Below are positions 1-64,000 of a DNA stretch of 64,000 nt, piece after piece. The notes beneath the pieces are model-generated. The model saw nothing but the letters and a program-made list of their open reading frames with translations, was not told the origin of the DNA and ran no database searches. How positions within the stretch are numbered: position 1 is the first letter of the stretch; every line of letters begins with the position of its first letter. Location of the stretch: the IMG/VR virus record IMGVR_UViG_3300005466_000026, positions 1-64,000 of that record; one strand, written 5' to 3'. The position numbers and the translations under genes are program-made. The stretch comes from a virus.

Positions 1-143
1 GCGTTGACGCCAGCCGCAGCCTTCGCCGCGCTGAAGGCGGATAAGCCGTACCATGCAAACGGCACTTGCATCCCAACGTCGCCGGGGCCGGCATAGCTCG
101 ACGGTATCAGCAATGGTCCCTGCGAGACGAACGTCAGCGGCAT
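1..143 (-). CDS. Partial virion protein, paralogue of next gene (N-terminus only)
   Basis: Reading leftward from the ATG at 143, the first 47 codons are open to the window edge, so the gene is truncated by the window. The product starts MPLTF..GP.LIP and has a Gly/Pro-rich stretch followed by a QVPF-like segment. The neighbouring protein at 163-1050 starts in the same way, so the two are paralogues at least in their N-terminal module. The position after the connector and lectin-like genes suggests a tail or fibre-associated virion protein. The function is inferred only from position. Confidence 0.6.
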   Translation of the reverse strand, partial: MPLTFVSQGPLLIPSSYAGPGDVGMQVPFAWYGLSAFSAAKAAAGVN

Positions 144-162
144 CTTACCTCCAGAGAATTCT

Positions 163-1050
163 TCATGGCATGTTCTTCCACCAAGCCTTGCAGTTCAAGT
201 AGATGTTGTTGAATGAGGCACTGCGATCACCGCTCGCCGACCAAATCTCTCCGATGTAACCCTCGAACGGCTGCGCGCCGATGATGTTGATATGATCGCC
301 GATCAAGAAGCTGTCAGCAGATGTCACCGAACCCATATCAAGGCCACCGGTGCTGTAGTCGATACCATTGATATTTATCTTTGAAGCAGTCCCGTTCATG
401 AGAACCTGGACGCAATGAAAATGGTTTATTGTAAAGACGCCGGTCGCAACGGTTAAATTGTTTCCACCGGCCTGCGCCGAGTACCAGAAAAAACTTCCAT
501 CCGATGTTATGGCAAAATAATTGTTGTTGTTTTGATTAACCACCATCATGCTTGCGGGCGGAAGATCAGTCGGAGCCCAGACAAATCCAAAAACGAGCGG
601 CGCGAATCCACCTCCGAAAAGTGGACCGGTAGAAGGTGCAATATTGCTCTCGAAGCCATGACGGAAAAATTGCAGCGCAGCCGGGGAGCCTCCCAGCGAA
701 GATGGATAAGTCAGTACCGGACGCTCGCGCGTTCCGCCCGAATTAAAAGTATCCATGTCGAGGAATGAACCGACCGTACTGTACCAGTGCAGCATCGTGG
801 CGTCGTCCGGTGCAGCAATTCCGAACGTCGCCGGATCGAGCGTCCCGTCTGCTCTAAAACTGGCATTGGCGAGATTGCTGCTGCCATCAACAAACTGCCC
901 AAACGCACCACCACCAGTAGCAATAGCTGTCGTCGCGGCGCGAACTCCCCAGTGATAGTCCAGCGGAATCTGATCCCCCACGAAGCCGGGGGGAGCTGCC
1001 GGCTCTGTAGGAATAAGTCTCGGCCCGCGTCCGGTGAACGTCAGCGGCAT
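163..1050 (-). CDS. LamG/concanavalin-like virion protein
   Basis: About 295 residues from the ATG at 1050; an upstream in-frame ATG at 1158 lies inside the preceding gene and is rejected. The N-terminus MPLTFTGRGPRLIP matches that of the truncated gene at 1-143. The C-terminal 200 residues are rich in Gly, Phe, Trp and Asn, with short beta-type segments such as GYIGEIWSASGD, resembling the end of LamG or concanavalin A-like lectin folds, which bind carbohydrate in many phage fibres. The start overlaps the upstream stop by 10 bp. A receptor-binding or decoration role is inferred, not shown. Confidence 0.6.
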   Translation of the reverse strand: MPLTFTGRGPRLIPTEPAAPPGFVGDQIPLDYHWGVRAATTAIATGGGAFGQFVDGSSNLANASFRADGTLDPATFGIAAPDDATMLHWYSTVGSFLDMDTFNSGGTRERPVLTYPSSLGGSPAALQFFRHGFESNIAPSTGPLFGGGFAPLVFGFVWAPTDLPPASMMVVNQNNNNYFAITSDGSFFWYSAQAGGNNLTVATGVFTINHFHCVQVLMNGTASKININGIDYSTGGLDMGSVTSADSFLIGDHINIIGAQPFEGYIGEIWSASGDRSASFNNIYLNCKAWWKNMP

Positions 1051-2135
1051 CGCTGCTCCCAGGCCTCGATCAAGTTCTCGAGACTGTCCTTCTTCCAGAC
1101 TATGCGCTGCGCCTCGTTGAACCACGGAAACTGCTGACCGACCTCGATGCCCATGCACTCGGGCCAGAACTCCGGCCAGCCTGGACGATAGCGCTGATGA
1201 TGGCCCTCGTCCACCTCGATGAATGCCATGAAGGGCGTGTCGAGATGATAGTTGATTGTCATCGGTCCGTTCGACACGAACAGATTACACTTCGCCTGCT
1301 GATACAGCGCCGTGCGAACGTGCAGATCAACAGCAGCGGCAGGATGAGTAGAGAAGTCGTCGAACTCGTCATTTGCGAACCTAGTGTCTCGAATGAATAT
1401 GACCTCCTCTCCTCTGTCCTCCAGATACTTTGCGAAAGCCATCCAGGTGGTCAGGTCGCTGTTCCTCCACGGAGAGTGCGTCGCCTCTCGCAGCGTGATG
1501 GTCACCGGCTGCTTCAGTCCACGCAGGTCATCTTCGATAGCGAGTGTCGCGGCCAGCATCGGAGTAAACTTCGGTATCTTCTCGCCCCTCAGGACGGCGT
1601 CTACCACGTCCTTGTAGAAGACCGAGAACGTGTACTCTCCTCCGAACACCTTGTTCGCCTCGGCGCCCACCATGCTGACCATAGGACGAGCCACGTTCTG
1701 CAGCATCTCGTAGTGATAAGCTGGAAGAGTCGTCGCGTTAGCGTGACGAAAGAACGCTATCTTGAGAGGCTCCTCTATCGCCATTCTCACGCGACGCATC
1801 TCCGCGTTGATCAGCCACGGCAAGAAGTCGTAGCCGAGTATGCCAGACGACACGTTGTAGCAGACCTGATTAGCTGGAATGTTCGGATCGAACGGCGGTA
1901 GTCTGCTCGTTATCTCGTCGTCGATCCGCTTCTTGAGACCGTCTATCGCGCTGTGAATCGCGGACTGCATGATGATAGAGCCGCAGACGTCCGCGTAGAT
2001 TATGTTGGGAGCCTCGCAGGCAGCGAGGGCGAGATGCGTTATCCCGCCCTCCTTTGCCTTCGCCAACCACAGCTCCAGAAGGGCGACGCACTCTGCGTTG
2101 CCCCACTCCTCTTTCTTTGTGGCTTTTACGTCCAT
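1041..2135 (-). CDS. Glycosyltransferase-like protein (GT-B/GT9-like C-terminus)
   Basis: 364 residues. The first 120 residues are helical and unassigned. The second half has alternating beta/alpha segments, including VTITLREATHSPWRN and a later stretch, CNLFVSNGPMTIN, that resembles nucleotide-sugar-binding loops of heptosyltransferase-type GT-B enzymes. I see no transmembrane helix. It lies between two virion genes, so it could be a virion-associated enzyme or modify host surface sugars. The fold assignment is weak; a structure comparison would decide it. Confidence 0.5.
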   Translation of the reverse strand: MDVKATKKEEWGNAECVALLELWLAKAKEGGITHLALAACEAPNIIYADVCGSIIMQSAIHSAIDGLKKRIDDEITSRLPPFDPNIPANQVCYNVSSGILGYDFLPWLINAEMRRVRMAIEEPLKIAFFRHANATTLPAYHYEMLQNVARPMVSMVGAEANKVFGGEYTFSVFYKDVVDAVLRGEKIPKFTPMLAATLAIEDDLRGLKQPVTITLREATHSPWRNSDLTTWMAFAKYLEDRGEEVIFIRDTRFANDEFDDFSTHPAAAVDLHVRTALYQQAKCNLFVSNGPMTINYHLDTPFMAFIEVDEGHHQRYRPGWPEFWPECMGIEVGQQFPWFNEAQRIVWKKDSLENLIEAWEQRCR

Positions 2136-2148
2136 AGTTGCACCCGAC

Positions 2149-2664
2149 TCAGTAGGGCTCGTAGATCATGTGACCGTCGCCAGCGCACGACACGCCGCCG
2201 TGTGACGACGAGTTGAACACGACCGTCTCGCCTCCAGGTGTGGTGTTGCCGATGATCTGCCACTGCTGCGTCGGAGCCGCGTTCCAGCGAACGATGCCGC
2301 CGAAGCCGTTGAGGCCGAGTTGCAGTGTCGCGTCTGTCACCGCAGACGACGAGACGGGAAGACCCGACGCCGTGACGAACGGAACGGCGAGTGTGCCGAG
2401 CGCGGTCGTGTTGGGGAACAGCGCACCGTCTGAGTTGAAGGTGGTGAGTGTAGACGGTGTCGTCGCGATCGTAGAAGTGCGCTTCGCGACAAGACCGATG
2501 ACGGTGGAGGTACCCACCTTGCCGGAGAAGAAGATCTCCAGCACGTCGATGAGCTGAGTGGCACCGCCACCTCTCAGACCCATGAAGCCTAGCGTAGTGA
2601 CAGCCGCGCCTGACGCAGTAGCGGTATATGTCAGGCCGCCAGTAGTAAAGATCCTCTTAGCCAT
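2149..2664 (-). CDS. Putative virion protein, beta-rich
   Basis: 171 residues, Thr/Ser/Gly/Ala-rich, with few charged residues and regular beta-strand spacing and no signal peptide. This composition is usual for capsid decoration or fibre-associated phage proteins. It overlaps the upstream gene by 8 bp and is followed 13 bp later by the glycosyltransferase-like gene. I do not recognise the family. Confidence 0.6.
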   Translation of the reverse strand: MAKRIFTTGGLTYTATASGAAVTTLGFMGLRGGGATQLIDVLEIFFSGKVGTSTVIGLVAKRTSTIATTPSTLTTFNSDGALFPNTTALGTLAVPFVTASGLPVSSSAVTDATLQLGLNGFGGIVRWNAAPTQQWQIIGNTTPGGETVVFNSSSHGGVSCAGDGHMIYEPY

Positions 2665-3076
2665 CTGTAGTTTCCTTTCGTTTCAAAATGGGGAGTGACA
2701 TGGTCCCCCCGCCGAACTCGTATCTGCCGCTTCTGATCATGTCAATCAGTTCCTGACGGGACCGGTGAACGTAAGTCGGGTCCTGCGCAGCTATCAAGCA
2801 CGCATCACACACGAAACCGTTGCACTTAGTACAGCGGCCTATCATGTCCGTACCCTTTCGCTTGATAAAAACGGACGGACAGTGACAACAGGCGATAGTG
2901 TCAGCCTCGAAGACCTTGCCCTCGCGAACGAGAGCAGGATCGTAGCCAAATTTCTGCGCCACGTCTGCTGGAAGACCAGGACTGGCGCGATGGTCAACGT
3001 GGAGATATCCCATCTGCTTGGTAACAGACGGAATGTCGAAGTCAGTGGAGTTCAGTGCAGGCTTAGGTTTCTTCAT
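2657..3076 (-). CDS. Zinc-finger-like phage protein
   Basis: 139 residues with four Cys pairs in the middle (CCHC, then CTKC and CDAC), which suggests a zinc ribbon or treble-clef fold. The N-terminus contains DHRASPGLP, a motif I associate with small virion-cluster proteins of alphaproteobacterial phages (memory, not a search). It sits between the connector and a beta-rich virion protein. Role unknown; a head-completion accessory is one possibility. Confidence 0.6.
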   Translation of the reverse strand: MKKPKPALNSTDFDIPSVTKQMGYLHVDHRASPGLPADVAQKFGYDPALVREGKVFEADTIACCHCPSVFIKRKGTDMIGRCTKCNGFVCDACLIAAQDPTYVHRSRQELIDMIRSGRYEFGGGTMSLPILKRKETTDG

Positions 3077-3091
3077 GGCTTCCTCACTTTC

Positions 3092-3736
3092 TCAAGACAT
3101 TCCTAGTAGAACTCTGTGACGCCGAAGAATGTTCTCGACGCCGTATGGCAGTGCGCTGGATATCGTCCCGGCGACCTGCGACTCTCTGTACTCGTATAGA
3201 TCGGCCAGTATCAACTTGACTGCGGCCTTGATGTCCTCCGGAACAGCGTTCGTCGGGGGTGAGTCTGGGAACAGATAACCAGCGCGAAATCGCACGCGAA
3301 CTGAGTTGATCGCGACTATCGTAGCTGGCCAGCTAGTGATGCCCGCAGGAACGACCCATCCCGGCTCGCTCGCGTCGTCCACGAAGTAGTCCGCTGGATC
3401 CATTATCTGCTCGTCGCCGTTCGCGTCGTCGTAGGCGATCTGCGTGATGCCGATGAGAGGAGGCTTGGGTATCTGGATGGCCAGCGCAGACTGCGAGTTG
3501 AAGCAGCGAGTCTGAACGAAGCACGAGCTGTTAGATCCAGGAAACTCGTCCAGCACCAGATCCCACGTCTGGTCTATGAGTGCTCTGCCAGTCCATCCCT
3601 CTACCTTGCCTATGGCCGCGTCTATGAGAGCGTTGATGATGTCGTCGTCGTCGGTGTGCGTGACCCGCAGATGCTTCTTCGCCTCTGTGAGAGTCACTGC
3701 CTTGACGGCAGGCTGAGATATGAGCTTCAGTCCCAT
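3092..3736 (-). CDS. Head-tail connector protein, HK97 gp6-like
   Basis: About 214 residues from the ATG at 3736 (GAGAG just upstream); the longer in-frame start lies inside the collagen-like gene. The N-terminus has the gp6/DUF3168-style helical signature: VTLTEAKKHLRVTH, then DDDIINALIDAAIGKVEGWTG. The C-terminus has VPEDIKAAVKLILADLYEYRES, also typical of phage gp6-like head-tail connectors. In HK97-type phages this protein forms the ring under the portal. Its position after the portal and capsid genes agrees. Confidence 0.85.
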   Translation of the reverse strand: MGLKLISQPAVKAVTLTEAKKHLRVTHTDDDDIINALIDAAIGKVEGWTGRALIDQTWDLVLDEFPGSNSSCFVQTRCFNSQSALAIQIPKPPLIGITQIAYDDANGDEQIMDPADYFVDDASEPGWVVPAGITSWPATIVAINSVRVRFRAGYLFPDSPPTNAVPEDIKAAVKLILADLYEYRESQVAGTISSALPYGVENILRRHRVLLGMS

Positions 3737-3741
3737 CTCTC

Positions 3742-5289
3742 TTACCCCTTGTCCCTGCCGTCTCTGCCGCGCTTCGTAGCGAGCTGCCATCCGCTGTCAG
3801 CTGTCCCAGGCTGCGCGTCCGTGTCCCTGAAGGCGTGCCACACGTTTCCGTCGCGCGTCACGCAGTCGCCGTTCTTGTACGTCTGTCCAGACTTCCACAC
3901 GCCCTGATAGAGCATGACTGGATAACTGATGGTGAACTCCTTCTTGTTCTCTCCCCTGAAGAAGCGAAGGATCAGATCCCTGGATCCCTCCACCGTGACG
4001 ACCTCCAGATCGTCGAACCCGACGCCGTCGAGACCGTCCCTTCCGTCTTTTCCGTCCTTAGGAATGGGTATCTCTGCGACAGCCGCAGCGACAAGAGCCT
4101 TGATCGCGTCCTTGTCAAGCCCGTCTCGACCCACCACGACACCCGCCTTAGAAATTCGACCGTCGTTAAAGATGCAATTAAGAACACCGTCGCGATCAAT
4201 ACTAAAAGACACGACGTGAGGAGTAGGAGGCAGCTCACTGACCACATCACGAACGGCAGCGTCAACGATGCTGCGAACCTGATCCAGAGAAACGCTCTCG
4301 CCAGGAGCTCCATCAGTGCCATCGCGGCCATTCTGTCCGTCCTTCCCGGGTTCTCCGTCCTTGCCATCCTTCGGCTTGGGCAGCTCGTCGACGTACTTTC
4401 TCAGTCCTAGAGCCTCTGCAGTCACGTAGCTCTCGACCGCGTATAGAATCTGCTCTGTGACCTTCTCCATGTCGACTACGCCGTCCTTGCCATCTGCGCC
4501 GTCTCGGCCGTCGGCGCCGTTCAGCACCGGGAACCTCTCGAAGTACGCAAGAACAGCACCACGAGCCAGCGTCTCCAGCTCCTCCTTGGTCGGCGTCGCG
4601 CCGTCCTTTCCGTCAATACCGTCTCGGCCCGGGATGCCCGGCTCACCCTTCTCGCCCGCGGGAGCAGGGTTCATCGAGAGATACTCTGTGGTCGCTATGG
4701 TCAGTATCTCCTTCAGCTTGTCGTAGTCTACGTCCCTGCCGTTCTCGCCGTCTCTGCCGTCCTTCGGAGCAGGTATCATGGAGACGACCTTCGCGACTAT
4801 CCCGTGCTCGTCCAGCGCCTTCACTACGTCGTCGACACTCGGAGGCTGGAACCGTTGAACCAGAATCTCGACCGCGTTATAGACTGCGTCCATGTCGCAG
4901 TGCCTGCCGTCCTTGCCGTCGACGCCGTCTCGGCCGTCCTTGCCGTCCGTGCCGTCCCTGCCCTTGAGCTCGACCATCCTGCCGTTGATGATCGCCTGAA
5001 CCTGATCGCCGCCGTAGCCGTAGAACGTGACGCCGTCACCGAAGTCCTCGATGTCGCGCCAAGTGATCTTGACAGGCTCGCTCGGCTGCTGCGCCGTCGC
5101 CGCGCTTATCGCGCCCTCTATCATGATCTGCGCGTCGTCCTCGTCGATGAGAGGACGCATCTCGAGAGCGCGAAGCTGACTCTCCAGCGCGTTAATCTTC
5201 GTCAGGAGAGGAGCCGTCGCGAGCTTAACCTGCTCGAACACGAAGGCGCCGACAGCCCTGAAGAACTCCGCCTGCTCGTTAGGCTGCAT
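3742..5289 (-). CDS. Collagen-like repeat virion protein
   Basis: About 515 residues. The ATG at 5289 is preferred to the GTG at 5298 because AAAGG lies 8 bases upstream. The N-terminal 110 residues carry a helical segment and a small domain. The centre carries at least eight blocks of G-X-Y triplets (GRDG, GKDG, GQNG, GEPG) separated by helical spacers of about 40-60 residues. The C-terminal 60 residues (YQGVWKSGQTYKNGDCV, then VWHAF) resemble a carbohydrate-binding module of the CBM5/12 type. Collagen-like phage proteins are usually trimeric fibres. It overlaps the portal gene by 11 bp, so it is made with the head genes. Confidence 0.8.
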   Translation of the reverse strand: MQPNEQAEFFRAVGAFVFEQVKLATAPLLTKINALESQLRALEMRPLIDEDDAQIMIEGAISAATAQQPSEPVKITWRDIEDFGDGVTFYGYGGDQVQAIINGRMVELKGRDGTDGKDGRDGVDGKDGRHCDMDAVYNAVEILVQRFQPPSVDDVVKALDEHGIVAKVVSMIPAPKDGRDGENGRDVDYDKLKEILTIATTEYLSMNPAPAGEKGEPGIPGRDGIDGKDGATPTKEELETLARGAVLAYFERFPVLNGADGRDGADGKDGVVDMEKVTEQILYAVESYVTAEALGLRKYVDELPKPKDGKDGEPGKDGQNGRDGTDGAPGESVSLDQVRSIVDAAVRDVVSELPPTPHVVSFSIDRDGVLNCIFNDGRISKAGVVVGRDGLDKDAIKALVAAAVAEIPIPKDGKDGRDGLDGVGFDDLEVVTVEGSRDLILRFFRGENKKEFTISYPVMLYQGVWKSGQTYKNGDCVTRDGNVWHAFRDTDAQPGTADSGWQLATKRGRDGRDKG

Positions 5290-6697
5290 CTGAGACACCT
5301 TTCCGCATACCTTCCATCGCCGACTCGAAGGTCACCGGAGGTGGAGGCAACAATTTTTGAGGTGGAGGTGCCTCAACTTGCGCAGGAGGCTTGGCGGTCC
5401 CTGGAGCAGTAGGTGGCTTCGCGGCGAAAGGATCTTCCTTGCTGTCGCGCTTGTCCAGCGCGGCGAGGCTGAAGTTCTGCTGCTGCAGATACGGCGTCTG
5501 GCCGCCCTTGACAGGCTTCAGATTCATCTTGCGTCGCGCCTCGTTGGGCGCGAGGATGCCTCTGTTGACACCTTCTCCGTACGTCTTGAACTGCGTGGCG
5601 GTGTCCATTCGCAGCAGGTCGTCGAGATCGAACTCGGTGCCGGAGTCCTGGTTCGCCGTCACCAGTCCCAGGCCGTTGTCGAGAACAGACTCTACACCCT
5701 CGATCAGCGCCTGCAGACACTGCGAGTAGTACATCTGATAGAGAGCCTCCACGTTGCTGTAGCTCGGGGTCGGCCCGACACCGACCATGAAGCCCGGAAC
5801 GTGAAACGCGGAGCAGACCTGCTCGCTCGACATCTTGAGCTGATCGATGAGCTGCGCGTCCACCGCGCTGATGGTCATCTTCTCATACTTCAGTCCGTCG
5901 CCGAGAACCGCGACCTTTCCAGCGTTCGCGCCGGTGTAGTTGTTGTCCCAGTGATCCTTCAGTCTCTTCGCAGTGTCCGGATCGATGAGACCCGGTGCCG
6001 TGAGAATTCCACCGGGCCGACTTCCGTTCTGGAAGAACCGCGTCGAGTTCTCCTGAATGCGAAGACCCTGCACGGCGGCCAATCCACACGCGGTGATGGG
6101 ACTGACGCCGCACAGCGGATGATACAGAGGAACATGAACGTCGTGGAAGATCTCGGACGCCGGAACCACGACCTGATCCTTGTCGACGCCCGCGAGATTG
6201 CTGGTCGAGAGCTGATAATAGACTTCTCCGTCCGACGTTATCAGCACCTTCGTCAGCATGGGATCCAGCACGTAGCCCGCGACCACCACGTCGCGATTGT
6301 CTCGCTCCTTGAGAACGTAGGTATTGCCGTGAATCATCTTCGAGGAGATCCACGACTCCACGAACTTCTGCCGCGTCTGATATCTGTTCGGCTTGCGAAG
6401 AAAGGGACTGAACGAGGAGTTCTCAGCCGGAGCCCAGACTCCGTCCCTGTCCCTCTCGACGTACCGAAGCTGCAGCTTGCCGATGTCGCTGGCGATCAGC
6501 GTGATGCAGGAGTAGACCGTGCTAAACGTCAGCACGTTCTCGAGACGAACCTCTATGTTCCGCTGCCACGCTCCCGTGAACGGCTCCATGATCGTCCCGA
6601 ACGACCAAGCTCCCCATCGGCTGGGAGACTGGACGTACGAGAGGCCGGGGGGAGGAGCGGCCTTTCGGACCGAGAGATCGTACCCGAGTATCCTCAT
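5279..6697 (-). CDS. Portal protein, HK97 family
   Basis: 472 residues, normal for HK97-type portals. Recognisable segments are STVYSCITLIASDIGKL near residue 60, a long stem region, and the conserved SNVEALYQMYYSQCLQALIE helix, followed by RGILAPNEARRKMNL. The last 70 residues are Pro/Ala-rich and probably disordered. The portal forms the dodecameric DNA entry ring and docks the terminase. The start overlaps the stop of the upstream small gene by 4 bp (ATGA). Confidence 0.95.
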   Translation of the reverse strand: MRILGYDLSVRKAAPPPGLSYVQSPSRWGAWSFGTIMEPFTGAWQRNIEVRLENVLTFSTVYSCITLIASDIGKLQLRYVERDRDGVWAPAENSSFSPFLRKPNRYQTRQKFVESWISSKMIHGNTYVLKERDNRDVVVAGYVLDPMLTKVLITSDGEVYYQLSTSNLAGVDKDQVVVPASEIFHDVHVPLYHPLCGVSPITACGLAAVQGLRIQENSTRFFQNGSRPGGILTAPGLIDPDTAKRLKDHWDNNYTGANAGKVAVLGDGLKYEKMTISAVDAQLIDQLKMSSEQVCSAFHVPGFMVGVGPTPSYSNVEALYQMYYSQCLQALIEGVESVLDNGLGLVTANQDSGTEFDLDDLLRMDTATQFKTYGEGVNRGILAPNEARRKMNLKPVKGGQTPYLQQQNFSLAALDKRDSKEDPFAAKPPTAPGTAKPPAQVEAPPPQKLLPPPPVTFESAMEGMRKGVSDAA

Positions 6698-7011
6698 TCG
6701 TCTGTCGCCTTCATGTCGCGGCGCATGTACTCGCGACGTCTGCGTCTGGGAGCACCCTCAGCCTGCTCGGCTGGCTGCTCCTCGGACTTCGGCTCCTCGG
6801 CCGACATGCTTCTAGTCTCTAGACTGGGAGCTGGTGATGGAGTTGGCTCTTGGGCGGGAGTCGCCCTCGGTGCTGGCTGGGACCGCACCTCCTCGGCCTT
6901 TCCCAGGCCGACGAGAAGATTGGCGTGACTGTCGTCCGCCTCGAACTCTTCTCCTGGATGGCGAGTGCGACTGGCGTAGTAGACTTCTTGCTTGGCCTTC
7001 AGCTTCTTCAT
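6694..7011 (-). CDS. Small charged protein between capsid and portal
   Basis: 105 residues. The first 45 look structured (MKKLKAKQEVYYASRTRHPGE, then HANLLVGLGKAEEV), and the rest is Pro/Glu/Arg-rich low-complexity sequence ending in RRRRREY. Small proteins like this between capsid and portal genes are common in HK97-like phages, but their role is not known to me. It is coupled to the portal by ATGA. Confidence 0.6.
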   Translation of the reverse strand: MKKLKAKQEVYYASRTRHPGEEFEADDSHANLLVGLGKAEEVRSQPAPRATPAQEPTPSPAPSLETRSMSAEEPKSEEQPAEQAEGAPRRRRREYMRRDMKATDE

Positions 7012-7047
7012 GATCCTAGACCTCGTGGCTCGGTTGAAGCGTGAAGA

Positions 7048-7087
7048 GACGGACTGAGTGACTGAGCCACGCAGCCACCAGTCCGTC
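7048..7087 (-). terminator. Hairpin between capsid and portal transcripts
   Basis: A perfect 9-bp inverted repeat (GACGGACTG at 7048-7056, CAGTCCGTC at 7079-7087) with a 22-base loop, in the 131-bp gap after the capsid gene. On the minus strand it is followed by a short T/C-rich run (TCTTCACGCTTC), so it may be a weak terminator or an mRNA-processing or stability element that adjusts capsid versus portal levels. Confidence 0.4.
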
Positions 7088-7142
7088 CCTCACTCAAAGT
7101 AGAGCCCCGCGAGGGTTAGCTTACGGAGCTCAGCTAGAGCTC

Positions 7143-9203
7143 CTATTCTGCGTACTTCGTGTTCTGGATGAACGCGACAGCCGTCGACCGACGCTTGCCC
7201 CAGTTAATCCAGCGCTCGGCGCGAACGCCGGTCATGTTCATCTGCCAGAGGCTGACCATGTTCGTAGACGCGGTCGGCGGAGAGTCAGGCGCCGAGTCCA
7301 TCTGGACGGAGGCCTGATTGCTCGCGTCGATCACGACCTGACCGTCGTCGGCCAGCATGATCTCGTTCGCCTTGAGGAAGATGATGAGACCGCCGTCTGC
7401 GGGCGATCCGCCGGTAGCCATGCCGAGGTTCTCCGAGGTGATCACCGGATAACCGAGCAGCGATCCGCCGTCGGAGGTGATGTTCGGGAACACGGACTGA
7501 CCGAGAGCGTTCTGCATGATCGACAGAGACAGAGCCTGCGTCTGCGTCATGAGGAACACGCCACCGGCTGTCGAGAGGTTGTTCTGGAAGTAGTTCGCGA
7601 ACAACGTCTTGATGTCTGCGCGAAACGCAGACGCGGTGGTGCCGGACGGCGTGACTGGCGTGACGCCGTTCGTGATCGAGGCCGGCGACACGTTGGTGAC
7701 TGCCGCCACCGCAGGGTCGACGAACTGACGATCGAGGAACTGCGCCATCGCGTCGACGAGGTCTGCGCGTACGACTTCCTCGGCCGCAGGGTTCGAGAAG
7801 CGAACGAGCTCGTCCGTGAGGACGACGATGCCCGCTGCCTTCGCCCAGCGAAGAGTGACCGTACCGAAGGTCATCTGGCTTACCGGCTTCGGTGCGTTCT
7901 CGCCGACCCAGTTGACCGTCGTGCCGCTCAGGGCGGACGGCATCTGGATGTTGAAGGGAACGCGACGAAGGCCGGGAATCCGACCGAGGATGGTCGCCGG
8001 ACGGAGCAGACCGATGAACTCCGACGCCATGATGTTGTACGCGACGAGCGGAGCTGCCCATGTCGCGTCTGTCGTGGTGCCAGCGCCGATGGCCGCCTTC
8101 TGCGCCATGAGAGGATCGTTGCGGAGAGTACCCGCAACGTCCATCTCGATGGAGTTGAAGATCTCGGGCATCTGGTCCTTGAACTGCTTCGCCATGTTGA
8201 GCGCCTTGGCGGTGTCGCCCTTGGACGCCGCGAGACACATGACGTAGCGAATGAACGCCGTACCCTTCGGCACGTTGGCGTTCGGACCAACCACGCGAGC
8301 GCGAACCGGCTCGATCGTGGTGCGCTGCTCGCGCGTCTCGACCGTTCGGTTGTTGTTCTGCGCGGGCTCGACGCGCTGAGCGTCTGCGAGCTGCTGCTTC
8401 TCGAGGCTGTTCAGCCGGATCAGATGCTTGTCGATCTGAGCAACCTCCTGCTCGAGAGTGTCGTACTCCTCGGACTCAGCCTGATTGAGGGTCGTGCCCG
8501 CCTCAGCCGCTGCATCCATGATGGCCTTCATCCGGGCAGCTTTCGCGGCGCGAGTTGCCTCGAACCCGGTGATCTGTTCTCTGATAGTCTTCACCCTAGT
8601 CTCCTGTGAGGCGATCATCTCGACAACCGAGACGGTCTTCGCCGTGGTTCCCGTAGCGCCGGGACGTTGGGGTCTCAGCGACTTCGGATCAGCGTTCTGG
8701 CCTATCGCGGCCTGCTGCGCTCCGACGTCAAGAGACTTGATCATCTGGATCGTGGCCTCGGCGTTAGCCGGGATCGTCACCAGACTGAGCTCGTAGACTT
8801 CTGTCTTCTCGAACCGAATGCCGTCGCTCTCCTTCATGAAGGCGTACTCGAGAGCACGGAAGCCGATGGACACAGACGCGACCAGACCCGTCTTCACGGA
8901 GTCCCACGCCTCCATCAGTCGGTCCTTGAGGCCCGGCGACTGAACCTTCTCGGGGTCCACCAGCTGAGCCTCGAAGTCGATGCCGTCCTCTGTCGGCCTG
9001 TCGAACTTGACCATGCCGACTGGCTTGTCGTGCTTGTGCTGCCAGAGCAGCGGCATCGGGTTCTTGAACTTGACACCGAGAGGCTCCACTATGTCGCCGA
9101 CCCTGTCTGTGGTCGGAGTCGTGGCGGTGCCGCGGATGATCCGCTTCTCCTCGTCGATCGACTTGATGACGAGAACGCTGTATGCTCTGTTCTGAGTTGT
9201 CAT
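7143..9203 (-). CDS. Prohead protease-major capsid protein fusion, HK97-like
   Basis: 686 residues, roughly twice the length of a capsid protein. Residues 1-165 match the HK97 prohead protease (S78 family): GTATTPTTDRVGDIVEP, a catalytic His candidate in PLLWQHKHDKP (about 56-58) and a Ser candidate in ASVSIGF (about 112). Residues 185-280 are charged and helical, like the scaffolding delta domain. Residues 300-686 are an HK97 capsid protein (LLRPATILGRIPGLRRVPF, VNWVGENAPKP, VLTDELVRFS). The protease is expected to cleave the scaffold, and probably the linker, during maturation. There is no stop codon or frameshift between the parts. Confidence 0.93.
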   Translation of the reverse strand: MTTQNRAYSVLVIKSIDEEKRIIRGTATTPTTDRVGDIVEPLGVKFKNPMPLLWQHKHDKPVGMVKFDRPTEDGIDFEAQLVDPEKVQSPGLKDRLMEAWDSVKTGLVASVSIGFRALEYAFMKESDGIRFEKTEVYELSLVTIPANAEATIQMIKSLDVGAQQAAIGQNADPKSLRPQRPGATGTTAKTVSVVEMIASQETRVKTIREQITGFEATRAAKAARMKAIMDAAAEAGTTLNQAESEEYDTLEQEVAQIDKHLIRLNSLEKQQLADAQRVEPAQNNNRTVETREQRTTIEPVRARVVGPNANVPKGTAFIRYVMCLAASKGDTAKALNMAKQFKDQMPEIFNSIEMDVAGTLRNDPLMAQKAAIGAGTTTDATWAAPLVAYNIMASEFIGLLRPATILGRIPGLRRVPFNIQMPSALSGTTVNWVGENAPKPVSQMTFGTVTLRWAKAAGIVVLTDELVRFSNPAAEEVVRADLVDAMAQFLDRQFVDPAVAAVTNVSPASITNGVTPVTPSGTTASAFRADIKTLFANYFQNNLSTAGGVFLMTQTQALSLSIMQNALGQSVFPNITSDGGSLLGYPVITSENLGMATGGSPADGGLIIFLKANEIMLADDGQVVIDASNQASVQMDSAPDSPPTASTNMVSLWQMNMTGVRAERWINWGKRRSTAVAFIQNTKYAE

Positions 9204-9212
9204 TCTCTCCTC

Positions 9213-9461
9213 TCATCCGGCGGTCATTCGACCACCACGATCGTCCGCGCAGAACGAGTCCCCGCACAGAAGATATTCCTTCTGAGGCGGCTCGGGAACA
9301 GGTGTCGGCGCGGGCGTCGGCTTCGGCGTCGGTGCTGGAGTGGGCATCGGCGGCGGAGTCGGCGTCGGCGCTGGAGTGGGACTAGACGCGCAGCCCGAGA
9401 GGGTCAGCGCGAGAGCCAGCGTGACGGAGCTGACTCTCGCGTGCGGACGACTGGTTGTCAC
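9213..9461 (-). CDS. Pro/Thr-repeat lipoprotein
   Basis: About 82 residues. The N-terminus has a basic region, a hydrophobic stretch (VTLALALTL) and a lipobox LSGC. It is followed by about 35 residues of PTPAPTP-type repeats and a C-terminal part with two Cys. This suggests an outer-membrane-anchored lipoprotein with an extended stalk, as in superinfection-exclusion or o-spanin proteins. The GTG start at 9461 has no clear ribosome-binding site, so the start is uncertain. It lies between capsid and terminase genes. Confidence 0.55.
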   Translation of the reverse strand: MTTSRPHARVSSVTLALALTLSGCASSPTPAPTPTPPPMPTPAPTPKPTPAPTPVPEPPQKEYLLCGDSFCADDRGGRMTAG

Positions 9462-9552
9462 CAGTAGTGCCCGACCAACTCCCTCGTACGGGAGTTCCTA
9501 CGTCGTCGGCGTCGCGGCGACCGCGGTGCCGAGACGAGATAGATGTCTACTC

Positions 9553-9717
9553 TCACTGCAGCGGCCTCCCGAACAGCTTCCATCCGATTATCAGGAACAG
9601 AAGAAACTGTATGATCGTCGCTCCGGTGACGAAGATGGCTGCGTGAGGCCACAGATAGATGAGGCCGAGAACGAGCCACAGCAGCATGAGGATCCAGTAG
9701 GCGATTGCCATAGGCAT
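9553..9717 (-). CDS. Small two-helix membrane protein
   Basis: 54 residues, starting MPMAIAYWILMLLW, with two hydrophobic helices (about 3-24 and 29-47) joined by a short WPHAA turn. AGGAGA lies 7 bases before the ATG at 9717, and it follows the large terminase gene by 31 bp. Role unknown; the topology would fit a small holin or an inner-membrane protein of unknown use. Confidence 0.6.
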   Translation of the reverse strand: MPMAIAYWILMLLWLVLGLIYLWPHAAIFVTGATIIQFLLFLIIGWKLFGRPLQ

Positions 9718-9748
9718 AGTAAGATCTCCTTCTTCAGCCCCCGAATTG

Positions 9749-11317
9749 TCACACGAACATCATCTGGAACTCTTTGGGCTTCTCCTCGGTCGTAGCCTCC
9801 GCTATCGCGCTCGCCATCGCGAGCGAGACCATGCCGTCGATCCGACCTCGGCTCTTCGCCTTGCTCAGCTTCCGGTTCCCCGCGGGATCCTTCTGCACGA
9901 CGGCGTTGTGAGCACACATGTTTAGGACCGGGTTCTTCCCGTGAGCCAGCTTCTTGTTCAGCACGAGAGCCTCGAGACTCCGCAGGGCCGGGGACATGGA
10001 CTGGAAGCCCTGACCGAACTCCTCGAACAGGGTCTCCAGCTCCTTCTCGGTGAAGCCGCACTTGAGGAGCCAAGGCTTCAGGTGCCTGTAGTTCCAGCGG
10101 TCGAACGCTATCTTCTTCACCTTGAGCTCGGTACATATCTCGCGAAGACGCTGCGCGACGTACTCGTACTCGACGCTCTTTCCGGGCGTGAGCTCGATGT
10201 ATCCCTCCTTCGCCCAGACGTCGTACTGCACGCGGTCAAGGCGAGAGCGCTCGGCTATCCCCTCCTCGGGGAGCCAGAAGTAGCAGTGGACCTGCCACAC
10301 ACCTCGCACCATGAACAAGAGCACGAGCGCGGTCAGGTCGCTCGTGGCCGAGAGATCCAGTCCCGCGAACACCAGCTGACCAGCGTACTCTTCCAGGCTG
10401 ACGGGCTCCGCGCCGCACGCCTCCCAGGTGATTCTCGAGACGAAGGGGGATGTGGACTCCACCCTCTGATTGAGGATCAGGTTGCGATAGTCGGCCTCCA
10501 GGCTCGGCATCCGCTTGGCGTCGGCCGCCATGCGGAGAACCTCCTTCGTGTTCATGAACTCGTCGTAGGCGGGGTTCGCCTGCTTGATGGTCGTGAGCGC
10601 GAAGGGGTCCGCCTCCGTGTCGGCGGTGTAGAGCTCGACGATCGTGCAGGGGTCGTTGTCCTCCAGCGCGTCGTCGATGAGAATGCTGAGCAGGTCGTTG
10701 TCCGTCGGCGCCTGCGTCGAGATTATGATAGTGAGCGGCTCCTCCTGCGCGGCGCTCGCCGTCTCCAGCGCGGAGTAGAGCTCGCTCTTCGGTCCGCGAG
10801 CCTGCCCCAGCTCGTCGTGAATGGTGAGCGCTGGGCTCAGGCCGAAGCTCGTCTTGACCTCCGCCGAGAGCGCTCGGTACTTGGTCCCGCGCTCGGGGCA
10901 GAGTATCTGCTTGACCGTGTCGCGAACCACGCAGAACGGCGACAGCTCGGGCGACATGCGTATGATCTTGGCCGCGAGCTCGAAGATGACCGCCGCCTGC
11001 TCCTTGGACTGAGCCGTGGAGTACTGCTGCGAGTTCTGCACGGCCTCCGGACCCACGATGTGCAGCAGCAGGATGAAGGCCGAGAGAGCCGTCTTGGCGT
11101 TCTTGCGAGCAACGCTGAATATCGCTCGGCGGGTGCCCGCCGGATTGTCGTATATCTTGATCATGAAGCGCCGCTGGAACTGCGACAGCTTCACCTTCTT
11201 GCCCACCAGCTTCCCCTCGGGGATGCGGCAGTTCTCCTCGATCCAGCGGATGTTCCGCTCGGCGCGGGTCTCCGTCCGCGTTGGCCTCTTAGCCTTAGTC
11301 TTCGGCTTCGTCGTCAT
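9749..11317 (-). CDS. terL: Terminase large subunit (HK97-type)
   Basis: 522 residues. The ATPase domain has an atypical Walker A, SVARKNAKT (68-76), and a Walker B-like ALTIHDELGQ near 170. The nuclease domain carries acidic motifs VFAGLDLSATSDL near 305 and a C-terminal SRGRIDGMVSLAMA. These match the Terminase_1/HK97 family that packages DNA into proheads. The gene overlaps the small-terminase gene by 23 bp. Confidence 0.95.
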   Translation of the reverse strand: MTTKPKTKAKRPTRTETRAERNIRWIEENCRIPEGKLVGKKVKLSQFQRRFMIKIYDNPAGTRRAIFSVARKNAKTALSAFILLLHIVGPEAVQNSQQYSTAQSKEQAAVIFELAAKIIRMSPELSPFCVVRDTVKQILCPERGTKYRALSAEVKTSFGLSPALTIHDELGQARGPKSELYSALETASAAQEEPLTIIISTQAPTDNDLLSILIDDALEDNDPCTIVELYTADTEADPFALTTIKQANPAYDEFMNTKEVLRMAADAKRMPSLEADYRNLILNQRVESTSPFVSRITWEACGAEPVSLEEYAGQLVFAGLDLSATSDLTALVLLFMVRGVWQVHCYFWLPEEGIAERSRLDRVQYDVWAKEGYIELTPGKSVEYEYVAQRLREICTELKVKKIAFDRWNYRHLKPWLLKCGFTEKELETLFEEFGQGFQSMSPALRSLEALVLNKKLAHGKNPVLNMCAHNAVVQKDPAGNRKLSKAKSRGRIDGMVSLAMASAIAEATTEEKPKEFQMMFV

Positions 11318-11720
11318 CCGCGACCGGCTTGGCGTCCATGTCCCAGGGCTTCACGACCGCCGACTTGGCGTGCTTCGACTTCTTTCTGTCGAGCGTGGAC
11401 TGCTGCGTGAGCCTCATCTTGGTGGCGAGAGTAGCCACCATCTTGGTCTCCTTGAGCTCGAGAGCGTAGAGCGCCTGATCGACCCGCTGCTCGGTCCTGA
11501 TCTTCTTGGCGATGGACCTAGCCCTCATCACGTGGCTGCAGTACTGCTCGAGAATGGCCAGCGTCTCGGGTCTGAACCAGTCTGCGGGCAGCGCCTCCAC
11601 GGTCTGTCTCCATATCAACGCCTCGTCCTCCCCCATGCGACTGGGTGGTGAAGGTCTCGCGACCCCCATCCCCTCTATCACCTTCAGGGACTGCCTGCCT
11701 CTGCCGTGTAGGACGCTCAT
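11295..11720 (-). CDS. terS: Terminase small subunit, P27-like
   Basis: 141 residues, helical and basic: EALIWRQTVEALPADWFRPETLAILEQYC. This is the P27-type small terminase pattern (a W..T...LP helix pair). The C-terminus is charged, ending DDDEAED. It recognises packaging DNA and stimulates TerL in related phages. The downstream overlap with terL supports the call. Confidence 0.85.
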   Translation of the reverse strand: MSVLHGRGRQSLKVIEGMGVARPSPPSRMGEDEALIWRQTVEALPADWFRPETLAILEQYCSHVMRARSIAKKIRTEQRVDQALYALELKETKMVATLATKMRLTQQSTLDRKKSKHAKSAVVKPWDMDAKPVADDDEAED

Positions 11721-11899
11721 GCTGATACTCGTCTCACTTGTGCCTGCGCTGCGGGAAGTCGTCGGGAAATTAAGGCCTCTCGCCGGGGTCTCAAAAAGGG
11801 GTCATTTAGGATGCCGGGCTCCCGTCGCCGGTGTCTGGAGTCGTCGCGAAGATCTTTCGTCCCACCCCCCGGTGCCCCTCGTCGTCATCATTGTTGATT
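11721..11899. other. Intergenic gap without supported gene
   Basis: 179 bp between the HNH and small terminase genes. I see no open frame with a ribosome-binding site and no clear hairpin. It could hold packaging-recognition sequence for the small terminase, but nothing in the bases shows this directly. Confidence 0.35.
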
Positions 11900-12187
11900 T
11901 CATTTTTGAAAATCGTTTCGTATCGGCCAACCGTCTAGTCCTATCATCTCTCCTCGTCCTCCCTTCTCGAGAGACTGAGCAACTGAGTTATGACACGACT
12001 CACACAGAGACTGCAGAGGAGACGAGCAGAAGATGTTCCAGTTGCCGTTGTGCTGCTGCAGGTGGTGTGCCACGGTAGCGACGACGACCTCTCCTCGTGC
12101 ACCATGCATCTCACACAAGGGATGCTGTGCCAGTTGATGCTTGCGGCGTGCTCTCCACAGAGCAGTACTATAGAAGCGATGGGCCAC
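11900..12187 (-). CDS. HNH endonuclease
   Basis: 95 residues from a GTG at 12187, with AGGAG 8-9 bases upstream. The pattern is HPLCEMH, then VAHHLQQHNGNW, then LQSLCESCHNS, which fits an HNH nuclease with a Cys-based zinc site. HNH proteins next to terminase genes assist DNA cleavage during packaging in HK97-like phages. The position directly upstream of terS fits that role. Confidence 0.85.
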   Translation of the reverse strand: MAHRFYSTALWRARRKHQLAQHPLCEMHGARGEVVVATVAHHLQQHNGNWNIFCSSPLQSLCESCHNSVAQSLEKGGRGEMIGLDGWPIRNDFQK

Positions 12188-12275
12188 CTCTGTATCTCCT
12201 AGATGGTAGACATGGCTACCGCACAGGGGTCCACTATACCCACAGTGCCTCTCAGCTATGCGCGAGCAGCCCTGC

Positions 12276-12755
12276 TTAGGCTACGCGCACGCTGGTCTGG
12301 TCTATCTCGACAGCGAGAGACCTATTCATCATGCTCAGTAGAACGCGACATCGGTCCCGTGCGGTGAGCTGCTCTACCACACCGAGACTATCCTTGAACG
12401 CACCATGCACCACTACGACAGTGTCGCCTACAGCAGCAGGCTTCTGCAACACGATAAGACCCCGACGGTCTTCTTTGGCCCTCAGGGTCTCTATGTCTCT
12501 GTCGCTCATGCGGGTAGGAACACCGTCGCAGAAGAAGAGCTTCCTTATTCCGCGAGTGTTGACTAAGCGCTCCCAGCCGTCTCTCACCATCACGAAGATA
12601 TATCCGGGAAACAGGTACTCGCGTCTCTCGGTAGTCTTCCTACGCACCGCAATCTGCGGTAGATAGAATTGAAATCCCTGACGCTCTATGTGATGTGCTG
12701 CTCTCTGCTCTTCGCAGAACTTCGTGGCTGCAGCCGTCCAGTATTTTGAAACCAA
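12276..12755 (-). CDS. NusG/RfaH-like transcription factor
   Basis: 159 residues from a TTG start with GAGG 5 bases upstream. Residues 5-95 match the NGN domain: KYWTAAATKFCEEQRAAHH, RREYLFPGYIFVMV and TRGIRKLFF. Residues 108-159 form a KOW domain: VGDTVVVVHGAFKDSLG and VRVA. NusG paralogues ride on RNA polymerase and suppress pausing or termination. As first gene of the leftward late block it probably regulates that transcript, possibly as a processive antiterminator. It lacks the linker and size of the housekeeping NusG. Confidence 0.85.
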   Translation of the reverse strand: MVSKYWTAAATKFCEEQRAAHHIERQGFQFYLPQIAVRRKTTERREYLFPGYIFVMVRDGWERLVNTRGIRKLFFCDGVPTRMSDRDIETLRAKEDRRGLIVLQKPAAVGDTVVVVHGAFKDSLGVVEQLTARDRCRVLLSMMNRSLAVEIDQTSVRVA

Positions 12756-12870
12756 GACTTCCTCACCGTCCAGAAGAAGTTACTTGGGTCTATCCGAATA
12801 GCGTGCTTCCTTTGATTTGGCAAGGACCGGGGGTTGAATACCCTCTCCTATAGCTGTCCAATGCCGCCTA

Positions 12871-13102
12871 TCACTTTATCAGCCCTATACACTTTTTGCC
12901 GCTTAAAGTAAGATGAGAATCCCCACTGTTTCTCAAAAAAGTGATAAGCTGATAAAGTGCTTATAACTACTAAAGAAACGATCTAAAAAATCTGATAGCT
13001 GGCTGATAGCGAAGTGATAGGTGATAGCGACCATTACCTCCATCACGAGCAAAATATTTTAATGATCTCAAGCACTTTATCACTTTATCACTTTATCAGC
13101 CC
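12871..13102. repeat. Iteron-like repeat cluster (possible origin or operator array)
   Basis: CACTTTATCAGCCC occurs twice exactly (12872-12885 and 13089-13102). The second copy ends three tandem CACTTTAT units (13073-13096). The inverse, GCTGATAAAGTG, is at 12948-12959. Between them are CTGATAGC at 12992-12999 and 13003-13010 and tandem GTGATAG at 13014-13027. Direct repeats in an AT-rich intergenic region between divergent blocks are usual for replication origins or repressor operators; the sequence cannot tell which. Confidence 0.65.
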
Positions 13103-13190
13103 ATGACCTCAGAAAGTCGGAAAAACGAAAATTGAAAACTCGTACAGTAGGACCTATTGGCAAGAAGTCGGACATCCTGCTCGGTGTCAT

Positions 13191-13219
13191 TTGACGTACC
13201 AGACGTCGCCATATATTTT
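13191..13219 (+). promoter_or_regulatory. Sigma70-like promoter of rightward block
   Basis: TTGACG (13191-13196), a 17-base spacer and TATTTT (13214-13219), about 115 bp before the first plus-strand gene. A weaker upstream pair, TTGAAA (13132-13137) and TATTGG (13155-13160), also has 17-base spacing. No other promoter is evident for the long coupled gene series that follows. Confidence 0.55.
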
Positions 13220-13334
13220 TGAACATGGAGACACTTTGGGCTTGCGGCTCACAAATCCCCCGGTGCAGGCTGCGGCGGCCTAGGACCTACCAGTAGTCGC
13301 GTATCAAGCCTACCGGCAGTAGAGGGAGCCACAG

Positions 13335-13823
13335 ATGCTAGAGAGATATCGTCACGTCATATCACGAGTACGTCCAGGACTTCAAGTCGAGATGCTGCGC
13401 TACTTCGTCGAGCGCGGTCTGGTGCCGGGGGACGCTCCCGGTCACAGCTTCTACGACGTGCTGAGAAGGGCGAGGCTGATGCAGGCCGACGTCGTTCTCT
13501 GCGCCCTCAGGATCAACAGCACCAGCAGCCTCGCGCTCGCCGAGAAGCTGGTAGGCAAGCGCATTCACGTTTGTCCGCCGATGCTCATCAGGTGGACCTC
13601 GCCGGTCAAGGCCACCAGACGGTCGGGGGACGACCGCGTGGTCACCCACGTTCGCAAGCCTAGATCAACAGAGAAGGGTCGCACGCGTCTTCTCTCGGCG
13701 TCCATGTACGACAGGATGGCCAGAGCGCAGACCGGGATGACCGTCTCGACCCTGCTGGCCCGAGGCCTTCGTCGCAGAGACATTCGCATCGCCGTCAAGC
13801 GCGGCTATCTCAGGATAGCGTAG
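13335..13823 (+). CDS. Hypothetical protein, first gene of rightward block
   Basis: 162 residues, basic and mostly helical. GGGAG precedes the ATG. The last 40 residues (MTVSTLLARGLRRRDIRIAVKRGYL) look like a small helix-turn-helix, so DNA binding and early regulation are possible. I do not recognise the family. Confidence 0.6.
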   Translation: MLERYRHVISRVRPGLQVEMLRYFVERGLVPGDAPGHSFYDVLRRARLMQADVVLCALRINSTSSLALAEKLVGKRIHVCPPMLIRWTSPVKATRRSGDDRVVTHVRKPRSTEKGRTRLLSASMYDRMARAQTGMTVSTLLARGLRRRDIRIAVKRGYLRIA

Positions 13824-13833
13824 GGGGGTGCAC

Positions 13834-14067
13834 GTGACGAGGAGAGTAGGAGTCGAGAGACTAGGTGCCAGAGGTCCCGCTCCCGGAGAGGGAGGAAGAC
13901 CACCGTATCGCGCAGCACTGGACAAGCTGGTGGACGCGTGGGAGGCACTGCCGACCGGCGACTACAGGATGAACCGAGCCGGAGCCGAGAGACTGCAGAG
14001 ATGGCTGAGCGACGACATGGCACCGGCGATAAGAGACGCGCGAAGAGTTCTGGGAAGGGAGACCTGA
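13834..14067 (+). CDS. Hypothetical protein
   Basis: 77 residues. The GTG at 13834 is preferred because a GGGGGG run lies 5 bases upstream; the GTG at 13828 overlaps that run. The N-terminus is Gly/Arg-rich, and the rest is a helical pair. Function not recognised. Confidence 0.5.
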   Translation: MTRRVGVERLGARGPAPGEGGRPPYRAALDKLVDAWEALPTGDYRMNRAGAERLQRWLSDDMAPAIRDARRVLGRET

Positions 14068-14069
14068 CT

Positions 14070-14288
14070 ATGTTTCAGTTCTGGATTGGATACGCCTCGG
14101 CGGTCCTGACCTACCTCGCGACAGGGTTCGTCTTCGGCCTCGCGGTGGTCTTCTTCAACTTGGCGCGGTTCCACGCGGGCGGCTTTCGGGTGTGGGACAT
14201 GGTCAAGCACGTCGCTCTGGTGACGGTCGCTTGGCCTGCTGCGGTGCTGGACGCCTACGCGATAGCGATAGAGAAGGAGAGACGGTGA
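14070..14288 (+). CDS. Two-helix membrane protein
   Basis: 72 residues: two hydrophobic helices (about 4-28 and 45-65) and a basic tail IEKERR. GGAAGGGAG precedes the ATG. The stop overlaps the next start (TGATG). Role unknown. Confidence 0.6.
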   Translation: MFQFWIGYASAVLTYLATGFVFGLAVVFFNLARFHAGGFRVWDMVKHVALVTVAWPAAVLDAYAIAIEKERR

Positions 14289-14584
14289 TGGGAGTCTCTT
14301 GTCAGGTGATAGCGCTCCGCGCCGAGGACGAGGAGTTCGAGAAGAACTATCGGGTGCTGGTGGCGTGCAGGGACGCCGACGTGGACGTTCCCGAGCAGGT
14401 CGCGGCGTACTTCGGCCGGGAGGCCATGCTCTACGAGCAGCCTGCGGCGGTCGCCGAGCACGCGCTGGAGGTGGAGATACCGACGGTGGTGCTGGAGAGA
14501 GGCGGCGGCTCCGAGGATCGCGTCGTGGAGCTCGCGAAGCTTCCGAAGAGCGTGACGCGTCTGGTGTTCAGGATGTCGTGGTGA
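14288..14584 (+). CDS. Hypothetical acidic protein
   Basis: 98 residues, alpha/beta, acidic and Glu/Val-rich, with no recognised motif. It is coupled to the upstream gene by TGATG and to the downstream GTG start by GTGA. Confidence 0.6.
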   Translation: MGVSCQVIALRAEDEEFEKNYRVLVACRDADVDVPEQVAAYFGREAMLYEQPAAVAEHALEVEIPTVVLERGGGSEDRVVELAKLPKSVTRLVFRMSW

Positions 14585-14721
14585 GCAGGCAGCAGTGGAG
14601 AGAAGTCTGGTGCGCGGTCTTCGGTCACGACTTCCGGTGGCGGTCGTACTTCCTCACGCACTGGACCTGTCGCAGATGCAGAAGAGTCATTCCCAGAGCA
14701 GACGTGGAGGAGCAGAGATGA
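14581..14721 (+). CDS. Mini-protein with CxxC motif
   Basis: 46 residues from a GTG overlapping the preceding stop. Aromatic and basic (WREVWCAVFGHDFRW), with CRRCRR near the end, like a one-knuckle zinc binder. Role unknown. Confidence 0.55.
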   Translation: MSRQQWREVWCAVFGHDFRWRSYFLTHWTCRRCRRVIPRADVEEQR

Positions 14722-14987
14722 GCGGTGGTCACGTCTTGACGATAGTCTGGCTGCGCTGCGTCGATCGCGACACGGCGAACGAGTGCTGGGTCGTGTGCAA
14801 TCAGATCGACGAGGGAGCGGTCCCGTTCGTGAGCATCGCGTCCGTCGCGACGGTCGAGATGGAGCGAGCGATGGACGAGGCGTACAGAGCCAATCTGATC
14901 CACGAGCACAGACCGTGGAGGAGATACCATGCGATGGGGATGGCGTTCAGAGCGGCTATGACCGCGATCAAGGAGACGAGGCGATGA
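14718..14987 (+). CDS. Hypothetical protein
   Basis: 89 residues with an N-terminal beta segment (HVLTIVWLRCVD) and a C-terminal basic helix. Coupled at both ends by ATGA overlaps. No recognised family. Confidence 0.6.
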   Translation: MSGGHVLTIVWLRCVDRDTANECWVVCNQIDEGAVPFVSIASVATVEMERAMDEAYRANLIHEHRPWRRYHAMGMAFRAAMTAIKETRR

Positions 14988-15181
14988 GCCACAGAGACGC
15001 GATGCAGAGAGCAGAGACCGAGATCGCCAAGCTGACCGGCAAGGTCGAGCGGCAGGAGATCGAGCACAAGAGGCTTCGGGACAGACTCCGTGATCAGGAG
15101 TCGAAGATCTCCAGCCTCGCGGCGAGAGTCTGCGAGCTGGAGAAGAGCACCAGTCCGCACGCTCTGGCGGGGATGAACTGA
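14984..15181 (+). CDS. Coiled-coil protein
   Basis: 65 residues with heptad-spaced Leu/Ile between about 10 and 55 (IAKLTGKVERQEIEHKRLRD). A short dimeric or trimeric coiled coil is likely. The function is not shown. Confidence 0.6.
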   Translation: MSHRDAMQRAETEIAKLTGKVERQEIEHKRLRDRLRDQESKISSLAARVCELEKSTSPHALAGMN

Positions 15182-15291
15182 TGACAGAGATCTGGTGGAC
15201 GGTGGTGACTGTGGCAGTAGTCGGCGTGATCGAGCCGAGAGCCGGGTTCGCGTTCGTCCTTCTGGGACTGATAGCGTGGAGGCTGACGTGA
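15181..15291 (+). CDS. Single-pass membrane mini-protein
   Basis: 36 residues: MTEIWWTVVTVAVVGVIEP, then a second hydrophobic stretch. The start shares its A with the preceding stop (TGATG), and the end overlaps a GTG start. Probably a hairpin of two short membrane segments. Function unknown. Confidence 0.5.
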   Translation: MTEIWWTVVTVAVVGVIEPRAGFAFVLLGLIAWRLT

Positions 15292-15494
15292 CAGACCGCA
15301 GAACCTTCGAGCGCACCTGCGACGTCTGCGGCAGGAAGAGTCACAGGACGGAGATGTGGACGACGATCAGCTTTCAGCCGACGGTGATGACGATGCCGAG
15401 AGAGCCTGAGGACCGACACGTGTGCATCAGGTGCAGACACGAGCTCGACGAGCTCCTGGAGAAGCTGAAGAAGGAGAAGGGATACTATGGCTGA
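15288..15494 (+). CDS. Zinc-ribbon mini-protein
   Basis: 68 residues with two CxxC pairs (CDVCGRKS and CIRCRHE) about 35 residues apart and a helical Lys-rich end. This is the typical layout of a four-Cys zinc ribbon. GTG start in a GTGA overlap. Confidence 0.6.
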   Translation: MTDRRTFERTCDVCGRKSHRTEMWTTISFQPTVMTMPREPEDRHVCIRCRHELDELLEKLKKEKGYYG

Positions 15495-15654
15495 CAGAGG
15501 CAGATCGATGGACCTGGAGCTGATCAAGTCGCTGACCTACGCGCATCGCGTGCTGAGCGACTCGACGAGACCGTCGGCGGACCGCGCGGACCCCGCTGCC
15601 CACATAGAGGCGCTGATCATGCTGGAGGTGAAGAAGGTGCTGGTGGAGAACTGA
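15487..15654 (+). CDS. Hypothetical helical protein
   Basis: 55 residues: MADRGRSMDLELIKSLTYAH, then a second helix IEALIMLEVKKVLVE. A two-helix protein that overlaps the preceding gene by 8 bp. Function unknown. Confidence 0.55.
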   Translation: MADRGRSMDLELIKSLTYAHRVLSDSTRPSADRADPAAHIEALIMLEVKKVLVEN

Positions 15655-15655
15655 C

Positions 15656-15868
15656 ATGGGACACTATGATGATCTGTACGCAGAGACCGAGCGCGAGGAT
15701 CGGGCGAGAACCGCTCGGGAGGCCGCCAGCCTCTCGAGCAGGCACAGGGTCCCGGTCCTGAGCCGAAGCACGTTCAGGGTTCTCGGCGTCTGCGAAACCT
15801 GCGCTAATCTGGTGTACTCAGTTCCGAACTGGGGATGTCGGAGCCACTTCTGTCCCCACAAGCCGTAG
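15656..15868 (+). CDS. Cys/His mini-protein
   Basis: 70 residues. The N-terminal half is charged and helical. The C-terminal half has CETCANL, then CRSHFCPHK, a probable zinc site. It starts 1 bp after the previous stop. Function unknown. Confidence 0.55.
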   Translation: MGHYDDLYAETEREDRARTAREAASLSSRHRVPVLSRSTFRVLGVCETCANLVYSVPNWGCRSHFCPHKP

Positions 15869-15884
15869 ACGAGAGGAGAGCCAC

Positions 15885-16304
15885 ATGGACGCAGAGGTCC
15901 GAGGAGTCATCAAGGTGTGCGCGTCGGTGTTCGCGATAGTCGTCGTGATCATCGGCTCGGGAATGGCGGGATGTCCCGTCTACAACGTCTGGTCGGCCGG
16001 ACTGGCCGGTCAGGCTCAGCTGCGACAGGCCGAGCAGAACCGACAGATCAAGGTTCAGGAGGCGCACGCGACGCTGGAGGCCAGCAAGCTCCTGGCGCAG
16101 GCCGAGATCGAGCGGTCGAAGGGCGTGGCCGAGGCGAACAAGATAATCGCCGGTGGACTGGGAGGTCCGGAGGGATACCTTCGCTACCTCTACATCCACG
16201 CCATGAGCGAGAACAAGAACACGCAGTACGTCTACATCCCGACAGAGGCCGCGATGCCCGTTCTAGAGGCGCGTCCGAAGCCGTGGATCAGGGGACCGCA
16301 GTGA
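15885..16304 (+). CDS. Membrane protein with SPFH/prohibitin-like helix
   Basis: 139 residues: one N-terminal membrane helix (about 8-30, with a Cys in GMAGCP that could also be a lipobox-like site), then a long Ala/Glu/Gln-rich helix (QAQLRQAEQNRQIKVQEA and AEIERSKGVAEANKII) of the kind found at the end of SPFH/prohibitin proteins. Similar short proteins occur in many phages; their role at the host membrane is not settled. GAGAGG precedes the ATG. Confidence 0.65.
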   Translation: MDAEVRGVIKVCASVFAIVVVIIGSGMAGCPVYNVWSAGLAGQAQLRQAEQNRQIKVQEAHATLEASKLLAQAEIERSKGVAEANKIIAGGLGGPEGYLRYLYIHAMSENKNTQYVYIPTEAAMPVLEARPKPWIRGPQ

Positions 16305-16531
16305 TCTGCATTCTGAGATACGCGTCCTCTCCGGTCGAGACGTGGGTCGGCACGGGTCCCGTCAGGGGAGAGCTGATAGGATGGATCATCTCGACGGACG
16401 TGGACGACGCCCGTCGGCAGGCTCACATGGCCGGAGAGAAGGATCTCGCGGAGCTGCTGTACAGACTGACCTTCATGCCGAGGCCCGGACGATACGACCT
16501 CGGGCCCGAGTTCGTGATGCTGGTGACGTGA
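16301..16531 (+). CDS. Hypothetical protein
   Basis: 76 residues from a GTG overlapping the previous stop. It combines a beta-rich N-terminus (VICILRYASSPVETWVG) with one central helix. No family recognised. Confidence 0.55.
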   Translation: MICILRYASSPVETWVGTGPVRGELIGWIISTDVDDARRQAHMAGEKDLAELLYRLTFMPRPGRYDLGPEFVMLVT

Positions 16532-16680
16532 TGGAAGAGATAGTCGGAGGCCTGATCGGCGTCGCGGTGGGAGGAGTACTGGTATTCCTCATCTGCGAGG
16601 CCGTCAGCAGATATCTGATCCGGCGAGAGTTCCCGGAGAAGAGAGTAGAGGACTACTTCTGGTGGAGGAGCGAGGAATGA
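16531..16680 (+). CDS. Single-pass membrane mini-protein
   Basis: 49 residues: one glycine-rich membrane helix (IVGGLIGVAVGGVLVFLIC), then a charged tail. The start shares its A with the preceding TGA. Function unknown. Confidence 0.55.
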   Translation: MEEIVGGLIGVAVGGVLVFLICEAVSRYLIRREFPEKRVEDYFWWRSEE

Positions 16681-16886
16681 GCGAGCACGAGGAGCTGGAC
16701 GACCTGATAAGGCGGAGATGGACGGAGCTGGGATGGAAGCCGCCGCACAGATGGGACTACGAGTTCCCGAGCAACACCTGGGAGGAGATGCGCTGGTTCG
16801 TGCGATGGCCGCTGCTGATGGGGACGCTCGTTCTCTTCGGCGTGCTGCTCTCGCTGCCGTTCGTGGCTCCTTGGTGGCCGCGATGA
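16677..16886 (+). CDS. Membrane-anchored small protein
   Basis: 69 residues with an acidic, Trp-rich N-terminal half and one C-terminal membrane helix (LLMGTLVLFGVLLSLPF), ending PWWPR. The start is in an ATGA overlap. Function unknown. Confidence 0.55.
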   Translation: MSEHEELDDLIRRRWTELGWKPPHRWDYEFPSNTWEEMRWFVRWPLLMGTLVLFGVLLSLPFVAPWWPR

Positions 16887-17242
16887 GGTGCGTGGAGGAG
16901 TGTCCGTACGTGCAGACCGAGTGCGACAACTCGCCGATGTGTCCAGGAAGGGAGACGACCATGACGACTCTGCTCAGCGTGACCACGAAGGACGGCAAGT
17001 ACACGGTGACCCAGGAGCAGGGCGGACGCGTTCGTCTTCTGCGACACGGAGAGCCGTGGCCAGCGGGCGAGATGGCCTACGTCGGGTCCGGTCTCGTGCT
17101 GGCCTTGGCCTACGAGCTGGAGGCGGCCAGAGCCGCGCTGCGCTTCTACGCCGATCCGGCGAGCAGAGTACCCGAGGACGACACGCCGCTCAACCGCGAC
17201 GGCGGACGAAGAGCGCGCGAGGCGCTGGGAGTAGAGCCATGA
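16883..17242 (+). CDS. Hypothetical protein with N-terminal Cys cluster
   Basis: 119 residues if started at the ATGA overlap (16883), giving a four-Cys N-terminus (CVEECPYVQTEC, then C). The alternative ATG at 16961 has a better ribosome-binding site (AGGAAGGGAG) and would remove it. The rest is a small beta sheet (VTQEQGGRVRLLRHG) and a helix. Start undecided, function unknown. Confidence 0.55.
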   Translation: MRCVEECPYVQTECDNSPMCPGRETTMTTLLSVTTKDGKYTVTQEQGGRVRLLRHGEPWPAGEMAYVGSGLVLALAYELEAARAALRFYADPASRVPEDDTPLNRDGGRRAREALGVEP

Positions 17243-17418
17243 GACTGGTCGAGTTCAACTATCCGACGGGAACTCCCGTCCTGATCAACGTCGAGCGAGT
17301 CGTCTCACTGGAGCCGACTGCTATGGGAAAGTTCACTCTGATGCGATGCGACGACGCGTACTACACGCTGGCAGCAGAGATGGAGACGGTGAGGCGAAGA
17401 CTGGAGGAAGAACCATGA
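17239..17418 (+). CDS. Hypothetical small beta protein
   Basis: 59 residues: MRLVEFNYPTGTPVLINVER, then TLMRCDDAYYTLAAEMETV. A compact beta-beta-alpha layout resembling flagellar-FlbD-like or DUF-type mini-proteins, but the match is too weak to name. ATGA-coupled on both sides. Confidence 0.55.
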   Translation: MRLVEFNYPTGTPVLINVERVVSLEPTAMGKFTLMRCDDAYYTLAAEMETVRRRLEEEP

Positions 17419-17537
17419 GATATCTCACGGATCTAGTGTGGATCGGGAACACGCTGTATCCCAGATGGTTCGTGTTCATGGTGATCGCTGCTATCATTAT
17501 TCTCATATCAGGAGCACTTTCATGGCTGACGAGGTGA
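17415..17537 (+). CDS. Single-pass membrane mini-protein
   Basis: 40 residues with one helix (FVFMVIAAIIILISGALSWL) preceded by a Trp/Tyr-rich segment. ATGA-coupled to the upstream gene. Function unknown. Confidence 0.55.
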   Translation: MRYLTDLVWIGNTLYPRWFVFMVIAAIIILISGALSWLTR

Positions 17538-17716
17538 AAGTTCACGTGGATCTGGCGGACGTAGACCCCGCGATTCCGCAGGTCGATCGCTGTCCGGAGC
17601 ATCCGGACGCCGAGCCCGAGATGGGATACGGAGCCGCAGGCGGAGGCATGGGCGTCTACGTCTACTGCAGCGTCTGCGGCACCATGCTGAGCAAGACGCA
17701 GGACGAGGGAGCTTAA
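17522..17716 (+). CDS. Acidic zinc-binding mini-protein
   Basis: 64 residues: acidic N-terminus, CPEHPDAEP, then a Gly-rich turn and YCSVCGTML. The C/H and CxxC pairs suggest one zinc site. It overlaps the preceding gene by 16 bp. Function unknown. Confidence 0.55.
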   Translation: MADEVKVHVDLADVDPAIPQVDRCPEHPDAEPEMGYGAAGGGMGVYVYCSVCGTMLSKTQDEGA

Positions 17717-17718
17717 AC

Positions 17719-18117
17719 ATGGAGCAGGAAGCACCAGTCGCCTCGGTGACACTTCACCAGATGACTCTCACGCCGGATCTTCTCTACGGATGGCGAGCCG
17801 ACGACAGCGGCGCATACGTCGATCTGGTCCGCAGATGCTTCGTGGTGGAGATGAGAGCTCTCCTGGATCTCGGCGACCAGGAGGACCCGAGCGTGCCTCG
17901 CGTCGCCACGATCAAGTGCAATCGTGTAGGTCTTGGTCTGTGGTTCACCACGGATCATCCGCGACTGCGCTACGCCTACAAGTGCCGAAGCATAGACTCG
18001 GCCCAGATAGACGTGATCGGCGACGCCGCGCTGTTCGAGGAGGACCTCAGCGGCGACTGGAAGAGAGTAGTCACGTCCCAGGTGGCGAGAAAGCAGCTGA
18101 GGAGACCGCATGTCTAA
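17719..18117 (+). CDS. Hypothetical protein
   Basis: 132 residues, alpha/beta, with no recognised motif (SVTLHQMTLTPDLLYGW, then IKCNRVGLGLWFTTDHP). It overlaps the next gene by 8 bp. Confidence 0.6.
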   Translation: MEQEAPVASVTLHQMTLTPDLLYGWRADDSGAYVDLVRRCFVVEMRALLDLGDQEDPSVPRVATIKCNRVGLGLWFTTDHPRLRYAYKCRSIDSAQIDVIGDAALFEEDLSGDWKRVVTSQVARKQLRRPHV

Positions 18118-18316
18118 GAGAGTAGTCGACCTGAAGAAGTACGGAGCGATAGGCGACGGCGTGACCGACGACACCGACGCGGTCGCGCGAGCCGTCAGGG
18201 CGGTCAAGAGATCGGGCGGCACGCTGCTCCTCCCGGTGGGGACGTATCTGATCAGAGGCCCGATAGACTTCCCAGGACCCAAGAAGAAGAAGCAGCGAAG
18301 GAAGAGGCGGTCGTGA
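18110..18316 (+). CDS. Truncated pectate-lyase-3-like fragment
   Basis: 68 residues. DLKKYGAIGDGVTDDTDA, then a helix and GGTLLLPVGTYLIRGPI, match the opening turn of the pectate_lyase_3 beta-helix used in tailspikes, where the complete domain is several hundred residues. Here it ends at once in a basic tail (KKKKQRRKRR). Either a degraded remnant of a spike gene or a free capping module. It is inside the small-gene block rather than the virion block. Confidence 0.65.
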   Translation: MSKRVVDLKKYGAIGDGVTDDTDAVARAVRAVKRSGGTLLLPVGTYLIRGPIDFPGPKKKKQRRKRRS

Positions 18317-18501
18317 CGGAGGCCGAGAGAAGAGAGCTGCAGGACGTGGCCGACGGCGTGCTGCCGATCGACATGAGATCAGAGAAGAGACGCGTGAGGC
18401 TGAAGATCTACGGCCTCGCGTGGCGCGAGCTGTACTACCCGTGGACTTGGCACCTGACGGACGAGGGCCGAGAGATCTTAAACCAGAGGAGAGAAGCATG
18501 A
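18313..18501 (+). CDS. Hypothetical protein
   Basis: 62 residues from a GTG in a GTGA overlap. Charged N-terminal helix, then WRELYYPWTWHLTDEGREIL, which resembles the end of a winged-helix protein. Function not recognised. Confidence 0.5.
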   Translation: MTEAERRELQDVADGVLPIDMRSEKRRVRLKIYGLAWRELYYPWTWHLTDEGREILNQRREA

Positions 18502-18743
18502 GGAAGAAGTCAGCGACGAAGAAGATCAACGCGGTGATGAACACCTTCAAGGCGCGAGCCGACTCGGATCTGCTGCTGTGCAGAGCCGTGGTGGCTGCGC
18601 ACAACGAGCTGATCCAGGCGATAGCCAGAGCAACCTCGGCCGGACTTCGCGTCGAGGCCGGGCGCGACCTGGGAACGCCGATCCAGGTCTACAGACCGAT
18701 AACGCAGGAGACGCACGACAGACTGTCCAAGCTGGCCACGTGA
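18498..18743 (+). CDS. Hypothetical basic helical protein
   Basis: 81 residues with a Lys/Arg-rich N-terminus and two long helices. ATGA-coupled to the preceding gene. No family recognised. Confidence 0.55.
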   Translation: MRKKSATKKINAVMNTFKARADSDLLLCRAVVAAHNELIQAIARATSAGLRVEAGRDLGTPIQVYRPITQETHDRLSKLAT

Positions 18744-18756
18744 GGAGACTGGAGCC

Positions 18757-18939
18757 ATGAAGAAGCTGAGATCTGTTCTCAGAAGGATCCTGTGCAGTCA
18801 TCGCTGGAGCGCGTGGAGGAGGGACGATCCGTACCTGCGAGCAGTAGACTACTTCGACATGCTCCGGCTGGCGAGCGAGGGTCCTCGTCTGGTCTCCACC
18901 TGCGAGAAGTGCAGCAAGACGAAGACGAGGCGAACATGA
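18757..18939 (+). CDS. Basic mini-protein with C-terminal CxxC
   Basis: 60 residues: MKKLRSVLRRILCSHRWSAW, then CEKCSKTKTRR. A C/H plus CxxC pattern could bind one zinc ion. GGAG is upstream of the ATG. Function unknown. Confidence 0.55.
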   Translation: MKKLRSVLRRILCSHRWSAWRRDDPYLRAVDYFDMLRLASEGPRLVSTCEKCSKTKTRRT

Positions 18940-19205
18940 AGACCATGATCACCATCATAGCTGGCGACGGACGCAGACACGCCGCTGCCAGCTTCGAGGT
19001 AGATCTCAGATGGCTGGCGCTCAAGCCGGAGGAGGTCGACAGAATGCCGCGCTTCCGCTGTCGCTATCTTTGCAACATAATGATGAGCGATCCTCTCGGT
19101 CACTTTCAGTACTTCGCCGAGAACAGAGGACTGAAGGGCAGACCGAAGAGTCGCGGCAGCAGACTAGCGACCAGACGCAGACGAACGATAGCCAAGAGGA
19201 GATGA
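18936..19205 (+). CDS. Hypothetical basic protein
   Basis: 89 residues. The N-terminal two thirds looks folded (MKTMITIIAGDGRRHAAASF), and the last 25 residues are strongly basic, so nucleic acid binding is possible. ATGA overlap with the upstream gene. Confidence 0.55.
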   Translation: MKTMITIIAGDGRRHAAASFEVDLRWLALKPEEVDRMPRFRCRYLCNIMMSDPLGHFQYFAENRGLKGRPKSRGSRLATRRRRTIAKRR

Positions 19206-19208
19206 GCC

Positions 19209-19730
19209 ATGACGCTAGAGATCCCGACCCGACGCGGCTTCGTCGGCGGACTGCTGGGACTTATCGCCGCTCCCGCGATAGTCAGAGCCAGCAGTCTGAT
19301 GCAGATACGAGGAGAGCCGCTGATACTCACTAGTCCACTGCCGCTGATCGGCGAGCAGACCAGCCAGTTCATGGTCACTGAGCTGCAGATGAGCAGTCTG
19401 CTCGACAGCATGTCTCAGTTCAGGGCCAAGCTGGTGGAGGTCACCGGAGTAGACAGAGCTATGCTGCAGCCGGTCAAGCGCGTCGACATCTTCGACAGCA
19501 TGTCCTTCACGCACGTGATGAAGAGAGGCACCGTCAGCTCCCACGGCTGCCACGGAGACTATCGCAGAACGCAGCTCATCGACGCTCCGAGGCGCGAGGT
19601 CACCGTGGAGGGGAGCTGCGAGCTGCTCGGGATGCTCCGAGCGGGCGACGTGGTGACCGTGGACAATCTTCCGGGCGGAGAGACCCGATACACGATCCCC
19701 CGGTCAGCCGGGGGGAGGAGGGAGACGTGA
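19209..19730 (+). CDS. Tat-signal exported protein
   Basis: 173 residues. TRRGFVGGLLGLIAAPAI at 7-24, followed by VRASS, is a twin-arginine signal with a probable cleavage site after about residue 27. The mature part is unassigned; it contains one Cys pair (HGCHG and GSCEL) and ends in a small beta domain. Export as a folded protein would place it in the periplasm. The 3-prime end carries a 7-bp GC hairpin (19697-19714). Confidence 0.6.
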   Translation: MTLEIPTRRGFVGGLLGLIAAPAIVRASSLMQIRGEPLILTSPLPLIGEQTSQFMVTELQMSSLLDSMSQFRAKLVEVTGVDRAMLQPVKRVDIFDSMSFTHVMKRGTVSSHGCHGDYRRTQLIDAPRREVTVEGSCELLGMLRAGDVVTVDNLPGGETRYTIPRSAGGRRET

Positions 19731-19894
19731 GGGAGACGGATTTCTGGAGAGCCAGCTTCCTGGCTGGATGGGTAGTCGCGAGACTGGCAGACGGAGAGAT
19801 CTGGCGAGCGACGTATATCCTATTTGCTGGATTGTTTCTCATGGTACTTCTCAGACCTATCGACGAGGTGATCAAGAGGAGATCTCAGACGTGA
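19727..19894 (+). CDS. Membrane protein
   Basis: 55 residues from a GTG in a GTGA overlap: two hydrophobic segments (FLAGWVVARL and YILFAGLFLMVLL), with a basic end. Function unknown. Confidence 0.5.
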   Translation: MRETDFWRASFLAGWVVARLADGEIWRATYILFAGLFLMVLLRPIDEVIKRRSQT

Positions 19895-20118
19895 GAGTAC
19901 ACTGCGACGAGTGCGGCAGGGACTTCGAGAATAGATACCGAAGCACGCTCTGTCCCCATCGGGCGTTTCCCGCGAACGACGGGCGCAACAACTTCAAGAC
20001 GCATCCTGAGGCGTTCATCTCTGGTGGCTCCGGCGTCTGTCCGGGATGCGGCAGCAACAACACCTTCGTCAGCGAGGCCGGGATCCCCAACTGCCACGAC
20101 TGCGGGTTCACGCCGTGA
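19891..20118 (+). CDS. Double zinc-ribbon protein
   Basis: 75 residues with three Cys-rich sites: CDECG, then C..H, then CPGCG and CHDCG. This is enough for two zinc ribbons. GTG start in a GTGA overlap. A nucleic-acid-binding role is likely for the fold but is not shown. Confidence 0.6.
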   Translation: MRVHCDECGRDFENRYRSTLCPHRAFPANDGRNNFKTHPEAFISGGSGVCPGCGSNNTFVSEAGIPNCHDCGFTP

Positions 20119-20300
20119 GCAGCAAGCCGCAGCCGAGCTTCAGCGTCATGGGGAACCGTCCCACAGGGCGCTTCCGGATACGCATCGCCATGTTCTTCTT
20201 CCCTGTCGTCGAGGAGCTCTGGGAGAACCGCGACGGCGAGTTTAGATGGAGGCGTCTGTCCTGGATGCACTCCGTGGAGTTCGAGGAGAAGAAGCTATGA
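20115..20300 (+). CDS. Hypothetical protein
   Basis: 61 residues from a GTG overlapping the previous stop. Basic beta-type sequence (RFRIRIAMFFFPVVEELWE). No family recognised. Confidence 0.5.
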   Translation: MSSKPQPSFSVMGNRPTGRFRIRIAMFFFPVVEELWENRDGEFRWRRLSWMHSVEFEEKKL

Positions 20301-20677
20301 AGCGACTGAAGGTCATAGGCGGACATCACGACGGGCAGTACGTCTCGATGGAAGACTACGAGAAGATCACTCGCCTGCCAGAGCGGAGGTCCACGTCCGC
20401 GGCCATGATGGGCAGCTTCCAGGAGTCGCCGACGATAGAGGACTCCGTGAGACTGCACGTCTACACGGTTCACAAGATGAGCTTCGCGAAGGGAGACTCG
20501 GTGGAGGTGCTGCTCCCCGAGGGCGGAGGCGGGATACCTGCGGCCCTCCGTCTGCTCGTCGAGAAGCACGGCGAGTACTCCGCCTCCGCGAGCGCGAGGA
20601 GGATGCTGGCTCGCAGAGTCAGGGAGCTGGAGGAGCAGATCGCGCTTCTGCTGGGATCGAGAGGAGACAGGAGATGA
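20297..20677 (+). CDS. Hypothetical protein with C-terminal coiled coil
   Basis: 126 residues. The N-terminal half begins MKRLKVIGGHHDGQYVSM, a short beta-hairpin pattern seen in small phage proteins. The C-terminus is a helix (RRVRELEEQIALLLG). ATGA overlaps at both ends. Function unknown. Confidence 0.55.
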   Translation: MKRLKVIGGHHDGQYVSMEDYEKITRLPERRSTSAAMMGSFQESPTIEDSVRLHVYTVHKMSFAKGDSVEVLLPEGGGGIPAALRLLVEKHGEYSASASARRMLARRVRELEEQIALLLGSRGDRR

Positions 20678-20991
20678 CGACGAGAAAGGTCTACGTTCTG
20701 GTGAAGGGTCAGGGCGAGTACTCCGATCGCAGCGAGGAGCCGTATCGGGTCTATCTCAGCGAGGAGAGGGCCAAGGCGGCCATGACGGCGGCCGAGAGGA
20801 TCTCTGACTCCGTCGTCAACGATTTCTCCGGCATGGGGATGATGACCTACGAGGAGCGTCGCGAGAAGTATCTCGTCGCCAAGAAGGCCGCGCTGGCGGA
20901 GTACGAGAAGCTCGGCTTCACCGGACTGGACGAGGATGGTCTGGACGGCGACGAGGACTGGGCGCTGCACGAGGTGGAGCTGGTAGAGTGA
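20674..20991 (+). CDS. Hypothetical acidic protein
   Basis: 105 residues: KVYVLVKGQGEYSDRSEEPY, then YLSEERAKAAM, resembling small phage proteins that begin with a beta-hairpin and an ERA helix. The C-terminus is very acidic. Function unknown. Confidence 0.55.
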   Translation: MTTRKVYVLVKGQGEYSDRSEEPYRVYLSEERAKAAMTAAERISDSVVNDFSGMGMMTYEERREKYLVAKKAALAEYEKLGFTGLDEDGLDGDEDWALHEVELVE

Positions 20992-21167
20992 GCGAGAGGA
21001 CCATCTGCGTCTGCGCGTGCTGCGGCGACGTGTTCGTCACGACGGTGACCGACGAGGAGGCGATGCTGGAGTTCACGATAGACTTTCCAGACGAGAATCC
21101 GGCAGACGTGGTGACGGTCTGCGACGACTGCTACGAGGCGCTGACCGAGAAGAGGACCGCGCAGTGA
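20988..21167 (+). CDS. Zinc-ribbon mini-protein
   Basis: 59 residues with CVCACCGD near the N-terminus and CDDCYEA near the C-terminus, an interrupted four-Cys zinc ribbon. The start and end are both in GTGA overlaps. Function unknown. Confidence 0.55.
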   Translation: MSERTICVCACCGDVFVTTVTDEEAMLEFTIDFPDENPADVVTVCDDCYEALTEKRTAQ

Positions 21168-21883
21168 GGCCGATCGAGAAGATCAGGAAGATGCTGGCGC
21201 TGGCTCGCGACCGCGGAGCCACCGAGCAGGAGGCCGCGTCCGCGATGGCGATGGCGTCGAAGCTGATGATGGAGCACGACGTCAGCGAGGAGGAGCTCGA
21301 GAGGCCGCCGGACGGAGGGGAGCTCTGGCACAGCGAGCTGATCGCGACAGAGGGATCAGCCTGGAGGCTTCTGGTGGCTCACGCGGTCGGCGAGCTGCAC
21401 GCCTGCAGAGTTCTGGTGACGAACGAGGGAGCGAGTCTTCTGTTCGCGTCCGGGAGAAGGCTGAACGTCGGCGCCGCAGGCGAGACCTATCCCTATCTCT
21501 GCGAGCAGATACTCAAGATGCTGGAGGAGAGGAGGGAGACTCCTCAGCGGCGAACTGTCTCGTACAGCGGACCCAACTTCTTCGGCACCTTCAGCGCCGA
21601 CACCACCTTCAGCTGGGGAGGATCCAGCGACTTCGATCGCACGTTCATGGAGGGCTGCGCTGCGCGGCTGGTCGAGCGAGCGAAGGAGATCGTCAAGCAC
21701 AACAGACTGGAGATTCCTCCGTCTCAGGCGCTGATGGTCATCGACAGTCCTCTGGACGAGGTCGATCGCGTGTTCCAGAAGGCGGGCATCCAGAAGAAGG
21801 AGGTTCGGGTCAGCGCCGGATCCGGCACCGGAATGGGAATGATGGACGCCGACAGGATCAAGATCAAGAGGGAGATAGAGTGA
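21164..21883 (+). CDS. DUF2786-containing protein
   Basis: 239 residues from a GTG in a GTGA overlap. The N-terminus, KIRKMLALARDRGATEQEA, then KLMMEHDVSEEEL, is the DUF2786 signature. The second half resembles the region that follows DUF2786 in phage proteins (FMEGCAARLVERAKE). Function unknown in general. A second DUF2786 protein is encoded at 34693-35445 on the other strand. Confidence 0.8.
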   Translation: MRPIEKIRKMLALARDRGATEQEAASAMAMASKLMMEHDVSEEELERPPDGGELWHSELIATEGSAWRLLVAHAVGELHACRVLVTNEGASLLFASGRRLNVGAAGETYPYLCEQILKMLEERRETPQRRTVSYSGPNFFGTFSADTTFSWGGSSDFDRTFMEGCAARLVERAKEIVKHNRLEIPPSQALMVIDSPLDEVDRVFQKAGIQKKEVRVSAGSGTGMGMMDADRIKIKREIE

Positions 21884-22158
21884 TGCCGGACGTAGTCTTC
21901 AGACAGATAACGATGCAGCAGCAGCGTCTGCCGGACGGGACTCTCAGACTAGTAGTTCTGGGCAGATGGCCGTCGCACGTCAGAGCAGCGCTGAGTTTTC
22001 TCAGCGGGAGCTACGTGACCGTCGAGGAAGACGGCTGCGTCAAGATCACCGTCGACAACGGATGGGCGAGGTACCGACCGATGAAGAGTCAGCCGAGCGA
22101 CGCGTCCTACATGCAGCTCGAGAGAGTGGCGTACGAGAACAGAGGAGAGCAGAGATGA
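21883..22158 (+). CDS. Hypothetical protein
   Basis: 91 residues, mixed beta and helix (LRLVVLGRWPSHVRAALSFL). TGATG coupling upstream and ATGA coupling downstream. No family recognised. Confidence 0.55.
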   Translation: MPDVVFRQITMQQQRLPDGTLRLVVLGRWPSHVRAALSFLSGSYVTVEEDGCVKITVDNGWARYRPMKSQPSDASYMQLERVAYENRGEQR

Positions 22159-22613
22159 CCGAAACTAGCAGAAGAGAGTTCATCCAGTATCTGGCCTGCG
22201 TGGCCGCAGCGTCCTCGCCGCTTCCGGCGACGGCGGAGGCGTTCGCGCAGTACTACGAGGCCAACACTCCGCACGTCGACAGGCTGGTGGCCGTCGACGA
22301 GATCTTCCTGTCGGGGACTGCGAGCAGAGGATTCCCGCTGATATTCGATCTGTTCAAGAACGACAAGATGGTGGTGCCCTACGCGATCAATCTGTTCGGC
22401 GGCATCATGAGAATATACTTCGGACCAGACCAGAAGATCGTGGCCGGAGAGAGCGACATATTCTGGCAGATGCGCAGGATCGGCGGTCTGGAGTTCGACG
22501 ACGACGAGTTCTCCTTCAGTCACGTCGTCGGACACGTGACCTACATCGGCATGGACAAGGTCAGACGCTACGCTCAGTTCACCAAGCCGCAGGGCTCAAT
22601 CATAGACCCGTAG
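22155..22613 (+). CDS. Tat-signal exported protein
   Basis: 152 residues. SRREFIQYLACVAAASS at 5-21 is a twin-arginine motif plus hydrophobic core, with a likely cleavage near PATAEAFA. The mature part (about 120 residues) has no recognised family. It is not obviously related to the other Tat protein of this block (19209-19730) outside the signal. Confidence 0.6.
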   Translation: MTETSRREFIQYLACVAAASSPLPATAEAFAQYYEANTPHVDRLVAVDEIFLSGTASRGFPLIFDLFKNDKMVVPYAINLFGGIMRIYFGPDQKIVAGESDIFWQMRRIGGLEFDDDEFSFSHVVGHVTYIGMDKVRRYAQFTKPQGSIIDP

Positions 22614-22623
22614 GAGAAGCGCC

Positions 22624-23049
22624 GTGATACTCAGAACGTGCACGCTGCAGGACGCCCCTCTGCTGGAGGCCTGGGATCCCGAGGGCGAGATGTGGGTCGG
22701 GGACAAGACGGAGTTTCTGGCTGACAGGGTCGGCGATCGTAATCTCTGCATGCTCGTCGGCGAGAACGCGGTCGGCAGATATCCTCTCGCGTGGGGAGCG
22801 ATCAAGCTGGAGCCAGACTGCTTCGTCCTCGCGTGGTTCGTCGCGCCGCTGTTTCGTCGGTCTGGACGCGGTCTCAAGCTGGCCAGGATGCTGGTCGACA
22901 TGGTAGAAGACAGCTACGGACCTATCAAGGCTAGGATCAACGCGAACCGTCCCTACTCCGAGCGGATAGCCGTTCGTCTCGGGATGGTGCCGGAGGGCGG
23001 ACTGCTGGAGACCGGAGAGAAGTGGTGGGTGCTGAGAGGGAGGTCGTGA
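22624..23049 (+). CDS. GNAT-like acetyltransferase
   Basis: 141 residues from a GTG with AGGAG upstream. It has the order beta-alpha-beta of GNAT: DCFVLAWFVAPLFRRSGRGLKLARML contains an R/Q-x-x-G-x-G-like loop (RRSGRG) before the motif A helix, and the end, NRPYSERIAVRLGM, fits motif B. GNAT proteins transfer acetyl from acetyl-CoA to amines; the substrate is unknown. GNATs also occur in DNA hypermodification clusters, but this one is far from the modification genes. Confidence 0.65.
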   Translation: MILRTCTLQDAPLLEAWDPEGEMWVGDKTEFLADRVGDRNLCMLVGENAVGRYPLAWGAIKLEPDCFVLAWFVAPLFRRSGRGLKLARMLVDMVEDSYGPIKARINANRPYSERIAVRLGMVPEGGLLETGEKWWVLRGRS

Positions 23050-23369
23050 TGGGACACCAGCCGAGACCCAGACTCAGCGAGTACGGAAACCTGATGCCGC
23101 AGCCTGCTCCAGGATCCGAGGAGGAGAGATGGCAGAAGATCTACCAGCGTAGAAGAGACGTTCTTGCTGCCGTCATCGCCGTCGTGGTCCTGGTCGTGCT
23201 GGTGGGCATCCCGCTGACGATCCTGTTCGAGAAGCAGAGTGAGTACGACAAGTTCCGAGCTGAGAGAACGCTGATCAAGATCTGCGCCGACGGCACGCGC
23301 ATCTACGAGTGGAAGGGAGAGCCTATGCTGAGCGACTTCACGAGAGTCAAGAGGGAGGCGTGCCAGTGA
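23049..23369 (+). CDS. Bitopic membrane protein
   Basis: 106 residues: a Pro-rich N-terminus of 40 residues, one helix (VLAAVIAVVVLVVLVGIPLTIL), then a small folded domain of about 40 residues with two Cys (ICADGTRIYEW, then EACQ) that would be periplasmic. Coupled to the GNAT gene by TGATG. Function unknown. Confidence 0.6.
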   Translation: MGHQPRPRLSEYGNLMPQPAPGSEEERWQKIYQRRRDVLAAVIAVVVLVVLVGIPLTILFEKQSEYDKFRAERTLIKICADGTRIYEWKGEPMLSDFTRVKREACQ

Positions 23370-23686
23370 GACATCTCAGACTTCTGCATCAGTTCAACAA
23401 CGACTATCGCCGCAGAGAGTTCCGCGGCAGACAGTGCGTACTTATCTCGACTGCGGCGATCTGGATCGTGACAACGCTGATCACCGGCATGGACGTCATG
23501 CTCGCGGTAGCCGCGCTGGAGCTGAGCTGCGCGGTCACAGAGGCGCAGCGGTTCCGCAGAACCGGCCAGTACATACAGACGAATGGTCACATCATGGTCG
23601 GAGCGTCCGAGCACGACGAGAGACAGAGGCATCTTCTCAGGAGGGGGTTTCAGGATGACTACACCAGAGCGCTCACGCGACAGTAA
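23366..23686 (+). CDS. Membrane protein
   Basis: 106 residues from a GTG in a GTGA overlap. One or two hydrophobic segments (VLISTAAIWIVTTLI and VMLAVAALELSCAV) after a basic N-terminus. It overlaps the next gene by 32 bp. Function unknown. Confidence 0.5.
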   Translation: MRHLRLLHQFNNDYRRREFRGRQCVLISTAAIWIVTTLITGMDVMLAVAALELSCAVTEAQRFRRTGQYIQTNGHIMVGASEHDERQRHLLRRGFQDDYTRALTRQ

Positions 23687-23816
23687 CCTGCCGGCGAGAA
23701 TCCTGACGATGGTCATGATCCTAGTGATAGTAGCCATCATGCTCCAGCTCAAGAGAGTCGAGACGCTGGTGCACAAGATAGACGAGAGGCTGTTCAACGT
23801 GGAGATGGCCAGATGA
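23655..23816 (+). CDS. Single-pass membrane mini-protein
   Basis: 53 residues: basic N-terminus, helix (ILTMVMILVIVAIML), then a short amphipathic helix (VETLVHKIDERLFNVE). The pattern would also suit a small i-spanin-like or holin-like protein. GGAT is near the ATG. Function unknown. Confidence 0.55.
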   Translation: MTTPERSRDSNLPARILTMVMILVIVAIMLQLKRVETLVHKIDERLFNVEMAR

Positions 23817-24031
23817 GCGCAGATCTTCTCACTAACCTAATTCTGATAGCCTCTATCTCGGTGGTCTCGTACTGCCTCGGTAGAAGAAAGATGCCGAGCG
23901 AGCGAACCATGATCGAGCATCTGGTCAAGCTCCGCGCCAGAAGGATGGTGGAGTTCGTGGCCAGATCCAGGATAGAAGACGAGATAAACGCCAAGGCGAT
24001 GACTCTGGCAGGGAGGGCATTCAGGTCGTGA
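23813..24031 (+). CDS. Single-pass membrane protein
   Basis: 72 residues: an N-terminal helix (LLTNLILIASISVVSYCLG), then a charged cytoplasmic helix. ATGA-coupled upstream, TGATG-coupled downstream. Function unknown. Confidence 0.55.
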   Translation: MSADLLTNLILIASISVVSYCLGRRKMPSERTMIEHLVKLRARRMVEFVARSRIEDEINAKAMTLAGRAFRS

Positions 24032-24120
24032 TGCACGAGATCATGAGAAACCCCTGGATCTACCTCGTGGCAGCATTTCTGCTGGGACTTCTGTCCGCGA
24101 TCATGGGAGTACCGCTGTGA
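24031..24120 (+). CDS. 29-residue membrane peptide
   Basis: MHEIMRNPWIYLVAAFLLGL and nine more residues: one membrane helix. Its start shares an A with the previous stop, and its stop overlaps the next GTG, which supports it as a real gene despite its size. Confidence 0.5.
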   Translation: MHEIMRNPWIYLVAAFLLGLLSAIMGVPL

Positions 24121-24227
24121 ATATGTCAGATCCAACCGAGTGGCCAGCACTGGCGATAGCCGTAGTCTGCATGGGTACGGTCGCGATAGTGCTACTGCTC
24201 ATACTCAAGTACGGAGCCGCAGGATGA
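24117..24227 (+). CDS. Single-pass membrane mini-protein
   Basis: 36 residues (GTG at 24117, or ATG at 24123), with one helix (LAIAVVCMGTVAIVLLLIL). The stop overlaps the next ATG. Function unknown. Confidence 0.5.
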   Translation: MNMSDPTEWPALAIAVVCMGTVAIVLLLILKYGAAG

Positions 24228-24496
24228 CGCTAGAAGAGGAGACTCTGCTCGAGAGAGTGATCGAGCGAATGACGTGGAAGGAGATACACGCCTATCAGGC
24301 CGAGATGCAGAAGGGACAGTCCATCTACGAGGACGCCGGAGGCTTCCTCATGCGCGGTCTGCGCAGGCTGTTCGGTCTCAAGGAGGTGCGCTACCCGGAG
24401 ATCATCAACTACCAGAACGCCGCGCGAGCGATGGTGCGCAGCCTCAAGGACCGAGAGTCCCACAAGAAGCCCAACAAGAGAAAGTCTAGGCGATGA
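24224..24496 (+). CDS. Hypothetical helical protein
   Basis: 90 residues: acidic N-terminal helices and a Lys-rich end (SHKKPNKRKSRR). ATGA-coupled at both ends. No family recognised. Confidence 0.55.
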   Translation: MTLEEETLLERVIERMTWKEIHAYQAEMQKGQSIYEDAGGFLMRGLRRLFGLKEVRYPEIINYQNAARAMVRSLKDRESHKKPNKRKSRR

Positions 24497-25263
24497 CTCA
24501 TCAGGTCAAGAAGGCCGTCTGCTCCGTCTGCATGAAGGATCTAGACCGCAGCGTGCCGATAGACGCGGAGGAGATTACGTGCTTCTTCTGCTGCCAGATA
24601 CGCGGCGACCCGATAGAGATCGCGAAGAAGTACTCCAAGGGTGGTCGCGCTCGTCTCCAGTGCACGGTGGACGCAATTCGCAGCGCGAACCACCTCAAGC
24701 TGGACGGCGACTTCGTGGAGTGCGGAGTCTGGATGGGCGGTCACGTCATGCTGGCTAGGATGCTCAGCCCTGATCGGCGATGCTGGCTCTACGACACGTT
24801 CGAGGGGATGCCTCCCCCGGGACCGCACGACATCAAGCACAACAAGCCGGGGGACAATCCGTACCGTGCGTCTGCGCACATGGCCCGCAAGAACGGACTG
24901 CCGATGTCGAGAGCTCCCATAGATCAGGTTATGGACGCGTTCCGGAGCGAGGGGCTGATGGACGACAAGAAGATGAGATTCGTGCCCGGACTGGTGGAGG
25001 CGACGCTGCTGATGCCGGAGAACCTCCCGGACAAGATCTCGGTGCTTCGCCTGGACACGGACTGGCACGACAGCACCAAGATGGAGCTGGAGGTTCTGTA
25101 TCCTAGGCTGCAGCGCGGCGGCTATCTGATCATCGACGACTTCGGGCACTGGGAGGGCGCGAGGAAGGCGACGAAGGACTACTTCGCGGCGCACAAGATG
25201 GACTTCGGTCGCCTGCGTCACGTCGACTACACCTGCGTCTACTGGATCAAGGGAGAGACGTGA
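24493..25263 (+). CDS. TylF/MycF-like O-methyltransferase
   Basis: 256 residues. The first 45 carry two CxxC pairs (CSVCM and CFFCC), an added zinc-ribbon-like head. Residues 60-256 match the TylF/macrocin O-methyltransferase family: GDFVECGVWMGGHVMLA (SAM site), CWLYDTFEGMPPPG, ISVLRLDTDWHDSTKMELE and GGYLIIDDFGHWEGARKA. The DTD and DDFG acidic residues are the expected metal/catalytic positions. The family methylates sugars in antibiotics and surface glycans; in a phage, glycan modification is a reasonable inference. Confidence 0.85.
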   Translation: MTHQVKKAVCSVCMKDLDRSVPIDAEEITCFFCCQIRGDPIEIAKKYSKGGRARLQCTVDAIRSANHLKLDGDFVECGVWMGGHVMLARMLSPDRRCWLYDTFEGMPPPGPHDIKHNKPGDNPYRASAHMARKNGLPMSRAPIDQVMDAFRSEGLMDDKKMRFVPGLVEATLLMPENLPDKISVLRLDTDWHDSTKMELEVLYPRLQRGGYLIIDDFGHWEGARKATKDYFAAHKMDFGRLRHVDYTCVYWIKGET

Positions 25264-25406
25264 TGAGCAGCACCTTCGTCTGGATCGCGACTGGAATGTA
25301 CGTCGCGCAGGCTTTGGTGTATGCTCTGGAGGGCAGATATCCGCACGTCGCTATCATGGCCGGTTACGTTCTGGCCAACGTCGGGATAATCTGGAGCGTC
25401 AGCTAG
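25263..25406 (+). CDS. Two-helix membrane mini-protein
   Basis: 47 residues: MSSTFVWIATGMYVAQALVY, then AIMAGYVLANVGIIW. TGATG coupling upstream. Function unknown. Confidence 0.5.
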   Translation: MSSTFVWIATGMYVAQALVYALEGRYPHVAIMAGYVLANVGIIWSVS

Positions 25407-25419
25407 GAGGAGAAGAGAG

Positions 25420-25626
25420 ATGGCGAAGCTGCAGGTAGAGGACCTAGAGGTCGGCGACCGCGTGACGCACGCCAGCGCGGGCGACGGCACCGTCAAGAGG
25501 AAGGAGCTCAACAGCGTCACGGTCGTGTACGACATGCTCGATAAAGACGGCATACCGTTCACCTCCAGATACGAGCGCGAGTGGCTCGCGGAGTACGACT
25601 TCCTGACCAAGAAGGAGGGTTTCTAA
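25420..25626 (+). CDS. Small beta-barrel-like protein
   Basis: 68 residues: VEDLEVGDRVTHASAGDGTV, then VTVVYDMLDKDG, a KOW/SH3-like pattern that recalls the small CarD_TRCF/RapA-N-like beta domain. AGGAGAAGAGAG precedes the ATG. The function is not proven. Confidence 0.55.
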   Translation: MAKLQVEDLEVGDRVTHASAGDGTVKRKELNSVTVVYDMLDKDGIPFTSRYEREWLAEYDFLTKKEGF

Positions 25627-26147
25627 TGACCAAGAGAGTCTACATACTGTTCGGCGGCATCTGGAGCTGGGACGGCGTCGCCACGTCCGCGGGAATGAAC
25701 ATTCTGGCGTCGAAGCTGGCTGCGCTGCCGGACGTCGTCGTCAAGAGCTACTCGTGGGCGGACTACAAGCGATGCTTCGCCGACCAGAACACAGAGGTCA
25801 AGGCGAAGGACAAGATGATCGGGATCGGGTACTCCGGCGGCGGACCGCACATGACGATGATCGCGAACATGATGAGCCCCTACCGAGAAGTCATGGATCT
25901 CATGGTGCTGTACGATCCGTCGCCTCCGCAGTGGATGCAGCGAATTCACGGAAACGTGAAGCGAGCAGTCTGCTACCAGAACGAGTCGCCGACTTGGTTC
26001 ATCTATCCTCTCGGCGCGGCCAAGCTGGAGGCGGCCAGCGACGGACCGAAGATCGAGGTCGTGCCGCTGAACATGAACCATCTGGCCGTGCAGTACGACA
26101 CCGTCCTGCACGACAAGACGGTCGAGTACGTGAGGGCAGTCCGATGA
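25626..26147 (+). CDS. Alpha/beta-hydrolase-like protein
   Basis: 173 residues. VYILFGGIWSWDG near the N-terminus, IGIGYSGGGPHMT (a GxSxG-type nucleophile elbow, about residues 72-79), LYDPSPP, and a C-terminal MNHLAVQYD with a candidate catalytic His. It is shorter than most hydrolases in the family. The substrate is unknown. It shares coupled starts with the genes on either side. Confidence 0.6.
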   Translation: MTKRVYILFGGIWSWDGVATSAGMNILASKLAALPDVVVKSYSWADYKRCFADQNTEVKAKDKMIGIGYSGGGPHMTMIANMMSPYREVMDLMVLYDPSPPQWMQRIHGNVKRAVCYQNESPTWFIYPLGAAKLEAASDGPKIEVVPLNMNHLAVQYDTVLHDKTVEYVRAVR

Positions 26148-27478
26148 GAAGCGATCCGTATCAGACGAGAGCTCGCGAGCTCTGCTTGGCAGCGGGCGTA
26201 GACCCGGACAGCCGCGTCGGCGAAGGCCGAGGAATGCCTGCGTGGTGCGCGTACAGAGACGCCGCGAGAAAGGAGCACGTCGCAGCGGAGGCGTCCAAGA
26301 CGGCCGCGGAGATAGCCGTCAAGCCGCAGGATCCCAGGTACAGGGACAGTCCTCTGCGCGTCTTCGGAGAGCACGACGACAACACCATCAACCAGATGAA
26401 GAACTGCATGAGCGTGGGCAACGCCGTCGCAGGAGTGATCTGCGCCGACGGACATCTGGGCTACGCTCAGCCCGTCGGCGGCGTGATAGCCTACGAGAAG
26501 CAGATCAGCATCAGCGGCGTCGGCTTCGACATCGGCTGCGGAAACATGGCGGCTCGTCTGGACGTTCCCTACTCGCAGATCAAGGACCGCGTCGGTCCAC
26601 TGCTGAGGGATATCCAGAAGGTGATATCGTTCGGCGTCGGCAGAACCAACGACGAGCGTGTGGAGCACGCCCTCCTCGACGACTCCGAGGCGTGGAGAGA
26701 GGCCGACAGGGAGGACTACCGCCAGAAGGCGGCAGCTCAGCTCGGCACCGTCGGGTCGGGTAATCACTACGTGGATCTCCTGCGAGACGAGGACGGCCTC
26801 GTGTGGATAGGAGTTCACTTCGGCAGCAGAGGCCTCGGTCACAGCAGCGCGACCAAGTATCTCAAGGCTGCAGGAGGCAAGGACGGCATGAACGTTCCGC
26901 CCGCAGTGATAGACGAGGACAGCGAGCTCGGTCGGCGCTACATAGCCGCGATGGAGCTGGCCGGACGCTACGCCTACGCAGGACGCGAGTGGGTCGTCGA
27001 GCGAGTTCGCCGAATGATCGGCGGGAACGTTCTCGACACGATCCACAATCACCACAACTACGCCTGGAGGGAGCGTCACGGAGACAGGGATCTCTGGGTC
27101 GTTCGCAAGGGCGCGACGCCAGCATTCCCCGGTCAGCGCGGCTTCGTCGGCGGATCCATGGGCGACGACGCGGTGATACTCGAGGGAGTCGACAGCCAGG
27201 AGGCCAAGGACTCTCTCTACTCCACCATCCACGGAGCTGGCAGGCTGTTCGGCCGCAAGGAGGCCAAGCGACGCTTCAGCAGGCAGGAGATGGACGCGTG
27301 GCTGACGGCGCGAGGCGTGACGCTGGTGGGAGCAGATCTCGACGAGAGTCCTATGGCCTATCGCAGACTGCCGGACGTGCTCAAGCATCACTCGCAGTCG
27401 GTCAGAGTGCTGCACACGCTGCGACCATTCGCCGTCGCGATGGCGGGAGCGGGCGAGTTTGATCCGTTCAGGGACTAG
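26144..27478 (+). CDS. rtcB: RNA-splicing ligase RtcB
   Basis: 444 residues, close to the full family length. RtcB motifs in order: ICADGHLGYAQPVGGVIAY, GVGFDIGCGN (Cys and Asp metal site), GTVGSGNHYVD, GVHFGSRGLG, HNHHNYAW, then GFVGGSMGDDAV and STIHGAGRLFGR, where the family has its guanylylated His. RtcB joins 2',3'-cyclic-phosphate or 3'-phosphate RNA ends to 5'-OH ends with GTP and Mn2+. In a phage it would repair tRNAs cut by host anticodon nucleases. No other RNA repair gene is near. Confidence 0.93.
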   Translation: MRSDPYQTRARELCLAAGVDPDSRVGEGRGMPAWCAYRDAARKEHVAAEASKTAAEIAVKPQDPRYRDSPLRVFGEHDDNTINQMKNCMSVGNAVAGVICADGHLGYAQPVGGVIAYEKQISISGVGFDIGCGNMAARLDVPYSQIKDRVGPLLRDIQKVISFGVGRTNDERVEHALLDDSEAWREADREDYRQKAAAQLGTVGSGNHYVDLLRDEDGLVWIGVHFGSRGLGHSSATKYLKAAGGKDGMNVPPAVIDEDSELGRRYIAAMELAGRYAYAGREWVVERVRRMIGGNVLDTIHNHHNYAWRERHGDRDLWVVRKGATPAFPGQRGFVGGSMGDDAVILEGVDSQEAKDSLYSTIHGAGRLFGRKEAKRRFSRQEMDAWLTARGVTLVGADLDESPMAYRRLPDVLKHHSQSVRVLHTLRPFAVAMAGAGEFDPFRD

Positions 27479-27482
27479 AGAC

Positions 27483-27587
27483 ATGGACAAGGTAGACTTC
27501 GTCAACTCGTTCGCGTGGCTGTACGTCAGCGTCCTCGTCGCGGCGTCGGTCGGGTTCTTGTCCTGGATAGCGGGAGGACACAGATGA
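27483..27587 (+). CDS. 34-residue membrane peptide
   Basis: One helix (FAWLYVSVLVAASVGFLSWI). The stop overlaps the next ATG. The call rests on coupling and hydrophobicity only. Confidence 0.45.
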   Translation: MDKVDFVNSFAWLYVSVLVAASVGFLSWIAGGHR

Positions 27588-27775
27588 TCCCAGGTATGGT
27601 CTTCAAGTTCAAGCGGTCCGCCGACGGCGGACCCATGACGATCAACGGCGTGACGGTGACGAGAGGCGAGACGCTGATCATTCGTCACCCAGACGGTCGG
27701 CCGGTGGTGGCCGGCGATCTGGAGGCGGGAGTCACGTACGAGGTGGAGAACGGCGTGCTGAGAAGGATAGGCTGA
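27584..27775 (+). CDS. Hypothetical small beta protein
   Basis: 63 residues with regular beta pattern (MIPGMVFKFKRSADGGPMTI and VTYEVENGVLRRIG). Follows a 4-bp ATGA overlap. No family recognised. Confidence 0.55.
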   Translation: MIPGMVFKFKRSADGGPMTINGVTVTRGETLIIRHPDGRPVVAGDLEAGVTYEVENGVLRRIG

Positions 27776-27777
27776 GG

Positions 27778-28017
27778 ATGAGATGCGCTTGGTGCGGCAC
27801 GCCGACTCTGACTGCCAAGTCTCACCGTCTTCACACGAAGAACTGCGAGGAGCGCAGATGGTGTCAGACGTGCGGCTGGTGCGACACTCGCCACACGGAC
27901 GGTAGTCCGGTCGGTGTCATCTTCTCGGACGGTCCGTTTCAGATAGGACCAGTCTGCGACAGCTTCAAGCCGAAGCCGCGCCGCTACAGAGTACACGGAA
28001 GGAGAGTTAGACTATGA
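27778..28017 (+). CDS. Cys-rich zinc-binding protein
   Basis: 79 residues: CAWCG, then H...C, then CQTCGWC and a basic tail (RRYRVHGRRVRL). Probably two zinc sites. It overlaps the next gene by 4 bp. Function unknown. Confidence 0.55.
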   Translation: MRCAWCGTPTLTAKSHRLHTKNCEERRWCQTCGWCDTRHTDGSPVGVIFSDGPFQIGPVCDSFKPKPRRYRVHGRRVRL

Positions 28018-28178
28018 GCAAGCGCAAGAGAGGAGGCGCGAGCGTTCCCTGCATCTGCAGCAAGAGCGCTCCCTCCAGGGTTCTAGACACCAGACGCAGG
28101 CAGTCGTCGGTCATTCGGCTGAGAGTCTGCGTCGAGTGCGGCAAGCAGTTCAAGACCAGAGAGAAGAGGGTGTCGTGA
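28014..28178 (+). CDS. NrdR-like zinc ribbon protein
   Basis: 54 residues: CICSKSAPSRVLDTRRR, then IRLRVCVECGKQFKTRE. The order (CxC, V.D.R, IR.R..C..CG..F.T.E) matches the N-terminal zinc ribbon of the ribonucleotide reductase repressor NrdR; the ATP-cone domain is missing. It may bind DNA without nucleotide sensing. This could be a phage decoy of NrdR, which is inference. Confidence 0.65.
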   Translation: MSKRKRGGASVPCICSKSAPSRVLDTRRRQSSVIRLRVCVECGKQFKTREKRVS

Positions 28179-28360
28179 GCGACAGAGTCAGGCTGCTGAT
28201 CAGCTGCGAGAGGTGCGGCGGGATGAGACTCACCGACTGGAGAGTACTCGAGACGACTCTCGACTGGAGGTACGTCGAGACCAGCGAGCTCGGCGTCAGG
28301 CCTCACAGCCCGGAGACCATGTGCGGCCGATGCCGCAAGCTGGAGAGGAGAGAAGAATGA
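28175..28360 (+). CDS. Zinc-ribbon mini-protein
   Basis: 61 residues from a GTG in a GTGA overlap. CERCGGM near residue 12 and CGRCRKL near the end, four-Cys zinc-ribbon spacing. Function unknown. Confidence 0.55.
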   Translation: MSDRVRLLISCERCGGMRLTDWRVLETTLDWRYVETSELGVRPHSPETMCGRCRKLERREE

Positions 28361-28656
28361 AGAAGCGCAACGTCGTGATCGACGGCTTCAGGACCGCGGT
28401 CTCCGTCGAGGACGAGTTCTGGAGAGAGCTAAAGAGAATGGCGGCCAGAGAAAATACCACTCTCGGCGAGCAGGTGAGACTTGCCAGCTGCGACCTTCCT
28501 ACTCACAACCGAAGCAGCGCGGTTCGCTGCTACGTCCTCAAGAGAGTCAGGGAAAAGCATGACGATAGACGGCGGACTGCGGAAGGAGTTCAGGAGACGC
28601 ATCAGGGACGTCCACTGGCAGACGATCGAGAGGCTCCTGGACAGGGGCGTCCCTGA
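28357..28656 (+). CDS. Ribbon-helix-helix regulator (RHH_4-like)
   Basis: 99 residues. The N-terminus, RNVVIDGFRTAVSVEDEFW, then helix 1 and LGEQVRL, then SSAVRCYVLKRVRE, is the RHH_4 pattern of alphaproteobacterial ribbon-helix-helix proteins. These dimerise and bind DNA as small repressors. The last 31 residues overlap the next gene (98 bp) and are low complexity, so the folded part is residues 1-68. ATGA-coupled upstream. Confidence 0.75.
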   Translation: MKKRNVVIDGFRTAVSVEDEFWRELKRMAARENTTLGEQVRLASCDLPTHNRSSAVRCYVLKRVREKHDDRRRTAEGVQETHQGRPLADDREAPGQGRP

Positions 28657-29023
28657 CTCGAACGTCTGCTGCGACGGCGTCGACACCTGGATCGAGTACA
28701 AGTTCACTCGCAAGTGGTACGTCAAGATCCGACCAGAGCAGATCGGCTGGCACCTGACCCGCGCCAGACACGGCGGTCGCAGCGTCATAGCCGTGCGGCA
28801 GACCATCGCCCCCGGCCCTCGCCGCGGAGACGCCGTGGACGCCCTGTGGTTGATACAGGGCAGCGCGGCTGCAGTGCTGGCGGAGCATGGTCTGCAGCCG
28901 TACCACAGGGTCTTATCGGGAGGTGCTAGGTGGCCTAGGGACGTCCTGGGACGCTGGTACGGCGGACCGGGGGTTTGGCCGTGGCAGGACGTCAGAGCTG
29001 TTCTGGCGGGTCGCCGCGCGTAG
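28559..29023 (+). CDS. PD-(D/E)XK nuclease (VRR-NUC-like)
   Basis: 154 residues. WQTIERLLDRGVPDSNVCCD, then TWIEYKFTRKWYVKIRPEQIGWH, carry the PD...(D/E)xK signature (Asp, then Glu-Tyr-Lys) and the RPEQxxW helix of VRR-NUC-like phage nucleases; a GGRSVIAVRQ strand follows. The family includes Holliday-junction and structure-specific nucleases. The 3-prime half is Pro/Gly/Trp-rich. It overlaps the RHH gene by 98 bp. Confidence 0.75.
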   Translation: MTIDGGLRKEFRRRIRDVHWQTIERLLDRGVPDSNVCCDGVDTWIEYKFTRKWYVKIRPEQIGWHLTRARHGGRSVIAVRQTIAPGPRRGDAVDALWLIQGSAAAVLAEHGLQPYHRVLSGGARWPRDVLGRWYGGPGVWPWQDVRAVLAGRRA

Positions 29024-29039
29024 CAGAAGGAGAGGCGAG

Positions 29040-29279
29040 ATGGAGAGCAGGCAGAACGGACCCGGACCAGAGAAGGTGATCATACCGGCGTCTCTGTACG
29101 AGAGACTGAGAAAAGAGGGTCACGACATGAGGCTGTATCAGCCGAGCGAGATGATACCCGCGTGGGAGCCGGACGACAGAATGAGCTGGTGGCGCTGGCT
29201 ACTCGTCGTTCTCATAGTCGCGTTCGTGGTTCTAACGGCGCGAGAGCTGTACGAGATCATCAATCATCCTGGAAGGTAG
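29040..29279 (+). CDS. Membrane protein
   Basis: 79 residues: a soluble N-terminal 50 residues, then one helix (LLVVLIVAFVVLTA) and a short tail. It ends 1 bp before the GcrA-like gene. Function unknown. Confidence 0.55.
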   Translation: MESRQNGPGPEKVIIPASLYERLRKEGHDMRLYQPSEMIPAWEPDDRMSWWRWLLVVLIVAFVVLTARELYEIINHPGR

Positions 29280-29280
29280 C

Positions 29281-29775
29281 ATGTGGACCGCAGAAGAAGA
29301 GGATCTGCTCAAGCAGATGATAGCCGAGGGATTGACGGGAGCTCAGTGCGCGGCTCAGCTGCCCGGGAAGAGTAGGAACGCCGTGATCGGCAAGGTGCAC
29401 CGGATGGGGGACCGGATGCCGCGCACGAACAGGCCGCGCAGCAAGAAGACCAAGGTCAGCACGCACGCCAGAGACGACGTTCCCTTCTGGCCGCAGTACC
29501 CCACGCTGACGACGAGAGGCAGGAAGGGGAGCGACATCCCGAAGCTCAGCAGCTCGGTCGAGGTCGCAGCGCCCGTCAGTCTTCTAGAGCTGGAGAAGCA
29601 TCACTGTCGCTGGCCGGTGGACCACGACGGCAGAACGAAGTTCTGCGGCAGAAGTCGCTCCGAGCCTGATCCGTACTGCGAGGATCACATGTCGCAGAGT
29701 CGTCGCGGAACGCAGAAAGATCCCCCTCCCGACCCTGGATACGGGCCGAGAGGGGGATCGTTTCGGTTTCGCTAG
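29281..29775 (+). CDS. gcrA: GcrA-family cell-cycle regulator
   Basis: 164 residues, the usual GcrA length. N-terminal helix-turn-helix: MWTAEEEDLLKQMIAEGLTG, then RNAVIGKVHRMG (GcrA RNAVIGKVHRL). C-terminal RNA-polymerase-binding part: HHCRWPV, KFCGRSR and PYCEDH. The linker is basic and Thr/Ser-rich. In Caulobacter GcrA binds sigma70 and activates promoters with methylated GANTC sites. A phage copy could redirect host transcription or itself activate phage promoters; this is inference. It is the last gene of the rightward block, and its 3-prime end contains a terminator hairpin. Confidence 0.9.
   Translation: MWTAEEEDLLKQMIAEGLTGAQCAAQLPGKSRNAVIGKVHRMGDRMPRTNRPRSKKTKVSTHARDDVPFWPQYPTLTTRGRKGSDIPKLSSSVEVAAPVSLLELEKHHCRWPVDHDGRTKFCGRSRSEPDPYCEDHMSQSRRGTQKDPPPDPGYGPRGGSFRFR
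29719..29759. terminator. Bidirectional terminator inside 3-prime end of gcrA-like gene
   Basis: Perfect 10-bp stem GATCCCCCTC / GAGGGGGATC (29719-29728, 29750-29759) with a 21-base loop, followed on the plus strand by GTTTCGGTTTCG and on the minus strand by TTTCTGCG. It lies in coding sequence just before the convergent boundary at 29772-29775, so it can stop transcripts from both sides. Confidence 0.65.
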
Positions 29776-29981
29776 CTCCTCATCTCTAGTCGGGGGTTGA
29801 TGTTCACCGGCTCCTTCGGCCGCAGCGACATGGGACAGTCGCTCTTGGCGACGTCCGTCACTCGGTCCTGGATCTTGTGGCAGGTGCTCTCCAGTCCGAG
29901 TCCGTCCTTGAAGCTGCAGTAGTTCGCGACGAAGAAGTAGCCGAGGGCTGCTCCTATCGTTATGATCTTGATGGCTGTCAT
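29772..29981 (-). CDS. Small membrane-anchored protein
   Basis: 69 residues from the ATG at 29981. An N-terminal helix (AIKIITIGAALGYFFVANYC) and a Cys-containing periplasmic tail (STCHKIQ, DCPMSL). The stop CTA on the plus strand forms, with the opposing gcrA-like stop, the shared tetramer CTAG at 29772-29775. Function unknown. Confidence 0.55.
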   Translation of the reverse strand: MTAIKIITIGAALGYFFVANYCSFKDGLGLESTCHKIQDRVTDVAKSDCPMSLRPKEPVNINPRLEMRS

Positions 29982-30265
29982 TCGTCGTATCCTCTGAGTT
30001 CGTGTGGTTCCACCTTCAGCTTGACCTGCAGAACGCACACCCATCCAGAGGGACGGGGAAATCTGCGGGGGATCGGTCTACCGACCATGATCCACTCGTC
30101 GTACTCGCCGCAGAACTCCCTCACGCACCTCTCGATGCGAAGATAGTCCTGCGTCGTAACTATCATGTTCACCCATCCGAGACGATGGGAGGGCGACACG
30201 GTCCAGGCCACGCCTGTTCGCTCGTTCCTGACCGTGATGCTTCCTAGTCTAGCCGCTGCCGTCAT
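29978..30265 (-). CDS. Hypothetical protein
   Basis: 95 residues, mostly beta with one helix (YLRIERCVREFCGEYDEW). ATGA overlap with the next gene. No family recognised. Confidence 0.55.
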   Translation of the reverse strand: MTAAARLGSITVRNERTGVAWTVSPSHRLGWVNMIVTTQDYLRIERCVREFCGEYDEWIMVGRPIPRRFPRPSGWVCVLQVKLKVEPHELRGYDE

Positions 30266-30291
30266 GAGTCTAACCCTCTAAGGTGTGGGAA

Positions 30292-30314
30292 GGACGGTCC
30301 CTCGGGGACCGCCC
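30292..30314 (-). terminator. GC hairpin after basic-protein gene
   Basis: CGGTCCC / GGGACCG (30295-30301, 30305-30311) with a 3-base loop and two more pairs outside a mismatch. It is in the 62-bp gap after the gene ending at 30328. No clear T run follows, so factor-independent termination is uncertain. Confidence 0.45.
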
Positions 30315-30327
30315 TCCTCTGTTCAGA

Positions 30328-31029
30328 TCAGGACGTCTTGACCAGACCCATGCGCAGTAGAGTGCGGATGGTGCCGGTCTTGACCTTCTTGCTCCTGAGC
30401 GTCTTGACGCTCTGGCCGCTGTTCGTGCGAACGCGCTCGGTGCGCTCCCACTTGCCGGTCTTCTCACGGAACGGATTGGCCTTGCCTGCCCACGTGATCT
30501 TCGTGTCGTCCTCCATCTTGACGCGGGGACCAGAGGACTTCTTCGCTGCGGTCTTGGACTTCTTGGTGGCTTTCTTTGGCATGGTCTTGTCTTCCTTCTG
30601 CTTTGACTTGGTTGACTTGGATGGCTTCACGAGATCGCTGATGCGCTCGTGCAGTCGGGTGCACGCCTTCTTGCCGGTCGACAGATCAACGAACATGGTG
30701 ACCGGCTTCACGTGCTGAAGCCCGACGTCGACTGCCGTCGGAACCATGTCGTTGTAGAGCTTGACTGCGGCGTCGACGGTGGTCAGCTCCTTGAGCATCG
30801 CGCCGAAGCCCTCTGCCTTCTCACCGTTTCGCTTTTCGTCCCTTGCCCGCCTTGCCTCCGGATCCGACTTTCGCTTCGCCTTGGGCGCGGCGCTTGGCTC
30901 GGGCTTCTCTGCCGCTGCTTCCGGCTTTGGAGTTAGCGGTACTTCGTTCTTCTTGGCCTCCTTCGGGTTCGGCTCGGCCTTGACCTGAGCCTCCTCCGTC
31001 TTCGCCTCCGTCTTCTGGTCCTGCGTCAT
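30328..31029 (-). CDS. Lys/Ala-rich basic protein
   Basis: 233 residues. The first 75 are a low-complexity Lys/Glu/Pro/Ala tail. A middle helical part has a folded look (LTTVDAAVKLYNDMVPTAVD). The last 80 are strongly basic (MPKKATKKSKTAAKKSSG), H1-histone-like. DNA or nucleoid binding is likely. It overlaps the upstream gene by 209 bp. Confidence 0.6.
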   Translation of the reverse strand: MTQDQKTEAKTEEAQVKAEPNPKEAKKNEVPLTPKPEAAAEKPEPSAAPKAKRKSDPEARRARDEKRNGEKAEGFGAMLKELTTVDAAVKLYNDMVPTAVDVGLQHVKPVTMFVDLSTGKKACTRLHERISDLVKPSKSTKSKQKEDKTMPKKATKKSKTAAKKSSGPRVKMEDDTKITWAGKANPFREKTGKWERTERVRTNSGQSVKTLRSKKVKTGTIRTLLRMGLVKTS

Positions 31030-31561
31030 TCTCGTGGCTTCCTTCTCTGAGTGTCGCGTAGCCCGATGCTATCGCGTTCTTCAGCGTGACCGGATTTCCT
31101 CCTGCTTCAAGAAACTCGGCCACGGTCTTCTCGTGGTGCTGCACGAGCAGCTCCCACCTCTTGTGAGGCGCGGTGCCCTCCTTCTTGGGGTTCTCACCCT
31201 CGAAGAGGATCACCGCGGTCTTCTGGTCAGCGGCTCCGTCTGCGGAGATCCGCTTCTCCTTCTTCTCCGGCTCCTTGATCCGAGCCTCGTACTTCTCGCG
31301 CTGGGAGCTGATCGACTCCTCGACGTCTCTGTCAAACCTACGAACGCCGTCCGGCACGAGCCAGTGAGACATGAACTTGCCGCTCTTAATGCGCGCGGCG
31401 ATGAACTGTCTCAGGCCCTCCGGCTCCACGCGATCGAGGGCGATCTCCCACTGCTCCCTAGCTGGAGCGGCGGGCGTCTCGCCCTCGGACTTCTCTGCGA
31501 CTCGCGCTGGCCTGTTCTTGACCAGCAGAAAGTCGGGTATGCTCAGGTCATCGCTTCTCAT
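30821..31561 (-). CDS. Hypothetical protein, C-terminus read through next gene
   Basis: 246 residues. The first 175 look coding and charged (EQWEIALDRVEPEGLRQFIA, ENPKKEG, a helix HHEKTVAEFLEAGG). The last 70 residues are Gly/Arg/Glu low complexity and overlap the next gene by 209 bp. The real stop might be elsewhere (frameshift), or the overlap is tolerated because GC-rich frames lack stops. Confidence 0.5.
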   Translation of the reverse strand: MRSDDLSIPDFLLVKNRPARVAEKSEGETPAAPAREQWEIALDRVEPEGLRQFIAARIKSGKFMSHWLVPDGVRRFDRDVEESISSQREKYEARIKEPEKKEKRISADGAADQKTAVILFEGENPKKEGTAPHKRWELLVQHHEKTVAEFLEAGGNPVTLKNAIASGYATLREGSHENDAGPEDGGEDGGGSGQGRAEPEGGQEERSTANSKAGSSGREARAKRRAQGEAKVGSGGKAGKGRKAKR

Positions 31562-31745
31562 CGACGGCTCTCTTCAGTTGACTGGCGAGGTTGATGGCTA
31601 TGCCAGCCATCACTCTGCCTCGCTCGTCGGCTCGAAGCCCACCGTCCTTGTCTGCGGCGTGCCGCAGACAGTAAGCGATGACGTTGGCGTCGTACGGCTC
31701 CATCGTCACCTGGATCTCGACGGGGCTCTTGCGCTCTACCTTCAT
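31548..31745 (-). CDS. Hypothetical protein
   Basis: 65 residues starting with ATG 31745, which shares bases with the previous stop (TGATG). Beta-alpha layout (SPVEIQVTMEPYDANVIAYC). No family recognised. Confidence 0.5.
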   Translation of the reverse strand: MKVERKSPVEIQVTMEPYDANVIAYCLRHAADKDGGLRADERGRVMAGIAINLASQLKRAVDEKR

Positions 31746-31894
31746 CACTCGTCTCCCAGCTTGAGCTCGATGACCTTCTCCTTCTCGTTGAAGGCCACCT
31801 TGCCTATGACGTGATGCACGTTGCCGTCGCTCACCACGACGTCGGTGTCCGCCGGCATGTTGACCAGCGACTTTATCAGCTCGACTACCTTCAC
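31745..31894 (-). CDS. Hypothetical mini-protein
   Basis: 49 residues from a GTG at 31894, with AGGAGAG 6 bases upstream: VKVVELIKSLVNMPADTDVV, then beta segments. Coupled by GTGA upstream and TGATG downstream. Function unknown. Confidence 0.5.
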   Translation of the reverse strand: MKVVELIKSLVNMPADTDVVVSDGNVHHVIGKVAFNEKEKVIELKLGDE

Positions 31895-32094
31895 GTCTGC
31901 TCTCCTCTGGTTAAGTTGTAGTAGGCCCGAGACGCGCCGAGATCGTCTGTGACGTCGGCGGTTCCCAGATCCCTTCCGTTCTTGTCGAGCGAGATGCCGA
32001 CGCCAATCACGTAGGTCGCCGTCACCTTGCCCTTGCTCACCGCCGACTTGTACGTCAGCGGCTCGCCGCTCAGGAACTCCTTGAGACTAGTCAT
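31891..32094 (-). CDS. Hypothetical protein
   Basis: 67 residues with a beta-rich centre (GKVTATYVIGVGISLDKNGRD). The 5-prime end overlaps the next gene upstream by 8 bp. No family recognised. Confidence 0.5.
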   Translation of the reverse strand: MTSLKEFLSGEPLTYKSAVSKGKVTATYVIGVGISLDKNGRDLGTADVTDDLGASRAYYNLTRGEQT

Positions 32095-32410
32095 GCTCGT
32101 TCTCCAGTGACGCCAGTCCCTTCTCGGTCAGTGAGACCGCGCGATACATCATGCTGGTGCCTCTGGCGATGAACACCTGATGCTCGCCGGGACCGTGCAC
32201 CTGCGCCAGACCCATGAGAATTAGACTGGTGAGATCAGGCCCGTGACACTCGCCGTACTGACTGAAGTCCTCCCTGCCTAGCCACTGCAGAAGATCGCGC
32301 TCCTTGTCGCTGAGGATCGGCGTCTCGGGATCAAGGTGATCACCGAACTGCTCCTCTATCATCCGGTTCGTGACGCCCGGAGGAAGGTCCCATCCGAACT
32401 TACTTCTCAT
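32087..32410 (-). CDS. Hypothetical protein
   Basis: 107 residues with helical, winged-helix-like C-terminal half (LTSLILMGLAQVHG, then VSLTEKGLASLENE) that resembles the end of small DNA-binding proteins. This is a guess. Overlaps both neighbours by 8-11 bp. Confidence 0.5.
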   Translation of the reverse strand: MRSKFGWDLPPGVTNRMIEEQFGDHLDPETPILSDKERDLLQWLGREDFSQYGECHGPDLTSLILMGLAQVHGPGEHQVFIARGTSMMYRAVSLTEKGLASLENEHD

Positions 32411-32645
32411 CCTCGCCTCCTATCAAGATGGACGCCATGAAGTTGCAGCCAGTAGCCCTCACGTCGGTGATCGTTCCGCAGTCCGTGCAGACGACGAGCG
32501 GCGTGAAGTGGTTCGGCGTGGCAGCAGTGCACCGACTTCGGCACTTCTGGCACGTCCACTTCTGGAAGATCGTCCAGCCCTCCTTCACCTTGCTGCTGGC
32601 GTTCTCCAGGACCTCCTCGTAGGGATGGTCAAGTACTGTAGTCAT
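32400..32645 (-). CDS. Zinc-ribbon protein
   Basis: 81 residues from ATG 32645: a helix, then CQKCRSRC and CTDCGTI, a four-Cys zinc ribbon, then a beta segment. AGGGAG lies upstream of the ATG. Function unknown. Confidence 0.55.
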   Translation of the reverse strand: MTTVLDHPYEEVLENASSKVKEGWTIFQKWTCQKCRSRCTAATPNHFTPLVVCTDCGTITDVRATGCNFMASILIGGEDEK

Positions 32646-32669
32646 GTCGTAGTACTCCCTTGAGAGTTG

Positions 32670-32692
32670 CCCCCGGTCAGCGCGACCGGGGG
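32670..32692 (-). terminator. Strong GC hairpin between small genes
   Basis: Perfect 9-bp stem CCCCCGGTC / GACCGGGGG with the 5-base loop AGCGC (32670-32692), 24 bp before the start at 32645. No T run follows on the minus strand. It may be an mRNA stability element rather than a terminator. Confidence 0.4.
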
Positions 32693-32704
32693 TGTGAGGA
32701 TGGC

Positions 32705-32863
32705 TCACTCTGCTGACTTCGTCTCCAGCTTGATGAGACGCTGCTCGAGCTCTCTGACGCAGTTCTCCAGACGAGCAATCGCGTCCCAGGCATCTTCTGG
32801 GTCACTCATGCGACATCCGTTTCCCAGCTCAGTCCACTTCTTGGCTCGATCGACTATGCTCAT
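32705..32863 (-). CDS. Coiled-coil mini-protein
   Basis: 52 residues: MSIVDRAKKWTELGNGCRM, then a heptad-patterned helix (LENCVRELEQRLIKLE). GGAC is near the start. Function unknown. Confidence 0.5.
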   Translation of the reverse strand: MSIVDRAKKWTELGNGCRMSDPEDAWDAIARLENCVRELEQRLIKLETKSAE

Positions 32864-32866
32864 GAT

Positions 32867-33115
32867 CTAGTCCTTGCGCTTGAGCTCTTCGGCGTGGTCG
32901 ACCAGGAATTGCCTGATCTCGTCAGTCATGGTCAGCAGCTTCTCCCACTGCTCCACGTAGAGAGTGGTGGGGAAGCGTCCCAGTCCGTACAGACTGACGC
33001 CACCCTTGCCGCTGACCTTCAGCCTGAGAGGCTGTCCGCCGGACTTCTGCGCCTTGAGACGGGCGTTCTCTTCTTCGAGCTCCTGGATACGCGACTTCGC
33101 TGCAGCTTGGTTCAT
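32867..33115 (-). CDS. Hypothetical protein with N-terminal coiled coil
   Basis: 82 residues: a leucine-zipper-like N-terminus (RIQELEEENARLKAQ), then a small beta domain (LRLKVSGKGGVSLYGLG) and a final helix. ATGA-coupled to the next gene upstream. Possible small DNA-binding or oligomeric protein; unproven. Confidence 0.55.
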   Translation of the reverse strand: MNQAAAKSRIQELEEENARLKAQKSGGQPLRLKVSGKGGVSLYGLGRFPTTLYVEQWEKLLTMTDEIRQFLVDHAEELKRKD

Positions 33116-33426
33116 GTGACCCTCCTAGGTCTGTAGTAGTGTCTAGAGTAGTGTCTAGTCTCTGGTAGTCTTGAGTACGAGTTGAGGTTGGGACGCACGT
33201 CCCAGATCGATGCTCTGTATCTGTCGGGATCTAGTCTCCTTCTCCTGAGGGCTCTCACGATTATGATCGAGCCGATGTCTGGTGGATTGCTCTCCTCGTA
33301 CGCGCCGATCGGTATAGAGCAGACGGCCGACGCGTCTACGCCGTAGAACACGAACTCGAACACTATGAGTCCGTCACGGTGCGTGTCCATGATCGGGACC
33401 ACGCACGACTTCAAAGTCTGTCCCAT
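33112..33426 (-). CDS. Hypothetical protein
   Basis: 104 residues, beta-rich first 65 residues (GLIVFEFVFYGVDASAVC), then an Arg/Tyr-rich tail. No recognised family. Overlaps the upstream gene by 53 bp. Confidence 0.5.
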   Translation of the reverse strand: MGQTLKSCVVPIMDTHRDGLIVFEFVFYGVDASAVCSIPIGAYEESNPPDIGSIIIVRALRRRRLDPDRYRASIWDVRPNLNSYSRLPETRHYSRHYYRPRRVT

Positions 33427-33631
33427 CTCGCCTCCTTCTTCTAGCGTAGCTGCACTTGGGCGACGTCCTCTTGTAGACGTCCCACAGCTTGTTTCGCTCC
33501 TGAGTGCAGATCCTGCACTGACGAAAGACGCCGGGCTTGCGTCCGGCGTAGCTCTTGCGCTTCTTCCAGTACGTGTTCTCGACAGAGAACTCGTGGCCGT
33601 AGGGACAGTGAGTGGCTGATCTCTGTCCCAT
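33374..33631 (-). CDS. Zinc-finger phage protein
   Basis: 85 residues: HCPYGHEFSVENTYWKKRK, then CRICTQERNKLWD. The C..GH...N / C..C pattern occurs in small phage proteins related to HNH nucleases; the HNH catalytic residues are not obvious. The last residues overlap the downstream gene. Confidence 0.6.
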   Translation of the reverse strand: MGQRSATHCPYGHEFSVENTYWKKRKSYAGRKPGVFRQCRICTQERNKLWDVYKRTSPKCSYARRRRRDGTDFEVVRGPDHGHAP

Positions 33632-33802
33632 CTAGTCGTTCTCCACCGACTTGAGGACGAGCGACAGGCACAGATAGAAGGTGCCTGTCGCCGCGTCGTG
33701 AAGGAGCCAGAAGTTAGCCATGCCGATTATGACGCTGAGAAACATCGACGTCTGCGTCGCTGCCCACCAGAGCCACGCCAGTCTGTCCTTGACTCTGTTC
33801 AT
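33632..33802 (-). CDS. Two-helix membrane protein
   Basis: 56 residues: MNRVKDRLAWLWWAATQTSM, with two hydrophobic segments joined by a short turn. GGAGGG is upstream. The stop lies 1 bp before the next start. Function unknown. Confidence 0.55.
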   Translation of the reverse strand: MNRVKDRLAWLWWAATQTSMFLSVIIGMANFWLLHDAATGTFYLCLSLVLKSVEND

Positions 33803-33804
33803 GG

Positions 33805-34005
33805 TCAGTCCCTCCTCTCGGGAGCTCGCACGCTCAGCGTGCTGAACACCTCTGTGATCTCGTAGACCCGATAGTGCCTGCCGGGTCCCCTCTTGCCGTA
33901 TTCGGCGTGCATCTGCTCGGCCTCTCTTATCGCAGACTCCTTGTCGTCGTGGTAGCCGCAGACCATGCCGCTGGGAAACGACCTCACCTGATAGTTGATT
34001 GACAT
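33805..34005 (-). CDS. Hypothetical protein
   Basis: 66 residues: MSINYQVRSFPSGMVCGYH, then a helix DDKESAIREAEQMHAE and a beta hairpin (HYRVYEITEVFSTL). The beta-alpha-beta layout resembles small DUF proteins found in phages. Start shares the A of the upstream TGA. Confidence 0.55.
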   Translation of the reverse strand: MSINYQVRSFPSGMVCGYHDDKESAIREAEQMHAEYGKRGPGRHYRVYEITEVFSTLSVRAPERRD

Positions 34006-34457
34006 CAGTCCCTCCCGAAGCCGACTGGAAGGTCGGCGCTCTCGGCCTCGTCGGCCGCCTGCTTCGCGCTCTCTATGTCGATGCCGCACACGTCCTCCAG
34101 CTTCTGGCCGAGGGCCGACTGCTGCAGGTTCTCCGGCAGATTGTCCTTCCAGTCGCTGTACTCCTGCTGCACCTCGAGCAGTCTGTCCAGCGCGGCTGCT
34201 GCGTCGCTGGCCGCGTCCGCCCACCGCCTGGAGCGGCTGGCCTCCTTCACTCTCTTGGGCTTGGCGCGACCTACGCGACCCAGGAGCGCGTTGATCTTGG
34301 CTATGGTGGTGAGCGGCACGGCGGGAGCCGTGGGACTGTCCACGACCTCCGCCAGCAGCAGCATGAGGTCTCGTCGCTTGGGCATCTTGGACTTGCCCAT
34401 GTCCTGCGGCACGCTGGCCTTGACGTCGGCGTCCGTCAGCTTGGTGGTGGCTGTCAT
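34005..34457 (-). CDS. Hypothetical helical protein
   Basis: 150 residues, strongly helical (LLLAEVVDSPTAPAVPL, then DAAAALDRLLEVQQEYSDW). Basic middle section. No recognised family. Confidence 0.55.
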   Translation of the reverse strand: MTATTKLTDADVKASVPQDMGKSKMPKRRDLMLLLAEVVDSPTAPAVPLTTIAKINALLGRVGRAKPKRVKEASRSRRWADAASDAAAALDRLLEVQQEYSDWKDNLPENLQQSALGQKLEDVCGIDIESAKQAADEAESADLPVGFGRD

Positions 34458-34460
34458 GGC

Positions 34461-34688
34461 TTAGATCTCCTTCAAGAGTGTGTCGCGCTGCTGCAGCTTG
34501 AAGCGCCGCTCGTCGCGGCGCTGTCGTCCTTGATCTCGCTTGTTGAATGGCTCCTCGTGCTTGACGTACGACGGAAGGCTGTTCGCCTTCAGCGGGTTCC
34601 AGCTGAAGAAGTCGCCGATCCACGTCAGGCGCTTCCTCTTCTTGAGGATGAACCTGCGACGTCCACTTCTAAAGATGTTGCTCTTCAC
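34461..34688 (-). CDS. Basic protein
   Basis: 75 residues from a GTG at 34688, with AGAGGTGAG upstream. Very basic (SGRRRFILKKRKRL and RRDERRFKLQQRD). May bind nucleic acid. It lies 4 bp after the DUF2786 gene. Confidence 0.5.
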   Translation of the reverse strand: MKSNIFRSGRRRFILKKRKRLTWIGDFFSWNPLKANSLPSYVKHEEPFNKRDQGRQRRDERRFKLQQRDTLLKEI

Positions 34689-34692
34689 GGTC

Positions 34693-35445
34693 TCACCTCT
34701 TTCCCAGAAGGAACCCGCCGCCGCTGCCTCCGCGCGAGGCACCGCCGACCTGCCGGTTGAGGCTGACGCTGCCGCCAGCCGCGTAGCCGTGCGACGCCGC
34801 TGCTCCCATGTGGACGGTCGAGCGCCGACCCTTGCCCAAGTTCGGGAAGAACACCGCGACCTGCCGGTCGACCAGCGACTTCTCCTGCTGGTAGAGAGCG
34901 GGCAGGTTCTCTGGATTGCCCTTCGCGTTGAACTTCGGCTGAGCCGCCTGCTCCTGCTGCTTTCGCAGCTCGCCGATGCGCTCGGTCAGACGAACGAAGC
35001 AGCCGCGCTTGAAGTCCGTCCGCTGGCCCTCGGTCGCGCCGTTCTCGCGCTTCCACTGGCTGGACAGACGCTGCGTCGTGTTCACCAGATACTCCATCAT
35101 CTCGCGGCACATGACGATGTTGTGCTTCCGCCCGACCAGCGTCCAGTTCTTGTTGCCCATGAGGATGGGACGCACCATGTACAGACGACAGACAGCCGAC
35201 GCGAGATGCTTGCGAGCGGGCGAGATGGACCAGCCGTCGTTGAACTCGTCCTTCTCGATGCCGCTCTGCTCCTCGACGCTGAGCTGCGCCTCTTCCAGTC
35301 CGTACTGAGCCATCATCTCCGCGGCCTTGGCCGCGAACGCTGCGGCCTCCGCTTCGTTGTTCGTGCCCTCGGCCTTTGCCTTCAGGGCGCGGATCACGCG
35401 AAGGACCTTGTCCAGCCGTGACTGCTGCTCTTGACTTGTCGTCAT
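34693..35445 (-). CDS. DUF2786-containing protein
   Basis: 250 residues. RLDKVLRVIRALKAKAEGT, then EAEAAAFAAKAAEMMAQYG, is a DUF2786 N-terminus. The middle carries a helical region with a conserved-looking MEYLVNTTQRLSSQWKR, and the last 60 residues are Gly/Ser-rich, probably disordered. It shares its domain with the plus-strand protein at 21164-21883; domain function is unknown. Confidence 0.75.
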   Translation of the reverse strand: MTTSQEQQSRLDKVLRVIRALKAKAEGTNNEAEAAAFAAKAAEMMAQYGLEEAQLSVEEQSGIEKDEFNDGWSISPARKHLASAVCRLYMVRPILMGNKNWTLVGRKHNIVMCREMMEYLVNTTQRLSSQWKRENGATEGQRTDFKRGCFVRLTERIGELRKQQEQAAQPKFNAKGNPENLPALYQQEKSLVDRQVAVFFPNLGKGRRSTVHMGAAASHGYAAGGSVSLNRQVGGASRGGSGGGFLLGKR

Positions 35446-35484
35446 GGTAGTCTCCTAGGTTTGATGCTTCAATGATAGCACGGC

Positions 35485-35727
35485 TCAGCGACGACGGATA
35501 CGCTCCATCCAGTCCTCGTGGGCCAGCTCTGGGTCGGTGTAGTAGTGGCCGGTGTGAAAGCCACCGTCCTCCTTGTTGAACCAGTGAGTGACGTACTCAC
35601 CGCGCTCCGTGCGGCACAGAGTCACTGCCCCCGGTGACGTGGCGGCAGCGGCGCCGAAGTGACATACGTTCACCAGCGTCCAGCCCTTGCTGAACGCTGC
35701 TTGGTTAGGACAGTAGAGTGTTGGCAT
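35485..35727 (-). CDS. Hypothetical protein
   Basis: 80 residues with beta-hairpin pattern and a helical Asp/Glu/Arg end (ELAHEDWMERIRRR). No family recognised. Two bp separate its start from the stop of the next gene upstream. Confidence 0.55.
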   Translation of the reverse strand: MPTLYCPNQAAFSKGWTLVNVCHFGAAAATSPGAVTLCRTERGEYVTHWFNKEDGGFHTGHYYTDPELAHEDWMERIRRR

Positions 35728-35729
35728 GG

Positions 35730-35963
35730 TCAGTCCTCCAGATCTTCGTCGGCGAACGGAATGTTACCCTTGTAGAGCTCCTCGCGTCCCTCGGTGGTCA
35801 TCTGCGGCCAGCCGCCGCCGTTCATGAAGCTGCAGAAGCTGTACGCGTCCCACGGTCTGCCGAACGCGGCGATGGTCTCGCGAGTCGCGCGGTAGCCGGG
35901 TTCCGCCCCCGGCTCCACGAGTTGAACGCGCCACGTGTTGCCGATGCGTCGCACGGTGTGCAT
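35730..35963 (-). CDS. Hypothetical protein
   Basis: 77 residues, beta-rich start (TVRRIGNTWRVQLVEPG) and acidic end (FADEDLED). No family recognised. Confidence 0.55.
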   Translation of the reverse strand: MHTVRRIGNTWRVQLVEPGAEPGYRATRETIAAFGRPWDAYSFCSFMNGGGWPQMTTEGREELYKGNIPFADEDLED

Positions 35964-35974
35964 GTCGGATGCTC

Positions 35975-36064
35975 CTACAGGTAAGAGTTGAAGACGAACG
36001 CGAGTATGATCAGCATCGACACGAAGAAGCCGATGCCGGGGGCGACTGTCTCGAGTGTTCTCAC
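35975..36064 (-). CDS. 29-residue membrane peptide
   Basis: VRTLETVAPGIGFFVSMLII, then seven hydrophobic residues and SYL: one membrane helix. The GTG start overlaps the preceding stop (GTGA), the arrangement used throughout this genome. Supported only by coupling and hydrophobicity. Confidence 0.45.
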   Translation of the reverse strand: MRTLETVAPGIGFFVSMLIILAFVFNSYL

Positions 36065-36366
36065 TTGCGTAGGCTCCTCTGTGTTGCGGCCACCGTGATG
36101 GCGGCAGCGTGATTGGCGACCATGTCCAGGCGCAGATTGCGCTGGACGTTCATGACGGTGTTGACGGTCCAGCTGAGGATCGTCACCGGAGTGTTGCCCT
36201 TGTCGCTCTCTGCGCAGGCCTCGAGATATCTCTCGCGCTGACGCTTCAGCTCCTCGACGCCCTCCTCGTGGCGCTTGATCAGGACGTCGATCCACTCGAG
36301 ACCGCCGTCGTGGGCCATCTTCAGGAGTGCGTTGTCCCAGTCTCTTCGTGCGCTGCTATTAGTCAC
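36061..36366 (-). CDS. Hypothetical helical protein
   Basis: 101 residues, almost entirely helical (EEGVEELKRQRERYLEACAE). No family recognised. GGAGGG is upstream of the ATG. Confidence 0.55.
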   Translation of the reverse strand: MTNSSARRDWDNALLKMAHDGGLEWIDVLIKRHEEGVEELKRQRERYLEACAESDKGNTPVTILSWTVNTVMNVQRNLRLDMVANHAAAITVAATQRSLRK

Positions 36367-36394
36367 TGTACCCTCCTAGGGTGTCTGTGTTGAA

Positions 36395-36667
36395 CTAGAG
36401 TGTCGCTGCGGCGCGAACGTCGCGCCAGTCGTAGCTCACCGTCTTCTTGCCGACGAGAGGCCGGATGAACCGGCCATTCGGCAGCATCACGCCGAACATG
36501 TCGCCTCGCTGAAACATCAGCACCGTGCAGCCCTCGCGGGTCTCGGTGCGGTAGACGTTCCAGTGCGCGTCTAGGTACTGACGCGCGGCTGCAGCCTGCT
36601 TCGGGTGCTGGCTCTGCAGCGCCAGCTCGTTGAGCTGCTCCTGAGTGTAGTGTCGACGGCGCGTCAT
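36395..36667 (-). CDS. Hypothetical protein
   Basis: 90 residues: helical N-terminus (TQEQLNELALQSQHPKQAA) and a beta-rich second half (CTVLMFQRGDMFGVMLPNG). ATGA overlap with the next gene. No family recognised. Confidence 0.55.
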   Translation of the reverse strand: MTRRRHYTQEQLNELALQSQHPKQAAAARQYLDAHWNVYRTETREGCTVLMFQRGDMFGVMLPNGRFIRPLVGKKTVSYDWRDVRAAATL

Positions 36668-37059
36668 ATTAGTCCCTCCACCTTCATCTGCTTGCGGCGC
36701 TCCTCGAAGTCCATGCAGAACGCGCAGGACTTCTTCGCCTCATCCTCGGTGCGCTCGCGACCGTCGTGGTCGCGGCCCATGTACGTCTGCCAGTGCGGAC
36801 GGTTCATGTCCTGGAGATCCCAGTAAGTCGGCATGTCGCCGTCCTTCTCGGGTACGATCTGGAACTGATCGTTGGATAGTGTCTTCTTGCCGTAGGCCTC
36901 AGCCTCCTGTGGCGTGGCGAACCGCTGGAAGCGGTCGCAGCGACTCCAGTAGGCTCGGCCGCGATGACCCTCGGCCAGCAGGTAGATGTGATACGGCACT
37001 GGATACTGACCCCACTGCGGAGCGTAGTCGGTGGTCGACATTGAGCGAATGAGATACAT
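36664..37059 (-). CDS. Hypothetical protein
   Basis: 131 residues from ATG 37059, which has GGAGAAG upstream; longer in-frame starts lack this. Beta-rich, aromatic first half (PYHIYLLAEGHRGRAYW). The C-terminus contains CAFCMDF. No family recognised. Confidence 0.55.
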   Translation of the reverse strand: MYLIRSMSTTDYAPQWGQYPVPYHIYLLAEGHRGRAYWSRCDRFQRFATPQEAEAYGKKTLSNDQFQIVPEKDGDMPTYWDLQDMNRPHWQTYMGRDHDGRERTEDEAKKSCAFCMDFEERRKQMKVEGLI

Positions 37060-37070
37060 TGTGCTTCTCC

Positions 37071-37250
37071 TTATTCTGCGTAGCAGATCAGTTGACCGGA
37101 ACGGTAGAAGACGCCTACCTTGTAGGCCTCGTCTACCACGATTATCTTCCACTCGTCGCACGGTCGGCAGTTGTCTCGGCCGTGCACCATCGCCCAGCGA
37201 TGGGCCTCGTCGACTGTCTTGAACGACGGGCTCACGTCCTTGGTAGTCAT
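37071..37250 (-). CDS. Hypothetical protein
   Basis: 59 residues: TVDEAHRWAMVHGRDNCRPC, then a beta pair (WKIIVVDEAYKVGVFYRSG). GGAGAAG is upstream. Function unknown. Confidence 0.5.
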   Translation of the reverse strand: MTTKDVSPSFKTVDEAHRWAMVHGRDNCRPCDEWKIIVVDEAYKVGVFYRSGQLICYAE

Positions 37251-37273
37251 GTGGCTTCTCCTGTTTGAGTTGA

Positions 37274-37453
37274 CTAGATGTAGCCGTAGAGCATGGCTTC
37301 GATGTGTGACTTCTGCTCCTCGCGAGTGCTGAGCTTCATCAGCTCTCGCGCCTCTTTCTCGGTGCAGCCGAACTCATCGGCTAGGTTCTCAATTACGATC
37401 TTGCGCTTCTTCAGCGACAGCTTGTTGTACGGCATCTTTTTTCTCTTGTTCAT
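37274..37453 (-). CDS. Hypothetical helical protein
   Basis: 59 residues: basic N-terminus and a helical core (FGCTEKEARELMKLSTREEQ) that resembles a UBA-like or small HTH fold. GGAGAAG is upstream. No family recognised. Confidence 0.55.
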   Translation of the reverse strand: MNKRKKMPYNKLSLKKRKIVIENLADEFGCTEKEARELMKLSTREEQKSHIEAMLYGYI

Positions 37454-37464
37454 CTTGGCTTCTC

Positions 37465-37923
37465 CTAGATGCGAACGGCCATGATCTTGGCGTTCTCGAT
37501 TAAGCTCTTCAGCGTCTTGTAGTCCTCGATGTTGCAGTGCGGAGGGCGCGTCTGGATGATCTCCTCCAGCAGCACCATCTGCGACGACGACAGACGAACG
37601 CGCTTCGTCTTGCCCTTCTTCTGCTTCTTCGGCGCTGGCGCGGCTGCGACAGGACCGTCGGGAAACAGTACCTCGAACTGCGAGTAGAACTTCTTCATGT
37701 TGCCGCCGCGCTTCTCGATCTCGGCTACGTATCCGGCGATCTGCTTCTGCACCGTCGCTAGATCCTCGCCGTCCTGCACGGCGTTCTCGTATCCCGCGCA
37801 CTCGAAGCACTCGTAGCAAAGCGGCGACGAGCGATCCTGGTGAGTGATGCGCGTGCTGCGGTCGCAGGTCGCGCACTTGAACACACCGCGACCGTCGCGC
37901 TGAAAGTGATTTGCTTTTCTCAT
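37465..37923 (-). CDS. Zinc-finger protein, first gene of downstream small block
   Basis: 152 residues from ATG 37923. The longer frame runs into the noncoding region and lacks a start site there. CATCDRSTR, then CYECFECAG, suggest a zinc ribbon. The second half is charged and helical (QKQIAGYVAEIEKRG), ending in a Lys-rich segment and a helix. Function unknown. Confidence 0.6.
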   Translation of the reverse strand: MRKANHFQRDGRGVFKCATCDRSTRITHQDRSSPLCYECFECAGYENAVQDGEDLATVQKQIAGYVAEIEKRGGNMKKFYSQFEVLFPDGPVAAAPAPKKQKKGKTKRVRLSSSQMVLLEEIIQTRPPHCNIEDYKTLKSLIENAKIMAVRI

Positions 37924-37987
37924 GGTGGTTCTCCGTTTGCTTGTGCATGTATAATGTGTGATAGCCTGAAAATTGACTAACGCAGAA

Positions 37988-38009
37988 GGCGGAGGCTCTC
38001 GCCTCCGCC
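37988..38009 (-). terminator. Perfect 9-bp hairpin, terminator-like
   Basis: GGCGGAGGC tctc GCCTCCGCC. It lies just upstream (minus-strand sense) of the small-gene block, so it may end the polymerase transcript before a new one starts near 37950 (TATAAT-like bases at 37950-37955). On the minus strand it is followed by TTCTGCGTTAGTCAATTTT. Confidence 0.55.
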
Positions 38010-38335
38010 CGCTGCAATCTCTTTGTCGTTGCTCTCCTCGCCTTCCTCCGCTCGTGCCGCCACTCATCTCGCTACTGCGGATGCGGTGGTCATCTGGTGT
38101 GAGATGCGGATTTCGGTTCCTTCGTGAGCGCCTCGTCTGGATCCTGCCAGGGATCCTCTGCGCTTCTAATGTTCTTGGCTCGTGGGCTGGATACTTCCGC
38201 CCTGCGACGACGACCCTCGGTCTGCGTTCTGGTGTTCGTCTACGAGTTTCCTGCCGGTTCAAAATTCTGCCAAAAAATTTTGCTGGCCAGCAGCAGCAAC
38301 GGGTCCGCCCCGTTGTATTCGCGGTGTCCTAAACC

Positions 38336-38376
38336 ACGGTAGCTTTTTTCGGCCGCTGAAGGGCGCTCGCTACCGT
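38336..38376. repeat. 8-bp inverted repeat around T-run
   Basis: ACGGTAGC (38336-38343) and GCTACCGT (38369-38376) enclose 25 bases that begin with TTTTTT. The long loop and internal T-run do not resemble a standard terminator; possible regulatory RNA or binding site. Confidence 0.4.
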
Positions 38377-38523
38377 AAGGAGTCTTCCCTGTTTTTGCCC
38401 TTTTCGCCCCGGGACCGAAGCCGCTGTGGGGGAGGGGAATTGGCGGGACTTGACTCTTTTCGCCGGTGCCAGTTAGGGGATGGGGTTGGAGGCCACCGCT
38501 TGCTAACCAGCACCCTCATAATA

Positions 38524-38543
38524 GCCTACCCCTAGGGGTAGGC
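38524..38543. repeat. 20-bp perfect palindrome
   Basis: GCCTACCCCTAGGGGTAGGC is its own reverse complement. It lies about 80 bp after the polymerase stop codon, and a half-site CCTAGGGGT recurs at 38587-38595. Candidate dimeric protein binding site. Confidence 0.6.
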
Positions 38544-38619
38544 CAAGCGATATTCTTAGGCTTTTATACCTATTCATAGATTGGTTCCTAGGGGTTAATG
38601 AGACGTTAATTTTTCGTCG

Positions 38620-40623
38620 CTATTTTGGAAGGTCAGCCCACGTGCCGGTCGCGGTTCCCCACGTCCGGCCGTACTCGGCGTCCACCATCATGGGAACCTC
38701 GAGAGAAACTATCTCGCGCATGATCTGCGTTATCTCGTTCCCTGTCTTCTCACTGGCCTGACTGAAGCCGAGCTCGTCGTGCATCTGGATGAGCGGTACG
38801 TGGCCAGCATCGTAGCACGCTCGCATGGCCATCTTGGTCTGCCGCGCCGCGCTGCCCTGAATGAGACCATTCATGGCCTTTCGACACTCGGCCCGCCGCA
38901 GTCTCTTGCCGTACCACGGATGGTCCTTGTCCCTCACCCGCTCGCGAGCCTCCTCGATCCGGCAGTAGCCCATCTTGATCTGGCCGCCGCTGCCCCATCC
39001 TCTGCGCCGCTCGTCCTCTGAGAGCCAAGTCGGCTCCCACATGTCGAAGTGAATTCGGGCTCCGTCTATCAGCCGTATGAACCCGGTGCGACTGGCCTTC
39101 TCCTGACACAGAGTGTTCAGCTGCTTGACGAACGGCATCTGCTCGTCGTACTGCGTCATTATCTTCTCGGCCTCCTCCATGCTCTTGTTGATCATGGAGG
39201 CGAACTTCTTCACGCCAGCGCCGTACGACTTCGCGAAATTCGTGTCCTTCGCTGGCTTGCGCGGCAGACCAGTCATGTCGGCGACCATGCTGTGAAAGTC
39301 GGTGCGCGGATCTGTTCTGTAGCGAGTCGCGGCCTCCAGCGCCTTCTTCAGCTTGTTGCGAACCGCGAAGTGCACTATCAGCCGGTACTCCTGCTGAGAG
39401 TAGTCCGCCGACATCCACGCCTCGCCCTCCTCGGGCAGGAACAGCCCCCGGATGAGCGTCGCCAGCTCCTCGTTCCGATGCGGCATCTGCTGCAGCGGGG
39501 GGTCGGAGTAGCTGAAGCGATAAGTGCGAGTGCCGCCCTCCTCGGACTTGAACTGATTGATGGAGGCGTGAAGCCTGCCGAGATGGGCGTAGTCTATGAT
39601 GTACGACTGAACGAACTTGTGCGCGGCCTCGTGATACTCCTTCGCCTTGACCAGCATGGGAGGGAGCCAGTGCGGCGAGTCCTTCATCCACTTCTTCTCG
39701 AAGCTGCCGCGTCCAGTACCGTCGCGCGGGAACTTGATCTTCAGCTTGGTGAATACGTCCGTCATCCAGCCGTTGGATCGCAGGTCGTCGATGTCGACGC
39801 CGTGTCCCAGCTTGGAGCTGATGTCGCGGAAGGTCTCCCTAGACGTCTCGATGCAGTGTGCCTTCACCTGCTCGGCGGCCTCTAGATCTACGCGAATGCC
39901 GCGCCTGCGCATGGCGTGGACCACCGGCAGGAGATCCATCTCGAGCTGGTACGCGTCTACTGTCTTCTCCTTCTCCATCAGCGGTCGCAGCTTGTGCGCC
40001 AGCTGGAGCGTGCGAACCGCGTCGGTCTCCGCGTACTCTCCCACGAACTTGGCCGGGAGCCGCCACATGTCCGTCTTCGGATCGATGCCGTAGGACGCCG
40101 CTGCGTCTCTGAGAACTCGCTCCTCCTTGCCCGGTAGTCCTTGCCACTCGCAGAGCGCGTCGAGATTGAACTCGAAGCGGTTCTCGTCTATCATGTTGGC
40201 CATGCACGTCGTGTCGTCCACCTGGGATGGACACCCGACGCCGAGATCTACGTCGCCCCATCCCACGTCGAACGGCGCGTTCTGCATCACGAAGCGGACG
40301 CCAGCCCTCTGATGGTCCTTCTCCCATCTGGCGATCTGGTCGGGCTGGAAGCACTCGGTGTCCGGATGCCTGATCGGCGCGTAGAAGGACTCGAAGACCT
40401 CACCCTTCTTCCACGCTGCGCTGACGCCTATCACGTAGCCAGCCTTCATCGCCCATCCTGGACCGCGCTCGGCCGCGAGGCCGTCGTCCTTGCACTCGCG
40501 GTCGAAGCCTATCTCCTTGCACCTGCGGAGATCAGGCAGCTCAGTCGGCGGCTCCCAGTCGCTGGTCGGCGTGAACAGCGGGTCCTGAAAGCCGCCGACG
40601 TGATAGTTCTTGCGCTTCTTCAA
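38620..40623 (-). CDS. polA: DNA polymerase I family (3-prime exonuclease plus polymerase)
   Basis: 667 residues from a TTG that overlaps the preceding stop (TTGA, with GGAGG upstream). N-terminal proofreading exonuclease: IGFDRECKDD (Exo I), MQNAPFDVGW (Exo II) and YAETDAVRTL (Exo III). Polymerase: SADYSQQEYRLI (motif A, metal-binding Asp), KDTNFAKSYGAGVKKFA (motif B, O-helix Lys) and MHDELGFS (motif C, His-Asp). There is no 5-prime nuclease domain. This is the usual replicative polymerase of many phages. Nearby primase and helicases complete a replication set. Confidence 0.93.
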   Translation of the reverse strand: MKKRKNYHVGGFQDPLFTPTSDWEPPTELPDLRRCKEIGFDRECKDDGLAAERGPGWAMKAGYVIGVSAAWKKGEVFESFYAPIRHPDTECFQPDQIARWEKDHQRAGVRFVMQNAPFDVGWGDVDLGVGCPSQVDDTTCMANMIDENRFEFNLDALCEWQGLPGKEERVLRDAAASYGIDPKTDMWRLPAKFVGEYAETDAVRTLQLAHKLRPLMEKEKTVDAYQLEMDLLPVVHAMRRRGIRVDLEAAEQVKAHCIETSRETFRDISSKLGHGVDIDDLRSNGWMTDVFTKLKIKFPRDGTGRGSFEKKWMKDSPHWLPPMLVKAKEYHEAAHKFVQSYIIDYAHLGRLHASINQFKSEEGGTRTYRFSYSDPPLQQMPHRNEELATLIRGLFLPEEGEAWMSADYSQQEYRLIVHFAVRNKLKKALEAATRYRTDPRTDFHSMVADMTGLPRKPAKDTNFAKSYGAGVKKFASMINKSMEEAEKIMTQYDEQMPFVKQLNTLCQEKASRTGFIRLIDGARIHFDMWEPTWLSEDERRRGWGSGGQIKMGYCRIEEARERVRDKDHPWYGKRLRRAECRKAMNGLIQGSAARQTKMAMRACYDAGHVPLIQMHDELGFSQASEKTGNEITQIMREIVSLEVPMMVDAEYGRTWGTATGTWADLPK

Positions 40624-41582
40624 GTCTCCGCCTCCCACGCGCGGTCTATCAGGTGATGCTTCTCGTCGCTCGGGTTCCACTCGTAGAGTGTAGCGACCCA
40701 CTCCTGCATCTTCTCCCACTCGTGACGATTGGCTTCTTCCTGAAACTTCGGGAAGTACTCTCTGGCGCCGAGAGGACACAGAGCGATCTTGACGACGTAC
40801 AAGTTACCCTGCGTCGGCTTGAAGTCGTACAGACTGCGGATGAGCGCGGGCGGCTCTCCGAACTTCGGATCGCACACGCTGGCCTCTAGAACCCACAGAG
40901 GACCGACTCTTCTGAACCACGTCTCGATGTGCATCTGCGTGAATACGTTGTTGATCACGTCGTCGGTCATCACCCACGGAGCCAGCGACTCGTGCTGCCC
41001 GCCGTCCTCAGGAGTACCGATGACTCTCTTGTCGTCGAACGGTGGTTTAGAGTACGCGTCCACCGACTCTACGCTGGTGTCGCTGTTCCAGACCTCGCTC
41101 ATCCTGCGAGCCTCCTCCGCAGTCAGCCGAGGCGCGACGATGATCTTCTTCTCTCGCTCCGGCAGCACCGCGCCGCGCGAGATCATCTCGGCCTCGATCA
41201 GCGTGGCGTAGCGCCGCAGGTCCCGGAGGCAGGCTAGAACGCTGCCGTCCTTGCCGCTCGGGTCGTCGTGTATCTTCTCGAAGACGTCCTCCTCGCTCAG
41301 CTTCTGCACCATCCACTCGGCCAGCTCGTGAGACAGCGTGTACTCCTTGTCCGGGTCCGTAGCTACGTCCTGAAGGTCCTCTCGGCTGAAGCTCTCCGGC
41401 CACGGCACGGAGGCCATCATGTTCAGCAGTCGGTCCATGTTCCTGCGAAACATGAACCACGCGCTTCGTCCACCGGCCATCTTCCAGCTTCCCTGATAGG
41501 TGGCCTCCTTCTCCCTGAGCAGCATGACGTCGCTGTCGGCGACGCGCTGCAGATGCTCCAGATGCTTCATGTCGTGGCTCAT
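40620..41582 (-). CDS. Hypothetical protein
   Basis: 320 residues from the ATG at 41582, chosen over an upstream ATG because it forms the ATGA overlap with the HD gene. Helical, acidic, Trp-rich (AWFMFRRNMDRLLNMM). No recognised motif. Coupled to the polymerase by TTGA. Confidence 0.6.
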   Translation of the reverse strand: MSHDMKHLEHLQRVADSDVMLLREKEATYQGSWKMAGGRSAWFMFRRNMDRLLNMMASVPWPESFSREDLQDVATDPDKEYTLSHELAEWMVQKLSEEDVFEKIHDDPSGKDGSVLACLRDLRRYATLIEAEMISRGAVLPEREKKIIVAPRLTAEEARRMSEVWNSDTSVESVDAYSKPPFDDKRVIGTPEDGGQHESLAPWVMTDDVINNVFTQMHIETWFRRVGPLWVLEASVCDPKFGEPPALIRSLYDFKPTQGNLYVVKIALCPLGAREYFPKFQEEANRHEWEKMQEWVATLYEWNPSDEKHHLIDRAWEAET

Positions 41583-42085
41583 GATATCTTCACTCCCTTC
41601 ATCCACTCGTCGACCTTGACGTACTGATACAGCTCGTCCGCCATCTTGAGTGCGATCTCTCTGGTGTCGCGCATGGGTATTGCGGCGTACTGATTACCCA
41701 TCATGAACTCGTGAAAGCAGAACTCGTACATCTCCAGCAGGTCGCAGATCTTGAACCGCTTCCACTCGTCCTCTCGCATCTGCGGCAGCTCGATCTGCTG
41801 ATGACCCAGACCCAGTCTCTCGGCCTCGTTGACAGCCGCGCCGTAGCCCTCGACTCGGTGCTTGCCGCCGAACGGAACGTCGCCGGCGAACTGCTCTCCC
41901 ATGTCGTGATGCAGGCAGTAGTAGAGAACCTCCGCGCGAGGAATACCGAACACCTCGCAGTAGATCTGCGCGACGCGACCCTGATGCTCGATCACGTTCG
42001 GCTTTCGCAGAGTCGGCCAAGTGTGCCATCGCGCCACCTGACCGGCTAGATGCCTTGATCTGTAGACTTGATCTCTAGTAACCAT
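41579..42085 (-). CDS. HD-domain nucleotide phosphohydrolase (YfbR-like)
   Basis: 168 residues. VIEHQGRVAQIYCEVFG (His34), then YYCLHHDMGEQFAGDVP (His60-Asp61, Glu64) and a later Asp-containing helix match HD-domain dNMP phosphohydrolases of the YfbR/5'-deoxynucleotidase type. It probably removes a phosphate from a dNTP or dNMP to shape the phage nucleotide pool, which fits its place between the ThyA homologue and the polymerase. DatZ of 2-aminoadenine phages is also an HD protein, but no PurZ homologue is visible here. Confidence 0.8.
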   Translation of the reverse strand: MVTRDQVYRSRHLAGQVARWHTWPTLRKPNVIEHQGRVAQIYCEVFGIPRAEVLYYCLHHDMGEQFAGDVPFGGKHRVEGYGAAVNEAERLGLGHQQIELPQMREDEWKRFKICDLLEMYEFCFHEFMMGNQYAAIPMRDTREIALKMADELYQYVKVDEWMKGVKIS

Positions 42086-43237
42086 TCACATCCTCCTCGT
42101 CATCCACTCGGTGCACGCCACGCGCCAGTCCTCTGACTGGATCTCGTTGGCTGCAGCCACCGCTCTTATCTTCTGGCCGTCTCTCCACAGACGGTGCGAC
42201 CGAACAACCGGCTGAGCAACCTCGCAGAACCAGTCGTTCTCGCAATGTCTCAGAGGTACGTCGCTCTCTGTTCGGTAGCACTCGTCGTGCCACGACATGA
42301 ACTCGATGACGTCCTCGTCGGCCTTCTCTCCGACCGTGAATACCGGGCGCGTCTTCAGCCGAAGAGAGAAGTACCTGTCGTCGTGCAGGGCGCCGACTAT
42401 GCTGCTCTCCTCCTTGGCCATTCGCTTGGTCATAACGCCGAGCATCGTCTCGTACATGTGAAAGTTGTTCGAGAGAACGTACAGATCACCCATCGCCACG
42501 CCGACGCGAGCAGCCAGATACTCCTGCAGAAAGCTGAAGTGCACCGAGTTCGCGCCGTAGAGTCCCCAGACGATGTCGTTACTGCGGCAGCACACCGTCA
42601 TGTCCAGAACTCTGTTCCCCTTAGATATGACCACGCCGTCCGGCCAGTGATCTGGACCGTCTCCGCGCACTCTGAGATAGATGTGCGTGTTGCACGGTCT
42701 GTCCTTCCACTCGCCGGTGAGGTCCAGAGCGCCGACCTCCTGCTCGCCGACGTTGCCGTTACCCAGACTAACGGGCAGCGTGACGCTGGAGCAGTCCCAC
42801 ATCTGGATGACGCACTGACGCGTCCCCGGGTCCTTGATCAGCCGATCCACGACCGCTCCCAGCTGATCAAGTCCGAAGCGGAAGCGCCATCGGTGTCCGT
42901 ACGCTCCGTGGATCTGACCCCCGGCCTCCCAGTTCGCGCTCCCGCTGGCGCTCTCGGCGAACCGCTGGCCGAAGTCCGTCACGTAGTGGTTCAGCGTCTC
43001 GGCGTCGTCCCTGCCAGCCAGCATCCAGATGGCCTCCACGACGTGAAAGAATGGATTGGCATCTCTCACCTTGCTGAAGACCACGCGCTCCCACGGTCTC
43101 TTGAGGCGCGTGACGACGGGACCGGGGGCGACTAGGCAGGGACCCGCCCGAGTCTTCTCGAGCAGGCCGGAGTTGATTAGCAGGTGCACTCCCTTCGGGA
43201 GTGCCGCCGCTGAGTTCGTGGTGTCGATGACGTGCAT
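42086..43237 (-). CDS. Thymidylate synthase/dUMP hydroxymethylase homologue
   Basis: 383 residues, longer than ThyA (264). ThyA-type catalytic region: DRPCNTHIYLRVRG with the nucleophile candidate Cys182 (neighbour Asn where ThyA has His), CCRSNDIVWGLYGANSVHF with Arg218-Ser219, Asp221 and Asn230 (equivalent to the Asn that selects dUMP; Asp in dCMP hydroxymethylases), and FHMY with His260/Tyr262. So it should act on dUMP with a folate cofactor. Whether the product is dTMP or 5-hydroxymethyl-dUMP cannot be read from sequence. The neighbourhood of kinase, radical SAM and glycosyltransferase genes favours hydroxymethylation. Confidence 0.85.
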   Translation of the reverse strand: MHVIDTTNSAAALPKGVHLLINSGLLEKTRAGPCLVAPGPVVTRLKRPWERVVFSKVRDANPFFHVVEAIWMLAGRDDAETLNHYVTDFGQRFAESASGSANWEAGGQIHGAYGHRWRFRFGLDQLGAVVDRLIKDPGTRQCVIQMWDCSSVTLPVSLGNGNVGEQEVGALDLTGEWKDRPCNTHIYLRVRGDGPDHWPDGVVISKGNRVLDMTVCCRSNDIVWGLYGANSVHFSFLQEYLAARVGVAMGDLYVLSNNFHMYETMLGVMTKRMAKEESSIVGALHDDRYFSLRLKTRPVFTVGEKADEDVIEFMSWHDECYRTESDVPLRHCENDWFCEVAQPVVRSHRLWRDGQKIRAVAAANEIQSEDWRVACTEWMTRRM

Positions 43238-43253
43238 CTGTGGCTCCTGTCGG

Positions 43254-43532
43254 TCAGAACGGTATCTCGTCGTCGTCCACCTCGGTGCGGCGTTTGCCGC
43301 CTCCGAAGGACGGCTTGTCGTCGCCGCTGCCGCTGCGCTCTGCGCGCTCCTTCGGCTCGAACAGCATGATAACTATCTTGTTCTCCTTCTTGGGGTCCGG
43401 GACGGGGACGCTGTCCAGGTAGATAGTGATCTGTCCCTTGTCGTTCTGGTGAGCCTGTCCTACTCGGTGCCACCAGACACCGTCCTCGTTGTACTTAGGT
43501 CTCGGAGTCATCGCGTCGTATCTCTTCGGCAT
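43254..43532 (-). CDS. SSB-like small protein with acidic tip
   Basis: 92 residues. N-terminal beta-type sequence (GQITIYLDSVPVPDP, NKIVIMLFE), then a Gly/Ser/Arg linker and the C-terminal DDDEIPF, the type of acidic-Pro-Phe tip that SSB uses to recruit replication proteins. The size is small for an OB fold. A role at the replication fork is inferred. AAGGGA lies upstream of the ATG; it overlaps the upstream gene by 38 bp. Confidence 0.5.
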   Translation of the reverse strand: MPKRYDAMTPRPKYNEDGVWWHRVGQAHQNDKGQITIYLDSVPVPDPKKENKIVIMLFEPKERAERSGSGDDKPSFGGGKRRTEVDDDEIPF

Positions 43533-43974
43533 GTGGCTGTCCCTTGAGATAGAGTTCTTCCAGCAGTATCGCCGCCAGACCCGCGCACTCTGGATCGTTG
43601 TACCAGCGGCACAATCCAGAGGGATGAGGTAGCTGCCGCCATGTGCATCCGTTCATCTGAACAGGGTGAATAAGTATCTTGGGGAGCTCCAGTGCACTGC
43701 GCACCTGCTCCCCGAACACGACAATGGTACGTCCGGCGTAGAGCGAAGGAAAACGCTCCGCCGCTGCCTTGGCCACCGGCCTGCTCCACGTTCTGGAGTT
43801 GATCAGGTTGAGCCGCTCGAAGCCGTCCATGTATCCCTTTCGCGTGACCTGCGGCTGGCGCGTCTGCAGAAGCCTCCAGAGACGGTAGCCGCTGCTCCCG
43901 GACGGGAACGGAGCGAGCGCGTACCTGGGATCCGCCGACAGCGGATTGTTCATTCCCAGCAGTACGGCCCTCAC
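43495..43974 (-). CDS. UDG-superfamily-like protein
   Basis: 159 residues from a GTG at 43974 overlapping the kinase stop (GTGA). AVLLGMNNPLSADPRYAL (GMNNP as motif 1) and LPHPSGLCRWYN (HPS motif) fit the uracil-DNA glycosylase superfamily core. It lacks the full UDG length. It could remove uracil or be a repurposed base-handling enzyme in the modification pathway, as some UDG-like proteins occur near modified-base genes. Function not shown. Confidence 0.6.
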   Translation of the reverse strand: MRAVLLGMNNPLSADPRYALAPFPSGSSGYRLWRLLQTRQPQVTRKGYMDGFERLNLINSRTWSRPVAKAAAERFPSLYAGRTIVVFGEQVRSALELPKILIHPVQMNGCTWRQLPHPSGLCRWYNDPECAGLAAILLEELYLKGQPHAEEIRRDDSET

Positions 43975-44519
43975 ACCAGATTGAGCCACCGAAACACCTT
44001 CGCGAACACCTGCTCGCGGGATCCTAAAAAGCATTCCACCTTCTCCTCTTGAAAGTCGTAGTAGTGTCTGCGACTCTTTCTGTGCAGCGCCTCGATAGTC
44101 TTCTCCTGGATCTTGTGACCGCGCTCACGAACGGCCTTGACGCAGTCCTCCAGAGGCTCGTCTATCAGGGCGACCGCTATCGGTAGTCCGGCGTCCCGAA
44201 GATCGAGCAGGTTCTGTGGCTTGTCGGTGAAGTTCTTTCCCTCGTAGAGCACGTTGCATCCGAGCTCCAGAGCGTGGATCCTCATCAGTTCGTACGCCAG
44301 CGGTAGACTAGGCAGCGTGTCCAGTCCGCCGTTCGCTATCTCGTAGTGTCCGGGAACGTACAGATGCTTCTCGTTGATGTTGTTGTGAGTCAGGATGTAT
44401 CCGGCAGGCTTCTGTCTGCCGGGATACTCCAGCTTGCGGCTCACCGGATAGAAGGACATGATCCTGCGGACCAGATGCGACTTGCCCGCGCCGTTCGTTC
44501 CCAGGAGACTGATTATCAT
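43971..44519 (-). CDS. P-loop nucleotide/DNA base kinase (5-hmdU kinase-like)
   Basis: 182 residues from ATG 44519. The Walker A is LLGTNGAGKSH (7-14). VPGHYEIANGGLDTL, then a helix and NVLYEGKNF, resemble P-loop kinases that phosphorylate 5-hydroxymethyl-dU in phage DNA; this resemblance comes from memory of the family. The family activates the 5-hydroxymethyl group as a (pyro)phosphate for later substitution. It is next to the helical partner-like and ThyA-like genes (coupled by GTGA to the UDG-like gene). Another small-molecule kinase remains possible. Confidence 0.75.
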   Translation of the reverse strand: MIISLLGTNGAGKSHLVRRIMSFYPVSRKLEYPGRQKPAGYILTHNNINEKHLYVPGHYEIANGGLDTLPSLPLAYELMRIHALELGCNVLYEGKNFTDKPQNLLDLRDAGLPIAVALIDEPLEDCVKAVRERGHKIQEKTIEALHRKSRRHYYDFQEEKVECFLGSREQVFAKVFRWLNLV

Positions 44520-44893
44520 GAGTGCTGATCCAGCTGACTGATCTCGTGCATGTTCGCCAGCGCGAACTCTCGACGGTCCTTCTTGTCCATGTCGTAGCAC
44601 ATCAGCAGCCACTGAGGAGTCTCGTACCACTCGCTGGTTCCCCACCGCACGCTGATGGGATTAACTGTTCGCCAGCTGAACGAGCCGCGATAGTTGACGT
44701 AGCTGAAGCGAAGAGTCTGCGTCGGCCGAGCCTCGTCCTGATGCATCTCCAGTATGCGAGCCAGCGCGGACAGATGATTGGTCGCCGAGGTGATCACCTC
44801 TCGAGCTCCCGTGTAGGACCATGCCGGATGCTCGCGACATAGCCTCTCGATGCTGGCGGCTAGATCTCTCAGGCTATGCTTCTGCGCTGGCAT
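44516..44893 (-). CDS. WYL-domain-like mini-protein
   Basis: 125 residues from ATG 44893. The first 55 residues are helical. Residues 60-120 match a minimal WYL-type domain: LRFSYVNYRGSFSWRTVNP, IRVRWGTSEWYETPQ-like spacing, QWLLMCYDMDKKD and EFALANM. WYL domains sense nucleic acids or small ligands in regulators. It has no HTH. It overlaps the radical SAM gene by 20 bp and the kinase by 4 bp, so it is co-expressed with the modification genes. Confidence 0.65.
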   Translation of the reverse strand: MPAQKHSLRDLAASIERLCREHPAWSYTGAREVITSATNHLSALARILEMHQDEARPTQTLRFSYVNYRGSFSWRTVNPISVRWGTSEWYETPQWLLMCYDMDKKDRREFALANMHEISQLDQHS

Positions 44894-45953
44894 CGTCGCC
44901 TCCTCTGGGTCCCTGATAGGCTGGCACCGGCTCGCGATCCTTCCACGGCAGACGCACCACCTTGTCGCGCTGACCATGCGAGAGAGCCTCCTGGATGTCT
45001 GCCGCCGTCTGCGCGTCGGGCTTGTGCAGCTTGCCCTGACCCATCAGGTCCGGAAGCAGGCCGACGCGATAGCTGCGATGATTGCACCCTCGGCACGGCG
45101 TGAAGTCGCGCTCGCCGCGTATCAGCTTCTCCCTGGCGGCTCCCATCGCGTCGCCCTGCCACAGCTCACCGATGTTGGTCTCGTTCGTGTTGCCCACGAA
45201 GTACGGACTGTCCCACGTGTTGCAGCACAGAGGAACGTTGCCGTCCCAGTGAATGGCGATCTGCCTGAACGGATGATGACACCGCTTGCCTGCCATACTG
45301 TCGTCGGGCGCGAAGGCGAGGCCAGCGTAGTTGAACACCTTGCCGTGATTGCCAATCTTCTTGTCGGCCGCCTGCGACGCGAGATCCCGTATCTTCACCA
45401 GCGTCCTCGTGCCCGGTCTTCGGCGCTTGTGCGGGTTCCCGCGAATGTCCCGCGGATAGTCGTAGTAGGTGAAGCCAAGAGGATGCTTGACGCCCGATCG
45501 CAGCTTGCCCTTCTCCTCGATGGCCGCGATGACCTTCTCCACGAACTTCACGTTCTCGTAGTCGTCCAGCCCGAGGACGCTGACGCCAGCGTCGAACAGC
45601 GCTGTCACGTTCACCACCGGACCCGGCTTCCTGAGTAGTCCCCCGGCGTTGGTCAGCATCGTGATGTGCGCCTTCGGCAGACACTCGCGAGTGGCCGCCA
45701 TCATCCCCACGTAGTCCGGATGCATGGTGGGCTCACCGCGCATGGCGAAGCCGACGCGACAGTTCCAGCCGAGAGCTCTCACGTCCGTGAGCGCCTTGAC
45801 CAGCGTCTCCTTCTTCATGAACTCGTATCCCTTGCCCTGCTTCTCCTGTATCGCGGAGACCGCGCAGAAAGGACAGTTTAGATTACAGCCGCGCGTCAGC
45901 TCCAGCGTGACGTTGAACGGGGGTTCCTGAGTACGGTATCTTCGGCGCGTCAT
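44874..45953 (-). CDS. Radical SAM protein with SPASM-like C-terminus
   Basis: 359 residues from ATG 45953. The radical SAM cluster CxxxCxxC is Cys23-Cys27-Cys30 (LTRGCNLNCPFC), followed by MRGEPTMHPDYVGMM. The C-terminal region has CHHPFRQIAIHWDGNVPLCC and CRGCNHRSY, as in SPASM/Twitch domains that bind extra iron-sulphur clusters. Such enzymes do difficult carbon chemistry. A radical SAM protein is also found in some phage base-hypermodification clusters, so a role in altering a modified base or its amino-acid adduct is a reasonable inference. Confidence 0.85.
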   Translation of the reverse strand: MTRRRYRTQEPPFNVTLELTRGCNLNCPFCAVSAIQEKQGKGYEFMKKETLVKALTDVRALGWNCRVGFAMRGEPTMHPDYVGMMAATRECLPKAHITMLTNAGGLLRKPGPVVNVTALFDAGVSVLGLDDYENVKFVEKVIAAIEEKGKLRSGVKHPLGFTYYDYPRDIRGNPHKRRRPGTRTLVKIRDLASQAADKKIGNHGKVFNYAGLAFAPDDSMAGKRCHHPFRQIAIHWDGNVPLCCNTWDSPYFVGNTNETNIGELWQGDAMGAAREKLIRGERDFTPCRGCNHRSYRVGLLPDLMGQGKLHKPDAQTAADIQEALSHGQRDKVVRLPWKDREPVPAYQGPRGGDDASAEA

Positions 45954-46900
45954 AGGTTCTTCTCCAGTCTGTTGTAGGCCTCTAGGACCTTGTCCTTCAG
46001 ATCTCGCTTCTCGCGAGCAGCCTTCAGCCACCATCGGTCCTGCTGCTCCTTCAGTATCTCTGCCCGTCTGGACATCCTGCGCTGAACGGAGGCCGCGTTG
46101 CTGACCAGGAAGTCTCCTGGGTCATAGCCTGCCTTGCGCAGCGTGTAGCCCGCCTCCTCCTGGAACACCATAGGAAGTCCGCCGCTGAGCATCTCGTAGA
46201 AGCGGTTGGGAGGCGAGTGGAAGTTGCTGTGCGACTTGGCGTCCTCGAGATAGAGGCCGAGGCCGTGCCGTCCCAGCTCGGAGTGCAGATCCTCTATCTT
46301 CTTGACGTGTCGCACGTTGGGTCCGTTGTACTTCTGCTCGAACCGACTTGTCGGCGAGGAGATGGTTATGGGCAGCGACGGACTGTTGAAGAACTTGTCG
46401 AACGCCTTGGTTCGGCCGGCTCGGAAGCTTCCGTAGTAGAAGAGGTCTCCGGCGTCCTTCTTATTCAGAGGCGGCTTCTCCTCCTCGAACCCCAGAGCGT
46501 TCCAGTTTATCAGCGAGCTGAGAGTCGTGAGCTTGCTCTCCCTCTCGCAGGTCGTCCAGAACTCCAGGTGCGACTTACCCGCCTTGCGTCGGTCGACGAA
46601 CGCCTTGCGGAACGGCGACGTAGCGTCGCCGTCGTTGATGGGCGGAACTATGGTGTAGTCCTGCTGTATCCAGACGATGCGCCTGACGCCGCGTATGGCG
46701 TGCGACAGCGGCTCTAGATGCTTGCAGAAGGCGTATGCCCCGTTCACTATGAAGAGGACGTCCGCCGTCTTGTAGAGCTCAATGGTCTCGTCGTCCACCA
46801 GCGGCAGGTCCAGCGTCTTGCTGAGAAAGAACGCCGCCTTGACCGACGCGACCATCGACTTCTCGCTGCACGCTATGAAGCTGAATATGGCTGCCTTCAC
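45950..46900 (-). CDS. Glycosyltransferase-like protein (CgeB/GT-B type)
   Basis: 316 residues. An N-terminal Rossmann-like half (KTADVLFIVNGAYAF, IVWIQQDYTIVPP). A C-terminal half with GLGLYLEDAKSHSNFHSPPN, RFYEMLSGGLPMVFQEEAGY, then a helix LKEQQDRWW. This is the UDP-sugar-binding arrangement of CgeB-like GT-B enzymes. In the modification cluster it may glycosylate a hypermodified base. An alternative is a cell-surface glycosyltransferase. Confidence 0.75.
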   Translation of the reverse strand: MKAAIFSFIACSEKSMVASVKAAFFLSKTLDLPLVDDETIELYKTADVLFIVNGAYAFCKHLEPLSHAIRGVRRIVWIQQDYTIVPPINDGDATSPFRKAFVDRRKAGKSHLEFWTTCERESKLTTLSSLINWNALGFEEEKPPLNKKDAGDLFYYGSFRAGRTKAFDKFFNSPSLPITISSPTSRFEQKYNGPNVRHVKKIEDLHSELGRHGLGLYLEDAKSHSNFHSPPNRFYEMLSGGLPMVFQEEAGYTLRKAGYDPGDFLVSNAASVQRRMSRRAEILKEQQDRWWLKAAREKRDLKDKVLEAYNRLEKNL

Positions 46901-47106
46901 GTCTCACCTCTCTGCTTCTGGAAGTCCCTGACTTGGTTAATTATCCTCTGCTTCGCGCCCGAAGCCAAGTTCTGAATGGCTCTCTGCTGCCAGCACGTGG
47001 GATCTCGCGGCGGCAGATGCGAGACGTAGTCTGCGTAGCTGAGAACGTCTCCGTAGTCGGAGTCCGTGTCCCGAGCGATCTTGAGAAGCGGATAGCTGGT
47101 GCTCAT
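46897..47106 (-). CDS. Hypothetical protein
   Basis: 69 residues: acidic, Tyr-rich start and a helical end (AIQNLASGAKQRIINQVRDF). Coupled to the glycosyltransferase and methyltransferase by ATGA overlaps, so probably part of the same expression unit. No family recognised. Confidence 0.5.
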   Translation of the reverse strand: MSTSYPLLKIARDTDSDYGDVLSYADYVSHLPPRDPTCWQQRAIQNLASGAKQRIINQVRDFQKQRGET

Positions 47107-47717
47107 CTTCGGTCCATTCTCAGGACGTGCCAGCCTGCCTCGAAGATCGGCACGTCACCCGTGATCTTGAAGCCGCCGCGACTGATCATGGCCAGGAACT
47201 TCTTCCTGTCGTGCTCTGCCGTGTTGCTCTTCAGCACGTACTTGTCGCCGAAGCGTATCGTGCAGATGATGGACCTCTTCGCGAGCTTCATGAAGCCCCT
47301 CATGGCCGCCTGCATGGAGGGCTCGTCGATGAGGTCCAGGAACCGCACCGCCACGATCACGTCGGAGGGTGGCAAGCCCTCCAGCTTTCTGGCGTCGCCG
47401 ACCTGCAGGACGTAGGACGGCGGCACCTTCTTGTTCTTCAGCTTCCCCTTAGCTATGGCGAGCATCTGCTCCGAGGAGTCTACGCCCGTAACGGTGGCCA
47501 CGCTCAGCTGATGATACAGATAGAAGAACCTGCCGGTTCCCACCGGGCAATCGATCACGGTCTGCGGCCTCAGCTCGGTGAGCATGTCCTCGACCGCCGC
47601 GTTCTCCTCGCCCCATCGTATCTGCTTCTTGCGCTTGGCCTCGTAGCCGCTCGCCATCTTACCGCGATACTTTCTCGCGGTCCTGTCTCCCAGATTGAAT
47701 GCCGCAGATGGTCTCAT
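47103..47717 (-). CDS. SAM-dependent methyltransferase, class I
   Basis: 204 residues. VIDCPVGTGRFFYLYHQL is motif I of class I methyltransferases; VTGVDSSEQMLAIAKG and YVLQVGDARKLEGLP complete the SAM site, and VAVRFLDLIDEPS corresponds to motif IV. The N-terminal 50 residues are a basic helical extension (YEAKRKKQIRWGEENA). The substrate is unknown; lying in the modification cluster, it may methylate a base or a base adduct. Small-molecule methyltransferase is also possible. Confidence 0.75.
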   Translation of the reverse strand: MRPSAAFNLGDRTARKYRGKMASGYEAKRKKQIRWGEENAAVEDMLTELRPQTVIDCPVGTGRFFYLYHQLSVATVTGVDSSEQMLAIAKGKLKNKKVPPSYVLQVGDARKLEGLPPSDVIVAVRFLDLIDEPSMQAAMRGFMKLAKRSIICTIRFGDKYVLKSNTAEHDRKKFLAMISRGGFKITGDVPIFEAGWHVLRMDRR

Positions 47718-47912
47718 CTATCTCCTCCCCTTGCTGTCGAAGACTACTCTTCCGGTTGATCTCTCGAAGCACGTGACCGCCGCGCTGCTGTTTCTAGCCA
47801 TCGCGCCCACGAACTCCTTGCAGGCTTCCTTGCTGTCGAACTTGACCTGCTTCGGCTCCTCGCATCCGAGGAAGCTGCAGAACGTTATGAGTACGAAGAA
47901 TGGACTTTCCAT
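47718..47912 (-). CDS. Small putative lipoprotein
   Basis: 64 residues. The first 18 (MESPFFVLITFCSFLGC) are hydrophobic with a possible lipobox LGC, then a compact charged domain (KVKF..KEACKEFVGAM-like spacing). It overlaps the homing-endonuclease gene by 28 bp. Possible exclusion protein; unproven. Confidence 0.45.
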   Translation of the reverse strand: MESPFFVLITFCSFLGCEEPKQVKFDSKEACKEFVGAMARNSSAAVTCFERSTGRVVFDSKGRR

Positions 47913-48691
47913 GTCACTTCTCCTAATTGCTGCTTCATCTTCATGCCTTTATTCCACGGTTCTCGTCCTTTCATTGCGGCACTCATTTTTGCACGAGACT
48001 CAAGAGTGTGCTTCTTACCTTTTCTCTTCGACGGTTTTCCTTTCTGTGCTGCGCTCATCTTAGCTCGAGACTCAGCTGTATGTTTCCGACCTGCTATCCA
48101 GGGAATTTGACCCTTATGAACATCACTCATCTTTTTTCGGTGCTCAGGATTTTCCCACGCCTTCTTGATTAAATCTTTCAATATGATTGAGCCTCTCTCA
48201 CGATAATCAGGATCTTTCCATCTTTCTTTTGACTCTCTTCTCATTTTATTCGCTTGGCGCTCTCGATACTCTGGATCTTTCCACTGCTCTTTTAATTGCC
48301 TTGTCATAGAAGCACTCCTACGCTCACGAAATTCAGAGGACTCCCATAGCTTCACGACTGCTAGTCTCATTGCTTCACGTGAAGCTTCTCTGGAGATAGC
48401 GTATTGCCAGCTAGAGCATGGTCTGCCTTGAGTCATTCTACTGAGTGCACTCACCATCTGATGATGTGCTCTGCCATCAAGAATAAATTTAGTCAAGAGC
48501 CAGTGTGCCAGAAAATGTTCTCGATAGGTCAGTGAGACCAAGTTCTCTGAGCTGTTATACCAGCTCGGATCTCCGCCGAAACTTCTAGGGTTTCGGTGAT
48601 GTCTCTCGTAACGTACTCCTGGTTCGCGCTCGCGGCTCGCGGCGCGATCCATGATCTGCGTGTACCAGAGACGATACTTCTCAGTGCTCAC
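47885..48691 (-). CDS. HNH homing endonuclease with NUMOD3-like repeats
   Basis: 268 residues from a GTG at 48691 that overlaps the preceding stop (GTGA). RYERHHRNPRSFGGDPSWYN, then NLVSLTYREHFLAHWLL, is an HNH nuclease of the homing type. Four or five repeats (WKDPEYRERQ, WKDPDYRERG, AWENPEHRKKM, then HTAESRAKMS and HTLESRAKMS) are NUMOD3-like DNA-binding modules. The gene is clearly richer in A/T than its neighbours, which marks recent insertion of a selfish element into the modification cluster. Confidence 0.88.
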   Translation of the reverse strand: MSTEKYRLWYTQIMDRAASREREPGVRYERHHRNPRSFGGDPSWYNSSENLVSLTYREHFLAHWLLTKFILDGRAHHQMVSALSRMTQGRPCSSWQYAISREASREAMRLAVVKLWESSEFRERRSASMTRQLKEQWKDPEYRERQANKMRRESKERWKDPDYRERGSIILKDLIKKAWENPEHRKKMSDVHKGQIPWIAGRKHTAESRAKMSAAQKGKPSKRKGKKHTLESRAKMSAAMKGREPWNKGMKMKQQLGEVTWKVHSSYS

Positions 48692-49563
48692 GCGAACACT
48701 CCTCTTGGTCTGCCCTCGCCGTTCCTGACTCTCTCGTACTTGTCGAACTCGCAGAGCGTGTGCTCGACGTCTCGCATCTCCCACTTGGGCCACTGCCTCG
48801 GCCAGTTGCCCGGACTGCAACTGGCCGCGAGGATCAGCTGCATCTCCTCCAGCATCTTGGGCACCCTGACGCTCTTATCCTTCTTGTTCCTGCCGTGTAT
48901 CCGGTTCAGTCCGCGCCTCGCCCCCGGTCCCACGTTGCACCAGCTCATGATGTCGTTCGCGTCGCAGAGAAGGTTGGTGTGCCGCAGGTCCGTGACTATC
49001 TCGTACGAGTGAAATGTGCCGAGCCACGGCTGCATCTTGAACCAGAGCCAAGCCGTCTGCAGAGACATCTTCTCCTTAATCATCTGCTTGGCAGCGTCCC
49101 TCCATCCGCTCTCCTCTCTGAAGTTCTTCAGGATCTCCAGGATCCCGTCCAGCTTGGTGAAGCCGGGGGGAGAGGTTATGATGTACGCTCCGGTGACGTA
49201 GGGGCCGTCACCGCAGATCGCCTTGACGTCCTTCTTCATGCGTCGCAGGTCTCCGGTCTGCAGGAACACCGCGAAGGCGTTGTTCTTGTCGAAGTCCAGG
49301 TGATTGAAGATGGCCTCTCCCGTGCTGATCCTGTTGAACATGCGGAACACGACCGTGGCCAGTAGCACGTCCGGCGAGTCTCTCATCTCCTCCCTCACGT
49401 TGCGTCGGAACCAGTCAGTGGTCTTGTCCAGCTCCCGGAAGACGTTCGTGAACCTGTACTTCTGCAGGATCGGGTCCCTCGTCAGGGACGACTTCCCCTC
49501 CAGACGGTTCAGGTACACCTGATGTCGCTGCCTCGCGTAGTTGAAGAAGGACTGCATCGTCAT
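48688..49563 (-). CDS. HMUDK-helical/aGPT-Pplase-like base hypermodification protein
   Basis: 291 residues. The N-terminus (SFFNYARQRHQVYLNRLEG, then LTRDPILQKYRFTNVFREL and DKTTDWF) has the signature of the helical partner domain of 5-hmdU DNA kinases and of alpha-glutamyl/putrescinyl-thymine pyrophosphorylases, a DNA-glycosylase-related family. I am unsure which clade it belongs to. Helix-hairpin-helix-like sequence follows (NRIHGRNKK region). With the P-loop kinase at 43971-44519 it forms the diagnostic pair of thymidine hypermodification. Confidence 0.8.
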   Translation of the reverse strand: MTMQSFFNYARQRHQVYLNRLEGKSSLTRDPILQKYRFTNVFRELDKTTDWFRRNVREEMRDSPDVLLATVVFRMFNRISTGEAIFNHLDFDKNNAFAVFLQTGDLRRMKKDVKAICGDGPYVTGAYIITSPPGFTKLDGILEILKNFREESGWRDAAKQMIKEKMSLQTAWLWFKMQPWLGTFHSYEIVTDLRHTNLLCDANDIMSWCNVGPGARRGLNRIHGRNKKDKSVRVPKMLEEMQLILAASCSPGNWPRQWPKWEMRDVEHTLCEFDKYERVRNGEGRPRGVFA

Positions 49564-50302
49564 GGCTCATCTCCAGTACATCTTTGAGTGGCTTAGAGTT
49601 CCAGAACTCGGCTACGTAGCGCTCCTCCTCGCCGAAGTCCTCCTGCCGCAGGATCCAGGACAGGTAGCTCCGGTCTATCTCCCTGACGTGCCTCCACTCC
49701 ATGCCCTTGTACTTGCCGAAGCCGATGATCCTCTGCAGATACGGAGTGTTGGTCAGCTGCACCAGCTCGTCCGCCGTCTTGAGCGTGAGCATTCGCAGGA
49801 CCAGCGTGGCGGTCGTCAGCGCGTCGGGCATCGCTCGGTGGGGAGGCCTGATGCAGTAGGGCACCGCGAGGTCCAGCCAGTATCGCAGCACCTGATTGGA
49901 GTGCCTCGGCGCGTCCGGCCACAGATGACGCGACGCCCTCCAGGTGCAGATCACCTTGACGCCCGGAGCCTCCTGCGTCAGCTTGTAGCCCGACTGCTCC
50001 AGCATCCGCAGATCGAAGTCCGCGTAGTGCATCGCCACGTACTGCGATGTCTTGATCTCCGTGAGGATGGACTTGTTGCGAGCCATCAGCTTGGCCATCG
50101 TGGGCGCGTGCTTCAGCTGATCGTCCGTGATGTGATGCACGGCTCTAGCTATCACGTTCATCGAACAGGTCGGCTTCACCAGCTGATCCCTTCCGAGTAT
50201 CATCTGCTGAGTCTCTGCGTCGACGGTCGCCACGGCCAGCTCGCACACCTGATCCTGCTCGCTGTCTCCCGTGGTCTCCGTGTCGACTACCGCTATCCGC
50301 AT
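49415..50302 (-). CDS. DnaQ-like 3'-5' exonuclease
   Basis: 295 residues. Exo I IAVVDTETTGDS, Exo II AMHYADFDLRML, Exo III HRAMPDALTTATLVLRML. This is the DEDD/DnaQ-like set; the Exo III His marks the DEDDh type. The next segment (YLQRIIGFGKYKGMEW, then YLSWI) is the small C-terminal motif seen in phage exonucleases. The last 49 codons overlap the next gene by 149 bp and look non-native (GVPEPSGGEV), so a frameshift near 49560 or a long tolerated overlap is likely. Confidence 0.85.
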   Translation of the reverse strand: MRIAVVDTETTGDSEQDQVCELAVATVDAETQQMILGRDQLVKPTCSMNVIARAVHHITDDQLKHAPTMAKLMARNKSILTEIKTSQYVAMHYADFDLRMLEQSGYKLTQEAPGVKVICTWRASRHLWPDAPRHSNQVLRYWLDLAVPYCIRPPHRAMPDALTTATLVLRMLTLKTADELVQLTNTPYLQRIIGFGKYKGMEWRHVREIDRSYLSWILRQEDFGEEERYVAEFWNSKPLKDVLEMSHDDAVLLQLREAATSGVPEPSGGEVVPDEGPDPAEVQVHERLPGAGQDH

Positions 50303-50447
50303 TCTTCATCTCCTCTGCGACGGATGAGAGCTGCGCTGACCACTTGGCCAGCGCAGCCCGACTCACTCCGCCGCGCTCCAGAGTGAGGGACAGCTGTCCC
50401 GCAACTCTGGCAACGTGACGGTGCCACTGCTGTATCTTCTCACGCAT
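50145..50447 (-). CDS. Hypothetical protein
   Basis: 100 residues. The first 50 (REKIQQWHRHVARVAGQ and ALAKWSAQLSSVAEEMK) form a helical domain. The last 50 overlap the exonuclease by 158 bp and are basic low complexity. Overlaps the upstream gene by 8 bp. Confidence 0.4.
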   Translation of the reverse strand: MREKIQQWHRHVARVAGQLSLTLERGGVSRAALAKWSAQLSSVAEEMKNADSGSRHGDHGRQRAGSGVRAGRGDRRRRDSADDTRKGSAGEADLFDERDS

Positions 50448-50751
50448 CGTCCATCTGCTTGACCAGCGACCGACAGTACGCGTCGCAGATCATCTTCATC
50501 AGATTTCTGCGCGGAAGCGACAGATCCGACCACAAGCTCACCTCTACGGACACGTTACGCAGGAAGTCTCGCACCTCGTCGGCAGGCTTGATCATCAGTC
50601 CCTTGGGATCTCGGGCATCCCATCCGCTGTCCAGCAGTGCGACCGCGACTTCGTCCACCGTCAGTTGACCGAGCATCGTCTGTCTGATCTTGGCTCGGAC
50701 GTCTCGGAAGCGGAACGCTGTTACGTTACCTGACTTTGACTTGCCCATCAT
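50440..50751 (-). CDS. Hypothetical protein
   Basis: 103 residues from ATG 50751, with GGAG 5 bases upstream. Basic start, beta-alpha pattern (VRAKIRQTMLGQLTVDEVA, then EVRDFLRNVSVEVSLWSDL). It lies 8 bp after the helicase stop. No family recognised. Confidence 0.55.
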   Translation of the reverse strand: MMGKSKSGNVTAFRFRDVRAKIRQTMLGQLTVDEVAVALLDSGWDARDPKGLMIKPADEVRDFLRNVSVEVSLWSDLSLPRRNLMKMICDAYCRSLVKQMDDA

Positions 50752-50759
50752 CTTCTCTC

Positions 50760-52277
50760 CTATAGCCACTGACAACGTCTAGCTGAGTCTCGCTGTGGCT
50801 CCACGATGGTCAGCTTCTCCCGAGCGCGAGTGGCGGCCACGTACCAGACGCGCATCTCGTCCTCGGGGTTCTTCTGCATCTCCGCGAACGTGCGGGACGC
50901 CATCTCCTTCAGCAGGATCACGTGGTCGGCCTCGCCGCCCTTCGCTCCGTGTATCGTGCTGAGCGTCACTCGCGGAACGGCGGAGAGCTTCTCGCCTCGC
51001 TGCCGCGCCGCGCGAATGTGGTTCTTGTCTCCGGCCGGGATGAGGTCCAGCGCCTCGTGCCACGGATCCTCCCTGAGAAGCCCGCCGCTCTTCCTGAGCC
51101 ACTTGAGATCGACCACCGCGTCGTCCTCGGCCTTCGGCAGCGTCTTGAAGCCGCGCTTCACGCCGCGCTCCAGCGTCATCAGGCCGTAGATCCTGCGCAC
51201 CGCCTCCACGTCCACCGTCTGTCCCTTGCGCAGCCGCTCCCAGTTCTGGATGGCGTCCAGAGTCTTTCTGCTGATGGACCAGTGCTCGTGCGGCAGTCGG
51301 CGATAGACGATACCCTGCCGCTTGAGCGTCGGCTCTATCTGCTCGTTGAGAACGTATGCGTTTCGCGCGAGTATCAGGATCTGCCCGCTGCCGCAGTCCA
51401 CGCGGTCGAAGGACAGCGCTCGCTCGATCACGCCGTCTGCTCCTCGCCGCGGCGACCACGCCTTCTCTCGTCGATGCTTCACCCTGGATATGATCTTGTT
51501 GGCCACCTCCTGCACGGTGATAGGCACGCGATAGCTCTGTCCCAGAACCTCCACGTCGCCCCTCATGTCTATGAGGTGATCGACGTCGGCGCCAGCCCAC
51601 CGATAGATGGCCTGATCGTCGTCGCCGGCTACCGCCACTCTGTCGCATCCCTCCGCCAGACTCTCGACGACGCGCCACTGCAGATGGCTGAGATCCTGGC
51701 TCTCGTCTACGAACAGCTCCTTGAGATTAAGCCGGATGCCGCTGCGCACGAACTCCATCAGCATGTCCGTGAAGTCCATCAGGTGATAGGCCTCCTTGAA
51801 CTCCTGCAGCTTCTTGCTGAACAGAAGCAGCTGAGACTTGTTCAAGTTGTCGTCGTCGATGTTGTGCAGCCTGTTCAGCGGGATCTCGCGGATGCGCGAC
51901 AGGTTCTCCATGAACATGAGCCGGTCGCCCAGACTGTATCCGGTGTAGAGTCCGTCCTCTGACATCCCTCGGCCGGTGATCTCCACTCCGGCGTACTTGG
52001 CGAACTCCTGCATTCTCGCGCCAGCCAGAACGTCGCTGCGCTTCATGCCGAGCTGCTTGAAGCACATCGAGTGAAGCGTGCTGAAGAACGGGAAGTCCTT
52101 CCTCGTCAGGTTGAACTTCTTGCAGGCACGCTCCATCGCCTCGCTCGCGGCCTTGACCGTGAAGCTGAAGTATCCCAGACGATCTGGCGGCACGCCGCGA
52201 GCCAGCGCGTCCTCGACGAAGCTGATCAGCTTGGTGGTCTTGCCGGTTCCCGGTGGTCCCAGAACAATGTCTGTCAT
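50760..52277 (-). CDS. UvrD/PcrA-like superfamily 1 helicase
   Basis: 505 residues from ATG 52277. Walker A VLGPPGTGKTTKL (4-16), FSFTVKAASEAM (motif Ia), LFVDESQDLSHLQ (Walker B/DEAD-like), AVAGDDDQAIYRWAGA (motif III), SYRVPITVQEVANKI (motif IV), TLSTIHGAKGGEADHVIL (motif V) and VAATRARE (motif VI). This is a full SF1A helicase for unwinding during replication, recombination or repair. Its start overlaps the MazG-like stop by 4 bp. Confidence 0.93.
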   Translation of the reverse strand: MTDIVLGPPGTGKTTKLISFVEDALARGVPPDRLGYFSFTVKAASEAMERACKKFNLTRKDFPFFSTLHSMCFKQLGMKRSDVLAGARMQEFAKYAGVEITGRGMSEDGLYTGYSLGDRLMFMENLSRIREIPLNRLHNIDDDNLNKSQLLLFSKKLQEFKEAYHLMDFTDMLMEFVRSGIRLNLKELFVDESQDLSHLQWRVVESLAEGCDRVAVAGDDDQAIYRWAGADVDHLIDMRGDVEVLGQSYRVPITVQEVANKIISRVKHRREKAWSPRRGADGVIERALSFDRVDCGSGQILILARNAYVLNEQIEPTLKRQGIVYRRLPHEHWSISRKTLDAIQNWERLRKGQTVDVEAVRRIYGLMTLERGVKRGFKTLPKAEDDAVVDLKWLRKSGGLLREDPWHEALDLIPAGDKNHIRAARQRGEKLSAVPRVTLSTIHGAKGGEADHVILLKEMASRTFAEMQKNPEDEMRVWYVAATRAREKLTIVEPQRDSARRCQWL

Positions 52278-52642
52278 GTGTTCAGCCCCAGATGTATCTT
52301 CTCTAGATTTCGCTTCGCGAAGTGCTCCGGACTCTTGGCCAGCACGCGACGAACCTCCGTCTCGAAGCACTCCTCGATCCTGTAGTTCAGCAGATGACAC
52401 AGCACCGACAGCGTCACCAGACAGCCGCCGACCTCCTGCTTCGGACTGCCGGTCGGTCGCTCGTACACGGTCTTGATCACCAGATGAAGAGTCTTCTCGT
52501 CGACTCCGGCGCACTGGCACAGCTCCACCGCCTCCTCTGCGAAGCGAAGCGAGCGAACAGAAAGGTTGGTCATGTGCTGCTCGCCGAAGCAGCGAACACC
52601 CCACTCGTACGATATCCTCTGCAGCGCGTCCACTATGCTCAT
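52274..52642 (-). CDS. MazG-like NTP pyrophosphohydrolase
   Basis: 122 residues from ATG 52642, which overlaps the preceding stop by 4 bp. RSLRFAEEAVELCQC is the first metal-binding helix (E..E). The second, KQEVGGCLVTLSVLCHLL, has EVGG where the typical family has ExxD. The protein also has a long helical C-terminus. Classic MazG removes aberrant dNTPs; here the missing Asp argues that the metal site is altered, as in other phage NTP-PPase-like proteins. Confidence 0.75.
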   Translation of the reverse strand: MSIVDALQRISYEWGVRCFGEQHMTNLSVRSLRFAEEAVELCQCAGVDEKTLHLVIKTVYERPTGSPKQEVGGCLVTLSVLCHLLNYRIEECFETEVRRVLAKSPEHFAKRNLEKIHLGLNT

Positions 52643-52845
52643 GTTCTCATCCTTCCTGACTTGAAGCACTCCAGACATCTGTGCTTCCACTGCTCCTCAC
52701 CGAGTTCCTTGTAGAACGCCCATCCAGCGCCGCGAAGCTTCAGGATGGCCTCGTCGAACGTGCTGACTCCTGTGTCTAAGGAATCCGGACAAGTGTCGCA
52801 GTGAAACACTACGTGCTCCTTTACCTGATCTATCGTCACGATCAC
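52639..52845 (-). CDS. Zinc-ribbon protein
   Basis: 68 residues: CDTCPDS, then CLECFKS, a possible zinc ribbon, separated by helix and beta segments. Overlaps the MazG-like gene by 4 bp. Function unknown. Confidence 0.5.
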   Translation of the reverse strand: MIVTIDQVKEHVVFHCDTCPDSLDTGVSTFDEAILKLRGAGWAFYKELGEEQWKHRCLECFKSGRMRT

Positions 52846-52848
52846 CTC

Positions 52849-53112
52849 CTACGGCCAGTTCTTGTGAACGCAGCGTCCGCAGCCGTCCTCGCGACTAACT
52901 ATCTCCACCGAGTTGACGGCCTCGTAGTCGCAGAGATCTACGATTATTCTCTCCAGCTCCTCCGGCTCCAGCTTCGCGAATAGCTGCTGCATGGCCAAGT
53001 CCCTCAGTCCCTCGTTTGAGGTGTACGGCTGGTCGCCTCCAGACTGTCGCCAGATGCGACAGACGTAGTACGGCGTCTGCACTCGTATCATGTCCTCGAA
53101 CAGCATCGTCAT
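52849..53112 (-). CDS. Hypothetical protein
   Basis: 87 residues: YYVCRIWRQ, then helices (LRDLAMQQLFAKLEPEELE), a DYEAVNSVEIV beta segment and CGRCVH near the end. Coupled to the primase-like gene by ATGA. No family recognised. Confidence 0.5.
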   Translation of the reverse strand: MTMLFEDMIRVQTPYYVCRIWRQSGGDQPYTSNEGLRDLAMQQLFAKLEPEELERIIVDLCDYEAVNSVEIVSREDGCGRCVHKNWP

Positions 53113-54707
53113 ATGTCCTGCTCCTCCCTGTCTATCTTCGGTGCGGTCAGCTCCATCAGTCCCTCTATCTTATCCGACGGAACGTACCAAGTCCTGATCC
53201 CGCGCTCGTTGTTGATATTGATGAAGTGCGCTCCGCCGCCCATCGCTCTTATCTTGGTGAGTATCTGGCCGCGCTTCAGGTCTCGAACACCCTCCTGCTG
53301 CAGATACTTCTCGAACGCCTTGATAGTGAAGTAGTATCGCTGCTCCTTTATCGACTCCCACGGTCTGCCCTCCATCAGGTCCTCTACCCGCTCCGCTCTG
53401 GCGCGGTTCGTGAGGAACTCCTCCAGATGCTCCTGAAACTTCCCCCCGGTTCCCGCGTCCGGGGGTGCCTCTATGAGGACGAGGCGGTCCATCGCCTCGG
53501 ACAGCACCGACAGCCAAGCGTCCTGCTTCATCGTCTTGAACGACTTGTTCACGCGGTTCATGCAGGCGCGATGGAAGCGCTGATACATCTGCAGGTCCTC
53601 GGTCGTGAGCTCGAGACGCTCCCCGAGGACGTCCGCGAACCATATCGGCGGGTCCGTGTCCAGCTTGCTGAGGCCGGTTATCACCGGGAACTCTCCGCCC
53701 TTGCCTATGCCGAACTTGCGCGTGCGACACAGCACGGAGTCGCAGAAGGAGCGCATCGGCTCCTCCTTGCAGGTGTACTCGTAGTCCTTCTTGCTGACGG
53801 ACCTGATGATGCCGCTCACCTCGTCGGTGGGCAGCGGAGGCTTGAAGAACATCTGGTTCGCTCGCTCCAGCCGCGCCTTCCAGTTCTCCGGATCTGCTCG
53901 CTTGTAGTACAGCGCCATCATGAACAGAGTGCGCTTGCGACCGTCCTTCTGGATCCCGGCGGAGGTGAGATGCTGCAGGCACGGCGGTCCGTTGGCGAAG
54001 TCGTCCTGAGCCTCGTTCTTGCCGCTGGCCTTGCCCTTGCCGGTTCCGTTGTAGGTCTTTCGCCTGGAGCGGCACAGCTCCGCGAACTCGGCGACGGTCG
54101 TCTGCTTCTTCTCCGCGAACGACACGAACTCGGCCATAGTCATCTCGGACCCGGTCTTCTTGAGGCCGTGCTGGTTCTGCAGCTTGCCTCCGAACGTGTC
54201 CCCGAAGTAGGGCATCACCATCCAGCTTCCGAGATCATTGCGCTCCACCAGGACGCGGGTCTGCTTGGGAAATATCTCGCAGTCGGCCATGCCCAGAGAA
54301 GCCGCAGCGTCTCTCAGCACGCCCTGAACGTCCGCAGCAGGCTCCGGCTCCTTGAGAAACAGGAACAGATGCAGACCACCGGACTTGGACCTGCAAGGAA
54401 CGAGGGGATACTTGGCTGTCTCGACGCGCTTGATCATCTCTATCAGGTCCACGTCGTACTCGTCGAAGTCTATGCTGCCCCACGAGCAGGAGTTGTCCTC
54501 GCGTATCGGTATCACGCCGAGAGGCCGCTTGCCCGCGACGTGCTGCTCCCACAGCTCGGGAGTCACCGGCTGGCGGAGCGTCTTGGCCGTTCGCTTGATG
54601 TTCCACTTCAGCCCCTCTGGATCCTTCTCCGGGACGCCGTGCGTGCCAGACGCACCGGCGAACCCAGCGAACAGATCCATCAGTCGCTGCGTCGCGTCTC
54701 TTGACAT
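53109..54707 (-). CDS. AEP-type primase
   Basis: 532 residues. An archaeo-eukaryotic primase core: WGSIDFDEYD (Asp80/Asp82, metal ligands), then KSGGLHLFLFLKEP (S-x-H motif, His113) and the third motif around VERNDLGSWM. Residues 200-310 are basic (YNGTGKGKASGKNE) and a PriCT-like helical domain follows. The C-terminal 200 residues are mixed, ending with TWYVPSDKIEG. Makes primers for the family A polymerase, with the UvrD and SNF2 helicases in the same phage. The AEP call rests on motif order, not on a search. Confidence 0.8.
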   Translation of the reverse strand: MSRDATQRLMDLFAGFAGASGTHGVPEKDPEGLKWNIKRTAKTLRQPVTPELWEQHVAGKRPLGVIPIREDNSCSWGSIDFDEYDVDLIEMIKRVETAKYPLVPCRSKSGGLHLFLFLKEPEPAADVQGVLRDAAASLGMADCEIFPKQTRVLVERNDLGSWMVMPYFGDTFGGKLQNQHGLKKTGSEMTMAEFVSFAEKKQTTVAEFAELCRSRRKTYNGTGKGKASGKNEAQDDFANGPPCLQHLTSAGIQKDGRKRTLFMMALYYKRADPENWKARLERANQMFFKPPLPTDEVSGIIRSVSKKDYEYTCKEEPMRSFCDSVLCRTRKFGIGKGGEFPVITGLSKLDTDPPIWFADVLGERLELTTEDLQMYQRFHRACMNRVNKSFKTMKQDAWLSVLSEAMDRLVLIEAPPDAGTGGKFQEHLEEFLTNRARAERVEDLMEGRPWESIKEQRYYFTIKAFEKYLQQEGVRDLKRGQILTKIRAMGGGAHFININNERGIRTWYVPSDKIEGLMELTAPKIDREEQDI

Positions 54708-54844
54708 TGACCCTCCTAGAGAAGAAGAGAGTACGGCTCGGCCAGCGCAACCGACTTTCCCCGAAGCAGATCACCTAGGAGGGGTGATGGCAGTGCCCGC
54801 TGATTTAAGGCTGCCGATCTGCTCCAGACCGTACTCGGCCGGAA
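54708..54844. other. Short intergenic gap
   Basis: 137 bp between the primase-like and SSB-candidate genes. It has a T-rich AGGAGGGG run but no clear open frame. I see no confident promoter or hairpin. Confidence 0.3.
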
Positions 54845-55678
54845 CTATGCTGCGTCGTCCACCTCACTGCCCGACGCAGGGGCTCCGGAACCGTCAGTGT
54901 CCTCCATCTTGTCGCTGACCTTCTCGCCAGACGCGAACGCGTCGTGCAGGGCCTCGGCGAGCTTGATCTCTTCCATTGTCTTGATCATGCCCTCCTTGGT
55001 GATCTCGAACTGATACCAGGAGTTCTCGCCGACAGTCCGCAGCTTGGTCTTCAAGCGCCAGTAGTACGCCCAGATCGGCGCTTCCTTGCCGCTGGGAGTT
55101 CTGAGATTGCCTAGCGCCGTCATCCAGTTGCGGCCGACCATGTGTCCGCTGCCGCTCAGCGGGATAGTATACGGAAGTAGCTTGCCGTCCTTCTTGACGA
55201 AGCCAGAGAACTCCCTGGACTCGTTGACGGTGTTGCCGTTCGGCATCTTCCACGCCTTGCGAATGCGACCATCGTCGCCCTCCACGTCCTCCAGCGTAGC
55301 CGTAGCCGGTCGGTCGACGTGACGCGCGACGAAGCCGCCGCGATCAGGCATCCACTCGATCCAGCACTTGGTGAAGTAGCACGGCAGAAACTCCATGCCC
55401 TGATCACCGTCGATGAGGGACTCGGAGGCCTCAGCGTTGCGCAGCCAGATCGAGCCGCCCTCCGCTCCCTCCACGTACTTGTCGTGTCCCTTCAGCGCGA
55501 CCTTGCTGTTGGCCTGCAGCAGATAGACGAGAGGTACGACGTTGTCCTCCATCTTCCTGCTGACGCCCTCTCCGGCGCGCTGATCCAGCGCGTCGAGAAC
55601 TCCTGCCTCAACTGGCAACTGATCCTTGACCTCAGTCAGTGCGGTCTTCTTTCCTTCGTCCTTATTTGGCTTTGCCAT
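54845..55678 (-). CDS. Hypothetical replication-associated protein
   Basis: 277 residues. N-terminal 40 acidic and helical; the core contains VPLVYLLQANSKVAL, GMEFLPCYFTKCWIEWMPD and WYQFEITKEGM, all with beta spacing, like the ssDNA-binding or annealing proteins in this position of other phages. The last 40 residues are Asp/Gly/Ser-rich. The position before primase suggests a DNA-binding partner; unproven. Confidence 0.55.
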   Translation of the reverse strand: MAKPNKDEGKKTALTEVKDQLPVEAGVLDALDQRAGEGVSRKMEDNVVPLVYLLQANSKVALKGHDKYVEGAEGGSIWLRNAEASESLIDGDQGMEFLPCYFTKCWIEWMPDRGGFVARHVDRPATATLEDVEGDDGRIRKAWKMPNGNTVNESREFSGFVKKDGKLLPYTIPLSGSGHMVGRNWMTALGNLRTPSGKEAPIWAYYWRLKTKLRTVGENSWYQFEITKEGMIKTMEEIKLAEALHDAFASGEKVSDKMEDTDGSGAPASGSEVDDAA

Positions 55679-56297
55679 TCTTCACTTCCTCTTGTTTCTT
55701 GAGTTCTACTACTGGATAGACCGCTGCTCCCAAGAGATCCATGTCTGCAGGGGTCAGCGGCAGTCCGTCGGCGAATCGCCGACGGATCTCGGCGGTGAGC
55801 GTGCTGGCGTGCACTCCCACCTTGACTTCATAGTCCTTGATCTTCTGCTTCTTCAGCAGCGCGGAGAACTTCTTGGCCAGCTTGTCCTGACCCTTGCCGA
55901 ACTCCACCTTGAATGACGTCTTGGCCAGTCCGTGCAGCCATCTGAACTGCTTGAACGCCTTGGCGCGACGCTCGTCGTCCGGCAGCTTGGCCGAGTACAG
56001 CGTAACCAGCTTCGCGTCGTACGGCGGAAGATTGCCCTCCGCGCCTATGGACAGGCTCTTGACTCCCATGCTCTGAAACATGGACACCAGCTCACCGGAG
56101 ATCCTGAAGCTGCCCACGATGCTGGATCGCTTGTCTCTCAGCTCCTGCAGCCGCTCCTCAACCCCCGCTATCTCCAGATCAAGACCGCGAACCTCGGCGA
56201 TCTTGGTTCTCAGCTTCTTGAGACTGTCCTCGCTAACAGACCCGCCGCGCCTCTCGAGCGCGGCCTCGACGCCCGCGTCAATCTTCTGTGGCTTCAT
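55662..56297 (-). CDS. Hypothetical protein with coiled coil
   Basis: 211 residues. Residues 15-60 are a coiled coil (SLKKLRTKIAEVRGLDLEIA, EERLQELRDK). The rest is mixed alpha/beta with a basic middle (KAFKQFRWLHGLAKTSF). GGAGGA precedes the ATG. It is the first gene of the replication block. Confidence 0.6.
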   Translation of the reverse strand: MKPQKIDAGVEAALERRGGSVSEDSLKKLRTKIAEVRGLDLEIAGVEERLQELRDKRSSIVGSFRISGELVSMFQSMGVKSLSIGAEGNLPPYDAKLVTLYSAKLPDDERRAKAFKQFRWLHGLAKTSFKVEFGKGQDKLAKKFSALLKKQKIKDYEVKVGVHASTLTAEIRRRFADGLPLTPADMDLLGAAVYPVVELKKQEEVKNGKAK

Positions 56298-56390
56298 GAG
56301 ATCCTCCTAAGTCCCCCAGTCTGCGCCAAGCCGGGGGCGAAGGCAAGAAGCCCTCTGGGCTTCGCTGCAGCCTTGGCGTAGGCTACCGGC

Positions 56391-58001
56391 ATGTTCAAGT
56401 CGAAGACAGAGCAGATGAGCCACCAGCGCGAGGCGCTGTCCGTTCGTCTAACCAAGCGACCCAAGCGTCCGTCCTCGGAGGACGTGATGGCTTGGCTCAT
56501 GGACAAGGGAACCGGCAAGACGAAGGTGATCCTCGACGAGTGGCAGGATCGCGTCGGCAGAGACGACCTGGAGGTGCTGGTCGTGGTCGCGCCGAAGGGA
56601 GCCTATCGCAACTGGTTCGAGGACAAGAGCGACATCCAGCGAGCCGAGATCAAGGTACATCTGGACGACGCGCTGCTCAAGAAGATGAGCTGGGCAGCGT
56701 GGACCTCCGGCGCAGAGAGCAGACGAAAGAGGGAGTTCCTGCTGAAGCAGAGGGGACCTCGCGCATTCTTCATCAACATCGAGGCGTTCAGCGGCGGCAG
56801 CAAGAAGGCGAAGGGAAAGGCGGAGGTCTACGTCGAGACGCTTCTTCGGTCGGTCCCGAAGGAGAGAGCCATGCTGGCTGTGGACGAGTCCACCAAGATG
56901 AGGGGCGACACGAACAGAACTGCCGCCCTGCAGCGACTGAGAGAGTTCGCGGGAACGCGGCGCATAATGTCCGGCCTCGTCACCCCCAAGTCGCCGCTGG
57001 ACTTGTTCAGGCAGTTCTCGTTTCTAGACTGGCGCATCCTCGGCATCGAGTCGCCGATAGAGTTCCGCAACCGATACGCCGTCATCGAGAAGCAGTGCTT
57101 CGTGCCGAACGCGATGCTTCGCGGCAAGCTGGCTCGCGTGTATCGCGGCGCACCGACTGACGTGCAGCGCATGACGCGCACCATGCTTCTGGACGAGCTG
57201 GAGAAGTATCGCGTCTACGTGCAGATGGTGCCGATCATCAAGAGCTACAAGAACCTTGACGAGCTGCACGCCAAGATCGCGCCGTACTCCTATCGCGTCC
57301 TGAAGGAGGAGTGTCTAGACCTGGAGCCGAAGGTGTTCATGACTCGAGACGTCGAGCTGACAGAGGAGCAGACGGAGCTCTACGAGTCCCTGCGCAAGAC
57401 GGCCACCGCCGAGCTGGACGGAGAGTTTGTGGTGGCCAAGGCCGTCGTCTCTCGGATGGTGAGGATGCATCAGATACTGTGCGGTCACGTGGGGGCTGAG
57501 ACTGGGAGGGTGCTGCCCGTCAAGTCTAACAGGGTCAGCGAGCTGCTGGAGGTTCTGGAGGATCACCGAGGCAAGGCCATCATCTGGTCGTGCTGGAGAC
57601 CAGAGATCGACAGCATCGTGCAGGCCATACGCAAGGAGTACGACGACGAGGACATCGTCGCGCAGTTTCACGGCGGGAACCCCAAGGAGCGAGTCGAGGA
57701 GGAGAAGCGGTTCTTGTCCGATCCCAGGTGCCGGTTCATGGTCAGCTCGCAGGCGACCGGGGGCTTCGGGAACACCTGGACGGTTGCTGATCTGGTTGTC
57801 TACTCGTCGAACAGCTACGATCTGGAGCTTCGCGACCAGTCCGAGGATCGGGCGCATCGCAAGGGACAGACGAAGAGAGTGACCTACGTGGACCTCGTGG
57901 CTCGCGGCACCGTGGACGAGAAGATAATATCCTGCCTCCGCCGCAAGATAGATCTAGCGGCGCAGATCACAGGCGACAACTACAGGGAGTGGCTCGTGTG
58001 A
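56391..58001 (+). CDS. SNF2-type DNA helicase/ATPase
   Basis: 536 residues. AWLMDKGTGKTKVI (Walker A), LVVVAPKGAYRNW (Ia), LAVDESTKMRG (DESx-type box), SGLVTPKSPLDLF (motif III-like), SEDRAHRKGQTKRVTY (motif VI). This is a SNF2-like superfamily 2 ATPase core with minimal extras, like other phage-encoded SNF2 helicases linked to replication or repair. It stands alone on the plus strand between two minus blocks. Its ribosome-binding site is weak, so its start is not firm. Confidence 0.92.
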   Translation: MFKSKTEQMSHQREALSVRLTKRPKRPSSEDVMAWLMDKGTGKTKVILDEWQDRVGRDDLEVLVVVAPKGAYRNWFEDKSDIQRAEIKVHLDDALLKKMSWAAWTSGAESRRKREFLLKQRGPRAFFINIEAFSGGSKKAKGKAEVYVETLLRSVPKERAMLAVDESTKMRGDTNRTAALQRLREFAGTRRIMSGLVTPKSPLDLFRQFSFLDWRILGIESPIEFRNRYAVIEKQCFVPNAMLRGKLARVYRGAPTDVQRMTRTMLLDELEKYRVYVQMVPIIKSYKNLDELHAKIAPYSYRVLKEECLDLEPKVFMTRDVELTEEQTELYESLRKTATAELDGEFVVAKAVVSRMVRMHQILCGHVGAETGRVLPVKSNRVSELLEVLEDHRGKAIIWSCWRPEIDSIVQAIRKEYDDEDIVAQFHGGNPKERVEEEKRFLSDPRCRFMVSSQATGGFGNTWTVADLVVYSSNSYDLELRDQSEDRAHRKGQTKRVTYVDLVARGTVDEKIISCLRRKIDLAAQITGDNYREWLV

Positions 58002-58198
58002 TGGTGACCAAGGAGAGATACGAGGGGGTCTGTCTCGACGGTCCACTGCAGGGCAAGATACTCGACTGCAAGTGGACGCGGTTCACCGTTAGCAAGCCGG
58101 TTGAGGAGAGTCCTAGATTTAGAACCTTCAGTAATCAGATAATTGGCGCGTATCAGTGGAACGATCTAACGCGCAAGTGGGAGTGGCAGCCACCGTGA
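58001..58198 (+). CDS. Hypothetical protein
   Basis: 65 residues from ATG 58001 (TGATG with the helicase stop). Beta-rich: YEGVCLDGPLQGKILDCKW, then IIGAYQWNDLTRKWEW. The repeated pattern suggests a small carbohydrate- or nucleic-acid-binding domain; no family recognised. Confidence 0.55.
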   Translation: MVTKERYEGVCLDGPLQGKILDCKWTRFTVSKPVEESPRFRTFSNQIIGAYQWNDLTRKWEWQPP

Positions 58199-58213
58199 TC
58201 GCAGACAAAAAGA

Positions 58214-58248
58214 GACCCACCTAGCCCCGGGACAGGGACTGGTGGGTC
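58214..58248 (-). terminator. Terminator between convergent transcripts
   Basis: Perfect 8-bp stem GACCCACC / GGTGGGTC (58214-58221, 58241-58248), 19-base loop. On the minus strand it is followed by TCTCTTTTTGTC, a usual Rho-independent tail, so it ends the lysis transcript. It also sits just after the plus-strand helicase unit, so it may act in both directions. Confidence 0.75.
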
Positions 58249-58297
58249 GGACCGGCGAGCATCCAGACGGCCACTGAGTTTTCCGAGCAGGGAGGCG

Positions 58298-58426
58298 TCA
58301 CTCTAGGGGATAGCTCGGAGTATCCCTTTCTCGGTCGGCGCCGAACAGCGCGTCCGGGTTCCCAGCCAGCAGCGAAGCAAGAAACGCCACCAGCAGAGAG
58401 CCGACTATGACGAACTCGTAGATCAT
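58298..58426 (-). CDS. Small membrane protein
   Basis: 42 residues: MIYEFVIVGSLLVAFLASLL, then a charged tail ending PSYPLE. Its start overlaps the preceding stop (ATGA). It is the last gene before the terminator. A spanin- or holin-type helper is possible. Confidence 0.55.
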   Translation of the reverse strand: MIYEFVIVGSLLVAFLASLLAGNPDALFGADRERDTPSYPLE

Positions 58427-59079
58427 GGCTGATAGTTCGCAGTGCTCTGCATGCTCTTGAACTTCTCTAGCGACGCCACAAGTGGCGGAGGCCTATTATG
58501 TGTTCCGCGTACCGCCTCCACGTGACCGCAGTCAGGTCGGTCCCACTCGCATCCGCTGTAGAGACCAGCTTGTCTGATCCACTTGTCACCTCTGCCGTAG
58601 GCGAGCTCAGGAATTGTTTTATTCCATCCCGTCTGGATGTCGCAGGCGAGACCCTTGTAGTGGTTACTCCCCGAGACGTGTCCTCTGCTGGCGTAGCATC
58701 CGACGAGCTCTTTCGGGATCCGTACATGGTTCTGCTCCAGTATCTCGAAGAACCTGAGGAACTTGTGAGCATAGGCCGGATGCACCGTCAGCTTGAAGCC
58801 CTGCACGGTGACGACCTGTACCATGTTCCACGGCGGAGTCTTTCCGCGAGCGCGATTGCCGTTCGCGTCCACGCGATGCTTCCGCGCCTTCTTCCAGGCG
58901 TGTCTGTTCTTCTTGTACTTCTTGCGATACTGCTGCCTCTCTTCTCCGTACGAGAAGCCGGAGGCCAGTGTGCATCTTCCGTTGTTGTCGCACGAAGTGC
59001 CGTGGTGCCTAGTCGCACCAGCCGACTGAGGAAGAACTAGAACCGCGATAGTCAGCAGCACCAGTAGAACGAGTCTCAT
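58423..59079 (-). CDS. Secreted M15-like peptidase
   Basis: 218 residues from ATG 59079. Signal peptide MRLVLLVLLTIAVLVLPQS, cleaved near AGA. The centre is basic (EERQQYRKKYKKNRHAW). SGSNHYKGLACDIQ has the S.H..G.A.D zinc-peptidase motif of M15/D-Ala-D-Ala peptidases, and CGHVEAV supplies the second His. Such enzymes cut peptidoglycan cross-links. With the GH19 enzyme, the phage has two wall hydrolases; this one carries its own export signal. Confidence 0.75.
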   Translation of the reverse strand: MRLVLLVLLTIAVLVLPQSAGATRHHGTSCDNNGRCTLASGFSYGEERQQYRKKYKKNRHAWKKARKHRVDANGNRARGKTPPWNMVQVVTVQGFKLTVHPAYAHKFLRFFEILEQNHVRIPKELVGCYASRGHVSGSNHYKGLACDIQTGWNKTIPELAYGRGDKWIRQAGLYSGCEWDRPDCGHVEAVRGTHNRPPPLVASLEKFKSMQSTANYQP

Positions 59080-59141
59080 CACTCTCTCCCATCGGGCACC
59101 ATGCCCCGAATTCTAATCATGGCACGTAACGGAGGCGAAGC

Positions 59142-59591
59142 CTAAAAGAAAATGCGCATCCCCACTCCGAACGCCAGAGAAGTCCATATCATGACTACCC
59201 AGAGCACTCCGGCCCAGAACCCCTTGTACGGCGAGATGACGCGGATCCAGCAGGCGATGCCTACTATCATGATCACCGTCAGGACTATGAGAACTTGCGA
59301 GTCCCACTCGTCCACCACGAGCATCCCCTTCACGCCGTGATTACGAGTCCATCTTGTGTACCACAGCACGAGAGTCCGAAGGAAGAACGCGCCTATCATC
59401 GTGGCCAGCGCGATCTCCGGCTTATTCGTGTGGTACATCTTGAGAACGGCCTTCCATCCTCCCCAGTGAGTGGCCAGTACTCTCCAGGAGTGATGCAGAT
59501 GAACAACTATGAAGAAGAGCATCCACAGCAGCACCACAGAGAGAACACCGTTCAGGACCTCCACTACCTGGAAGGGAAATTCGTCGCTCAT
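59142..59591 (-). CDS. Four-helix membrane protein
   Basis: 149 residues with four hydrophobic helices (about 12-31, 62-80, 98-117, 124-143), short loops and few charged residues. Holin-like by topology, though longer than most. GGAG is near the ATG. Confidence 0.6.
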   Translation of the reverse strand: MSDEFPFQVVEVLNGVLSVVLLWMLFFIVVHLHHSWRVLATHWGGWKAVLKMYHTNKPEIALATMIGAFFLRTLVLWYTRWTRNHGVKGMLVVDEWDSQVLIVLTVIMIVGIACWIRVISPYKGFWAGVLWVVMIWTSLAFGVGMRIFF

Positions 59592-59773
59592 CTTGACTTG
59601 CCCTCCTTGCGCTTCATTCTTCTTATCATCTTGGACAACTCGTCGACCTCTGTCTCGAGCTGGTCACCCCTCTCGGTGAGTCTGTCCTTGGCCGCATCCA
59701 TCTGGACCTTGTCCAGAGGAGTAGGCTCGTCCCTGTGGAGCCCGATGAACTTCAGTATGGCTGTCATATTCAT
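59588..59773 (-). CDS. Coiled-coil mini-protein
   Basis: 61 residues from ATG 59773 (or 59767): MNMTAILKFIGLHRDEPTPL, then a helix RLTERGDQLETEVDELSKM. ATGA-coupled with the upstream membrane gene. Function unknown. Confidence 0.5.
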   Translation of the reverse strand: MNMTAILKFIGLHRDEPTPLDKVQMDAAKDRLTERGDQLETEVDELSKMIRRMKRKEGKSR

Positions 59774-60111
59774 CTTCGCCTTCTGCTCCCCGTCGTCAGC
59801 AGAGAGCTGAGCTGCTTGATGGCCTCCACCATCTTCTCGCGAGCACTCGACTGCTCGTTCATGGCTTCTACGAAGCTGATCGTCCTGGACATCAGCTCCT
59901 GCTGAGCCTTGTTTCTGTCGCGCCTCTCCCACAGCCAAGCGAGAACGGCGAACATCGCTGCGAAGGGCGACGCAGTCTGCGCCGCCCTCCACAGATCCTT
60001 GAAGGTCCCTCCGTCCTGCCCGGTCTCTCCCATGTAGGCGAAGAGACCAAGAGCACCGACGGCGAAGATGCTCTTCAGAAAGGCGAATAGTCTTTCCCAG
60101 TCCATCTTCAT
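59770..60111 (-). CDS. Two-helix membrane protein, holin/i-spanin-like
   Basis: 113 residues: two helices (LKSIFAVGALGLFAYMG and FAAMFAVLAWLWER) and a long charged helix (EAMNEQSSAREKMVEAIKQ) with basic tail. This layout is frequent in phage lysis blocks (holins or i-spanins). It overlaps its neighbours by 4 bp. Confidence 0.6.
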   Translation of the reverse strand: MKMDWERLFAFLKSIFAVGALGLFAYMGETGQDGGTFKDLWRAAQTASPFAAMFAVLAWLWERRDRNKAQQELMSRTISFVEAMNEQSSAREKMVEAIKQLSSLLTTGSRRRR

Positions 60112-60359
60112 CTCTGCGTGTTGTCCGGATAGTTAGAACCCGGATCAGGGCCGTCTGACATCACTGCTTCCAGCGTGGCGACGGCGTCGTCTAGAAGCCC
60201 GTCTCCGTTGACCTCCGGCCAGTGCTTCTTGATCACTGGAGCGTTGGCCTTCACGAAGTCGAGCACGACACTGCTCTTCCCGGCGCTGCCCTTAGAGAGC
60301 AGCGCCTGGATCTGAGCGTGTCGCCGATAGTAGAAGCCTACCAGCGGGAGCCAGTTCAT
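60108..60359 (-). CDS. Hypothetical protein
   Basis: 83 residues with no clear transmembrane segment; helical (RRHAQIQALLSKGSAGK). Overlaps its upstream neighbour, a lipoprotein, by 4 bp. No family recognised. Confidence 0.5.
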   Translation of the reverse strand: MNWLPLVGFYYRRHAQIQALLSKGSAGKSSVVLDFVKANAPVIKKHWPEVNGDGLLDDAVATLEAVMSDGPDPGSNYPDNTQR

Positions 60360-60685
60360 CGGACGAAGTATCCCGTCACGACGAAGCTCTCACCAGCGAC
60401 AGAGACTTTAGCCGTGACTGGTGCCGCCGACTTGAGCCGAGCCGATCTCTTGCGAGCCGACAGCGGGTTCTGCGTGACGACAGCCGAGCAGATCGCCTGA
60501 GCCACCGTGGCGGCAGGCACCGTGTACGGGTTCGGAAAGAAGTTGGCAACGACGACCGCGGTCGGAATGAATCCGCAGATCTGCTGCGTGATCCTCTGGA
60601 TCTCAGAGACGTCCGGAGTACAGGACGTCAAGAACGCCGTCGGCAGCATCGCCGCCGCGACAAGTAAACTTCTAAGACTCTTCAT
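60356..60685 (-). CDS. Lipoprotein, lysis block
   Basis: 109 residues. SLLVAAAMLPTAFLTSC is a signal peptide with the lipobox LTSC. The mature part is about 90 residues and includes PNPYTVPAATVAQAIC, suggesting a disulphide or second anchoring. It is a candidate o-spanin; pairing with the membrane protein downstream is unproven. Confidence 0.6.
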   Translation of the reverse strand: MKSLRSLLVAAAMLPTAFLTSCTPDVSEIQRITQQICGFIPTAVVVANFFPNPYTVPAATVAQAICSAVVTQNPLSARKRSARLKSAAPVTAKVSVAGESFVVTGYFVR

Positions 60686-60701
60686 GGCTTCTCCTCTCGG
60701 G

Positions 60702-61454
60702 TTAAGATCTAAGTGACGCTAGGTCTCTCTTCAGCGCATCAAGGTCGTAGCCCCGCGGACTGATCAGACGATTGTCCAGCCACTCCGCGCTGATGTAGGC
60801 TACGGCCTCGTCACAGTAGGTGCTGAAGAACGCTGGCGTCATGGCGTGAGTTCTACCCCAAGTGACGCACAGAATATGTCCAGCACTGTTTCTTCCGACG
60901 ACTGGAACGTAGTGTCCTCCGTCGACCCGTGATCCGGTGACTACGTCCCACGGCTGCTGATCATCGAACTGCTTCTCAGCAGAGACTGGAAAGCGAATTC
61001 CCACGCCAGCGGCGCCGAAGAGATACGTGGCCAGCATCAGCGTGTCCACGTCCCCCGGCTCTATCGCGGCGTAGGCGTCTATCTTATGACGAACTCCGAG
61101 AGCATCCAGAACACCGGTCTTCTGGCGATAGGACGCTGCCTCCTGCATGTCGGTTCCGTTGTCAGACAGCGGATCCCGGGGGTCGAAGCCCGTGATGGCG
61201 GAGTAGTCGCTGAGAACAACTCTGTCGGTGAACTGAACCGGCCTGCCCCGGTCAGTCGACCACAGCATCGTCTCGTGCGCCGCACCGGCCAGCACGCAGT
61301 CTCCCCAGTCGGCGTTACCCAGAACACCCCAGTCGCCGACCCTTGAGAACCTGCCGAACACCCTGGGAGGCGTGGGCAGGGCTGCTCTGTCGAAGTACCG
61401 CGCGAAGCGGAACTTGATGGAGCCGTCTCTAGCTGGCTTCTTTCCTAGCTTCAT
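60702..61454 (-). CDS. C39-like cysteine-peptidase-fold protein
   Basis: 250 residues. NADWGDCVLAGAAHETML has a candidate nucleophile Cys, and VDGGHYVPVVGRNSAGHIL a candidate His with a following Trp-Gly. This is the order of papain-like/C39-type peptidases. The gene lies between holin candidates, so it may act on wall peptides or virion. AGAAAGG is near the ATG. Confidence 0.6.
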   Translation of the reverse strand: MKLGKKPARDGSIKFRFARYFDRAALPTPPRVFGRFSRVGDWGVLGNADWGDCVLAGAAHETMLWSTDRGRPVQFTDRVVLSDYSAITGFDPRDPLSDNGTDMQEAASYRQKTGVLDALGVRHKIDAYAAIEPGDVDTLMLATYLFGAAGVGIRFPVSAEKQFDDQQPWDVVTGSRVDGGHYVPVVGRNSAGHILCVTWGRTHAMTPAFFSTYCDEAVAYISAEWLDNRLISPRGYDLDALKRDLASLRS

Positions 61455-61461
61455 GGCTAAC

Positions 61462-62028
61462 CTACACTATCGGAGGAGATGCTGAGGTGAGTACGTCCAC
61501 GCGCTCCTTCGTGAGGAGACCCGCGGACACGAGATAGTCTAGATCTGCCCTAGTGGCCTTTCCGGCCTGCAGAGCGGCGAAGACCTCCTGCGACTTGGCG
61601 TTGCCGCTGTTGGAGCTGCTGCGAATAGCCTCCTTCTCGGCGTCGGTCATGAGACTCCACCACGACACGACGACTGTCGGCGCGGCCGGAGCAGGCGGAG
61701 CAGGAGGCTGCGGATTGATGAGACGCTCCACGACCTTCTGCTGACCAGCGTCCGCCAGAGTCTTGGACAAGTTAGATCCGAAGAAGAACCCGAGAGCGAT
61801 CAGCACCATGTTGACCAGCGCGGCCAGCACGGTCTTCACCACCTCGTTGATGGTCTGAACGTCCGCCGACCACGTCAGTCGAAGCGTCATGGAGATGACG
61901 CCGATAGCAAACGTTCCGATTAGTATGAGTGCGATTGCTCTCTGCACATCTGACATCCACCCTGACGGGTCGGACGGAGGGTTCGTGGTTATCTTCGGCG
62001 TGGTGCCGTTCGTGTCTGTGTTAGTCAT
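61462..62028 (-). CDS. Holin-like two-helix protein
   Basis: 188 residues: a 25-residue Thr/Asn/Pro-rich cytoplasmic head, two helices (AIALILIGTFAIGVISMTL and TVLAALVNMVLIALGFFFG), then a Pro/Ala-rich linker and a helical tail. Follows the endolysin gene by 7 bp, which fits a holin role. No experimental support. Confidence 0.65.
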   Translation of the reverse strand: MTNTDTNGTTPKITTNPPSDPSGWMSDVQRAIALILIGTFAIGVISMTLRLTWSADVQTINEVVKTVLAALVNMVLIALGFFFGSNLSKTLADAGQQKVVERLINPQPPAPPAPAAPTVVVSWWSLMTDAEKEAIRSSSNSGNAKSQEVFAALQAGKATRADLDYLVSAGLLTKERVDVLTSASPPIV

Positions 62029-62035
62029 CGTGGCT

Positions 62036-62929
62036 TCATCCCTTCTTGGCTAGTGCCGCTACGAGTGCGGCCTCCGTCTTCGGTCCAGGTATTCCGTCGA
62101 TGGCGTCCAGACCTGCCGCCCTCTGAAACTCCTTGATGGCTTCCCGAGTCATGCTCCCGATCCTGCCGTCCTCGTCCAGTGGTCCATATCCCAGCTTATT
62201 GAGAGACTTCTGCAGCCAGAACGCGTCGTGCACGTCCACCGGATCTGACGTCCCGCCGAGCTCTATCGACGACACGTTGTTCTTGAGAACGCGGAGCCAG
62301 GACATCTGATCCTGATATCCGTTCGGAGTGCGCGTGGACCGGGGGTTGCCGAGGTTGATGCCGCGACCGACAGCGAGAGCGTCGTCGGCGTCTGCGTACT
62401 TGTTGAGGCCTAGATCCGTCCACTCCTGCAGCGCGGGCTTGAGAGCGTGCTCTGCCGAGATCACCAGATCCGGATGGTTGTACAGATCCACGCCGATCTT
62501 CTTGCCGATCTCTCTGTAGTTGTATCCGCCGGTGGTCTGCAGTATTCCGCCGCCTCGGAACAGCCAGCCGTCGCCAGGACGCGTGTTGCCGAGCTCCTTG
62601 GCCTTCGCGGGGTTTCCCAGACCGTACACGCGCTCGAACAGCGCGGGACCGTTGCCCACGAGCTTCCTAGCCTCGGCCATAGTCACGTTAGCCGAGTGGT
62701 GGCCCACGCCGAATATCTCGAAGATGCGCTCGGCCGACCTGTAGTTGCCGCTCTCCCACTCGATGGTGAGATCTCCCGTCTCCTGAAACGCGCGAGCTGC
62801 GAAGTGACAGAAGCGCAGCTTCGTGGTGATGCCCGCCTTCTGAAACAGCGCGTCGCCTCTCTCGAAGGCGGCGACGTAGTTGGGCTTCGCGTGCGGACAG
62901 AGCTTTCGTACGACGTCTACTGGTCTCAT
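62036..62929 (-). CDS. Endolysin: GH19-like with peptidoglycan-binding domain
   Basis: 297 residues from ATG 62929. Residues 1-200 match GH19-type lysozymes: FCHFAARAFQETGDLTIEWE (catalytic Glu region), then RGGGILQTTGGYNYREIG and the C-terminal WTDLGLNKYADADDALAVG. Residues 225-297 are a PG_binding_1 domain (SLNKLGYGPLDEDGRIG, AIKEFQRAAGLDAIDGIPG). No signal peptide, so export depends on a holin. Confidence 0.88.
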   Translation of the reverse strand: MRPVDVVRKLCPHAKPNYVAAFERGDALFQKAGITTKLRFCHFAARAFQETGDLTIEWESGNYRSAERIFEIFGVGHHSANVTMAEARKLVGNGPALFERVYGLGNPAKAKELGNTRPGDGWLFRGGGILQTTGGYNYREIGKKIGVDLYNHPDLVISAEHALKPALQEWTDLGLNKYADADDALAVGRGINLGNPRSTRTPNGYQDQMSWLRVLKNNVSSIELGGTSDPVDVHDAFWLQKSLNKLGYGPLDEDGRIGSMTREAIKEFQRAAGLDAIDGIPGPKTEAALVAALAKKG

Positions 62930-62934
62930 GAGTC

Positions 62935-63099
62935 CTACTCCTTGTCGCCCGACGCCAGCTTCTCGGCCAGCGCCTGGAGAGCCCACTCGATCTCGTCTGT
63001 CTTTCTTCGGAGATCGATCTTCAGTGTGTCGAAGTCGCCCGCGTCGACGGGCATACCGCGATGCCGAGTGATGCCTTCTAAGATCTCTTGATACGTCAT
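62935..63099 (-). CDS. Coiled-coil mini-protein
   Basis: 54 residues: MTYQEILEGITRHRGMPVDA, then helix LKIDLRRKTDEIEWALQAL. ATGA overlap with the tail gene, and it ends 5 bp before the endolysin start. Function unknown. Confidence 0.5.
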   Translation of the reverse strand: MTYQEILEGITRHRGMPVDAGDFDTLKIDLRRKTDEIEWALQALAEKLASGDKE

Positions 63100-64000
63100 G
63101 ACTTCGTCTTTCCGTAGAGGCAGGCTACCCCGCCAGTGTTGATGTTGCCGCTCTCGAACTGAAAGCGGATCGCCGTAATGGCGACAGCCGTGTTGTATCC
63201 TCCTGAGAAGAGCGTCGACGCGAACATGCTAGCTCCGCCGACTGCCGCACCGTAGACACACTGACCGTACATGCGAAAGAAGTTGGTAGCGCCGCTAGGA
63301 TCAGCGAACTTGATTGTCGCGTCGAAGTCCTCGCCGCTGGCGTTACCGACGTCGAGTGTTCCAGACGAGCGCGTCATGTTCATCTGGCCGAGGTTCGTGT
63401 TGATGGCGGTCGCCTCTGTCGCGCTGGCCTGTGCGCGAACATAGGAACTGTAGCCCGCAGTCTGGTAGGTCGGACCGCCACCCGTGCCGATGCGCAGCCA
63501 AGCCTCGACGTCGTCGGTGGCAGGCTGACATCCGGAGATTACTAGCTCGTAGGTGTCGTAGGTGCTGTCGAGAACGACTTGTCCCACGCCGTCGGTCGGA
63601 GTCGCGCCGTGGACGAAGTCGATAGATCCCCGAGCCGCCGTGAGCTGCACTCGGCTGATGAGCTTGGATCCCACGGCCACGACCGCCGCAGGAGTGTATC
63701 CGACTACGACGTACTTCGCTATCCCGCTGTCGTAGTGCAGCAGATAGTTCGCGTTGATGCGGAGAGCGCCAGCGGTGAGCGCGGTGCCCTCGGCGTCCAC
63801 CACAGCCACCGCGCCGGACGCGTTGATGTTCAGAGTGACGGCTCCGGAGTTGGTGGCGGCTGGCTTCAGTATGAAGTTCATGTTGCCGTCCAGAGCGCCC
63901 GTCAGCGCCGGAGCAGCAGTCGCCGTGACAGTGTTCGTGCCAGAGACAGCCGTGAGAGTTATGGTCGCCCGATTCCAGAGACCAGTGATCTCCTCCAGAA
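63096..64000 (-). CDS. Partial tail/fibre-associated protein
   Basis: Reading leftward, the frame is open from base 64000, so the gene continues outside the window; an in-frame ATG at 63881 is internal. The visible part contains a GAL/NMNF-like strand series (LTAVSGTNTVTATAAP, then NINASGAVAVVDAEGTAL), typical of phage tail proteins that decorate the distal tail or fibre, and a C-terminal beta-rich segment (GYSSYVRAQASATEATA, FRMYGQCVYGAAVGG). The function is inferred from composition and position. Confidence 0.65.
   Translation of the reverse strand, partial: LEEITGLWNRATITLTAVSGTNTVTATAAPALTGALDGNMNFILKPAATNSGAVTLNINASGAVAVVDAEGTALTAGALRINANYLLHYDSGIAKYVVVGYTPAAVVAVGSKLISRVQLTAARGSIDFVHGATPTDGVGQVVLDSTYDTYELVISGCQPATDDVEAWLRIGTGGGPTYQTAGYSSYVRAQASATEATAINTNLGQMNMTRSSGTLDVGNASGEDFDATIKFADPSGATNFFRMYGQCVYGAAVGGASMFASTLFSGGYNTAVAITAIRFQFESGNINTGGVACLYGKTKS

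Follow-up and report, generated by a model that had tools for sequence, protein, structure and literature searches.

What is the function of a dense cluster of short repeats lying in the AT-rich gap between two divergent gene blocks of an environmental virus? The window, that is, the whole stretch of DNA analysed, comprises bases 1–64,000 of an IMG/VR virus record that is 85,774 bp long and has no end repeats. Its virus carries a tailed-phage gene set, with terminase, a fused protease/major head protein, family A DNA polymerase and an archaeo-eukaryotic-type primase, together with a UvrD helicase, a SNF2-type helicase, RtcB and a GcrA-like protein, the last of which hints at an alphaproteobacterial host. 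Leftward from the repeats, the genes run RfaH/NusG-like antiterminator, HNH endonuclease, terminase small subunit (TerS), terminase large subunit (TerL) and head genes, while the rightward block consists of ~40 small genes. The gap is flanked by the following features:

9749–11317, minus strand: TerL
11295–11720, minus strand: TerS
11900–12187, minus strand: HNH endonuclease
12276–12755, minus strand: RfaH/NusG-like antiterminator heading the leftward late block (assigned to Pfam NusG, with RfaH as the best PDB match)
12795–12823, minus strand: predicted leftward promoter, TTGCCA-17-TATTCG, a weak consensus match scoring below the shuffle median, 46 bp left of the array
13191–13219, plus strand: predicted rightward promoter, TTGACG-17-TATTTT, a consensus match with a good score, 93 bp right of the array
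13335–13823, plus strand: first gene of the rightward block, with no assigned function; its C-terminal ~50 residues belong to a small domain family recurring in these phages

A NusG-like gene followed by ORFs sized like terminase genes was also seen in contigs L027, L032 and L037, which suggests that the position of the phage antiterminator recurs across these contigs and this phage. Elsewhere in the window, a protein with a 5-hmdU DNA kinase helical domain (48688–49563), a thymidylate synthase homolog (42086–43237) and a nucleotidase that is probably YfbR-like (41579–42085) suggest thymidine hypermodification of the phage DNA. The window also holds a low-GC stretch at 47885–48820 with repeats of 63-bp period, which may be a homing-type endonuclease gene, either intact or degenerate, and a 515-residue ORF (3742–5289) with collagen-like repeats at 4340–4973.

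Within 230 bp of the gap, the five-base core TGATA/TATCA occurs 11 times, and most copies form direct repeats of 8 bp arranged in opposed groups. Counted by this core, the minus-strand sites lie at 12869, 12877, 13078, 13086 and 13094, and the plus-strand sites at 12942, 12950, 12993, 13004, 13015 and 13022. The half-sites are laid out as follows:

12866–13102, no strand: complete TGATA/TATCA array, with four groups totalling 11 half-sites
12869–12881, minus strand: half-site pair, 8 bp apart, TGATAAAGTGATA
12942–12954, plus strand: half-site pair, 8 bp apart, TGATAAGCTGATA
12993–13026, plus strand: four half-sites with spacings of 11, 11 and 7 bp that form the left arm of the convergent core
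13078–13098, minus strand: three half-sites at 8-bp intervals that form the right arm of this core, at a distance of 56 bp from the left arm

The repeats listed in the earlier note were all recovered, with CACTTTATCAGCCC present twice (12872–12885 and 13089–13102), three tandem copies of CACTTTAT at 13073, 13081 and 13089, the inverted GCTGATAAAGTG at 12948–12959, and TGATAGC at 12993, 13004 and 13022. The array contains 73 repeated 8-mer pairs, compared with 1.75 ± 1.74 in dinucleotide shuffles, and its repeat score was matched by none of 2,000 shuffles. Across the window, CACTTTATCA with at most one mismatch occurs nine times against 1.3 expected, and all five TGATA-N2/3-TGATA pairs in the 85.8-kb record fall inside the array (0.1 expected). 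The array is unique in the genome and is its densest non-coding repeat cluster. The description of the region as AT-rich and lying between divergent blocks also holds, since the array occupies the lowest-GC 200 bp of the record (35.5% against 60%) between the leftward and rightward genes.

Direct 8-bp repeats in the lowest-GC stretch of the genome are what an iteron origin would display, with the repeats serving as iterons for a phage initiator and the AT-rich stretch as an unwinding element; in other phages described below, G001, G002 and G006, an array also adjoins a replication gene. We nevertheless consider an origin unlikely. The GC-skew check that had been proposed for an origin gave a turn at the array, but overall skew tracks gene direction, and as third-codon-position skew is close to zero in every gene block, it provides no origin signal. 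The phage's own replication genes lie 25–45 kb from the array, and 12756–13334 contains no DnaA box, although not every phage origin needs one. There was also no match to the IHF site WATCARNNNNTTR.

The array contains a perfect 12-nt and a 92% 25-nt inverted repeat, which would permit two alternative folds in a leftward leader, pairing 13070–13102 with 12938–12962, or 12938–12962 with 12866–12885. Such a leader could act as an attenuator or as a recruitment site for the RfaH/NusG-like protein, whose gene lies directly downstream, and its predicted fold is more stable than expected (z = −2.4). However, the fold of a shorter leader is no more stable than those of shuffled sequences (z = −1.1), an Rfam search returned nothing beyond a spurious weak match, no ops-like element with fewer than four mismatches was found, and transcription from the candidate leftward promoter would start past the array. 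Control at the RNA level would also leave unexplained both the direct 8-bp repeats and the second array found at another junction in phage G002, and we regard it as very improbable.

To place the array in a wider context, we consider its recurrence in other phages, the present phage being denoted G000 in the array comparison; contig L006 represents this same phage. When viral contigs were scanned with CACTTTATCACTTTATCA, six matched, among them G001 and G002, which are distant relatives through their replication genes. G002 carries two arrays, each with groups 47 bp apart. The first (3438–3523) has an Sf6-type TerS gene leftward and early-type genes rightward, and the second (36922–37075) lies between the replication-gene operon and a SNF2-type helicase gene, a junction at which G001 also has an array. 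A degenerate scan added G008, which is near G002, and G006, where 17 half-sites at 18696–19226, including eight TGATAACGTGATA pairs within 530 bp, are flanked by terminase genes on one side and a DUF3854/DUF5906 gene on the other. Convergent pairs turned up in 18 contigs, namely G006, five members of the L226 group, five of the low-GC L230 group and seven apparently unrelated ones. The L226 group is one lineage in which TGATACAC repeats adjoin TerS; TGATA is kept and the spacer changed in it; L217 and L226 share the polymerase, the primase and both helicases at 33–36%. In L230, the array sits between the TerL block and a small HTH-like gene. These motif scans, although blind to gene content, recovered distant relatives of this phage's replication module.

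The architecture recurs along with the motif. Four arrays, namely that of G000, the two of G002 and part of the one in G006, place a plus-strand group of 8-bp repeats opposite one on the minus strand; their nearest sites are 56, 47, 47 and 46 bp apart, respectively, and their half-site consensus is [G/C]TGATA[A/G]. Distant phages with the array core typically have it flanked by terminase genes to one side and by other genes to the opposite side. Outward sigma70-like sites, identified as consensus matches, have predicted −35 elements 46 bp left and 93 bp right of the array in G000 and 49 bp left and 74 bp right of array 1 in G002, and in G001 the predicted −35 element of the helicase gene has a TATCA 2 bp away. 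We disregarded the scattered TGATA pairs of G007, as they resemble intergenic stop/start codons. In the genome collection, tandem matches were mostly simple repeats of Bacteroidetes and Phycisphaerae. Since 8-bp TGATA tandems can also be simple repeats in unrelated bacterial genomes, the motif alone is weak evidence. Tandem 8-bp repeats of TATCACNT are common in these two groups (genome contigs L082–L161). Because recurrence came from motif-based scans, the frequency of the array among phages cannot be estimated from it.

The arrangement in these phages also bears on packaging, for which the array would be a cosB- or pac-like site whose repeats are bound by TerS. It lies next to terminase genes, upstream of them in G000, G002, G006, the L226 group and probably the L230 group, and an HNH gene accompanies the terminase here, an adjacency typical of cos phages. 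In the window, however, TerS starts 1.1 kb from the array, and the second array of G001 and G002 is far from the terminase. Moreover, the motif does not track TerS type: it is common to phages with different TerS families (phrog_12559, Sf6-type PF20901 and phrog_51), while L014, whose TerS is Sf6-type like that of G002, has different repeats. The retention of the motif across TerS families, together with the L014 mismatch, argues against packaging, and the second G002 array, with the same layout at another divergent junction, speaks against both a single origin and a single packaging site. We judge a packaging function to be improbable.

Judged by flanking genes, L014 is the closest neighbour of this phage, with 46% identity over the alignment for the NusG-like protein and 53–54% for the first rightward gene. 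Its equivalent gap of 930 bp (4490–5419) is also rich in repeats, with none of 500 shuffles scoring as high, but the repeats differ from TGATA: they comprise a 9-bp GGTAC-type tandem, copies of GTCCCGATTGGAC exactly 42 bp apart plus inverted copies, and GCTACCCGTAGCAT twice. Among ten catalogued phages chosen by related primase/helicase genes rather than by motif, none had TGATA pairs, and of these ten, the five inspected in full had no equally strong array at a divergent gap; Dinoroseobacter phage R5C (KY606587) has a smaller set of AAGCGACT repeats in its divergent gap (25165–25386). The absence of a TGATA pair from all ten replication-gene relatives implies that the element is patchy and not a fixed part of the replication module.

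Taken together, these data are best explained by a multi-site operator array through which one regulator acts on divergent promoters, a reading that we consider probable. The sites are clustered between divergently transcribed blocks, as in an operator array, and since similar clusters hold the same kind of spot in distantly related phages, the array is most likely a docking array for a putative regulator of early and late genes. Two arrays of the same architecture in G002, each at a divergent junction, are as predicted for a regulator of several promoters. The earlier note had left the choice between origin and operator open; its operator alternative is supported by the outward promoter-like sites, the recurrence at divergent late/early junctions and the two arrays of G002, and its origin alternative gained no positive support.

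We propose that adjacent TGATA half-sites are occupied, in 8-bp steps, by one sequence-specific regulator that the phage itself probably encodes, and that the two opposed groups ~50 bp apart would enable its bound oligomers to pair or to form a loop. This complex would govern how expression is balanced between the leftward block, with its RfaH/NusG-like, HNH, terminase and head genes, and the rightward early-type block, the sign of regulation, like the looping, being putative. The array would be enhancer-like and would serve the two divergent promoters between which it lies in this tailed phage.

Which protein might bind the array? Pfam/PHROG scans of small window proteins returned no ribbon-helix-helix or other convincing regulator family; a WYL domain was matched once. 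The product of ORF 13335–13823 is not favoured as the binder, because its L014 homolog adjoins different repeats and G002, which has TGATA arrays, has a remote homolog only. Neither fold models of this protein nor those of its domain gave a significant PDB match; among viral proteins, Gp18 of phage PhiJL001 alone matched, and weakly. The small domain family is found in G000, G002 and G006, and weakly in ORF 13335 and L014; the domain is predicted with high confidence to fold as strand–three helices–strand, with insignificant winged-helix-like matches. This domain of ~55 residues (NPKKxGSxAxxR...GMTxxxxxAxGL) is repeated within and between phages, some copies having lysine-rich tails:

30821–31561, window: ~55-residue domain copies
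4162, 5157, 14302 and 31346, G002: domain copies
50386, G006: domain copy

The 8-bp steps invite comparison with partition sites and ribbon-helix-helix operators. The omega heptad reads WATCACW, its ATCAC core is that of the array, and TATCACT fits it, with five matches. A plasmid-style partition site for a small omega- or ParR-like protein is extremely unlikely all the same, as the matches are spaced mostly by 8 bp and not as contiguous 7-bp heptads, no ParA- or omega-like protein was found in the Pfam/PHROG scans of small window proteins, and Pfam scans of the same proteins, one list giving the best 25 of 27 families, showed no ribbon-helix-helix protein nearby. Partition sites are often arrays of short repeats close to a promoter (PMC5016525). 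Omega/MetJ-type ribbon-helix-helix operators resemble the array in their short tandem half-sites at 7–8 bp, but here spacings of 7, 8 and 11 bp are mixed, the convergent groups are long-range and the window revealed no such protein.

We found no matching operator in the literature. Like the lambda-type multi-site operators of temperate phages, the array has clustered sites between outward, here predicted, promoters and separates two transcription blocks; it differs in consisting of short direct repeats in opposed groups rather than 17-bp dyads, and no adjacent CI/Cro pair or integrase was seen. In mycobacteriophage cluster A, operator/stoperator motifs vary between related phages (PMC6550527), as they do between G000 and L014, whereas stoperators are 20–30 single sites spread across the genome (PMC6550527) and the sites described here are clustered at one or two junctions.

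A broader possibility, which we put forward tentatively and hold to be doubtful, is that the array is a horizontally shared phage control element, new to description, in which convergent 8-bp TGATA groups at the terminase/early junction are read by a single regulator family that has kept its core preference across phages whose terminases are unrelated, the low-GC L230 group among them; in close relatives, L014 for example, the array would have been exchanged for a different motif in the manner of immunity regions.

The array is probably the main early/late switch of a group of environmental phages that apparently use a phage-borne RfaH-like factor, and its DNA could be used as bait to find the regulator. 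Should a single regulator family recognise this core in several unrelated lineages, the array would represent a portable control module, traceable by sequence alone.

Follow-up and report, generated by a model that had tools for sequence, protein, structure and literature searches.

A stretch of 64,000 nucleotides from an uncultivated phage (IMGVR_UViG_3300005466_000026; here called the window) carries a group of genes that an earlier, sequence-only reading took for a thymidine hypermodification cluster. This raises the question of which base such genes would make, and how. The cluster does hold up as a locus derived from 5-hydroxymethyl-dU (5-hmdU), with family matches for its ThyA homologue, its kinase and the helical protein HMUDK_hel. 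There is strong support for a 5-hmdU hypermodification locus, but of a different branch than was first thought.

Gene content of the cluster

All genes of the cluster are on the minus strand of the window:

41579..42085, minus: HD/YfbR-like 5'-deoxynucleotidase, homologue of M6 gp59 (PF12917, E=2.9e-6)
42086..43237, minus: ThyA-family dUMP hydroxymethylase (TS), homologue of M6 gp58/PaMx11 gp51 (PF00303, E=2.8e-15; phrog_5131, E=1e-81)
43254..43532, minus: 92-aa protein, phrog_18187 (no Pfam family match)
43498..43974, minus: putative UDG-superfamily protein with SMUG/Mug-like motifs GMNNP and PHPSG (motifs, weak PF03167 matches of relatives)
43974..44519, minus: P-loop DNA 5-hmdU kinase-like protein (KIN), homologue of PaMx11 gp49 (phrog_800, E=1.6e-10)
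44516..44893, minus: small WYL-like protein (PF13280, E=6.5e-5; phrog_3715, E=9e-20)
44874..45953, minus: BtrN-like radical SAM/Twitch protein (rSAM; PF04055 and PF13186)
45953..46900, minus: predicted T4 beta-glucosyltransferase-like DNA glycosyltransferase (GT; AF2 model, PDB structure matches)
46897..47106, minus: 69-aa coupled ORF (p69; from the ORF list, found only in near relatives)
47103..47717, minus: class I SAM methyltransferase (MT; PF13649, E=1.7e-10)
47885..48691, minus: HNH/NUMOD3 homing endonuclease, inserted behind HMUDK_hel (PF07460, phrog_655)
48688..49563, minus: HMUDK_hel/aGPT-Pplase1 helical protein (PF18723, E=3.2e-46)

The P-loop kinase, radical SAM and methyltransferase genes had been recognised earlier and are confirmed by phrog_800, by radical SAM and SPASM/Twitch Pfam families, and by a Pfam match, respectively. 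The UDG-like, WYL-like, HNH/NUMOD3 and HD phosphohydrolase genes had been overlooked. The ATGA/GTGA overlaps described earlier are visible in the sequence at 43974, where the GTG start of the UDG-like gene overlaps the kinase stop, and at 45953, between GT and rSAM. ORF coordinates add the couplings MT/p69, p69/GT, WYL-like/KIN and HMUDK_hel/HNH. The HNH endonuclease gene in this operon is mobile; a 97%-identical contig (L011) does not have window positions 47925-48687, the HNH region.

The ThyA homologue falls into one group with the M6 and PaMx11 phage hydroxymethylases (33-37% to proteins of that type). Aligned with M6, PaMx11, Sonora and Pam3, it has an Asn at the dUMP position as well as the Cys nucleophile. 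The dUMP-selecting Asn of the sequence-only reading stands: the window has GANSVHF, where T4 dCMP hydroxymethylase has Asp. Trp80 was rejected as a sign of hydroxymethylase activity, given that T4 gp42 also has Trp there.

The kinase is 31% identical to PaMx11 gp49 and has the Walker A motif GTNGAGKS. It does not match the Pfam HMUDK_HMUD1 profile, though it aligns with the PaMx11 kinase. Phage records label this kinase 'terminase small subunit', a label not used here for any 5-hmdU claim.

A profile check proposed earlier for the kinase and the helical protein succeeds for the gene at 48688, which matches HMUDK_hel (aGPT-Pplase1), and fails for the kinase with the Pfam profile. The AF2 model of HMUDK_hel (pLDDT 93.5) weakly resembles HhH DNA glycosylases and PaMx11 gp46 in its fold; hhalign of its profile against PaMx11 gp46 gives no match. 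It is likely a DNA or base-recognition factor. Its name may be too narrow, because it is also present in kinase-free records. One locus (L030) has a kinase far from its HMUDK_hel and no recognised partner.

In the UDG-like family PHPSG..YN is invariant, and the GMNNP/PHPSG motifs are present. PF03167 is weakly matched by four of its eight members, at best with 1.8e-4; the one score available lies below its cut-off, and the window protein itself gives no match. Phage homologues are annotated as uracil DNA glycosylase.

The transfer step

In the M6/PaMx11 type of system, substitution is performed by an amino acid:DNA transferase (ADDT; M6 gp51/PaMx11 gp46). The sequence-only reading had kinase activation followed by substitution by the helical protein. 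This does not hold: HMUDK_hel is the homologue of M6 gp55/PaMx11 gp50 and not the substituting enzyme (aGPT-Pplase2/ADDT), which is absent here. ADDT (PF18724) has no candidates at E<=10 in the whole 85.8-kb record, which may be incomplete. A multi-phage ADDT profile also finds none in the record. Nor was ADDT found in the GT-type relatives L012, L014, L015, L017, L096 and L099, in a search that does register the positives M6, PaMx11 and L075. The last of these had looked like a kinase locus without a partner, but carries an ADDT fusion. The record also has no PLP enzyme, FAD lyase or acetyltransferase of M6/PaMx11 type. That UDG-like proteins never occur with ADDT is ruled out by L082 and a distant M6 homologue.

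These absences bear on the route of the earlier reading, in which the kinase activates 5-hmdU for substitution with an amino acid or amine, with GT and MT decorating the result, and with a transferase that is unrecognised or outside the record. The kinase and HMUDK_hel are indeed common to the window, M6 and PaMx11. Against this, ADDT is missing here and in all GT-type relatives, the accompanying enzymes are missing too, and none of 51 loci with rSAM has ADDT. This scheme is very unlikely.

What the cluster has instead is a glycosyltransferase. The 'GT-B-like' gene of the earlier reading is borne out by its predicted structure (AF2 pLDDT 87, pTM 0.85), whose best PDB matches are 1bgt/1c3j, T4 beta-glucosyltransferase (BGT), at E=3.6e-10 and a TM of about 0.6; T4 AGT is also listed. 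At the sequence level the likeness to T4 BGT is marginal, and searching PDB sequences with profiles of GT, the UDG-like protein and HMUDK_hel gives no matches. Residues D81, R160, R163, R233 and E236 correspond to D100, R191, R195, R269 and E272 of T4 BGT and are invariant in all homologues aligned. We take D100 to be catalytic and the other four to be UDP-sugar residues. Named phages hold only distant GT homologues (26-28% identity).

GT-B enzymes commonly act on glycans, and the target of GT, rSAM and MT might be a nucleotide sugar or a glycan on the host surface, the genes merely adjoining those for replication. This is highly improbable, as GT agrees with T4 DNA glucosyltransferases in fold and active site, the coupling between HMUDK_hel and TS is conserved in many phages, and a search of 84,980 cellular species genomes found no homologue of GT.

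Of the kinase-positive loci whose flanks are adequate, 12 carry ADDT and 6 a BGT-like GT, and no locus carries both; like the other association counts given here, these are not phylogenetically independent, and independent-pair tests go in the right direction but are underpowered. BGT-like enzymes and TAGT swap at one slot, as is reported for T4 versus T6 (PMC13390438). A strict exclusion between kinase and TAGT is refuted by L127, which has kinase, GT and TAGT. Relatives of the MT adjoin GT in L017, L110 and L127. Most likely, GT replaces the substitution step of known systems, and is not the later decoration it had been taken for.

The kinase is then unexplained, because a BGT-type enzyme needs no phosphorylated acceptor and three loci with a BGT-like GT (L182, L135, L229) have no kinase nearby. 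In a glycosyl-phosphate route, it would make 5-phosphomethyl-dU (5-PmdU), GT would add a sugar to the phosphate in a phosphodiester link, and rSAM and MT would act next. Kinase and BGT-like GT do occur together in 6/6 flank-qualified HMUDK_hel loci and in 8/10 GT loci retrieved by rSAM. PaMx11 gp46 has 5-PmdU as its acceptor (PDB 8z2n title), and in Bacillus phage SP-15 a sugar is joined via a phosphodiester to modified uracil (PMC5977210). The same three kinase-free loci count against this route, as does the catalytic-base Asp of BGT, which is needed for a hydroxyl acceptor and kept in every homologue. The route is unlikely.

The radical SAM enzyme and its substrate

We know of no described role on DNA for the radical enzyme of this cluster. 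Its profile matches BtrN, the closest among solved structures, with E=2.2e-19, but some of the similarity lies in the Twitch region, which binds Fe-S and is common to many radical SAM enzymes. C23/C27/C30 (CX3CX2C) and the Twitch cysteines C225/C243/C287/C290 are invariant in the family and aligned with BtrN. BtrN is a Twitch-domain sugar-alcohol dehydrogenase that oxidises a carbocyclic sugar analogue. In this reaction an alcohol loses two electrons, and four cysteines serve as ligands of BtrN's auxiliary cluster (PMC9012708).

Searching IMG/VR by rSAM alone retrieved 51 loci, of which 48 have the hydroxymethylase and 44 have any GT. GT and rSAM travel together: they are 55-59% and 69-70% identical in L095/L099, with HMUDK_hel at 25% in L095. 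The family is also found next to ParB, TET/JBP and GT in L218-L221 and in an Actinomadura prophage-like region. In these clusters the hydroxymethyl group stems from oxidation in DNA, not from a ThyA homologue. As such TET/JBP clusters have neither ThyA nor HMUDK_hel, the substrate of rSAM is probably the sugar.

Lee et al. 2022 reportedly found that the M6 radical SAM enzyme works on the thymidine side chain. With this precedent, rSAM could act on the pyrimidine or hydroxymethyl carbon, as an isomerase like that proposed for M6 gp53, its linkage to GT being incidental. However, the window rSAM is not of the M6 gp53 family, its constant partner is a glycosyltransferase in both TS/HMUDK_hel and TET/JBP settings, and its nearest solved relative works on a sugar analogue. 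Action on the base is rather unlikely.

The proposed route and its relatives

The favoured reading, held to be reasonably probable, is that the locus represents a branch of thymidine hypermodification that works by glycosylation, with a processed glycosyl-5-hmdU as final base and not an aminoacyl-thymidine. Its chemical steps and their order are what we infer from enzyme homologies, conserved active sites, the absence of ADDT and genomic association, as found by comparing sequences or structures. The ThyA homologue would convert dUMP to 5-hm-dUMP, which is then built into phage DNA. HMUDK_hel would recognise or flip 5-hmdU, after which GT may draw on an NDP-sugar, which the host probably makes, to place its sugar on the 5-hydroxymethyl group. 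An alcohol of the attached sugar would be oxidised by rSAM, and MT would cap the product. At some stage the kinase may phosphorylate 5-hmdU or the sugar. The product would be a glycosylated, oxidised 5-hmdU, possibly methylated or phosphorylated.

With M6/PaMx11 the window shares homologues of the dUMP hydroxymethylase and HMUDK_hel, a kinase-like protein of PaMx11 type, the HD phosphohydrolase and the replication-gene context. It differs by having the BGT-like GT, BtrN-like rSAM, MT and a putative UDG-fold protein, and not ADDT with its PLP, FAD-lyase and acetyltransferase companions. The T4/T6 glucosylation systems (beta-GT, alpha-GT, TAGT) share the GT fold and five active-site residues, but the base of the window would come from a dUMP-type hydroxymethylase and not a dCMP-type one; the window also adds rSAM, MT and kinase.

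In HTVC023P-type pelagiphages TS and HMUDK_hel (aG/PT-PPlase1) form a constant pair close to polA, and some of these phages also have a putative glucosyltransferase (PMC9599517); 'radical SAM' is absent from the text of that paper, and kinase and BGT-like enzyme are not described there. SP-15 has glycosylated dihydroxypentyluracil, likewise a sugar-bearing, partly phosphate-linked thymine replacement, but with a teichuronic-acid-like gene cluster and no HMUDK_hel or rSAM named (PMC5977210).

A T4-BGT-like enzyme where an amino-acid transferase was expected suggests that thymidine hypermodification has a branch based on sugars. More tentatively, BtrN-like rSAM may be a widespread phage family that oxidises sugars on DNA bases, of TS type or TET type alike, giving keto- or otherwise radical-processed glyco-DNA. 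Such a class of DNA modification is not described in the literature searched. Related genes occur in a cultured E. coli phage, IME392, and in an Actinomadura strain, which opens the idea to direct testing.

The gene set probably rebuilds many phage thymines into sugar-bearing, further-processed bases, which would shield the DNA from host defences. The rSAM family seems to serve glycosylated DNA bases specifically; if true, the known anti-restriction modifications gain radical chemistry on sugars that are linked to DNA.

Gene content of the cluster

The sequence-only reading had proposed a thymidine hypermodification cluster in the window, whose parent IMG/VR contig is 85,774 bases long. All the genes it listed lie on the minus strand where it put them, and its helical protein (HMUDK_hel) is borne out by a profile match. 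Four genes escaped it: those for a putative UDG-superfamily protein, a small WYL-like protein, an HD phosphohydrolase (a homologue of M6 gp59) and an HNH/NUMOD3 endonuclease.

Features of the cluster
42086-43237, minus strand: ThyA homologue (Pfam, PHROGs)
43498-43974, minus strand: putative UDG-superfamily protein, GTG start at 43974
45953-46900, minus strand: glycosyltransferase GT (predicted structure)
47885-48691, minus strand: HNH/NUMOD3 homing endonuclease
48688-49563, minus strand: HMUDK_hel (E=3.2e-46)
ATG at 45953, minus strand: radical SAM/SPASM protein, rSAM (Pfam, PHROGs)
Minus strand: P-loop kinase (Pfam, PHROGs)
Minus strand: class I methyltransferase (Pfam, PHROGs)

The coupling by overlaps also held when starts were re-examined: in the window sequence the start codon of rSAM (ATG) overlaps the stop of GT, as the UDG-like GTG does that of the kinase. 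The HNH/NUMOD3 gene stands directly behind HMUDK_hel; the comparison also takes in contigs L011 and L107. Exactly positions 47925-48687 are missing from the 97%-identical L011, so the difference reflects either recent insertion of a mobile gene or its loss. An exonuclease frame upstream shares 149 bases (49415-49563) with the start of HMUDK_hel, so the exonuclease C-terminus may be frameshifted.

Most loci of the glycosyl branch have a putative UDG-superfamily protein close to the ThyA homologue. It was noted in the window, L012-L030 and L082, with distant homologues in M6 (36838-37281), M6-like phages and large Rhizobium phages; it may excise U or 5-hmU, or act in recognition alone. In L015 a single open frame (11505-13427) holds UDG-like and ThyA-like domains, possibly a fusion.

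A glycosyltransferase and the substitution step

M6/PaMx11 operons contain the amino acid:DNA transferase ADDT (PF18724; gp51/gp46), kinase (gp54/gp49), HMUDK_hel (gp55/gp50), a ThyA homologue and tailoring enzymes. The title of PDB entry 8z2n names PaMx11 gp46 a 5-phosphomethyl-dU glycinyltransferase, and the substitution step therefore belongs to ADDT. The window's 48688 protein, 35-45% identical to named phage proteins, is homologous to gp55/gp50 and is not the ADDT. Neither Pfam nor a four-phage profile found ADDT in the window's record, nor was it found in those of the GT-type relatives L012, L014, L015, L017, L096 and L099; M6, PaMx11 and L075 register.

A family match was sought for GT and none was found. 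AlphaFold2 modelled it with confidence (pLDDT 87, pTM 0.85), and the model's best solved-structure Foldseek matches are T4 beta-glucosyltransferase, BGT (1bgt, 1c3j; E 3.6e-10), with T4 alpha-glucosyltransferase also among the matches. GT residues D81, R160, R163, R233 and E236 align with the BGT catalytic base D100 and its UDP-sugar ligands R191, R195, R269 and E272. All five are identical in 20/20 aligned phage sequences, E. coli phage IME392 included, some of them near-identical to one another. No relative of GT turned up when 84,980 cellular species genomes were scanned by pattern.

Dereplication at 90% left 62 HMUDK_hel loci; in 50 of them the flanks are adequate and a ThyA homologue is present. 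The kinase occurs in 18 of these 50: 12/18 carry ADDT (counting L075), 6/18 a BGT-like GT, and none both (Fisher 5e-5). At loci with TAGT, the alternative glycosyltransferase PF20691, the kinase is absent from the flanks and from nine whole records. Neither the kinase/GT nor the kinase/TAGT rule is absolute: all three genes (kinase, GT and TAGT) share contig L127, and in L182, L135 and L229 GT has no kinase nearby. In the L030 record (L104 about 4674-5612) a PaMx11-type kinase lies distant from HMUDK_hel, UDG-like and ThyA genes; no transferase was recognised in this record.

A tree of HMUDK_hel shows roughly ten switches of transferase state and places a TAGT locus as the closest sister to the window. 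Independent-pair tests point the same way as the counts, with pairs too few for significance. GT and rSAM of the window share 55-59% and 69-70% identity with those of L095/L099, against only 25% for HMUDK_hel of L095, the mark of a mobile cassette. A BGT/TAGT swap at a single position is known in Straboviridae (PMC13390438).

Roles of the helical and radical SAM proteins

The HMUDK_hel model is very confident; its likeness to HhH DNA glycosylases and PaMx11 gp46 is weak (E 0.18-0.7, not significant alone). HMUDK_hel and the ThyA homologue also occur in kinase-free TAGT records. In marine loci such as L050, L056 and L064 the two genes directly adjoin, with a methyltransferase just upstream; their records yielded no kinase, ADDT, BGT-like GT or TAGT, and the product there is perhaps methylated 5-hmdU. 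The pair, as TS/aGPT-Pplase1, was previously reported in pelagiphages (PMC9599517). We infer that HMUDK_hel is a 5-hmdU recognition or base-flipping factor and not a strict kinase subunit.

The rSAM family profile matches BtrN (E=2.2e-19) across the core and Twitch domain; the CX3CX2C motif and four more cysteines are invariant throughout the family. BtrN, a Twitch enzyme whose auxiliary cluster is held by four Cys, performs a two-electron oxidation of an aminocyclitol hydroxyl (PMC9012708). Retrieved alone from IMG/VR and then dereplicated, the family gave 51 loci: 48/51 with a ThyA homologue, 44/51 with HMUDK_hel, 44/51 with a glycosyltransferase (BGT-like, TAGT or other GT-B) and 0/51 with ADDT. 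In L067, L090, L130 and L151 rSAM stands alongside another GT-B; in the last three a cytidylyltransferase-like protein suggests a nucleotide sugar made by the phage.

The family extends beyond 5-hmdU systems, because it occurs in TET/JBP clusters: a prophage-like region of Actinomadura rayongensis DSM 102126 (with C5-cytosine methylase, ParB, GT-B and a TET/JBP protein) and viral contigs L218-L221; L184 is among these clusters too. No ThyA-family hydroxymethylase or HMUDK_hel was found in the Actinomadura region or L218-L221. What the two settings share is a glycosyltransferase partner, so the sugar is the most economical substrate.

A proposed pathway

In the best-supported scheme, dUMP would be hydroxymethylated, the nucleotide incorporated and recognised by HMUDK_hel, the 5-hydroxymethyl group glycosylated, the sugar oxidised by radical chemistry, and methylation would follow; either 5-hmdU or the sugar would be the kinase's substrate. 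Of all this, the homologies, active sites, ADDT absence and associations are computed; every reaction and their order we infer. The main rival has the sugar received by a phosphate that the kinase makes, for which SP-15 offers a chemical precedent (PMC5977210).

5-hmdU hypermodification as such is already known, as is thymine glyco-modification in SP-15 (PMC5977210); the latter is suspected in YerA41. No description of a kinase, BGT-like and BtrN-like cluster was found in the literature searched, which did not cover Lee et al. 2022, the most relevant work.

E. coli phage IME392 (MH719082, L102) carries a GT homologue, HMUDK_hel, ThyA homologue, AAA_28 kinase, PIG-L deacetylase and methyltransferase together. 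Its modification possibly involves an amino sugar, and it provides a cultured test case.
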